IMG/VR virus record: IMGVR_UViG_3300008267_001227
Coordinates: 1 to 25,469 of that record
Strand: one strand, 5' to 3'
Length of the DNA: 25,469 bases
Source: a virus
Positions 1 through 25,469 of this stretch are shown here, one piece after another. Position 1 is the first letter of the stretch, and each line of letters starts with the position of its first letter. The notes under the pieces are model-generated. The model did no database searches, was not told the DNA's origin, and saw only the letters and a list, made by a program, of their open reading frames with translations. The position numbers were made by a program, and so were the translations under genes.

Positions 1-165
1 CTCTTCTTTTTCTTGTATCATTTGTCTATACTCATCCATTTGTTTATTGAATAGAGTATTTTGATAATACATTATACCAACCAAAATAATGATTGTAAAT
101 GACTGTTCTTTAAGCTTACTTAAGAATGTGTCGCCATAACTACTTACTTTAGTTTCTTTTTCCAT
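1..165 (-). CDS. Small membrane protein, cut by the left edge
   Basis: The reading frame starts with ATG at 163-165 and stays open to base 1, giving 55 codons, so the C-terminus lies outside the window. The N-terminus is charged (MEKETK). A hydrophobic stretch follows at about residues 22-38 (SFTIIILVGIMYY), consistent with one membrane span. The visible remainder is charged and coil-like (KQMDEYRQMIQEKEE). It lies 15 bases downstream of another small membrane-protein gene (181-309) and is probably co-transcribed with it and with the DNA ligase gene. The N-in or N-out orientation cannot be decided. I recognise no family, and the function is unknown. Confidence 0.6.
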   Translation of the reverse strand, partial: MEKETKVSSYGDTFLSKLKEQSFTIIILVGIMYYQNTLFNKQMDEYRQMIQEKEE

Positions 166-180
166 ATTGATAAATATGGT

Positions 181-309
181 TTATTCTTCATCAAATAAAT
201 CCTCTCCTTTATAATCAGGATGATTTTTTTCCATATAATTTATTCCTCGAACCATAAACACTGCTAAAATAAGTGCTAGTGTAAATGAAATAATTGCTGC
301 TGGTATCAT
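181..309 (-). CDS. 42-residue single-span membrane protein
   Basis: ATG at 307-309 opens a 42-codon frame ending in TAA at 181-183. The start overlaps the TGA of the upstream zinc-protein gene in an ATGA junction, a translational-coupling arrangement seen throughout this window. Residues 4-20 (AAIISFTLALILAVFMV) form one clear membrane span. The tail is short, hydrophilic and acidic (YKGEDLFDEE). It is too short for most ORF callers, but the coupled start, membrane span and tight packing support it. No family is recognised. Two tiny membrane proteins in a row (this one and 1-165) could act together, but nothing in the sequence shows how. Confidence 0.6.
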   Translation of the reverse strand: MIPAAIISFTLALILAVFMVRGINYMEKNHPDYKGEDLFDEE

Positions 310-533
310 AAAAATAATTTTTTAAATATTTCCCATTTTGACTTAAATTCAATTCGTTCAAATTTGTTACTTGAATTAACTACCCAAGCAAACATATTCT
401 CACTCCAACGTTTATAAGTACAATGTCTACATACTAAATTCTTGCCCTGGTGCTCAGGTCGTTGGTATGGTCTGGGGTTTCTAGTGAACATAAATAATGG
501 GTATGTTCGTTTACAGTCAAAACACTTTTTCAT
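306..533 (-). CDS. Small zinc-binding protein (two CxxC knuckles)
   Basis: This is a 75-residue protein with CFDC at residues 4-7 and CRHC at 35-38. The two CxxC pairs are 27 residues apart, as in a zinc ribbon or the structural zinc site of HNH-like phage proteins. No HNH catalytic histidine-asparagine pattern follows, so nuclease activity is not supported. The rest is basic and aromatic (NPRPYQRPEH, KRWSENMF), which fits nucleic-acid or protein binding. The start overlaps the ligase stop (ATGA at 530-533) and the stop overlaps the next start, so it sits in one coupled unit ligase - zinc protein - small membrane proteins. The exact role is unknown. Confidence 0.7.
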   Translation of the reverse strand: MKKCFDCKRTYPLFMFTRNPRPYQRPEHQGKNLVCRHCTYKRWSENMFAWVVNSSNKFERIEFKSKWEIFKKLFL

Positions 534-1624
534 TCGTAACTCTCTCTATCAATTTTAATTACATATGGAAATCTTGGAACACCATCTGGTGTTAAGTTAA
601 AGTACTTAACTGTAGCTGATTTACCAATTAATTCATTTTTATTGTTCCACATAGCCTTACATTCCTCCCAATTAAATTTAGGTGATGAATTAAATATATG
701 TCCTGTCTTACTCTTAAATATAAATGAACCTACCATTCCAGTTTTATTACCTTCACCTTCAACTACATCTAATATAATATATTCTTCATCAATAAACGAT
801 TTATGTTTAAGAAGTGATTTAGAACGTTTTGATTCATATTCTTTATCCAAACGAATCATTTGACCCTCATAACCTTCCATAGTGTAGTCTTCATAATAAG
901 CTAACAAATCATTTATATTATCAATTTGATCAGTTTTAACACAAACACAACACTCAGGTAAATTTAAATCAGATAACGTTCTATAACGTTTAGTAAATGT
1001 ACCACTACAACTAGGCAAATCATAAATGTGATATTGAATTGATTCTTTACTTTTAGCTAAATCATTACTTGTTGGTTTAGTTTTCTTAACCAATGAACAA
1101 ATAGCGTTAAAGTCATTTGCAAACTTATCAGCATATAACTCACCATCAAATATTAAATCAGGATTAGATTCAAATAATGGTTTTAATGATTCAAAAATAT
1201 GAGGTGCTGAGATAATTTTCTTACCATTTCTGCTCCACATACCATCTGCTCTAACAATACATCTAATACCATCTAATTTAGGTTGACTATAAACTGGGTA
1301 TGTAATTTTATCTTTATAATCTTCAAACTTATGAGCTAACATTGGGTTGAAGAATTTAGGTGTATCAATATCTTTTATTGATTCATAACTACCTAATTCT
1401 AATTTTTTAGTCCACATTGCTTGAGCTTCAGCTAATGCTTGTTGTTCGGGTGTGGTTTCGTTTTTCTTACCTATATTTTTACCTGAGCAACAAGTCCATT
1501 CAGAAGTTGTCTTAACTCCATCTGTATAACCTGATATTGTTCTGAAACAGTTGTTCTCAATTTCAACTGTCCATTCATTTACTTTACCGTTAACGGCGCG
1601 TTTATATAATGTACTTAATTTCAT
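530..1624 (-). CDS. ATP-dependent DNA ligase
   Basis: This 364-residue protein is a nucleotidyltransferase-type ligase that seals nicks in duplex DNA using ATP. Motif I is KLDGIR at 116-121, with K116 the expected adenylated lysine. Motif III is FDGEL at 159-163, motif IV is EGYEG at 250-254, and the motif V region is LLKHKSFIDEE at 271-281. The C-terminal part (about 280-364) fits a short OB fold. An N-terminal extension of about 85 residues (LYKR, EWT, TTPEQQALAEAQ) resembles the WGR-like domain fused to several phage ligases. The size is normal for small viral ligases. The gene is the first after the hairpin/promoter module at 1629-1660, with only four bases between the TATATTTA box and ATG. 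It is expected to act in phage replication and repair. Confidence 0.93.
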   Translation of the reverse strand: MKLSTLYKRAVNGKVNEWTVEIENNCFRTISGYTDGVKTTSEWTCCSGKNIGKKNETTPEQQALAEAQAMWTKKLELGSYESIKDIDTPKFFNPMLAHKFEDYKDKITYPVYSQPKLDGIRCIVRADGMWSRNGKKIISAPHIFESLKPLFESNPDLIFDGELYADKFANDFNAICSLVKKTKPTSNDLAKSKESIQYHIYDLPSCSGTFTKRYRTLSDLNLPECCVCVKTDQIDNINDLLAYYEDYTMEGYEGQMIRLDKEYESKRSKSLLKHKSFIDEEYIILDVVEGEGNKTGMVGSFIFKSKTGHIFNSSPKFNWEECKAMWNNKNELIGKSATVKYFNLTPDGVPRFPYVIKIDRESYE

Positions 1625-1628
1625 GTCT

Positions 1629-1660
1629 TAAATATAATAAAAAATGGCCCGGAGGCCAAA
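1629..1660 (-). promoter_or_regulatory. Putative Bacteroidota-type promoter overlapping a terminator (copy 1)
   Basis: Read on the minus strand, TTTG (1657-1660) is followed after exactly 20 bases by TATATTTA (1629-1636). This fits the published Flavobacterium pattern TTG-N(17-23)-TAnnTTTG except for the last base. The same geometry recurs at five other intergenic sites in this window. The terminator hairpin occupies the spacer. The ligase ATG begins only four bases after the box, so a transcript from here would be leaderless or nearly so. Promoter function is inferred from recurrence and spacing. Confidence 0.5.
1639..1658 (-). terminator. Intrinsic terminator, UCCG loop
   Basis: On the minus strand the hairpin is TGGCC-TCCG-GGCCA (1658-1645), followed by six T residues (1644-1639). 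The loop is of the stable UNCG type. It lies just after the stop of the last lysis-cassette gene (1668) and before the ligase gene, so it would end the lysis transcript. The stem is only five base pairs, so termination may be partial. Confidence 0.65.
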
Positions 1661-1667
1661 CATTTTA

Positions 1668-1979
1668 TTATTTTTCTGGGACAAGTAGTAATTTTTTTCG
1701 TTGTTCTCGAATTATATATAGTTGTTGTACTATAGTATCACCTTGTTGTTCTGTTATTTGTTTTAGAATAATGTGTTCTATTTCTAAATTAGAGTATTCT
1801 AATTGTAATTCTTTGAATTTTCTATTAATAGCATTCGCTTGATCAATAGTCATTACAACTACTGGTGTTTTGCCATCATCATCAATTGTAGTATAAGGAT
1901 ACTTATTAGTTGGTTGGGACCTCAAGGTTCCAAGTAGACTTAGGACGAACAGCAGGAGGAGTATTAAGTTTTTTTTCAT
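1668..1979 (-). CDS. Secreted coiled-coil protein, last gene of the lysis cassette
   Basis: This is a 103-residue protein with a clear signal sequence: MKKN, then a leucine-rich core at residues 5-17, with likely cleavage near LRS-Q22. There is no cysteine, so it is not a lipoprotein. Residues about 50-95 are a predicted coiled coil rich in Gln, Glu, Ile and Leu (KFKELQLEYSNLEIEH). Its first 74 bases overlap the 3' end of the i-spanin-like gene in another frame, an arrangement reminiscent of Rz/Rz1 pairs. An o-spanin would normally need a lipobox cysteine, which is missing, so that assignment is only suggestive. It could instead be a periplasmic partner of the upstream membrane protein. The stop lies nine bases before a terminator hairpin. 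Confidence 0.75.
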   Translation of the reverse strand: MKKNLILLLLFVLSLLGTLRSQPTNKYPYTTIDDDGKTPVVVMTIDQANAINRKFKELQLEYSNLEIEHIILKQITEQQGDTIVQQLYIIREQRKKLLLVPEK

Positions 1980-2220
1980 AGGTTGATACCTGCTCTGTTA
2001 ACGTTGAAACTTGTTCTGTTAGTTGTTGGTTAGCAGAATCTAATTTCTGGTTTTCAGAAGATAGGATTTGGTTTTGGTCTGTTAATATTTGGTTTTCTTT
2101 CACTAATGAAACATTTTCCTCAACAACAGTAATATGACCATCCCCAGCCATGAATACATCAGCTATAACAAATGCTACAACCAATAATAAAATACCATAT
2201 AAAGCTAATCTTTTTTTCAC
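1906..2220 (-). CDS. i-spanin-like (Rz-like) membrane coiled-coil protein
   Basis: This is a 104-residue protein. Residues 5-24 (LALYGILLLVVAFVIADVFM) form one N-terminal membrane span. Residues about 33-90 are a long coiled coil with a run of QNQI, ENQK and NQQL heptads. The tail is proline-containing (TPPAVRPKSTW). One span at the N-terminus followed by a periplasmic coiled coil is the topology of phage inner-membrane spanins, which fuse inner and outer membranes in the last step of lysis. It starts with an ATGA overlap to a holin-like gene, and its 3' end overlaps a secreted-protein gene by 74 bases. The position, topology and overlap support a lysis role; sequence similarity to known Rz proteins was not tested. 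Confidence 0.75.
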   Translation of the reverse strand: MKKRLALYGILLLVVAFVIADVFMAGDGHITVVEENVSLVKENQILTDQNQILSSENQKLDSANQQLTEQVSTLTEQVSTYEKKLNTPPAVRPKSTWNLEVPTN

Positions 2221-2507
2221 TTCTTACTTAATAAAATAATTTCTCTTAAATCTTTAAGTGCTTGAGTATTATTGTCTAATGAACTCTGAATTTTACTAGT
2301 ATCTGTTTTAATATAGTCATTAAGTTCTTTTTGAAGATCATCTACTTTCTTTTTCAGATCATCTTCAGCTTTCAATTGACGTTTTAACATATACCATAAA
2401 ACAGCACCTAACCCAAGTACAATAACACCTAATGCACCATATTGGGTTAATGTCTCAAATACCCCAAATGATGGAGTGGCTTGTAGAAATATAATTAATT
2501 GGTTCAT
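2217..2507 (-). CDS. Holin-like membrane protein, paralogue B
   Basis: This is a 96-residue protein. After a short N-terminus, FGVFETLTQYGALG leads into a membrane span at about residues 26-43. The span is followed by WYMLKRQ and a charged coiled-coil tail (about 47-96). Its first 65 residues match the neighbour encoded at 2504-2695 closely: FG.FE.L..YGALG, VL.LGAV.WYM.KR, then a K/E/D coil ending in KEL.D. The pair therefore arose by tandem duplication. One span plus a charged coil resembles small BhlA/UviB-type holins. The setting behind an endolysin and in front of a spanin-like gene supports holin or antiholin function. The extra 30 C-terminal residues distinguish it from its shorter twin. 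Confidence 0.75.
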   Translation of the reverse strand: MNQLIIFLQATPSFGVFETLTQYGALGVIVLGLGAVLWYMLKRQLKAEDDLKKKVDDLQKELNDYIKTDTSKIQSSLDNNTQALKDLREIILLSKK

Positions 2508-2695
2508 TTTCTATCTCTTAATTCTTTTTCAAGTTCATTGATTTTAGCTTGCATAGCATCTTTTTCAGCCATATTACGCTTGAACATATACCATCCAACA
2601 GCGCCTAATGCTAATACTACTAAACCTAACGCTCCGTAGTTAACTAACTGTTCGAATATTCCAAATTGGTTTGCTTCTAATAAAATATTTGTCAT
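2504..2695 (-). CDS. Holin-like membrane protein, paralogue A
   Basis: This 63-residue protein has FGIFEQLVNYGALGLVVLAL at about residues 11-30. The membrane span runs to WYMFKR, and a short charged coil (EKDAMQAKINELEKELRDRK) ends the protein. It is the shorter member of a tandem duplicated pair with the gene at 2217-2507, which it overlaps by four bases (ATGA). Holin families commonly use a short and a long form with opposing effects on timing. Here the two forms would be separate genes rather than dual starts, but that functional split is inferred. It lies five bases after the membrane-GAF gene and belongs to the same lysis transcript as the endolysin. Confidence 0.75.
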   Translation of the reverse strand: MTNILLEANQFGIFEQLVNYGALGLVVLALGAVGWYMFKRNMAEKDAMQAKINELEKELRDRK

Positions 2696-2700
2696 GTGTG

Positions 2701-3312
2701 TTAAATTTTTAAATGATTAGCTAAAACACCACCTAATGAAGTGGCTACTCTTAATAACTCCTCATCTTGTTCATGAGTTAACTTATGTTTTCTACCTGTA
2801 TAATCAATACCTAAGATAGCTATGAATCGTCCTTCAAAGTTTTTAATAGCATATAAGTACTGAGATTTGGTTTTGTATTCTTCAGCAAAGTATTTTAAAC
2901 CAAATGTTGAAGTAGTTTCATCTTTAAAATCATAGATATGGATTGAATCATCATCTAATAATTTATTAAAACTTCTAGAAAATAAAGCAACAGGTATATT
3001 CTTTAATGTTAATTGAAGTGAAGGAGCATTTGCTGATACTGTCTCATAGAATATAGAGAATTTAGCTATACTCTTACCTGTTGGATAAAAATGACCCCCG
3101 TTATGAAATTGACTAACCCATACTCGGTCAGCGTCATATTCTTCTTTAATTGAGTCTAATTTACTTGATACTAAAGCTCCTACTTCAAGAGCCTCAGTCA
3201 CCATATCACTTTTCTTCTTCTTAAATTTGTTATCAAACCACCATTTAAGAGATAATACTACTATGGGTCCAATAACGCCCCCAATCAGTGCTACCCAAAT
3301 CGCCTCAGTCAT
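2701..3312 (-). CDS. Membrane-anchored GAF-like protein in the lysis cassette
   Basis: I chose ATG at 3310-3312 (203 residues, MTEAIWVALIGG). It places a membrane span directly at residues 4-24 and starts eight bases after the endolysin stop; an upstream ATG at 3345 would add 11 residues overlapping the endolysin gene. After a KKKK cluster comes a cytoplasmic domain of about 170 residues with RVWVSQFHNGGH, then FSIFYE, a variable middle, and a C-terminal strand and helix pattern (FIAILGIDYTGR, then a final helix). This layout fits a GAF- or PAS-like sensor fold. A membrane-tethered small-molecule sensor beside holin-like genes suggests control of lysis timing, but no ligand can be read from the sequence and the fold call is moderate. 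Confidence 0.7.
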   Translation of the reverse strand: MTEAIWVALIGGVIGPIVVLSLKWWFDNKFKKKKSDMVTEALEVGALVSSKLDSIKEEYDADRVWVSQFHNGGHFYPTGKSIAKFSIFYETVSANAPSLQLTLKNIPVALFSRSFNKLLDDDSIHIYDFKDETTSTFGLKYFAEEYKTKSQYLYAIKNFEGRFIAILGIDYTGRKHKLTHEQDEELLRVATSLGGVLANHLKI

Positions 3313-3319
3313 CTTTATT

Positions 3320-4141
3320 TTATTTAAGTAAATTATAGTACTCATTAAAGTGTTTTAAACGATCAGGTAAACCAATTGTACCGCCGTTAACTCGTTTAGT
3401 AACCGCAGTGACAGTTGCTTCATCAGCTCCTTTATCACATATTGACCATAATTTGTTTGAATCGAAGAAAAACGCTGCTGATGCTAATGGGTATTTAGTA
3501 GCAACTAAATCAGGGTTAGCAACTGTATCCTCACCTATAAATTTAGCAAAACCAGTATAATTAGATTTTCCAGTTAATTGAATATAACCACGTCCACGAT
3601 ACTTATATCCTTCACCTGTTGATTCATCACCATTACCCATTCTTGAACCGTAAACACGAGATGCGATTTTCTCAGGTTGACGAGCATATGAGGCAGCTAA
3701 GTCACCAGGGAAATATTTTCCAAATATTCTCTTCAAACCATCAACTGAGTAGTTTAAGTTTTCGCTTATTGATTTGAATCCACCTGACTCATGTCCACAT
3801 TGTGCTAAGAAATGAGCTAAACGTAGTGGAGTAGTAATATTAAATTTAGCGGCTGTCTCAGGTATTTGAGCTAATACAGCATCAGGGATATGTCCTTTTA
3901 AAGCATCTAATTTAAATGAGCTAGGAGGAAGAGTTGTTACAACAGGAGTTGGAGCTGTTGCTCCAAACATTTTACTCCATGTATTATCTCCTACAATACC
4001 ATCTGCTACTAATCCATTTTTAGCTTGCCATTCTTTAACTTTAGCTTCAGTCATTGGTCCGAAACTGCCATCAGCTCCTAAACCTAATAGTGTTTGAAGT
4101 TGTTTTACTTCTTCTCCTTTTGATCCGTTTTTTAATAACAT
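3320..4141 (-). CDS. Endolysin: peptidoglycan-binding domain plus GH19 lytic domain
   Basis: This is a 273-residue protein. Residues 3-60 form a PG_binding_1 repeat (GSKGEEVKQLQTLLG, DGSFGPMTEAKVKEWQ, DGIVGDNTWSKM). A threonine/proline linker (61-75) joins it to a GH19 chitinase/lysozyme-like domain (76-273). That domain has HES at 117-119 with E118 the likely general acid, SENLNYS at 126-132 with E127 the likely second acid, and the conserved YRGRGYIQLTGKSNY at 181-195. It hydrolyses the glycan backbone of peptidoglycan to release phage progeny. There is no signal peptide, so it should need a holin. Holin-like and spanin-like genes follow immediately. It starts 30 bases after the FeoA-like gene. 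Confidence 0.93.
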   Translation of the reverse strand: MLLKNGSKGEEVKQLQTLLGLGADGSFGPMTEAKVKEWQAKNGLVADGIVGDNTWSKMFGATAPTPVVTTLPPSSFKLDALKGHIPDAVLAQIPETAAKFNITTPLRLAHFLAQCGHESGGFKSISENLNYSVDGLKRIFGKYFPGDLAASYARQPEKIASRVYGSRMGNGDESTGEGYKYRGRGYIQLTGKSNYTGFAKFIGEDTVANPDLVATKYPLASAAFFFDSNKLWSICDKGADEATVTAVTKRVNGGTIGLPDRLKHFNEYYNLLK

Positions 4142-4171
4142 AAGTGTTTTTGATAATAAATATCATAAACC

Positions 4172-4393
4172 TTATCTCGATTCAATCAGAATTTGATCAG
4201 CTTCAATCTCAGTTATAGTAGCAGCTAATTTATTACCTATAGCAACAATTAATAAATCTTTATTACGACCACATAATTTTATTTCTTTACCTACTTCAAT
4301 TCCCATTCCAATAATTCGCTCACTAGCCATATTTTCTTTAATACCAGTCACAATGTAAGCTCTAGGGTAAATAGTTACTTCAGATAATTTCAT
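4172..4393 (-). CDS. FeoA-like SH3-domain protein
   Basis: This is a 73-residue protein with the FeoA pattern: an N-terminal MKLSEV, then ERIIGMGIEVGKEIKL (about 25-40), a strand with NKDLLIVAIGNKLAATI, and a terminal EADQILIE strand. Bacterial FeoA is a cytosolic SH3-fold partner of the FeoB ferrous-iron transporter, and the same fold forms the C-terminal domain of iron regulators of the DtxR family. A stand-alone copy on a phage is unusual. No metal ligands can be assigned from sequence, so it may only reuse the fold. It shares one base with the upstream peptidase-like gene (4393) and lies just before the endolysin. Moderate confidence in the fold, low in any link to iron. Confidence 0.65.
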   Translation of the reverse strand: MKLSEVTIYPRAYIVTGIKENMASERIIGMGIEVGKEIKLCGRNKDLLIVAIGNKLAATITEIEADQILIESR

Positions 4394-4938
4394 TAGTTGG
4401 CAAAGTATAAACGTTCATGATTATATTTAGCTACTATATTCTTATTCGCTAACTTACCATATGAGTCTACAATATCAGAATATACTTCATTAAGTGGTTT
4501 TTTACTGGTAAATAGTTCACCTACCCAATTAGCAAATTGATTATTAGACTCGTCAACAACATTTTGAGGTATGTTAGGTAACCCACAGTAATATGCTTCT
4601 CCTACTTCACTAATAAACATTCCTGTATAGAAACCTTTTAATCCAAATCTATTTACAAATCGATCTGCGTTACACCAAATAAAAACATTATTGTCTTTTT
4701 TATTCAAATGCTCAACTAACCCGTTATCAATTACAAATAATCGATTAAAACCAATCCCAAATAAACCTGATGGTGATCCATGACCCATCATCATTACTCT
4801 ATCATGACTCTCAATTAACTCAATTATCTCATCTCTAGTTTTATCTTGAGTAATAACTGTTTTATCTTCTATACCTTCATAAATGGGTTTTAGGAAATCA
4901 GTTGAGTAATCTGATGGATGTATTACTAATGTTTTCAT
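4393..4938 (-). CDS. Possible caspase-fold (clan CD-like) peptidase
   Basis: This is a 181-residue protein. A strand rich in hydrophobic residues ends in VMMMGHGSPSGLFG (48-61), and a second ends in NVFIWCNADRF (84-94). A histidine-glycine followed about 36 residues later by a cysteine at the end of a buried strand (H53, C89) is the catalytic layout of caspase, CHAT and gingipain relatives. Later conserved-looking stretches are GFYTGMFISEVGEA (102-115) and DESNNQFANWV (129-139). It could be a protease or a catalytically dead relative. It overlaps its upstream neighbour by four bases (4935-4938) and shares one base with the FeoA-like gene. No signal peptide is present, so action in the cytoplasm is likely. 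The fold call comes from motif spacing only. Confidence 0.6.
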   Translation of the reverse strand: MKTLVIHPSDYSTDFLKPIYEGIEDKTVITQDKTRDEIIELIESHDRVMMMGHGSPSGLFGIGFNRLFVIDNGLVEHLNKKDNNVFIWCNADRFVNRFGLKGFYTGMFISEVGEAYYCGLPNIPQNVVDESNNQFANWVGELFTSKKPLNEVYSDIVDSYGKLANKNIVAKYNHERLYFAN

Positions 4939-5261
4939 TTTATTAATTTTTTAATTTTGATAATAACACGACGTTTAAAACAACTCAAAGTAGTTTGAAA
5001 TGTATTAACTGGTGTTTCAGTTTTTAATTCCCCAAATGCTTTTTTCATCGCGATTTTAATTTTAGGGTTAACTTTAATTAACTCAATAAATTTATCTAAA
5101 TGAGAAACTGATTTTGAATTCCATCTACCATTTGAGAACTCAGTTAATGTTACTCGTGTGTCACTTATTGTATCAAATAAGTAAACTGTAACTGTTTTGT
5201 CCCAACTGTCTGTAACGAATTGTAATTCTTGATTACCTGAAAGTGATACTGATTTGCTCAT
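4935..5261 (-). CDS. Unknown protein, 108 residues, basic tail
   Basis: The N-terminal 60 residues alternate strand-like segments (ELQFVTDSW, KTVTVYLFDT, TRVTLTEF), suggesting a small beta domain. Residues 59-75 form a basic helix (IELIKVNPKIKIAMKKA), and the end is strongly basic (FKRRVIIKIKKLIK), which could bind nucleic acid or membrane. It is the first gene downstream of the hairpin/promoter module at 5287-5318 and is coupled by ATGA to the peptidase-like gene. I recognise no family. Confidence 0.6.
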   Translation of the reverse strand: MSKSVSLSGNQELQFVTDSWDKTVTVYLFDTISDTRVTLTEFSNGRWNSKSVSHLDKFIELIKVNPKIKIAMKKAFGELKTETPVNTFQTTLSCFKRRVIIKIKKLIK

Positions 5262-5286
5262 AACTCTTATTATTTTTTATTATACC

Positions 5287-5318
5287 TAAATATAACAAAG
5301 AATGACCCATAGGCCAAA
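5287..5318 (-). promoter_or_regulatory. Putative promoter overlapping a terminator (copy 2)
   Basis: On the minus strand TTTG (5315-5318) is followed after 20 bases by TATATTTA (5287-5294), the same geometry as at 1629, 8750, 12078 and 14626. The gene at 5261 begins 25 bases after the box, leaving room for a short A-rich leader. The hairpin in the spacer differs from the other copies while the boxes do not. Confidence 0.5.
5297..5316 (-). terminator. Intrinsic terminator-like hairpin with a G-U pair
   Basis: On the minus strand the hairpin is TGGCC-TATG-GGTCA (5316-5303). One G-U wobble replaces a G-C pair of the sister copies and the loop is not UNCG. It is followed by TTCTTTG, a weaker U tract. 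It is the weakest of the family and may terminate poorly. Confidence 0.5.
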
Positions 5319-5339
5319 CTTTATCCATGAAAAGTTCAC

Positions 5340-5570
5340 TTAAAACGGTAAATTTTCTTTAGGTTGTGTATTGTTTTTAGGCTTGAAATATTCTTCCAAA
5401 AACGATTTAGGATACAACATTACATTACCTGTATATTTTGGGTTAGATATTTCTCTCATTCCTACTTTTATATCTTTATAACAAGCAGCAAGATATACTT
5501 GTTTACCTAAATCATTCCCAGCCGGTTTGCCTAAGTAGTCGTATAATGACATTAATTCATTATTATCCAT
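5340..5570 (-). CDS. Unknown 76-residue protein
   Basis: This is a soluble protein with an N-terminal helix (NELMSLYDYLGKPA) and a middle that reads as short strands (KDIKVGMREI, GNVMLYPKSFLEEYF). The tail is disordered, Asn/Gln/Pro-rich and ends in NLPF. Pattern and length resemble small phage accessory proteins, with no recognisable active site. It overlaps the upstream gene by eight bases and has GGAGG seven bases before its ATG, although those bases also code for the upstream protein. It is the last gene before the terminator at 5297-5316. Confidence 0.55.
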   Translation of the reverse strand: MDNNELMSLYDYLGKPAGNDLGKQVYLAACYKDIKVGMREISNPKYTGNVMLYPKSFLEEYFKPKNNTQPKENLPF

Positions 5571-5811
5571 TAATTACCTCCTCCATTGTTTTCCATTCTA
5601 CTTCTGTGCCTTCATCACTATAGTTACCTGTAGGCATTGCTAAGTGAATGTTTTCATTTTCGTCTTTTCCAATAGCGATAAACCCAAATCCTTCACAAAT
5701 ATAAGGAACCATTGTACTTTTAGGTAATTCTGATACTACTTTATCAATATCAAAATCCCACCCCATTTCCGAGACATTTTTCTCGACCCATTGTTTGCTA
5801 AATTCAGCCAT
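5563..5811 (-). CDS. Unknown acidic 82-residue protein
   Basis: This is an acidic soluble protein. An N-terminal helix (SKQWVEKNVSEMGWDFD) is followed by strand-like segments (GFGFIAIGKDEN, NIHLAMPTG) and an acidic end (EVEWKTMEEV). There is no membrane span, signal or metal-binding motif. It starts one base after the stop of the secreted-protein gene (5813) and overlaps the next gene by eight bases, so it belongs to the small operon 6208-5340 that lies between two hairpins. Function unknown. Confidence 0.55.
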   Translation of the reverse strand: MAEFSKQWVEKNVSEMGWDFDIDKVVSELPKSTMVPYICEGFGFIAIGKDENENIHLAMPTGNYSDEGTEVEWKTMEEVING

Positions 5812-5812
5812 A

Positions 5813-6208
5813 TTATTTTATACTTATTAAATTATAAATCCATGCAAAGTCATTGTACTCAATAGCAAGAAAATCATCTCCTACTTCATTCTCTATTAAA
5901 TAAAGTCTACATCGTTGACCTTTTAAATCATACGCATACCAATATACAGCTGATCCTTCTACTTCAACTTCTTCAGAGTCAGAATAAATTGTGTAATACT
6001 GAGGTGTTTGTGAGTTAATAGATATAGATGCTGGTTCAATTTTTATGGTGACGCCATCAATTACTTGAGGCCCAGCCCATTCAAATTCCCCAGTCCAATT
6101 GTTTTTGACTCCTACATTTAAAGTAGTTGCTCTAGCATATGCTATATCTTGAGCAAGTGTTGATAACAGTGATAATGATAATAACAGAGTTGTTAATAAT
6201 TTTTTCAT
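5813..6208 (-). CDS. Secreted protein with cleavable signal peptide
   Basis: This 131-residue protein begins MKKLLTTLLLSLSLLSTLAQ, a typical signal peptide with likely cleavage after Ala19 or Gln20. The mature part is mostly beta: short strands around GVTIKIEPASISI, YYTIYSDSEE and SAVYWYAYDL. Two further strands close the domain (CRLYLIENE, FLAIEYNDFAWIY). One cysteine only, so no disulfide inside the chain. It should sit in the periplasm or be exported. A phage might use such a protein for superinfection exclusion or envelope modification, but nothing here points to one of these. It is the first gene after the terminator at 6229-6258, with a 20-base leader that contains TATAAATA. Confidence 0.65.
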   Translation of the reverse strand: MKKLLTTLLLSLSLLSTLAQDIAYARATTLNVGVKNNWTGEFEWAGPQVIDGVTIKIEPASISINSQTPQYYTIYSDSEEVEVEGSAVYWYAYDLKGQRCRLYLIENEVGDDFLAIEYNDFAWIYNLISIK

Positions 6209-6228
6209 AACTTTTATTTATATTCTAA

Positions 6229-6258
6229 TATAATAAAAATAGGCCCTAAGGCCTATTT
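6229..6258 (-). terminator. Strong intrinsic terminator, nine-bp stem
   Basis: On the minus strand AAATAGGCC pairs with GGCCTATTT around a TTAG loop (6258-6237), followed by TTTATTATATTAG. It is the longest of the GGCC-family hairpins and lies directly after the stop of the 6263-6730 gene. Unlike the other copies, it has no TTTG at the −33 position, so it looks like a terminator alone. Confidence 0.75.
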
Positions 6259-6262
6259 ATTT

Positions 6263-6730
6263 TTATCTTCTTCTAGCGTATTTATCAAAATCCGCTTGAG
6301 CCTGTACATTGGCGGGGTGTTTAGAGGATGCTTGGTATCCTAAATTACCTCTTACTAATTCAATATCTCCATATCTATCAAAAAATGATTCTCTCCATTC
6401 TTCTAATTCTTCTTCAGTTGTGATAGGATTTTTAGTGAATGTACCCATTCCAATATTAGTAGGTAACTTATCACCATCTTTTAAATCAGAAAGTTGAATT
6501 GATTTAACTGTGATTTTACCTTCATCTTCATTAATAGCCTCCATTTTTCCCTTTATGACCTTAACCGCTTCAGGATTGTTTTCTAGATCTTTTAAAAGTT
6601 GTTGTAAAACATCTTTACGATATTTTTTTAAGTCAGCCTCAGGATTAGTTGTTAAATCTTTTGGATCAGGATGAATACTACTCTCAACCAACAATTGATC
6701 ACGTCTCCACTTATAGATATTAAATGCCAT
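6263..6730 (-). CDS. Unknown 155-residue protein
   Basis: I chose ATG at 6728-6730 (MAFNIYKWRRDQLL), four bases after the upstream stop; a longer frame from 6793 would read back through the thioesterase gene. The N-terminus is basic and aromatic. Residues about 30-70 form charged helices, and a second helical part begins with TTEEELEEWRESFFDRYGD. The end is basic (KYARRR). The mix of charged helices without enzyme motifs could suit a scaffold or structural accessory, but there is no direct evidence. It is the last gene of a unit that starts at ClpP or the phosphoesterases, and a strong terminator follows. Confidence 0.65.
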   Translation of the reverse strand: MAFNIYKWRRDQLLVESSIHPDPKDLTTNPEADLKKYRKDVLQQLLKDLENNPEAVKVIKGKMEAINEDEGKITVKSIQLSDLKDGDKLPTNIGMGTFTKNPITTEEELEEWRESFFDRYGDIELVRGNLGYQASSKHPANVQAQADFDKYARRR

Positions 6731-6734
6731 AGTT

Positions 6735-7190
6735 TTATTTTTTATTATAAATATTATTGTTTTTTTCCTCAGCGCTAAGTAATCCCTTTCCAAATTCTTT
6801 TCTTCGTTCCCAGTACCTATCTTTTACATATTGATGAATAGGAAGTGGTTTACCATCATCATCTATTCGAACAAATATGATTTTAGTATGAGTCACTGTT
6901 TCTTGAGCACCTGTATAAACATTATGTTTTCTTACTTCAACATAAATGGTTATTGATGTGTTTCCAAAATCAACTACTTCACCATATATTTTTAATATGT
7001 TACCTACTTTAACTGGTTTCTTAAAAATCAATTCATCAATCTTTAAAGTAACAACTCGTTGTGTATCACAGATTTGGGCGGTGTAAGATGCAGCTGCGTC
7101 ATCAATTAAGGACATAATGGTGCCACCAAACATATTATCGTGAACACCTATGTCTCCTTTTTTACAAATGTAAGTTGTTATTAATTCCAT
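6735..7190 (-). CDS. Acyl-CoA thioesterase-like hotdog protein
   Basis: This is a 151-residue protein with the YciA/ACOT-type hotdog signature. N19-MFGG (19-23) leads into a central helix with DDAAASY (30-36), then the long strands RVVTLKIDELIFKKPVKVG and LKIYGEVVDFGNTSITIYVEV. In this family the Asn in the loop and the Asp in the helix act in thioester hydrolysis, releasing CoA from acyl-CoA; both are present. The C-terminal 30 residues are charged and likely disordered. It overlaps the upstream gene by ten bases and is followed by the gene at 6730. It is an unusual metabolic gene for a phage, possibly acting on host lipid pools. The substrate cannot be read from sequence. Confidence 0.82.
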   Translation of the reverse strand: MELITTYICKKGDIGVHDNMFGGTIMSLIDDAAASYTAQICDTQRVVTLKIDELIFKKPVKVGNILKIYGEVVDFGNTSITIYVEVRKHNVYTGAQETVTHTKIIFVRIDDDGKPLPIHQYVKDRYWERRKEFGKGLLSAEEKNNNIYNKK

Positions 7191-7378
7191 TTCTTAATAT
7201 CAAATGTTCCATTTTCATGAATTTTAATTTGGTCTGAGCGATAATGTCTAACTATACCTCCATCACAATGGACTACACACCAAATGTCATTTTCCCATGT
7301 TCCACTATTAGTTACATATAAAGCATAACCTTCTTTACCTTCTACTATTACTGGTATTGGGTTTTTAAACTCAAGCAT
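7181..7378 (-). CDS. Unknown 65-residue beta-rich protein
   Basis: This is a small soluble protein built of short strands (PIPVIVEGKEGYALYVTN, WENDIWCVVHCDGGIVRHY) and ending DIKKWN. The pattern suggests an SH3- or OB-like barrel of the kind found in phage accessory proteins. Two cysteines (C34, C38) with a histidine between them do not form a convincing zinc site. It overlaps the phosphoesterase gene by eight bases upstream and the thioesterase gene by ten bases downstream, so it is translationally packed between two enzymes. I recognise no family. Confidence 0.55.
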   Translation of the reverse strand: MLEFKNPIPVIVEGKEGYALYVTNSGTWENDIWCVVHCDGGIVRHYRSDQIKIHENGTFDIKKWN

Positions 7379-8093
7379 TTAACTCTCCTACTTTAAATTC
7401 TCCATTTTCATAAATCAAAAACTGACTTGAATCATCAAATGTATCAATAAAATAATATCTACCTCCAGTTGCTTTACCTTCAATATCAATTTTTCTTACT
7501 TTAGTATGTCCTACTACTTGAATATAATCTGTTTTTAAGAATGTATTTCTATTACCAGATATTAAACTAGAAGGTCTAATCCAAATTGGTGTTTGTGTTT
7601 TTGAATCACCATATGGGTCCAAACCATAAAATGTAAATCTTAATGGTTGATAGTCCCAAATAGCATTTACAAAATCAGCTATGGTACCTGGGTCTACTCC
7701 TGACTCATATCGGTTTTGATCCACTAACCAATCATGACCAATACCAGCATGAGTAAATAAGATATTATCAAGTTGATAACACATTTGTAGGTGATGTTTA
7801 TTATCTTCTAATAGTTGTCTATTAGCAGGCATCACTCCATGTTTATATCCTGAGTATGTTTCACCCATTGGTAGATAATGGAAATCATGATTACCGATTA
7901 GTAAAATAACTTCACACTCACCCTTCTCTTTAAACTCAATAATCTCTTTAAAATTATGTTGTTGTACAACTGGTTCAATGTCAAAGCTATCAAAGTAATC
8001 TCCAATAAAGATAACTCGGTCTGCTTTTTCTTGGGATACTATTTCTTTCCAGATACTACGTCCGTGTGTATCTCCTAATACTATTGTTTTCAT
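7371..8093 (-). CDS. Calcineurin-like metallophosphoesterase (first of two)
   Basis: This 240-residue protein carries the full set of metal ligands of the family: GDTH (D8, H10), GDYFDS (D32), GNHD (N68, H69, D70), FTHAG (H115) and GHTK (H196). These coordinate two metal ions for hydrolysis of a phosphate ester. Related phage and bacterial enzymes act on phosphoproteins, nucleotides or RNA ends; the substrate here is unknown. It overlaps the second phosphoesterase gene by four bases. The two differ in spacing and in their final motif (GHTK here, HGHVH there), so they are different subfamilies rather than a recent duplication. Confidence 0.88.
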   Translation of the reverse strand: MKTIVLGDTHGRSIWKEIVSQEKADRVIFIGDYFDSFDIEPVVQQHNFKEIIEFKEKGECEVILLIGNHDFHYLPMGETYSGYKHGVMPANRQLLEDNKHHLQMCYQLDNILFTHAGIGHDWLVDQNRYESGVDPGTIADFVNAIWDYQPLRFTFYGLDPYGDSKTQTPIWIRPSSLISGNRNTFLKTDYIQVVGHTKVRKIDIEGKATGGRYYFIDTFDDSSQFLIYENGEFKVGELNA

Positions 8094-8743
8094 ATTAATC
8101 TTTTTTCGTGATGATCTTTTGGTAATGATAGTTTAGCGATTGGTCTAGATACCATTTTAATTAATATATCATCCATTTCAATTGGCTCCAAATCATTTCC
8201 ATCTACTCCTACATCCATTGCTTTACCTGCTGCCATTCTTAGATGTTTGGGTAAGTGGACGTGTCCGTGTAGATGAATTGCTCCATCATTCATTCCATTC
8301 CAACTCGCAATTGGATAGTGCATACAAATAAAACGAGCGCGTTCTTTTATTTTACCAGCAACCCACCATCTAACATCTAAGTCTAGATATTGGTTAACTG
8401 AACTGAATAGTGATTGAACATCATCTCTATTATTTTGAATATGATGGTCATGGTTTCCGAGAACTAAATGTATATTTTGACATACAATTCTATCTCTAAA
8501 CTCTTTAATACTCTCAAAACCACCAAATGACCAATCACCTAAGTGAATTAAAATATCGTCCTGTTTAACATACTTATTAATATTAGTTATTAAAGTCTCA
8601 TTCATTTTCTCTAATGATGGAAAGTCACGAGTCACACTATCAGCATCTGTCCAACGTGTAGTTGCTCTACATATGTTGGTGTGGTTATAGTGAGTATCAC
8701 TTGTGAACCATAAACCTTGATCTTTATTTAATTCTATTTTCAT
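8090..8743 (-). CDS. Calcineurin-like metallophosphoesterase (second of two)
   Basis: This 217-residue protein has SDTHYNH (D16, H18, H21), HLGDW (D70), GNHDHH (N97, H98, D99), MHYP (H142) and HGHVH (159-163). This is the phage/YfcE-like variant with a histidine-rich first motif. It should hydrolyse a phosphomono- or diester using two metals. It is the first gene downstream of the hairpin/promoter module at 8750-8781, with ATG only six bases after the TATATTTA box. Its stop overlaps the next phosphoesterase start by four bases. Possible roles are nucleotide or signalling-nucleotide turnover or trimming of phosphate ends; none is shown by the sequence. Confidence 0.87.
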   Translation of the reverse strand: MKIELNKDQGLWFTSDTHYNHTNICRATTRWTDADSVTRDFPSLEKMNETLITNINKYVKQDDILIHLGDWSFGGFESIKEFRDRIVCQNIHLVLGNHDHHIQNNRDDVQSLFSSVNQYLDLDVRWWVAGKIKERARFICMHYPIASWNGMNDGAIHLHGHVHLPKHLRMAAGKAMDVGVDGNDLEPIEMDDILIKMVSRPIAKLSLPKDHHEKRLI

Positions 8744-8749
8744 AATGAT

Positions 8750-8781
8750 TAAATATAATAAAGAATGGCCCGGAGGCCAAA
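8750..8781 (-). promoter_or_regulatory. Putative promoter overlapping a terminator (copy 3)
   Basis: On the minus strand TTTG (8778-8781), then 20 bases, then TATATTTA (8750-8757). The sequence is almost identical to the copies at 1629 and 12078. Six bases separate the box from the ATG of the phosphoesterase gene, so a transcript would be leaderless or have a leader of very few bases. Confidence 0.5.
8758..8779 (-). terminator. Intrinsic terminator, UCCG loop
   Basis: On the minus strand the hairpin is TGGCC-TCCG-GGCCA (8779-8766), followed by TTCTTTAT. It lies six bases after the stop of the 27-residue ORF and ends the ClpP unit. Confidence 0.6.
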
Positions 8782-8785
8782 CTTT

Positions 8786-8869
8786 TTAGAACAAATCGTC
8801 CAATTCTGGTGGGCATTTGTCAATTATGTGTCGTTTAACAAATTGTCTCCACCAATTATATAATTTCAT
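8786..8869 (-). CDS. 27-residue basic peptide ORF after ClpP
   Basis: ATG at 8867-8869 opens a 27-codon frame ending in TAA at 8786-8788, six bases before a terminator hairpin. It overlaps the ClpP 3' end by 14 bases. The peptide is aromatic and basic at the N-terminus (MKLYNWWRQFVKRHIIDK) and acidic at the end (CPPELDDLF). A frame that fills the ClpP-to-terminator gap almost exactly suggests a real gene. A chance ORF of this length is possible, so confidence is modest. It could be a small adaptor for the protease next to it; that is speculation. Confidence 0.4.
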   Translation of the reverse strand: MKLYNWWRQFVKRHIIDKCPPELDDLF

Positions 8870-9428
8870 CAACAATCCCATATTTTAATGCTTCCTCAGC
8901 TGTAAAGTACCAATCACGTCTTGATTTTTTAACATCGTCTAATTGTTTTTGAGACACTGTTGAGTTTAATAGTAAAATCTCATCATATTGTTTCATTATA
9001 CGATTACATTCATCTAAATCATCTTTAATAATAGACAATTTATCAAATTGAGGATAACTATTTAAAGCCTCATGATACATAAATGTAGCATATTTACTAG
9101 CAATTCGATTCCACCCAGCAGCAAATATTGGTAACCCCATTGACATAGCGTAACCATAACAATAGGTATGGATTGGTGTTTTTGAGGTTTTAATTACACT
9201 TACTAAAGCAAAACCATCATAAATTACACCCCCAAAACTATTAACAACTAACTTAATTGGTTTACGTTCAAACTCTTTAATAGCAGATTCTTGCTCATCA
9301 TCATACTCATTAGCATCTAATATAAACTGAATGACTTCTTCAACTGATTCATTATCAATATCATTACTTAAAACAATACTTCTGAATTGGTCTTCTCTGT
9401 CAAAGTATCTATTTTTTCTACTAGTCAT
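8856..9428 (-). CDS. ClpP-like serine protease
   Basis: This is a 190-residue protein with the ClpP/crotonase fold. The nucleophile lies in GYAMSMGLP (S96), the histidine in YHE (H119) and the third residue in RRDWYFTAEEA (D172), so the triad is complete. The oxyanion-loop glycines are in NSFGG (63-67). The N-terminal 20 residues are charged and unlike the processing peptide of bacterial ClpP. Phages use ClpP-like proteases for head maturation or for degrading host proteins; no capsid gene is visible nearby, so the role is open. It shares one base with the upstream lipoprotein stop (TAATG) and overlaps the 27-residue ORF by 14 bases. Confidence 0.9.
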   Translation of the reverse strand: MTSRKNRYFDREDQFRSIVLSNDIDNESVEEVIQFILDANEYDDEQESAIKEFERKPIKLVVNSFGGVIYDGFALVSVIKTSKTPIHTYCYGYAMSMGLPIFAAGWNRIASKYATFMYHEALNSYPQFDKLSIIKDDLDECNRIMKQYDEILLLNSTVSQKQLDDVKKSRRDWYFTAEEALKYGIVDEII

Positions 9429-9607
9429 TATCTATGTTTTTTAGGTGAACACTGATGTTGGAGTTGGTTTCTACCTTTATTAACTCGTTTGGTTTGTTTA
9501 TACATGGTTTGTTGTCTATTACTATGACGTTTGTAATTATAACCATGTTGTGGAGTTGAGCATGAAGCTAAAACTACCACAATTAAAAATAAAATTAATT
9601 TTCGCAT
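9428..9607 (-). CDS. Small lipoprotein with very basic tail
   Basis: I chose ATG at 9605-9607 (59 residues, MRKLILFLIVVVLASC) because it gives a correctly placed lipoprotein signal. A GGAGG sequence lies seven bases upstream. The lipobox is L13-A-S-C16, so cleavage would leave lipid-modified C16 exported to the envelope. The mature chain is short and strikingly basic and polar (NYKRHSNRQQTMYKQTKRVNKGR), with one more cysteine near the end (QCSPKK). It overlaps the upstream gene by 13 bases. Such lipoproteins are common in Bacteroidota and their phages. It might alter the cell surface against superinfection or act as an outer-membrane lysis partner, but nothing decides between these. Confidence 0.65.
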   Translation of the reverse strand: MRKLILFLIVVVLASCSTPQHGYNYKRHSNRQQTMYKQTKRVNKGRNQLQHQCSPKKHR

Positions 9608-9828
9608 TGTATTTCCTCCCATTCTGGTTCTTTAATTTCTTGTAAAAAGAATATTGCTTCTCCTTCTTGATACACTTGATCTGATTCAGTATATTCTTTC
9701 CATAACTCAATAAGATCATTTCTTATTTGACCTCCATTTAAGTTATCTACAAATCTACCAAACCACACTCTACGTCTTATAACATAAGGTGTACCATTAA
9801 GAGTAAGTACATCATTCCTCGTTACCAT
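9595..9828 (-). CDS. Unknown 77-residue protein
   Basis: The N-terminus has strands TRNDVLTLNGTPYVIRRRVWFG, a basic patch (IRRR) and a turn. The C-terminal half is acidic and helical (DLIELWKEYTESDQ, then EIKEPEWEEI). No metal site, membrane span or known motif is visible. It overlaps the upstream 45-residue gene by 17 bases and the lipoprotein gene by 13 bases, so the whole group 9949-8786 looks like one transcript started at the 9968 promoter. Function unknown. Confidence 0.55.
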   Translation of the reverse strand: MVTRNDVLTLNGTPYVIRRRVWFGRFVDNLNGGQIRNDLIELWKEYTESDQVYQEGEAIFFLQEIKEPEWEEIQCEN

Positions 9829-9949
9829 GTTTATATTTTTTTCTATTATATACCTTACCTGAAGGTTTTGCCTTCTGTATCATTCTACGTCTCACTATTT
9901 GAGCGACGTGTCGTAATGATAAACCATTTAGTTGATTATTATTTTCCAT
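9812..9949 (-). CDS. 45-residue basic protein
   Basis: ATG at 9947-9949 opens a 45-codon frame ending in TGA at 9812-9814, too short for common ORF cut-offs. The N-terminus is Asn/Gln-rich. The middle (LRHVAQIVRRRMIQKAK) could be an amphipathic basic helix, and the end is again basic (YNRKKYKHGN). Such proteins often bind nucleic acid. It is the first gene after the strong terminator and putative promoter at 9968-10004, and its stop overlaps the next gene by 17 bases. No family is recognised. Confidence 0.55.
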   Translation of the reverse strand: MENNNQLNGLSLRHVAQIVRRRMIQKAKPSGKVYNRKKYKHGNEE

Positions 9950-9967
9950 GTGTTTTATATTATACTA

Positions 9968-9999
9968 TAAATATAAAAAAAGAGGCTTGGATTTCCAAG
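9968..9999 (-). promoter_or_regulatory. Putative promoter overlapping a different terminator (copy 4)
   Basis: On the minus strand CTTG (9996-9999), then 20 bases, then TATATTTA (9968-9975). The hairpin occupying the spacer is unrelated in sequence to the GGCC family, yet the boxes and spacing are the same. This suggests the promoter geometry, not hairpin copying, is what is kept. Eighteen bases separate the box from the next ATG. Confidence 0.5.
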
Positions 10000-10004
10000 C
10001 CTCT
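9971..10004 (-). terminator. Strong intrinsic terminator, ten-bp stem
   Basis: On the minus strand AGAGGCTTGG pairs perfectly with CCAAGCCTCT around an AAAT loop (10004-9981), followed by seven T residues. It lies 17 bases after the stop of the membrane coiled-coil gene (10022-10348). It is the most convincing terminator of the window. Confidence 0.85.
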
Positions 10005-10021
10005 ATTGAAAAAAGTTTTAA

Positions 10022-10348
10022 TTACTTCTTGTCAGCCGACATTTTGGGAGCCGATTTTTTCTTAAAATATTTTTTCTTTTTAGGTTTAGCTTCCTCAGTT
10101 TTAGGAACATCAACAATAGCATGCATTGATCTGCTTTCCATTGCTCTGATTTGAGCTTTCAACACTGTTACTTCATTTCTAAGTAACTGGCGTGTAGCGT
10201 CAATCATTTCTTTTTCTTGGTGAAGAGTATTAATTGAGTCGTGTAATAAATCAATTTCATCTTCTAATGAACCAATTCGATTGGTAGTAAAACCTAATGC
10301 GGCAAATAACCCCACTACTAAGATAACTGTGATAATTGTTGTTAACAT
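10022..10348 (-). CDS. Membrane-anchored coiled-coil protein with basic tail
   Basis: This is a 108-residue protein. Residues 3-20 (TTIITVILVVGLFAALGF) form one membrane span. Residues about 27-72 form a coiled coil (LEDEIDLLHDSINTLHQEKE). The tail from about residue 85 is lysine-rich (KPKKKKYFKKKSAPK). The topology is similar to the i-spanin-like protein at 1906-2220, but the basic tail and the distance from the endolysin argue against a second spanin. A lysine tail could bind nucleic acid or peptidoglycan, depending on which side of the membrane it faces. It is the last gene before the strong terminator at 9971-10004. Confidence 0.65.
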   Translation of the reverse strand: MLTTIITVILVVGLFAALGFTTNRIGSLEDEIDLLHDSINTLHQEKEMIDATRQLLRNEVTVLKAQIRAMESRSMHAIVDVPKTEEAKPKKKKYFKKKSAPKMSADKK

Positions 10349-10365
10349 ATTTATTTATTTTTTAT

Positions 10366-10539
10366 TTACATTCTATCTGTTTTAAGAGTGAAATGAGCTA
10401 ATTCATAAAAATCAATTAGTCGTTTACTCTTATCTGTATTACGCATTTGTAAATTTTTTACCATTTCATGTAATTTATCTACATCACCAGCTGCGTGTGC
10501 TTGATACATTATTTCTTCAATGCGCTCTTCGTTAGTCAT
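10366..10539 (-). CDS. 57-residue helical protein
   Basis: ATG at 10537-10539 opens a 57-codon frame ending in TAA at 10366-10368. The protein is almost all helical: EERIEEIMYQAHAAGDVDKL, then LHEMVKNLQ and a basic middle (RNTDKSKR), ending with HFTLKTDRM. The pattern of two helices joined by a Gly-Asp turn resembles small regulatory or adaptor proteins. It overlaps the stop of the upstream gene by eight bases and lies 17 bases before the membrane coiled-coil gene. No family is recognised. Confidence 0.55.
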   Translation of the reverse strand: MTNEERIEEIMYQAHAAGDVDKLHEMVKNLQMRNTDKSKRLIDFYELAHFTLKTDRM

Positions 10540-10777
10540 AATTTTGAAAAATTCTCTTTTTAAAGTTATAAATACTATTAAACATCGCCAAACTATTTCT
10601 AATAGTTTTTACTCCAACTCCTTTAAATCTCCAATACCTAACAAAATTATCAATTATATTTTTCCCTGAGTATAGTTGTTCTTCATTTTCAATAGAACTA
10701 AGGACACTAATTACTTTACGAACATGAAATAAATAAATTTTTGATATTTTAGATACAGGCATATCAATACATATCAC
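10532..10777 (-). CDS. Unknown basic 81-residue protein, GTG start
   Basis: The frame starts with GTG at 10775-10777, forming a GTGA overlap with the stop of the upstream gene (10774-10776). That junction supports the GTG over the internal ATG at 10760-10762. The protein is basic, helical and rich in Ile, Phe and Tyr (KISKIYLFHVRKVISVL, VKTIRNSLAMFNSIYNF). It has no obvious membrane span, signal or metal site. A DNA-binding role is possible from charge alone. Function unknown. Confidence 0.5.
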   Translation of the reverse strand: MICIDMPVSKISKIYLFHVRKVISVLSSIENEEQLYSGKNIIDNFVRYWRFKGVGVKTIRNSLAMFNSIYNFKKRIFQNYD

Positions 10778-11082
10778 TTAATTAAATGTTCTTCTCCTCT
10801 TCTTGCTCTTGGTTTATAATTGTAATTATGTGGGTAAATATAACCTTTATCTTTGCCTGTATATACTTTATTAGTTTCAAAATAATAAACTGGGCCATTG
10901 TATTCTTGGTGGTTAGGTGAACCGTCTTCATTCCAATAACATATTCTTCTAGGCCCATTATAACTTCTAAAACGATTACAAGTTACCCTAAACCACCCAA
11001 ACCCATCTTCAAATATTTCAGTTGCTTTTTGGGTTGGAAAATCATAAATCATTTTAACTGTTAAACCTTTTTTCTCAGCCAT
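10774..11082 (-). CDS. Unknown 102-residue protein
   Basis: This is a soluble protein rich in Tyr, Asn, Gly and Trp. Strand-like segments (LTVKMIYDFP, FGWFRVTCNRFRSYNG, RRICYWNEDG, VYYFETNKVYTG) alternate with loops, and the end is basic (YKPRARRGEEHLIK). The composition suggests a small beta domain. Two cysteines are far apart and do not form a zinc motif. It starts one base after the stop of the membrane-protein gene (11084) and couples to the GTG-started gene. I recognise no family. Confidence 0.55.
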   Translation of the reverse strand: MAEKKGLTVKMIYDFPTQKATEIFEDGFGWFRVTCNRFRSYNGPRRICYWNEDGSPNHQEYNGPVYYFETNKVYTGKDKGYIYPHNYNYKPRARRGEEHLIK

Positions 11083-11083
11083 G

Positions 11084-11422
11084 TTATTTCCAAAATAATT
11101 GAATTAATAATATAATAAAACTTAATATCAAACAAATAGTTGTTTTAGCAGTTATTGGCTCATTGAACCAAAGTATTGACATAAATGTATAAATAGCTGT
11201 CCCAATAGCAAAACCTATTAACCGAGAGGGCCAAAGTTGTCCTTCAAAATGTTCCACCATAAATGTGACAGAAGTCATAAACAAATATGAAATAGGAATA
11301 CCTAATAAAACAGCGAACCACTGATTGTCTCTAAGAAAATCATATTTAAATCTTCCCTGTAATTGGTAAAAAGCTATCACTTGAGCTATAATGCCAACTA
11401 ATATTCCGTATACTAAATTCAT
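11084..11422 (-). CDS. Four-span membrane protein, small-multidrug-like fold
   Basis: This 112-residue protein has four hydrophobic segments, at about 2-20, 36-54, 68-86 and 92-110. Conserved-looking loops are FYQLQGRFKYD between spans 1 and 2, and GQLWPSRLIGF before span 3. Size and four-span layout are like the small multidrug resistance/DMT half-transporters, but the essential glutamate of SMR proteins in span 1 is absent (span 1 is GILVGIIAQVIAFY). It is probably an inner-membrane protein with unknown substrate or partner. The start overlaps the upstream gene by four bases (ATGA). An alternative is a membrane-sensing accessory protein. Transport activity is not shown. Confidence 0.7.
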   Translation of the reverse strand: MNLVYGILVGIIAQVIAFYQLQGRFKYDFLRDNQWFAVLLGIPISYLFMTSVTFMVEHFEGQLWPSRLIGFAIGTAIYTFMSILWFNEPITAKTTICLILSFIILLIQLFWK

Positions 11423-11625
11423 ATATATTCTTTTTCTAATTTACCATAAGTGTATACTCTGAGTGTAGCTACTTGGTTATCATTATAAAGTGGTTTTGCT
11501 AGATCTAAATCATCAGAAAATATAGCTTCACCTTTTTTAAATCCAATAAATGCCTGACATTGATCATTTAATACTATGAACTGAGGCTCTTGTTCTATTT
11601 TAAATTTAGATTTCTTGTCTTTCAT
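11419..11625 (-). CDS. Unknown 68-residue protein
   Basis: The frame has three possible ATG starts, at 11637, 11631 and 11625; I chose the last (MKDKKSKFKIEQ) because it overlaps the upstream gene least (20 bases), though this is not decisive. The protein has a lysine-rich N-terminus, then strands (PQFIVLNDQCQAFIGF, ATLRVYTYGK) around an acidic loop (SDDLDLAK). It has no membrane span or known motif. It couples by ATGA to the four-span membrane protein, so it may be its cytoplasmic partner. That link is only positional. Confidence 0.5.
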   Translation of the reverse strand: MKDKKSKFKIEQEPQFIVLNDQCQAFIGFKKGEAIFSDDLDLAKPLYNDNQVATLRVYTYGKLEKEYI

Positions 11626-12061
11626 AAGCATTATCATATTCAGGTAATCCTACTAAGTCTTCAATCTTAACCCATACTCTCATTTTCCAAAGATCAACTC
11701 TTAAATTGTCTATCATGTCAAGACCTTCTTCAGTTGCTTTAGCTAAGATAAGTAAACAAGTATCTAATTGTTCAATAGCACTCTCAGTGTCTTTAGCTTT
11801 GATTGATTGAAGTGCTTTCTTCCATGTGTTGGTGATTTTTCCTACTTTTTTATTTTGAATAGTATAAACATCTCCTGATGAACCTGTTACTTTAATAAGG
11901 TCTGGATTAGGTTTAATTTCAATTTTATTATCCCAAATAATCTGATCTAAAGTGGTACCTTTAGGTACTTCAACCCAAGCGGGCACTACAAATGTTCCTT
12001 TATCTAATTCAATAATTGCTGGTCTTAATGACGATTGAACATGATATATTTGTTTTTCCAT
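11606..12061 (-). CDS. Unknown 151-residue protein
   Basis: The N-terminal 90 residues are beta-rich (IIELDKGTFVVPAWVEVPKG, DLIKVTGSSGDVYTIQ). The C-terminal 70 residues are helical (KKALQSIKAKDTESAIEQL, TCLLILAKATEEGLDMIDNL) with Trp-Lys pairs near the end (DLWKMRVWVKIEDL). No active-site motif is recognised. It is the first gene after the UUCG hairpin/promoter module at 12078-12109. Its leader (AATTAAGGTTATG) is nearly identical to that of the gene at 14610. Function unknown. Confidence 0.6.
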   Translation of the reverse strand: MEKQIYHVQSSLRPAIIELDKGTFVVPAWVEVPKGTTLDQIIWDNKIEIKPNPDLIKVTGSSGDVYTIQNKKVGKITNTWKKALQSIKAKDTESAIEQLDTCLLILAKATEEGLDMIDNLRVDLWKMRVWVKIEDLVGLPEYDNAYERQEI

Positions 12062-12077
12062 AACCTTAATTGTGATC

Positions 12078-12109
12078 TAAATATAATAAAGAATGGCCCG
12101 AAGGCCAAA
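12078..12109 (-). promoter_or_regulatory. Putative promoter overlapping a terminator (copy 5)
   Basis: On the minus strand TTTG (12106-12109), then 20 bases, then TATATTTAG (12077-12085). Sixteen bases separate the box from the ATG at 12061. Box and leader match the hairpin-less copy at 14626-14657, down to AATTAAGGTTATGG. Confidence 0.55.
12086..12107 (-). terminator. Intrinsic terminator, UUCG loop
   Basis: On the minus strand the hairpin is TGGCC-TTCG-GGCCA (12107-12094), then TTCTTTAT. It has the classic stable UUCG tetraloop. It lies five bases after the stop of the 51-residue ORF at 12113-12268. Confidence 0.65.
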
Positions 12110-12112
12110 CTT

Positions 12113-12268
12113 TTAGTTAGGGAGGTTCTGGGGTGGTCGCTCCTGTTCAATTAATTGCATATCTAGGGTAAACAATATGCAGAAATCTCGAATATTGTCC
12201 CAGTCATCTTCAATTAACGCGATTAAATCCTTGTCGGGGATATCATCTAAATAATTCTTAATACTCAC
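12113..12268 (-). CDS. 51-residue acidic protein, GTG start inside a repeat
   Basis: GTG at 12266-12268 opens 51 codons ending in TAA at 12113-12115, just before a terminator. The protein is acidic and helical (YLDDIPDKDLIALIEDDWDN, FCILFTLDMQLIEQ), ending in a proline-rich tail (ERPPQNLPN). The GTG lies in the downstream copy of a perfect 38-bp tandem duplication. With only one copy, GTG would have overlapped the stop region of the upstream gene (GTGAGTATTAA), like other junctions here. No ATG start is available nearby. Function unknown. Confidence 0.45.
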   Translation of the reverse strand: MSIKNYLDDIPDKDLIALIEDDWDNIRDFCILFTLDMQLIEQERPPQNLPN

Positions 12269-12322
12269 GTTTATAAGCGTTTTTCTAAATAATTCTTAAT
12301 ACTCACGTTTATAAGCGTTTTT
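12247..12322. repeat. Perfect 38-bp tandem direct duplication
   Basis: Bases 12247-12284 and 12285-12322 are identical over 38 bases with no spacer. Each unit starts with CTAAATAATTCTTAATACTC on the plus strand and ends in GTTTTT. The unit covers the end of one small gene and the start of the next on the minus strand. Because 38 is not a multiple of three, an insertion inside a gene would shift its frame, but at this junction both genes stay intact. The perfect identity implies a recent event or an assembly artefact. Confidence 0.95.
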
Positions 12323-12442
12323 GGTAGTATATGTCTTTTCGTTTCGTAACTTGGTAATTTCTTTTTTCTTACGTTTACCTTCCAAAACTTGAATATAAGA
12401 CTTTAAACATTCATAACGTTGTAGATTAGTGTTTTTACTCAT
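12296..12442 (-). CDS. 48-residue basic helical protein
   Basis: ATG at 12440-12442 opens 48 codons ending in TAA at 12296-12298, inside the upstream copy of the 38-bp duplication. The protein is lysine-rich and helical (LQRYECLKSYIQVLEGKRKK, KEITKLRNEKTYTTKNAYK). Charge suggests nucleic-acid or protein binding. It lies 16 bases after the stop of the very basic peptide gene at 12459-12605. No family is recognised. Confidence 0.5.
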   Translation of the reverse strand: MSKNTNLQRYECLKSYIQVLEGKRKKKEITKLRNEKTYTTKNAYKREY

Positions 12443-12458
12443 AACTATTTTATTTAAT

Positions 12459-12605
12459 TTATTTTCCTTGTCCGCGGTAAGCTTTTTTATAATGCTTACT
12501 TGTTTTCATTTTTGATGTTTTTTTCTTACTATGTACTCCTGGTCTCTTTCTTCTCGGTTTAGGAGAGTACATCTTTGTTGCTGATGTTTGTTTTGTTTTT
12601 GCCAT
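12459..12605 (-). CDS. 48-residue Lys/Arg-rich peptide
   Basis: ATG at 12603-12605 opens 48 codons ending in TAA at 12459-12461. Roughly two of every five residues are Lys, Arg or His. Blocks are PKPRRKRPGVHSKKK (15-29), KTSKMKTSKHYKK (29-41) and a terminal YRGQGK. This looks like an unstructured nucleic-acid-binding peptide, as in small basic proteins that condense DNA or sit in capsids. Its first 47 bases overlap the end of the upstream gene in another frame. The repeated lysine-serine-lysine spacing and clean start argue for a real gene rather than a chance frame. Confidence 0.55.
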   Translation of the reverse strand: MAKTKQTSATKMYSPKPRRKRPGVHSKKKTSKMKTSKHYKKAYRGQGK

Positions 12606-12918
12606 TTTTCGTGTGTGTTTGTTTTTCTTTTAGGGTGTTAATTGCTTCTACTATTTTAGTACAATCTTCATACTTTTCATTTTCTACATAGTATTTCAGA
12701 TTTTCCTGTAATGTGTCTACAAAATGTTTTCTTTCTAATGTAATGTCATAAGCTTCACCTTCATCTAAACAATTAATTGTTAATACATGAATATGCTGTT
12801 TACGAGTATTTAAGTTAGCTAATATTGTTTCTACAACTGCTTGTGCTATTGAAAAATCTCTCCTATCAACCATCGCTTGGAACTCGTCACTGTTATTTAA
12901 TGTAAATTCAATAGCCAT
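12559..12918 (-). CDS. Unknown 119-residue protein with UVR-like helix pair
   Basis: The N-terminus forms strands and helices (IEFTLNNSDEFQAMVD, FSIAQAVVETILANL). The middle is beta (HIHVLTINC, YDITLERKHF). Residues about 74-98 (NLKYYVENEKYEDCTKIVEA) recall the UVR motif, a short helical pair used for protein contacts in UvrB/UvrC. The last 20 residues, hydrophilic and Asn/Lys-rich, overlap the basic peptide gene and may be a by-product of that overlap. The start is one base before the upstream gene's stop region (12920). Function unknown; the UVR resemblance is weak. Confidence 0.6.
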   Translation of the reverse strand: MAIEFTLNNSDEFQAMVDRRDFSIAQAVVETILANLNTRKQHIHVLTINCLDEGEAYDITLERKHFVDTLQENLKYYVENEKYEDCTKIVEAINTLKEKQTHTKNGKNKTNISNKDVLS

Positions 12919-12919
12919 A

Positions 12920-13054
12920 TTAAAATAAATTTAAGAAATCCGGATTAATATTTTTTCCTTTGAGTTGATTCATCTTCTCATCATTTTTAAGAATCTGATC
13001 TGCTAAAATAGTCTCATAATCAGTTTCAATCTCTTTATGCTTTTGCTTTTTCAT
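12920..13054 (-). CDS. 44-residue charged helical protein
   Basis: ATG at 13052-13054 opens 44 codons ending in TAA at 12920-12922. The protein is a charged helix (KKQKHKEIETDYETILADQI) followed by NDEKMNQLKGK and a short hydrophobic end (PDFLNLF). The frame fills the gap between the HNH-like gene and the 119-residue gene almost exactly, with one base before the next ATG. That packing supports it. Function unknown. Confidence 0.5.
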   Translation of the reverse strand: MKKQKHKEIETDYETILADQILKNDEKMNQLKGKNINPDFLNLF

Positions 13055-13073
13055 ACTCACTGATAAATATTAT

Positions 13074-13715
13074 CTAAAGTCTACTAATAAACTCTGAACC
13101 ATCATCTGTTGGTTCAGGTTTGTCTAATCCTAATTCTATTAATCTTTGTTTAGTGTACTCATCTAATTCCCAATCTACTTGACTACCATAAGTTGGTTTA
13201 TGATCTTCTAATCCCTCAAGTTGTTTATTATCAAATACATCCCCTACCATTAAGTAATAACAGTTATAACAAAGCATTTCAACATTACCTAAATTATAAT
13301 GCTGTTTGTTGCCATCCTTGAAGTGCATGATAAGTGGGACTTTATAATCAGAAACTCGTCGTTCATGGAATCCACAATTAGAGCATTCTTCCTTCAAATA
13401 ACCCTCTGTTATCATTCTATACTTTAACTTCTGTGGGTTGAAATGAGAGGCATCTACTCTACCTTCTATAATATCAAGTATAGCTGGGTCTTTTTTATTG
13501 TAATGAGACGCTGATAAAAATTTAGGAATACCTTTACCTGACTGGTTTTTATGTGAGTCAAATAAAGATACTCCATTCTCATCCTTGTACAACTTCATAT
13601 ATTGTTTAAGATGTACATAAGAACAATTTAAATAACGAGCCGCAGCGCGAACAGATTTTGTTTTATCCATTGCGCTAAGGATCATTTCTTTTGTTAATGG
13701 TTTTGCTTTAGCCAT
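13074..13715 (-). CDS. HNH-like zinc protein with N-terminal helix-turn-helix
   Basis: This is a 213-residue protein. Residues 20-43 (SVRAAARYLNCSYVHLKQYM) read as a DNA-binding helix-turn-helix. Residues 111-114 (CSNC) and 149-152 (CYNC) form a zinc site. Between them MHFKDGN has H131 and NLGNVEMLC has N144, as in HNH nucleases. The final catalytic-site histidine that normally follows the second CxxC is Tyr153, and a single His replaces the usual double His or Asp-His. It could therefore be a weak or inactive nuclease acting as a DNA-binding regulator, or a variant nuclease. It shares one base with the upstream zinc-finger gene (TAATG). Confidence 0.75.
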   Translation of the reverse strand: MAKAKPLTKEMILSAMDKTKSVRAAARYLNCSYVHLKQYMKLYKDENGVSLFDSHKNQSGKGIPKFLSASHYNKKDPAILDIIEGRVDASHFNPQKLKYRMITEGYLKEECSNCGFHERRVSDYKVPLIMHFKDGNKQHYNLGNVEMLCYNCYYLMVGDVFDNKQLEGLEDHKPTYGSQVDWELDEYTKQRLIELGLDKPEPTDDGSEFISRL

Positions 13716-14044
13716 TATTCTTCTTCTTCAATTTCATCTTCTTCATCTACATCAAAATCATCAATAGTAGGAATAATATCATCCTCATCAGTTGATTTCA
13801 TAGATGGTTTATCTTTTAAATCATTTTGTTTTTTATAATTTTTTTCAAACTCCATCATTTTATCATAATCCTCTCTCTCAACAGCGTATGTCTCAATCCA
13901 GGTATGATCACCTTCACCCATCTGAACAGTTACAGCTACTTTCTTTTCGGCTGTTGAGTGTTGAGTGCAAGTTTGAGTTTGAGGTAAAATTTTGATACGT
14001 CTCGGATCAATTTCCACACCACAAGTAATACATTTTCTACTCAT
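13715..14044 (-). CDS. DksA/TraR-like zinc-finger protein with acidic tail
   Basis: This is a 109-residue protein. The N-terminus CITCGVEIDPRRIKILPQTQ (5-24) followed by C26TQH29 closely follows the DksA/TraR zinc-finger pattern CxxCG-I-RL-LP-C-C, with histidine in place of the last cysteine. The middle has charged strands and helices (DHTWIETYAVEREDYDKMME). The last 25 residues are nearly all Asp and Glu. DksA-type proteins bind RNA polymerase in the secondary channel; an isolated finger with an acidic tail could do something related, but the long coiled-coil arm is missing. It overlaps the upstream gene by eight bases. Confidence 0.65.
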   Translation of the reverse strand: MSRKCITCGVEIDPRRIKILPQTQTCTQHSTAEKKVAVTVQMGEGDHTWIETYAVEREDYDKMMEFEKNYKKQNDLKDKPSMKSTDEDDIIPTIDDFDVDEEDEIEEEE

Positions 14045-14441
14045 CTTTTTTTCCTTTATTTTCTATTTTATCTATTTTCTCAATTAATTTCCAGAGTTCT
14101 TCAGGTGTTTTTAACTTATATTTTTTAGGAGATTTATCACCTTCAGTTATTTCTAAAGCTAAAATATTACCTTCCACATCTTTTCTATCATATACGTACC
14201 AGAAAATAAGATCTGCTTTCCAACTCTCATATTGAGAGTAGATCAGATCTTCAATGATATGGTAAAAATGTTCTTCATAATTCCAAAAGTCAACATTGAG
14301 TTTAGTATGTAAGAAATTAGTTCTTATCCAACATGCTTCTAATTGAGTAATAATATTTATGAAGTTTTGTTTTACTTCATTTTCTTTACTCTTAGCGCTT
14401 TTATTTAACCTAAGTTTATTTCCAAAATTATTTAGATTCAT
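14037..14441 (-). CDS. Unknown 134-residue protein
   Basis: The N-terminus is basic (NKLRLNKSAKSKENEVK). Residues about 25-85 are helical and aromatic (FINIITQLEACWIRTNFLH, YEEHFYHIIEDLIYSQYESW). A strand pair follows (DLIFWYVYDR, GNILALEITEG), then a basic helix to the end. AAAGGAG lies four bases before the ATG, one of the few clear ribosome-binding sites, although it falls within the end of the upstream gene (14-base overlap). No family is recognised. Confidence 0.55.
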   Translation of the reverse strand: MNLNNFGNKLRLNKSAKSKENEVKQNFINIITQLEACWIRTNFLHTKLNVDFWNYEEHFYHIIEDLIYSQYESWKADLIFWYVYDRKDVEGNILALEITEGDKSPKKYKLKTPEELWKLIEKIDKIENKGKKDE

Positions 14442-14610
14442 CTTTCTCCTTTACTGAGTATATTTTTAGAAAGTCTTTTATTTCCATTCGTTTTGTAGAA
14501 GCAAAGTGAATAGTAGCTATACCTATTGTTCCGGCTTCACATATACCTAATGACTCAGCATTTGAATCCATATGTGAGTAGAAACAATATGTCTTATATT
14601 CAAATTCCAT
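14428..14610 (-). CDS. Unknown 60-residue protein
   Basis: This is a small protein with strands at the start (FEYKTYCFYSH) and a glycine-containing middle (LGICEAGTIGIATIHFAS). It ends in a charged helix (RMEIKDFLKIYSVKEKDE). Three cysteine/histidine residues are scattered and do not form a metal motif. It is the first gene after the hairpin-less promoter copy at 14626-14657 and shares its leader with the gene at 12061. The start is also supported by the 16-base spacing from the TATATTTA box. Function unknown. Confidence 0.5.
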   Translation of the reverse strand: MEFEYKTYCFYSHMDSNAESLGICEAGTIGIATIHFASTKRMEIKDFLKIYSVKEKDESK

Positions 14611-14625
14611 AACCTTAATTTTAAC

Positions 14626-14657
14626 TAAATATAATAAAAAAATAAATAAACACCAAA
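14626..14657 (-). promoter_or_regulatory. Putative promoter without a terminator hairpin (copy 6)
   Basis: On the minus strand TTTG (14654-14657), touching the TAG stop of the upstream glycosyltransferase gene, is followed after exactly 20 bases by TATATTTAG (14625-14633). The spacer is A/T-rich and cannot form the GGCC hairpin found in the other copies. Boxes, spacing and the AATTAAGGTTATGG leader match copy 5. Read-through from the glycan operon into the downstream genes would be possible here. Confidence 0.55.
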
Positions 14658-15833
14658 CTATATTTTAATAAGGGTGTTTTGATATTCATTCATTTGGATG
14701 ATATCTATTTTAAATATATCTAATTCAAATGAACCTATCTCACCATTGTCTTTAATTATGTCTGGTAGTTGTTGGATTATTTGGAAATTTTGTTGGTTTA
14801 ATTGAGTAATATCAAATGATACTAATATTTCATTTTGTTTTTCATTATCATAAGGTCTAATATGATTATAAAGATTAAATGATGTGTTTAATTGTTCTTT
14901 TTCGATATATTGTTTATAATCACAATCTACATAAATAGTTGAACACCATGGTTCTAAAACTTCTAATAATTGTTGGTTACAATTTTTAACTATAAAACCA
15001 ATATCATATTTTGATGATACAATTGGAAATTGATATTCATTGTATTTTGGAGGCGTACCCCACTTACGAATAAATTCTCTAGTCTGGTTATGGGCTAATA
15101 TGTTCCAATCATTTGATTTAAAATTTAAATCTTTAGTTTTAGAGGCATGTTCAAATTGTCCTCCCCTGCATGTTAAATGATAAACTAACGCTTCCCAACT
15201 TTGGATTAAATCATATCCATTTAATAAAAATCTATTAAATAAGTCTCTATCCTCACTGTGTGATTTCATAATAGGATCATGACCATTAACATCATTGAAA
15301 TCATCTTTATGTATTAACCAAGGAGCAAATATACCATTTGTTACAATATCTTTTTTATTTTTATCTACAAATTCATTAAACTCCTTTAATTTAAAACCAT
15401 CAACTATATCTAACTCAGGCCATAATCCAAAATCTAAAACAATTTTAGATGGATCTGAAGGATGCAGTGGTGGTTCTATTCTGGTAGCGGATACTACTGT
15501 TTTAGGTTTCCATTTAGAGTATAACGCCACATCAAATCCCTTTCCCATTATCATATCAGCATGATATATAACATTAAAATCAGTTTGAGATTCTTTGACT
15601 AATAAATTATAAGCATTACCTATACCAAATAATTTATCTGATTGATTTTTGATATATTTTATGTTGTTATCTTTACACCAGTTCTCAGTTCCGTCACTAT
15701 CAGCATCTATGAATACTAATATATCATGTTCTCTAGATGAGTTTTCTTTTATATAAAAAACAGCATGTTTAAGATATCTCAAATTATTCTTTGAAGTAAT
15801 ACAAAATGTAAATTTGGGTATATTATTTTCCAT
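14658..15833 (-). CDS. GT-A family glycosyltransferase (GT2-like)
   Basis: This is a 391-residue protein. The N-terminal domain has FTFCITSKNN (8-17), FIDADSDGT (41-49) and VIYHADMIMG (88-97). These are the nucleotide-sugar-binding strands and the metal-binding HAD variant of the DxD motif. About 240 residues of GT-A domain are followed by a C-terminal part of about 120 residues. That part reads like a second alpha/beta unit (DIGFIVKNCNQQLLEVL, EILVSFDITQLNQQ) without a recognised fold. It would transfer a sugar to a phage- or host-surface glycan. It is the last gene of the glycan operon, with the promoter TTTG touching its stop. It overlaps the next gene by 11 bases. Confidence 0.82.
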   Translation of the reverse strand: MENNIPKFTFCITSKNNLRYLKHAVFYIKENSSREHDILVFIDADSDGTENWCKDNNIKYIKNQSDKLFGIGNAYNLLVKESQTDFNVIYHADMIMGKGFDVALYSKWKPKTVVSATRIEPPLHPSDPSKIVLDFGLWPELDIVDGFKLKEFNEFVDKNKKDIVTNGIFAPWLIHKDDFNDVNGHDPIMKSHSEDRDLFNRFLLNGYDLIQSWEALVYHLTCRGGQFEHASKTKDLNFKSNDWNILAHNQTREFIRKWGTPPKYNEYQFPIVSSKYDIGFIVKNCNQQLLEVLEPWCSTIYVDCDYKQYIEKEQLNTSFNLYNHIRPYDNEKQNEILVSFDITQLNQQNFQIIQQLPDIIKDNGEIGSFELDIFKIDIIQMNEYQNTLIKI

Positions 15834-16512
15834 TTATTCCATCTATTATATGTCTATCCCAACCTATATGAGTAATATATGTTTCTAAGAATCTCATAGC
15901 AATCATTCCTTGTTTAGCATACTCTACTGATATGTCACATTCTAAAGTAACACCACCGCTTTGTTCTTCAGGAGTAATCCTTTCACATCCATTATAACCA
16001 TTAGGTAATTTCTTCCAATCACTAAGTCTTTTTAATCCTGGGTTTAGACTAAAACCATTCCATATACCTGTGTACTCTAACAATACACATTTTAATCCAT
16101 CTACTTCATACACATCTGGTTTCCAAGGGTGAGGAGCAGTAGTGTCATCTATACCTCTAAGCCATACTTGTAAAATATTATCATCGGCTTCTAAAACTTT
16201 CATTGAGTCTTCAATAAATCCTTTTTTCAAAAATAACCAATCTTCTTCCATATGAAAGATATATTCTGTATCTACTAATGAATAAGCATAATCTATAGAT
16301 TTAATTTGATATAATTTAGGGTCATTATAAATGAGTTCTATAGGAAATTCATATTTTTCTTTAACAAAATCATTACATCCAAAATTCATTCCATCATCTA
16401 TAATAATAAAACGTTTTAAAGGATATGTATTCATTTCAAAAAAACTATCTAAAGTTTTTTCTAACAAATCAGCTCTATTACAGGCTGTTAATACTACTGT
16501 TACTTCTTTCAT
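15823..16512 (-). CDS. GT2-like glycosyltransferase
   Basis: This is a 229-residue protein with the GT-A opening VTVVLTACNRADLLEKTLDS (4-23). The nucleotide site is IIIDDG (36-41) and the acidic motif is HMEEDW (87-92), replacing the usual DxD. Tyr- and Trp-rich loops follow (WNGFSLNPGLKRL). It ends at 229 residues, short of the typical GT2 length, with no membrane span, so it is probably soluble and cytoplasmic. It overlaps the upstream gene by 35 bases in another frame. Donor and acceptor are unknown. Confidence 0.8.
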   Translation of the reverse strand: MKEVTVVLTACNRADLLEKTLDSFFEMNTYPLKRFIIIDDGMNFGCNDFVKEKYEFPIELIYNDPKLYQIKSIDYAYSLVDTEYIFHMEEDWLFLKKGFIEDSMKVLEADDNILQVWLRGIDDTTAPHPWKPDVYEVDGLKCVLLEYTGIWNGFSLNPGLKRLSDWKKLPNGYNGCERITPEEQSGGVTLECDISVEYAKQGMIAMRFLETYITHIGWDRHIIDGINGK

Positions 16513-17389
16513 AAAATTTATTTATTTCAATTGGGAAATTTAAATGAGCTATTCTAGTGAACTCATCTTTTTTACTTATACTTGATATGTATTTTTTAAT
16601 AGTTTCATTAGGACGATGAGTATAACTTTCTCCTATTATATGATTTTCTAATATAAATTGAAACACACTCTTACCTTTTTGTCTTAATATATTACAACAC
16701 TCAATAATATATGTATCTTCTAAACCATAATGTCCTAATGACTCAGGTACCCCTGTTTTAATTAGAAGATCTTTAGATATTAAAGTGAACCACCCCCCAG
16801 CAAATTTAAATGTAGGTATTGATTTTACTTCTACATCTCCTATATCAGGTAATGTATCTTTATAAACATCTGCTACTAATTCATAATCTAATGGATAATT
16901 TAAAAATGATTTATTAACAATTACATCCCAAGTGTTATCCCACTGTTTTACAAATTGAGGAGTAAGTATAAATAAATCAATATTTTCTTCTTTTACAGTT
17001 TGATAAGCTTGAGTCATATAACTTAAGGTAGTGTCCTTAAATATAAAATCACAATCTAACCATATAAAAAAGTCAGCATCTAAATTATTATTTAAACTAT
17101 ATCTTCTTTGAGATACACACCCTAATATATTTTCATCACCCCAAAGTAAAGTCCACTCACACCAATCTAAAAATTTAGTGACTAATTCTTCAGTTCTTTC
17201 TTTAATATAATCTTTAGGTAATTTAGATTCATCCCAATTAGTTAATTTATCAGATAAACACATAGTAATTTCTACTTTGTATTTAACTGTAGTATCAAGA
17301 TAAATGGAATTTCTTTTTAAATTATATAATGTTAAAGCTAAATCCTCTAATTCTTGAGGTAAAGCAAATATAGTTATAACTCCTTTCAT
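16478..17389 (-). CDS. Glycosyltransferase-like protein with DCD motif
   Basis: This is a 303-residue protein. ITIFALPQELEDLALTLYNL opens a GT-A-like sheet, and FFIWLDCDFIF (107-117) carries the DxD-type motif (D112, D114). FAGGWFTLISKDLL and GLEDTYIIE (about 214-250) resemble the acceptor-side and GxED-type catalytic-base segments of GT2 enzymes. It has no membrane span. It lies one base after the neighbouring RTRFD protein gene and overlaps the next gene by 35 bases. It fits a glycan-assembly enzyme of unknown linkage. Confidence 0.78.
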   Translation of the reverse strand: MKGVITIFALPQELEDLALTLYNLKRNSIYLDTTVKYKVEITMCLSDKLTNWDESKLPKDYIKERTEELVTKFLDWCEWTLLWGDENILGCVSQRRYSLNNNLDADFFIWLDCDFIFKDTTLSYMTQAYQTVKEENIDLFILTPQFVKQWDNTWDVIVNKSFLNYPLDYELVADVYKDTLPDIGDVEVKSIPTFKFAGGWFTLISKDLLIKTGVPESLGHYGLEDTYIIECCNILRQKGKSVFQFILENHIIGESYTHRPNETIKKYISSISKKDEFTRIAHLNFPIEINKFYERSNSSINSL

Positions 17390-17390
17390 A

Positions 17391-18104
17391 CTACCTAATT
17401 AAACCCACATCTGATTTTTCCTCTAATGTAGGAATTGTTTTTACTTTAATACTGTTTTTTACTAAATGCCATTTTAGTAAATATTCATTTCTAAGTGGAG
17501 AGTCTTGTCCTGGCCATCCACCAAATAATGAGTGAAAGAAATCAACATCATCTGTAACATATGATATAACATTTGAAAATACTTCTGAGTATGTTGTCAT
17601 GTCTTGTTGTTTGCCTATTGCGAATACATCATAGTATCCTCTGTCTTTAACTCTAATATCAGTATTCCATTCTGGTAATGTAATACCTTCTTGAGGTAAC
17701 TCCAAATTAAATTTAGAGTAATCTATATCAAATCTTGTTCTAACAATATAATCATATTCTCCTTCAACTAATTGAATTGATTTATATATTGAGTAGAACA
17801 TACTTAAACTATTATTTAGAGGTTGTCTCCAAATAGGACATTTAATTCCACTAGCATCAAATACTATAGGTTTTTCTATAATATAATTTTTAGGTTTATA
17901 TAATTGAATAAGATCATTATAATCATTATCTGTTAACGTATATTGAGTATTTCCAAATCCAAAATTAGTTGATTCAAAATGAGGAGTTTTCCAAGTATGG
18001 AAATACACATCACAGTCATATTTGTCTAATAAATGTGTCTTTAAACTATTATAACTTTGTTTAAAATTCCTCGCTTGACCACTTACACAAATAGCTATTT
18101 TCAT
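17391..18104 (-). CDS. RTRFD-type glycosyltransferase-like protein
   Basis: This is a 237-residue protein. It opens with KIAICVSGQARNFKQSYNSL (2-21) and carries DYIVRTRFDIDYS (118-130) with R122, R124, D126 and D128. This pair of motifs is found in WavE-like and related lipopolysaccharide-core or capsule enzymes, for which glycosyltransferase activity is assumed rather than proved. The C-terminal half contains FGGWPGQDSPLRNEYLLKW, another conserved-looking stretch. It shares one base with the GDPD-like gene stop. Likely role: sugar transfer in the same surface glycan. Confidence 0.72.
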   Translation of the reverse strand: MKIAICVSGQARNFKQSYNSLKTHLLDKYDCDVYFHTWKTPHFESTNFGFGNTQYTLTDNDYNDLIQLYKPKNYIIEKPIVFDASGIKCPIWRQPLNNSLSMFYSIYKSIQLVEGEYDYIVRTRFDIDYSKFNLELPQEGITLPEWNTDIRVKDRGYYDVFAIGKQQDMTTYSEVFSNVISYVTDDVDFFHSLFGGWPGQDSPLRNEYLLKWHLVKNSIKVKTIPTLEEKSDVGLIR

Positions 18105-18541
18105 TACTTATAATTTTGAATATAATCACTACAAATTCCTAAACATTGAGAGATATCATCATTATGTATCTCAGGCATAACTGCTATACTATCTTTAATA
18201 GGTTGTTTACCTGGGTAAACCCATATGTATTTCTTTGAAGTCAGAGTTAATGTATCTTCCTGGTGCCAAAAGTAATTTATTTGAGGATAATTTTCTTGTA
18301 AATAAACTATAGCTTCTGGATTCTTACAGTGTACCCATAGTCTATAAAGAAATTGAGTTAACCAAGAGTGACTTATTAAATACTGAGGTTCATCATGACC
18401 TAGATATAATTTATCTTCTATAAACCATAAATCAACTTCTACATCAAATCCATTATCTAATGCTTCTTGAAGATATGAAGGAGAGTTTTCTCTTTCAGAA
18501 TTAGGACCAATTAGATTTCCTCTATGTGATATTAGTTTCAT
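18104..18541 (-). CDS. Short GDPD-like phosphodiesterase
   Basis: This is a 145-residue protein with the opening motif of glycerophosphodiester phosphodiesterases: ISHRG (H6, R7), then GFDVEVDLW (E35, D37) and YLGHDEP (H49). In the full enzymes these residues bind metal and act on glycerophosphodiesters such as teichoic-acid or lipid head groups. At 145 residues it covers little more than half of the usual TIM barrel of about 240, yet it ends cleanly before the next gene. It may be a genuine short family or a trimmed enzyme. It lies inside the glycosyltransferase operon, suggesting action on a phosphate-linked sugar or cap. Confidence 0.78.
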   Translation of the reverse strand: MKLISHRGNLIGPNSERENSPSYLQEALDNGFDVEVDLWFIEDKLYLGHDEPQYLISHSWLTQFLYRLWVHCKNPEAIVYLQENYPQINYFWHQEDTLTLTSKKYIWVYPGKQPIKDSIAVMPEIHNDDISQCLGICSDYIQNYK

Positions 18542-18543
18542 AA

Positions 18544-19404
18544 TTAATATTTTTCCCCAATATGTAATTTACGATCATCTCCTCGGTCTTCCAATCTATT
18601 TTCAGAAATAATCTCATGAAACATATGAACACCATAAGCTCTATACTCACCACTAAAGTGTACTCCACTTTGTTTTAAGCCAAAGAATAAATTATGTGGT
18701 CCACCCCAAGTTGAATTCATATCAAATACTTGAGGATGATAAGCTATTTCTCTACCTAACTCTAAAATATCATTAGATATAACATGTAAGTTAAAATCAT
18801 GGATATAATTATGAGAAACATAATTTATAGATGGATGGTAATCCATTTCTCCATTAGGAGATATTTCTTCATTGGGTAAATCATTATTATAATTATCTCC
18901 ACCTCTATAATATGTTTCAAAATCTGATGGGGTAAATTTTAGTAGATTTAATTTAGTTAGAATTTGATCATAGCTAATTTTTTGTTTTGCTCCCAATGTT
19001 GGGAGTGACCACATACATTTAGGAGTGTTATGTTCTAAAAATATTTTATTAAAATTATTTGAGACACAATAATCTGATTTTAACCAAAGTATTTTACCAG
19101 GTATATTTTGTAATTCTAAAGATAATCCTATATCAAACCAATTCCTTATGTCCTGGAGTAAATTCTTTTTATTAACCTCAGGATCATAAGGGAATATTAG
19201 AATATTTTCAATATAATTTTTAATGTCATACTTTTTAATTAATTCAATAATATCATCATTTGATAACTCATGTTCATGAGTATTATATATGATAAAATTA
19301 TTCCATACTATATCATTAGTTTGAAGTGATAATAATGCTCTTAAACTATAATCAGCATGTTTTAAATCTAAAGTAGTATGAGTAGTAAATATACAAGTGT
19401 TCAT
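18544..19404 (-). CDS. Glycosyltransferase-like protein
   Basis: This is a 286-residue protein. The N-terminus (NTCIFTTHTTLDLKHADYSL, DIVWNNFIIYNTHE) and ILWLKSDYCVSNNF (105-118) look like the core sheet and a degenerate DxD (SD at 110-111) of a GT-A enzyme. The middle is rich in Asn and Asp. The C-terminus contains TWGGPHNLFFGL, which resembles acceptor-site loops, and ends GVHMFHE plus a charged tail. The assignment depends on overall pattern and operon context. It starts one base after the next gene's stop (19406). Confidence 0.65.
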   Translation of the reverse strand: MNTCIFTTHTTLDLKHADYSLRALLSLQTNDIVWNNFIIYNTHEHELSNDDIIELIKKYDIKNYIENILIFPYDPEVNKKNLLQDIRNWFDIGLSLELQNIPGKILWLKSDYCVSNNFNKIFLEHNTPKCMWSLPTLGAKQKISYDQILTKLNLLKFTPSDFETYYRGGDNYNNDLPNEEISPNGEMDYHPSINYVSHNYIHDFNLHVISNDILELGREIAYHPQVFDMNSTWGGPHNLFFGLKQSGVHFSGEYRAYGVHMFHEIISENRLEDRGDDRKLHIGEKY

Positions 19405-19405
19405 A

Positions 19406-20023
19406 TTAACTAATTAATTTACGATATACATCAGCATCTATATTTTTTCTTTCATTAAATATTTCTAACCCACTTGTTTGTTCTGACTCACCACCCATAA
19501 CCCATCCTTCAATAGCGTAATTATTTTTACCAGTTTGTTTAATTTTGTCAAATAACCAATTGTCCCCATAATGTATTTTTAATTCATGAGGAATTGGTAT
19601 GTAAGAATTTTTATGTATAAAAAATAAACAAGCATAACAAGCCATTAGACTACCAAACTCTTCAACTCTAAATTCACCTTGAGGATTATCCCAACATTTA
19701 TTCCCGGCACCAATAATTCCTCTATCTTCTGTTATATATGGGTAAGCTAAATTAATAACATTCCAATCTGTTTCAACATCATCATTGACAATTAATAATT
19801 TATCATATTTAGCTAATGATACTCCTTTATTCCAAGCTGGGGTGACAAAGATATTTTCAGGCTCTTTAATATGATTTAATTTAGGTATATGAGATATATC
19901 TATATCCTGAGGAGCATTATCAATTAAAATAATTTCTCCCACTAATTCATTGTTAGAAATTTGAGCTAATCTATCTATAAATCCTTCAGATTTCCATAGT
20001 GTAGGTATAATAACTGATATCAT
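19406..20023 (-). CDS. Small GT2-like glycosyltransferase
   Basis: This is a 205-residue protein with MISVIIPTLWKSEGFIDRLA (1-20), IILIDNAPQD (31-40), TPAWNKGVSLAKYD (61-74) and LLIVNDDVETDW (77-88). These are in the order and spacing of a GT2 nucleotide-sugar-binding domain; the NDDVE segment supplies the metal-binding acids (D81, D82). It is close to the minimum length for the family, so acceptor recognition may depend on a partner. Three bases separate it from the upstream methyltransferase gene. Soluble, no membrane span. Confidence 0.82.
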   Translation of the reverse strand: MISVIIPTLWKSEGFIDRLAQISNNELVGEIILIDNAPQDIDISHIPKLNHIKEPENIFVTPAWNKGVSLAKYDKLLIVNDDVETDWNVINLAYPYITEDRGIIGAGNKCWDNPQGEFRVEEFGSLMACYACLFFIHKNSYIPIPHELKIHYGDNWLFDKIKQTGKNNYAIEGWVMGGESEQTSGLEIFNERKNIDADVYRKLIS

Positions 20024-20026
20024 ATT

Positions 20027-20596
20027 TTATTTTTTAAATCCGTAAAAGAATAAATCACAATGGTTTGTTTCTATTTCAAACTCATACTCTTTAAAATTAG
20101 CATCAATGTCTATACATTCTCTAATATCTTCTTCAGTTAAATTTTTATAATATTCATTATCCCAATTTTCACGAGATACATTAGGCATTGTTTTCCAATT
20201 AGGAAATTTTTCTTTACTTTCTTCTTCTAATGATTTTACTCCATGAACTGGTCTCCCAGTTGTAGCGCATGTAAATAAAAGCATACCATTAGGTTTAAGC
20301 ATCCTAACTGCGTTTTGGATTGTTTCTTTATAATATGGATTATGCTCAAAACACTCACATGATATAATAACATCAAATGTATTATCAGGAGCATCATAAT
20401 CTTGAGCAGGACATACTATATCTACTCCAGGTCCTGGACCTAAATCTAATCCTGAGTAATCACAATTTTCAAAGTATACATCTTCTGTACCGCATACATT
20501 AAATGTACCTATTCCTAAAACTTTTTTGTTAGTAAAATAATCAGGAAAAGTTGATTTAATTTTATTAACGTAATTGATTTGTTCTTTATGAGCCAT
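20027..20596 (-). CDS. SAM-dependent methyltransferase
   Basis: This is a 189-residue class I methyltransferase. The SAM-binding opening is KKVLGIGTFNVCG (24-36), a variant of the usual ExGxGxG. It is followed by SGLDLGPGPGVDIVCPAQDY (48-67), with the acidic residue for ribose binding at D51. Motif IV is FDVIISCECFEH (74-85), and MLKPNGMLLFT covers the post-motif region. It belongs to the Methyltransf_11 type that often methylates small molecules, including sugars. In this operon it probably adds a methyl group to a sugar residue or its nucleotide-activated form. Start three bases after the upstream gene. Confidence 0.85.
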   Translation of the reverse strand: MAHKEQINYVNKIKSTFPDYFTNKKVLGIGTFNVCGTEDVYFENCDYSGLDLGPGPGVDIVCPAQDYDAPDNTFDVIISCECFEHNPYYKETIQNAVRMLKPNGMLLFTCATTGRPVHGVKSLEEESKEKFPNWKTMPNVSRENWDNEYYKNLTEEDIRECIDIDANFKEYEFEIETNHCDLFFYGFKK

Positions 20597-20599
20597 AAT

Positions 20600-21952
20600 T
20601 TATTTATAATTTTCTAAGTAATTTTTTAAATCTTCTGGGGTTCCTAATCCCCACATTCCTTTAACATTAAATGTTCTAATTTGTTTACAATCTTTAATAG
20701 CCTGATTAAATACAGGGCAAACATAAAACTCATTATTTACACGAATATCTTCTTTAATCATCTCTTCAGCATATTTAACAAAATCAGAACCATGTTTCCA
20801 ATAATAATAACCTACTGTTGCTATATCTGATATTGGGTTCTTTTCAGCTACTTCAGTTACTAATCCTTTTTCATCTATTTTAGCAAATGACCATTTTGGA
20901 TGAGTAGCTGTGAATGTGACTATGCCTCCATCTGCTTCAGTTTCATTCATTTTATACATGAATTCATTTGAATCCCATTCAACAAACTGGTCTGAGTTAG
21001 CAAAGAATAGTGGGTTATTATTGTCTATATATTCTTTAGCCAATAACGCAGTACAAGCTGCTCCTTCGGTTAAACCATCTGTTTCCACTATTTTACACCC
21101 AGGAGTTAATAGGTTTAATAATGTATCTAAATTATATTTTTCACGATGTGCTTTCTGTACAACGTATATATAATTAGCCTCTAAATTTAGGTTTTCAATT
21201 ACAACCTGAATCATTGGTTTGTTTTTCACTTCAATAAGTGGTTTAGGGAATGTATACCCAGCTTGTTCAAATCTAGAACCAGCACCAGCCATTGGAATCA
21301 AAACATTAAGTTTTTCATCTTTCCATTTAGGTGTCATACTTACTTTTTCTTTATTTAAATGTTTATAGATATTATTATAAGTAATTTCTTTTGGAGAGCC
21401 AACTCTCATTACATTTGCTTTACTTCTACTTGCTGCTAATAACCCATAAGGTGAATCTTCAACAATTAATGTTTCTTCAGGTAAACATCCCATCATACTC
21501 ATTGCTTTCCAATACATTTCAGGATGTGGTTTACTATTCTTAACATCTTCATTTGATATGATTAAATCAAAACGATCAATAATATCAAATTTGGATAATA
21601 CTGTTAATACAGTTTTACGAATACTATTAGAACATACTGCTAACTTATAACCACTACTAATTAGTATATCCATACAAACCTGTAATTGTGTATTAGGTTG
21701 AAGGTTAGATAATGCTTTTAAAGTGTATTTTTGTTTATCGTCCCAAATCTGTTTATGAGAACTAATAGGCAAACCTTTTCTTTCAGTTAACATATCTAAT
21801 TTTTGATTTGTTTTTAAACCATCATAGATAGATAAATGTTCATCCCAAGATATAGAGTATTTTTCTCCTAATGCCTCATTTAAGGCATCGTAATGTATTT
21901 GCTTAGCTTCTACTAATACACCATCTAAATCAAATATAACTAATTTTATCAT
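20600..21952 (-). CDS. Fusion: HAD phosphatase plus sugar nucleotidyltransferase
   Basis: This is a 450-residue two-domain enzyme. Residues 1-195 form a HAD subfamily IA (beta-phosphoglucomutase-like) domain with FDLDGVL (D8, D10), a cap helix region, CSNS (107-110), K141-PHPE and EDSPYG (165-170). Residues about 214-450 form an NTP_transferase domain with VLIPMAGAGSRF (217-228), FPKPLIEV (235-242) and a conserved NSDQF segment in the catalytic centre. The pair would dephosphorylate a sugar phosphate and activate a sugar 1-phosphate as a nucleotide sugar. Similar fusions occur in bacterial capsule loci. It overlaps the GT10-like gene by four bases (ATGA). Confidence 0.9.
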   Translation of the reverse strand: MIKLVIFDLDGVLVEAKQIHYDALNEALGEKYSISWDEHLSIYDGLKTNQKLDMLTERKGLPISSHKQIWDDKQKYTLKALSNLQPNTQLQVCMDILISSGYKLAVCSNSIRKTVLTVLSKFDIIDRFDLIISNEDVKNSKPHPEMYWKAMSMMGCLPEETLIVEDSPYGLLAASRSKANVMRVGSPKEITYNNIYKHLNKEKVSMTPKWKDEKLNVLIPMAGAGSRFEQAGYTFPKPLIEVKNKPMIQVVIENLNLEANYIYVVQKAHREKYNLDTLLNLLTPGCKIVETDGLTEGAACTALLAKEYIDNNNPLFFANSDQFVEWDSNEFMYKMNETEADGGIVTFTATHPKWSFAKIDEKGLVTEVAEKNPISDIATVGYYYWKHGSDFVKYAEEMIKEDIRVNNEFYVCPVFNQAIKDCKQIRTFNVKGMWGLGTPEDLKNYLENYK

Positions 21953-22794
21953 ATATTATTCAATTGACATATTTCTTTTATTATACTCACTACTCTAGGA
22001 AGATAATTATTGTAATGTAAAGCTAATTGAAAATTTCCTTCCATAGCTTCTTTTTTAGACTCATAAAACTCAGGTGTTAAATTATTAACAATTGATATTA
22101 ATTCATCTACTGTTTGGAATGTAATAACACCATCCATATTAAAATATTCTCCTAAATTTGGACATCCCCAATATATTGGTAATGTTCTAGTTAAAAAGGC
22201 ATCTGTAATTTTTTCTGTAAAGTAATTTTTATGTTTAGTGTTTTCAACACCTATATGAAACATGCTTTCCCAGCATACATCTTTTCCATTTTCCCATGGA
22301 TGTTTATCATTTGTAGAATAAATAAAATTGATTGGTGAAGTTATTTTATCAGCATTATTAAAAATATTATGTCTTAAAAAATGTCCTTCAACTAAATATT
22401 TTTTACCACATAAAAATGAAATATTAAACTTTTTGTTATCAATAAACTCTGGGTAACGGACTTCAGGTATGAGTGCATTTTCGTCCCAAAATCTACAATA
22501 TCTATTAGACATCCCATATGGTAACAAAACTGAGTTAGGGCATGTGTTTAAGATGTCTTCGTTCCAAGTTAATATGCAACTAAAAACATGGTGATTCATT
22601 TTAGCCCAATCATGTAAACCAAATATTTCATTTGGTTCTGATAATATTAAAAAGTTATATGGGTTTTTATTTAAATCTTCTTGAGAACAAGGATAATCAT
22701 TAAATAAACTAATAGGTTTATCTTTTAAATATTCATCTCCATTTAAATGATGATCAAACATTTCTATAGGCATGTAGTGACACTTAATATACAT
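21949..22794 (-). CDS. GT10 fucosyltransferase-like enzyme
   Basis: This is a 281-residue protein. The C-terminal half has FHIGVENTKHKNYFTEKITD (179-198) and LPIYWGCPNLGEYF (205-218). This is the conserved GT10 segment FxIxxEN-x-YxTEK-x-PIxxG, which binds GDP-fucose in alpha-1,3-fucosyltransferases. The N-terminal half is variable, as usual for the family. The expected acceptor is an N-acetylglucosamine or glucose residue of a glycan. Its donor, GDP-fucose, would come from the product of the dehydratase encoded at 23893-24870 after a reductase step that is not in this window. Two bases separate it from the next gene. Confidence 0.83.
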   Translation of the reverse strand: MYIKCHYMPIEMFDHHLNGDEYLKDKPISLFNDYPCSQEDLNKNPYNFLILSEPNEIFGLHDWAKMNHHVFSCILTWNEDILNTCPNSVLLPYGMSNRYCRFWDENALIPEVRYPEFIDNKKFNISFLCGKKYLVEGHFLRHNIFNNADKITSPINFIYSTNDKHPWENGKDVCWESMFHIGVENTKHKNYFTEKITDAFLTRTLPIYWGCPNLGEYFNMDGVITFQTVDELISIVNNLTPEFYESKKEAMEGNFQLALHYNNYLPRVVSIIKEICQLNNI

Positions 22795-22796
22795 TG

Positions 22797-23417
22797 TTAT
22801 AAGGTATTATAAAAATTATTTTGTGATTCTTGCCTTGATATATGTTTATAATGATATAAAGAATATTCTTCAAATTCTGGTAGGTAAGCATATGTTTTAT
22901 ATCCATCTAATACCTCATGTAATTTATTTGTCCATTTAATATCAGGAGTATTTCTATATATTCTCCACTGGTAATCAGGCCATTGTACCCATCCTTTTTC
23001 ATTTTGTTTCCATCCCCATATTTGTAAATGTTGAGGTGTTATACCTTCTACAATGTTTATTCTAGGAGTTAATATAATATCTGATTCTGAGTTAGATAAT
23101 ATACCTGGGAGTATTTCTAATAATTCTTCATTAGGTAACTCATCAGCGTCAATTTGAAAAATATAATCACCAGAACACATTCCGTTTAATTCATTTTTCC
23201 AATCAGCAAAATGACCTTGGAATGCGCTTTCTTTTAAGATAATAAAACCTTCAGAAGAATATACACTTAATTGATATAATAACTCTGGGGAGGCTTTTGG
23301 TTTATCTAATAAAACACAAATTTCATCTTCAGATCGTTTATGTTGATGTAGGAAATTAAGTAAACGACTTATCTCTTCTAATTCATCACATACTGTGATT
23401 GCGTAACTAATTTTCAT
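22797..23417 (-). CDS. GT2 glycosyltransferase
   Basis: This is a 206-residue protein with KISYAITVCDELEEISRLLN (2-21), the acceptor-side HFADWKNEL (69-77) and YIFQIDADE (85-93) carrying the metal-binding DAD. The FADWKNE-type and QIDADE motifs are those of the WaaE/SunS-like branch, which adds sugars to lipopolysaccharide core or peptides. It is short, with a Tyr-rich C-terminus (EEYSLYHYKHISRQ). No membrane span. It is separated by 15 bases from the upstream conserved unknown gene, and by two bases from the GT10-like gene. Confidence 0.85.
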   Translation of the reverse strand: MKISYAITVCDELEEISRLLNFLHQHKRSEDEICVLLDKPKASPELLYQLSVYSSEGFIILKESAFQGHFADWKNELNGMCSGDYIFQIDADELPNEELLEILPGILSNSESDIILTPRINIVEGITPQHLQIWGWKQNEKGWVQWPDYQWRIYRNTPDIKWTNKLHEVLDGYKTYAYLPEFEEYSLYHYKHISRQESQNNFYNTL

Positions 23418-23432
23418 AACCTAAAGATAATA

Positions 23433-23891
23433 TTACTCTGGTAGTAGGCCAATATAACTTAAAGCATCTATAAAATCTCTTTCATCAAAATGTTTAAGAG
23501 TAGTCATGTCCATTCTATACTCATAAAACTTACCTGGTTGTTTAGGAATTGGGTATTTATGTTTTTCTTCTTCAGTTACAGGAATAGCTTTAACAGCCGC
23601 CCATTTCCATTCCTGGGCGTTGGTTCCATTAGCGAATATCATACCTTGTTTAGGTTCATTAATAGTTTGAGGTAACCAAGTTAACCCTGTTTTTTCATCT
23701 TCCCAAGCTAAATCTTTATACAACTCAGGAAGAGCTTCCATCTGTTCACTGTAAAATTCACTTTCTTTAGTCATTAAACTGTTAGTCCAATATCCACAAG
23801 ACAAAGACATCCAATTAGTAATTTCAGGTGTGATTTGTGTTTCATAACATAAGTCACCTCCTGATTTGGGGCATGTAATAATTTTATCCAT
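23433..23891 (-). CDS. Conserved-looking unknown protein in the glycan operon
   Basis: This is a 152-residue protein. The N-terminus has CPKSGGDLCY (7-16) and LSCGYWTNS (30-38). Three cysteines (C7, C15, C32) could bind a metal, though no standard motif is formed. Residues about 60-100 contain WEDEKTGLTWLPQTINEPKQ and NAQEWKWAAVKAI. The end is helical (KHFDERDFIDALSYIGLLPE). The well-defined motif blocks suggest a conserved phage protein unrelated to sugar transfer that sits in the operon between the dehydratase and the GT2 gene. Function unknown. Confidence 0.6.
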   Translation of the reverse strand: MDKIITCPKSGGDLCYETQITPEITNWMSLSCGYWTNSLMTKESEFYSEQMEALPELYKDLAWEDEKTGLTWLPQTINEPKQGMIFANGTNAQEWKWAAVKAIPVTEEEKHKYPIPKQPGKFYEYRMDMTTLKHFDERDFIDALSYIGLLPE

Positions 23892-23892
23892 T

Positions 23893-24870
23893 TTATTTTT
23901 TATAATAATTTAACCAATATTCTATCATTTCATCTAACATAGACTCAAATGTATAATCATGAGTCCATCCTGTCGCCGCTATAAGCTTTGAAGAGTCACC
24001 TTTAAGATTGTGAAGTTCTTCTGGTCTGATAAATTTCTCATCTTGTTTAACAAACTCAGACCAGTGTAGTCCTAATCTTGTAAAGACATAATTAACAAGT
24101 TCTTTAACTGAATGAGACACCCCAGTAGCACAGACATAATCACCTGGTTCGTCTAGTTGTAGTATCTCCCACATTGCTTTAACATAGTCTTTAGCATGGC
24201 CCCAATCTCGTGTTGCATCAAGATTACCTAATTTTAATTCATTAGATAATCCTAATTTAATTTTAACTGCTTCTTTACAGACTTTATTTGTCACAAAATT
24301 AGTTCCTCGTCTTGGAGACTCATGATTAAATAATATTCCATTAGAAACAAACATGTTATAAGAGTGTCTATAATTTCTACTTATATTATAAGCAAATACT
24401 TTAGCGCATCCATAAGGTGAAACAGGATTCATCGGTGTTGTTTCTCTTTGATAACTATCTTCATCTATGCTATTACCAAACATTTCTGAGCTACTAGCCT
24501 GATATACTTTAGTATTAGGTGATACCATTCTAACTGCTTCTAATATATTTAAAGCACCTATAGCGGTAGCGTTTGCTGTATATAATGGTTGGTCAAAACT
24601 AATTCTAACATGAGATTGAGCTGCTAGATTATAAAGTTCATCAGGTTGTATTTTAGATATTACCCTAATTAGAGATGCTAGATCAGTTAGATCAGCATAC
24701 TCTAATTTTAATTTAGGATAAATTTTATCTAATCGAGAAGTTTGATTTTCAGCTACTGAGTTACGTTTTAGTATTCCCCAGACTTCATAATCTTTTTCCA
24801 ATAATAGCTCAGCTAAATATGAACCATCTTGTCCATTAATACCTGTTATTAATGCTATTTTATTTCTCAA
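23893..24870 (-). CDS. gmd: GDP-mannose 4,6-dehydratase
   Basis: This is a 325-residue extended short-chain dehydrogenase. The NADP-binding site is TGINGQDGSYLAELLLEK (9-26). RNS at 36-38 fits the cofactor phosphate contact. The active site is YQASSSEMFG (123-132) with Y153 and K157 of YGCAK. In most family members the residue here at Ser127 is Thr, a conservative change. NGILFNHESPRRG and the RDWGHAKDYV segment are family hallmarks. It turns GDP-mannose into GDP-4-keto-6-deoxymannose, the precursor of GDP-fucose, GDP-rhamnose and related sugars. No GDP-fucose synthase gene is visible in this window. It overlaps the GT4 gene by 11 bases. Confidence 0.95.
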   Translation of the reverse strand: MRNKIALITGINGQDGSYLAELLLEKDYEVWGILKRNSVAENQTSRLDKIYPKLKLEYADLTDLASLIRVISKIQPDELYNLAAQSHVRISFDQPLYTANATAIGALNILEAVRMVSPNTKVYQASSSEMFGNSIDEDSYQRETTPMNPVSPYGCAKVFAYNISRNYRHSYNMFVSNGILFNHESPRRGTNFVTNKVCKEAVKIKLGLSNELKLGNLDATRDWGHAKDYVKAMWEILQLDEPGDYVCATGVSHSVKELVNYVFTRLGLHWSEFVKQDEKFIRPEELHNLKGDSSKLIAATGWTHDYTFESMLDEMIEYWLNYYKK

Positions 24871-25469
24871 CTTTTTGTAATTTTGGTAATTCGATTTTCT
24901 TTAATTTAGGTAATTGTAATTGAACTTGTTTTGGAAATTCAGGAATATATTTAGTAAACAATTCATCTACTTTATCCTTCATTTTATCCCAACTAAATTC
25001 ATTTTTACTCTTATATGCTTGACGTTTAGCACCATCAATATATTTACTATAATCTTCAAATATATCTTTAATAGTTGTTCCAGCGTGACCTAAATCTACT
25101 GATAGCCATTGTGACTCTTTTAATAACCAATTATTAGCGGCGCTTGGGTGTACATCTGTTAATTGTCCTGGGATTAATGATGTAAACTCAGGATTAAGAA
25201 AATCTGTATGGCCACTCCAATTTGTTGTTATAATAGGTTTTTTAGTTAAACTAAATTCAAGTAATGGTCTACCATATCCTTCACCTTTAGTTAAGTTAAC
25301 CATTGCTTTAACTTTAGGATGGTTATATAACTCATTCATTTCAACATCTGTAAATTCACCATGTATTAGATAAATGTTAGGTAAATCTTTACTATTAATA
25401 GATTTTTTAATGATTTTAATTTTCTTTAAAATTTCTTCTCTATCAACATATGAAGAACCCATTTGAGAT
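24860..25469 (-). CDS. GT4 (GT-B) glycosyltransferase, C-terminal part, cut by the right edge
   Basis: The frame remains open to the right edge, two codons beyond the ATG at 25460-25462, and the content is only the C-terminal Rossmann domain of a GT-B enzyme. I therefore treat it as the 3' part of a larger gene. Counted from that internal Met, VNLTKGEGYGRPLLEF (55-70) carries the E-x7-E motif (E61, E69) that contacts the nucleotide sugar, followed by KKPIITTNWSGHTDFL (74-89). The last 25 residues repeat the LPKLKK / LPKLQK pattern, a lysine-rich tail that may bind membrane. Donor and acceptor are unknown. It overlaps the dehydratase start by 11 bases. Confidence 0.85.
   Translation of the reverse strand, partial: SQMGSSYVDREEILKKIKIIKKSINSKDLPNIYLIHGEFTDVEMNELYNHPKVKAMVNLTKGEGYGRPLLEFSLTKKPIITTNWSGHTDFLNPEFTSLIPGQLTDVHPSAANNWLLKESQWLSVDLGHAGTTIKDIFEDYSKYIDGAKRQAYKSKNEFSWDKMKDKVDELFTKYIPEFPKQVQLQLPKLKKIELPKLQKVEK

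Follow-up and report, generated by a model that had tools for sequence, protein, structure and literature searches.

In bacteria, caspase-like proteases are known from CHAT/Craspase, gasdermin and SAVED-CHAT systems. In caspases, a small beta section lies between beta3 and alpha3, the strands beta3 and beta4 end at the His and the Cys, respectively, and loop L1 contributes to the S1 pocket (PMC4357240). Systems consisting of a DNA methylase, a paraMORC kinase and a receiver (DNA methylase - paraMORC HEF_HK - Response_reg_2) have been described without mention of a caspase or peptidase (PMC8011034). In the open literature searched, no report was found of a conserved phage-carried caspase-fold family or of a caspase-like gene closing a methylase - paraMORC - receiver cassette. 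The protein described here appears to represent a new family within a fold class that is already known; the family is carried by large phages and has a bacterial sister family in a position that we did not find reported.

The window, i.e. the whole stretch of DNA analysed, is the 25,469-base viral record IMG/VR IMGVR_UViG_3300008267_001227. It contains phage genes (ATP-dependent DNA ligase, GH19 endolysin, ClpP-like head maturation protease) and numerous glycosyltransferase and nucleotide-sugar genes. The open reading frame at 4393-4938 on the minus strand is real, and the features considered are as follows:

4393..4938, minus strand: caspase-fold family gene (fold predicted), 181 aa, without assigned family in public libraries
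4780..4782, minus strand: codon of His53 (GHG), predicted catalytic His at the C-terminal end of beta3, aligning with the HG of the C25, C14 and CHAT profiles
4672..4674, minus strand: codon of Cys89 (IWCNAD), predicted catalytic Cys at the C-terminal end of beta4
4909..4920, minus strand: codons of H7-P8-S9-D10, loop after beta1, putative equivalent of caspase loop L1 according to the topology
4597..4608, minus strand: codons of E111-V-G-E114 (SEVGEA motif), E114 being present in 52/53 members
4935..5261, minus strand: upstream ORF of 108 aa, 4-base overlap with the start of the caspase-fold gene
4172..4393, minus strand: downstream ORF of 73 aa, FeoA-like (PF04023), 1-base overlap with the end of the caspase-fold gene
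3320..4141, minus strand: endolysin with PG-binding and GH19 domains, two genes downstream of the caspase-fold gene
8856-9428, in the window: ClpP-like head maturation protease

Since the caspase-fold gene overlaps both neighbours, by 4 bases and by 1 base, it is part of a tight gene string. The initial annotation had proposed a caspase-fold peptidase on a phage, based on GHG (H53) and IWCNAD (C89) motifs that end hydrophobic strands about 36 residues apart. The motifs and their spacing proved exact, as the 36 residues from His53 to Cys89 can be read directly from the ORF translation and the strands are predicted at residues 47-52 and 84-88. The phage origin was borne out as well, by the phage genes in the window, by 73 loci in IMG/VR and by relatives in Lak megaphages. 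Searching the window in all six frames with the pattern HG-x(25-50)-hydrophobic3-C gave a single match, which was the caspase-fold ORF. A by-eye reading of the 181-aa sequence revealed no apparent secretion signal.

The AlphaFold2 model of the window protein, built on a 37-sequence alignment, showed a pLDDT of 95.4 and a pTM of 0.90. A second model, of the chromosomal member L091, which shares 25-66% identity with the other rows of its alignment, showed a pLDDT of 96.0; the alignments behind the two models share rows, and the models are not fully independent. In the window-protein model, strand 47-52 leads to H53 and strand 84-88 to C89, and the same arrangement was observed for L091. Both models comprise the order beta1-alpha-beta2-alpha-beta3(H)-small beta hairpin-alpha-beta4(C)-alpha-beta5-helices-beta. 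The predicted order of strands and helices, the small beta section and the placement of His and Cys resemble those of clan CD peptidases (PMC4357240), whereas the His-Cys spacing of 36 differs from the 42 in caspase-7 (H144/C186). Furthermore, compared to clan CD proteins, the window protein is very small, and its W-C-N-A-D motif is particular to the window family.

In a Foldseek search against the PDB, gingipain RgpB was found for the window protein at ranks 1, 2 and 24 (top match with a probability of 0.99 and a TM of 0.49). For L091, the c-FLIP protease-like domain was found at rank 1, followed by Craspase TPR-CHAT at ranks 2 and 3 (TM 0.53 and 0.51), an unnamed bacterial complex at rank 6 that is probably TPR-CHAT too, a caspase-4 complex at rank 15, SAVED-CHAT at rank 24 (TM 0.52) and metacaspases at ranks 26, 28 and 42. 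Clan CD proteins thus take rank 1 in both PDB searches with a best TM of 0.49-0.53, and the CHAT proteins are the best structural matches of L091 by TM (0.49-0.53). The PDB matches of both models are modest, with a TM of at most 0.53 and none with E<0.001. Two divergent members led to different clan CD families, which carries more weight than one of the searches taken singly. A search against BFVD gave one match (A0A1P8DJ94, E 3.8e-5), which was uninformative.

For a direct profile comparison, reference alignments of C25, C14, CHAT and C11 were built from Bacteroidota genomes, and 41 unrelated profiles served as null. With hhalign, the family scored 27.6 against C25, 23.9 against C14 and 19.4 against CHAT, while the best unrelated profile reached 25.8, so that the scores of C25, C14, CHAT and C11 showed no significant separation from the 41-profile null. 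In the rank order, C25 came first and C14 third, and the GHG of the family was in register with the HG of the C25, C14 and CHAT profiles. The Pfam models of CHAT (PF12770), C25 (PF01364) and C14 (PF00656) gave no match to the family, and PF01364 was not found in phage-bearing records. Gingipain/PorU (C25) provided the top Foldseek PDB match of the window protein and the top-ranked known-family profile; nevertheless, this profile match is not significant, and the best C25 matches lie in open frames of at least 1100 aa, whereas the phage protein is a standalone domain. Compared to CHAT proteins, the window protein has no TPR or SAVED partner domain. Of the Foldseek and profile check suggested by the initial annotation, the structural half therefore placed clan CD first, while the C14, C25 and CHAT profiles were not significant. 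Judged from the sequence profiles, membership in C14, C25, C11 or CHAT specifically is not supported.

Among the general libraries, Pfam and NCBIfam showed no match and PHROG no usable one for the 181-aa protein, no clan CD Pfam match occurred in any of 37 members, and PADLOC models gave only isolated single-member matches (E of about 0.004-0.009) among 29 members. Sequence searches of the PDB, whether with the protein alone or with the profile, returned chance matches only.

The connection to the known families is provided by a second family. The window-family profile found two distant proteins, L235 and L236 (E of 4e-8 and 7e-8 per genome), and three further proteins were found from L236; together they form a bridge family of 217-241 aa, which is also without a label in public libraries. 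Its hhalign score with the window family was 117 (P=7e-18), compared to a null maximum of 26 among the 41 unrelated profiles. The Cys motif of the bridge family, LLSC[NK]SN, is nearer to the canonical form, C25 and C14 take the next ranks behind the window family, and the two dyad residues of the bridge family are in register with the equivalent His and Cys of C14 and CHAT. One bridge protein matched PF01364 with E=0.018, below the cut-off; the catalytic assignment is based on the fold and the bridge family and not on one weak match. Altogether, the two high-confidence models, the topology, the Foldseek ranking and the bridge family make the caspase (clan CD) fold suggested by the initial annotation very probable for the 181-aa protein.

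The 73 viral loci in IMG/VR share 42-100% identity and lie on contigs of up to 340 kb, while the relatives in Lak megaphages of Prevotella show 26-29% identity. In genome bins, 20 loci with relatives were found, and a plasmid search gave no match. Five members (L086, L087, L091, L092 and L094) sit amid ordinary-looking chromosomal genes without virion genes around them; as identified by eye, the neighbours include aspartokinase, diaminopimelate decarboxylase, and ruvC or sbcCD. Only 8 of 295 Bacteroidales genomes showed any match, which indicates a rare accessory gene there. On the unrelated contigs L094 (89-5603) and L081 (4977-10531), the family gene has sbcD-sbcC next to it or nearby, a proximity that may have arisen by chance.

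H53 and C89 are invariant across the 37 aligned phage sequences, and both motifs are present in 72 of the 73 viral loci, the exception (L013) being a fragment that matches only from residue 54 onwards. Among 53 diverse members, H53 was kept in 52 and C89 in all 53; the proposal thereby passes the test set by the initial annotation, namely conservation of both residues in homologues. Residues G52, G54, G58, L59, W88, C89, A91 and N173 were kept in 100% of these sequences, D10, S110 and E114 in 98%, and H7 in 94%. The putative active site is hence the best-kept part of the protein, and the conservation of the motif pair across the family argues against a chance occurrence. The dN/dS of 0.01-0.19 in close pairs indicates a functional protein under strong purifying selection. 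From the predicted structure and the invariant dyad, the window protein is probably an active cysteine peptidase, so that the peptidase part of the original proposal seems likely without assignment to one of the known families.

A few members deviate. In a chromosomal member of a Bacteroidaceae MAG (L092:4998-5543), GHG is replaced by GRG, i.e. the predicted catalytic His is changed to Arg, and this protein is possibly a pseudo-enzyme. In a Bacteroidales genome, a member is split over two reading frames (L234 / L238, G253:C7:50415-50979), which represents a decaying copy or an assembly error. A member in a Desulfuromonadales bin (L088:1469-2311), in which a long insertion separates GHG from the Cys motif, adjoins phage-like genes (SSB and RecT-like by eye).

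The bridge-family genes occur in a constant setting. In all nine loci inspected (L243-L247 and L255-L258, all Bacteroidota; for example L245:272-5351 and L256:4367-9500), an ATPase/histidine kinase (paraMORC-like) is followed by a receiver-like protein of about 170-240 aa, with the caspase-like protein last. A C5 cytosine DNA methylase lies upstream of the kinase in eight of the nine cassettes, no methylase being seen in L247. Pfam detected HATPase_c_3 and HATPase_c in both full-length kinases scanned, HATPase_c in one shorter kinase, PF00145 in two methylases, and weak receiver matches; the remaining identities were read from sequence similarity. PF19192 and PF19191 gave no match at E<=0.05 to the scanned receiver-like and kinase proteins. 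The C5 methylase, the HATPase_c_3 and HATPase_c kinase and the receiver-like protein are shared with the described methylase - paraMORC systems (PMC8011034), in contrast to the phage gene, which has no methylase, kinase or receiver partners. By analogy, the cassettes look like immune systems and are regarded as candidates, in which we infer the caspase-like protein to be the effector.

The best overall explanation for the window protein is a clan-CD-like cysteine peptidase that acts inside the cell and serves in phage-host conflict (probability of roughly 0.55). The phage would make a small intracellular peptidase inside its Bacteroidota host, which would cut a specific protein during infection, with Cys89 as the attacking residue and His53 as general base. 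By analogy to caspase loop L1, H7 and D10 in the loop after beta1 may line the P1 pocket, and the near-invariant acidic D10 would, as a guess, fit a basic P1 residue. The favoured target would be a host defence or regulatory protein, because the distant bacterial relatives are the terminal gene of methylase - kinase - receiver cassettes. Taken for itself, the role in phage-host conflict is based on this analogy and is put forward tentatively. If the dyad is active, large Bacteroidota phages, including Lak megaphages, carry their own caspase-like enzyme. A wider reading would place a new caspase-fold family on both sides, as executioner of the Bacteroidota cassettes and as a catalytically intact, standalone jumbo-phage branch that disarms or redirects such systems by proteolysis; this is rather doubtful. 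The cassette relatives would offer a hypothesis of effector activation by a two-component-like sensor that is linked to a DNA methylase.

The initial annotation had offered a decoy, a counter-defence protease or a maturation enzyme as possible roles, all of them conjectural. The immune-like cassettes of the distant relatives favour counter-defence, which we infer by analogy, and the decoy and maturation readings are less favoured. As an effector-like inhibitor or decoy, the protein would resemble the last component of the cassette, bind its partner or substrate and block it without cutting. The clear homology to the cassette component is consistent with this, as is the shorter length of the phage proteins (about 181 compared to 217-241 aa), which are without the C-terminal extension of the cassette proteins. 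However, the dyad is intact, and a pure decoy would not require the dyad and the residues of the post-beta1 loop to be almost invariant. Moreover, the cassette proteins form one clade (100/99) on a long branch from the clade of phage and standalone bacterial proteins, so that the phage gene does not derive from a recently copied cassette effector and a recent capture is not supported. A decoy is accordingly unlikely.

A conserved partner could not be assigned from the gene neighbourhood. Clustering of the neighbour genes of the phage loci revealed no partner common to the whole family and no conserved defence gene; since no recurrent neighbour is kept across the family, no partner is claimed. 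In one clade, an uncharacterised protein of 348 aa, a protein with a DnaA C-terminal domain and one of 77 aa recur, and the 108-aa upstream ORF is conserved only among the close relatives of the window. A maturation peptidase processing virion proteins would fit the long persistence of the gene in large phages, in which the gene order is retained in part, and jumbo phages carry several group-specific peptidases (PMC7824862). Against this, a ClpP-like head maturation protease is already present in the window, none of the recurrent neighbours was recognised as a structural gene, and the related genes in Bacteroidales chromosomes lie amid housekeeping genes without virion genes, which makes maturation quite improbable.

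A Rossmann/flavodoxin-like fold outside clan CD, with the His and Cys in a non-proteolytic ligand or redox site, would explain why many of the remaining Foldseek ranks are taken by flavodoxins, receivers and dehydrogenases. It is very unlikely, as the separately predicted L091 model puts clan CD at the top repeatedly, the flavodoxin profile gave the lowest score of all with the window family (8.7), and caspases share both the small beta section that follows beta3 and the positions of the dyad. A function in lysis or its regulation is the least probable reading: in the clade of the window, the gene is followed at a short distance by the endolysin and probable holin/spanin genes, with overlapping ORFs on the same strand as the endolysin (3320-4141) and the small membrane-protein ORFs (1668-2695), but the endolysin adjoins it only in the close relatives of the window (14 loci), and the neighbours in other clades differ. 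The peptidase used in phage-host conflict remains the preferred reading.

Further observations concern other parts of the window. The region 1668-4141 represents a probable lysis cassette with the GH19 endolysin, in which two similar small membrane proteins (2217-2507 and 2504-2695) and two overlapping short coiled-coil ORFs with the look of a spanin pair (1668-1979 and 1906-2220) were found. The ORF at 6735-7190 encodes a hotdog/thioesterase-looking protein matching a PHROG of unknown function. Finally, a run of glycosyltransferase, nucleotide-sugar and methyltransferase-like genes at 14658-25462 suggests glycan modification by the phage.
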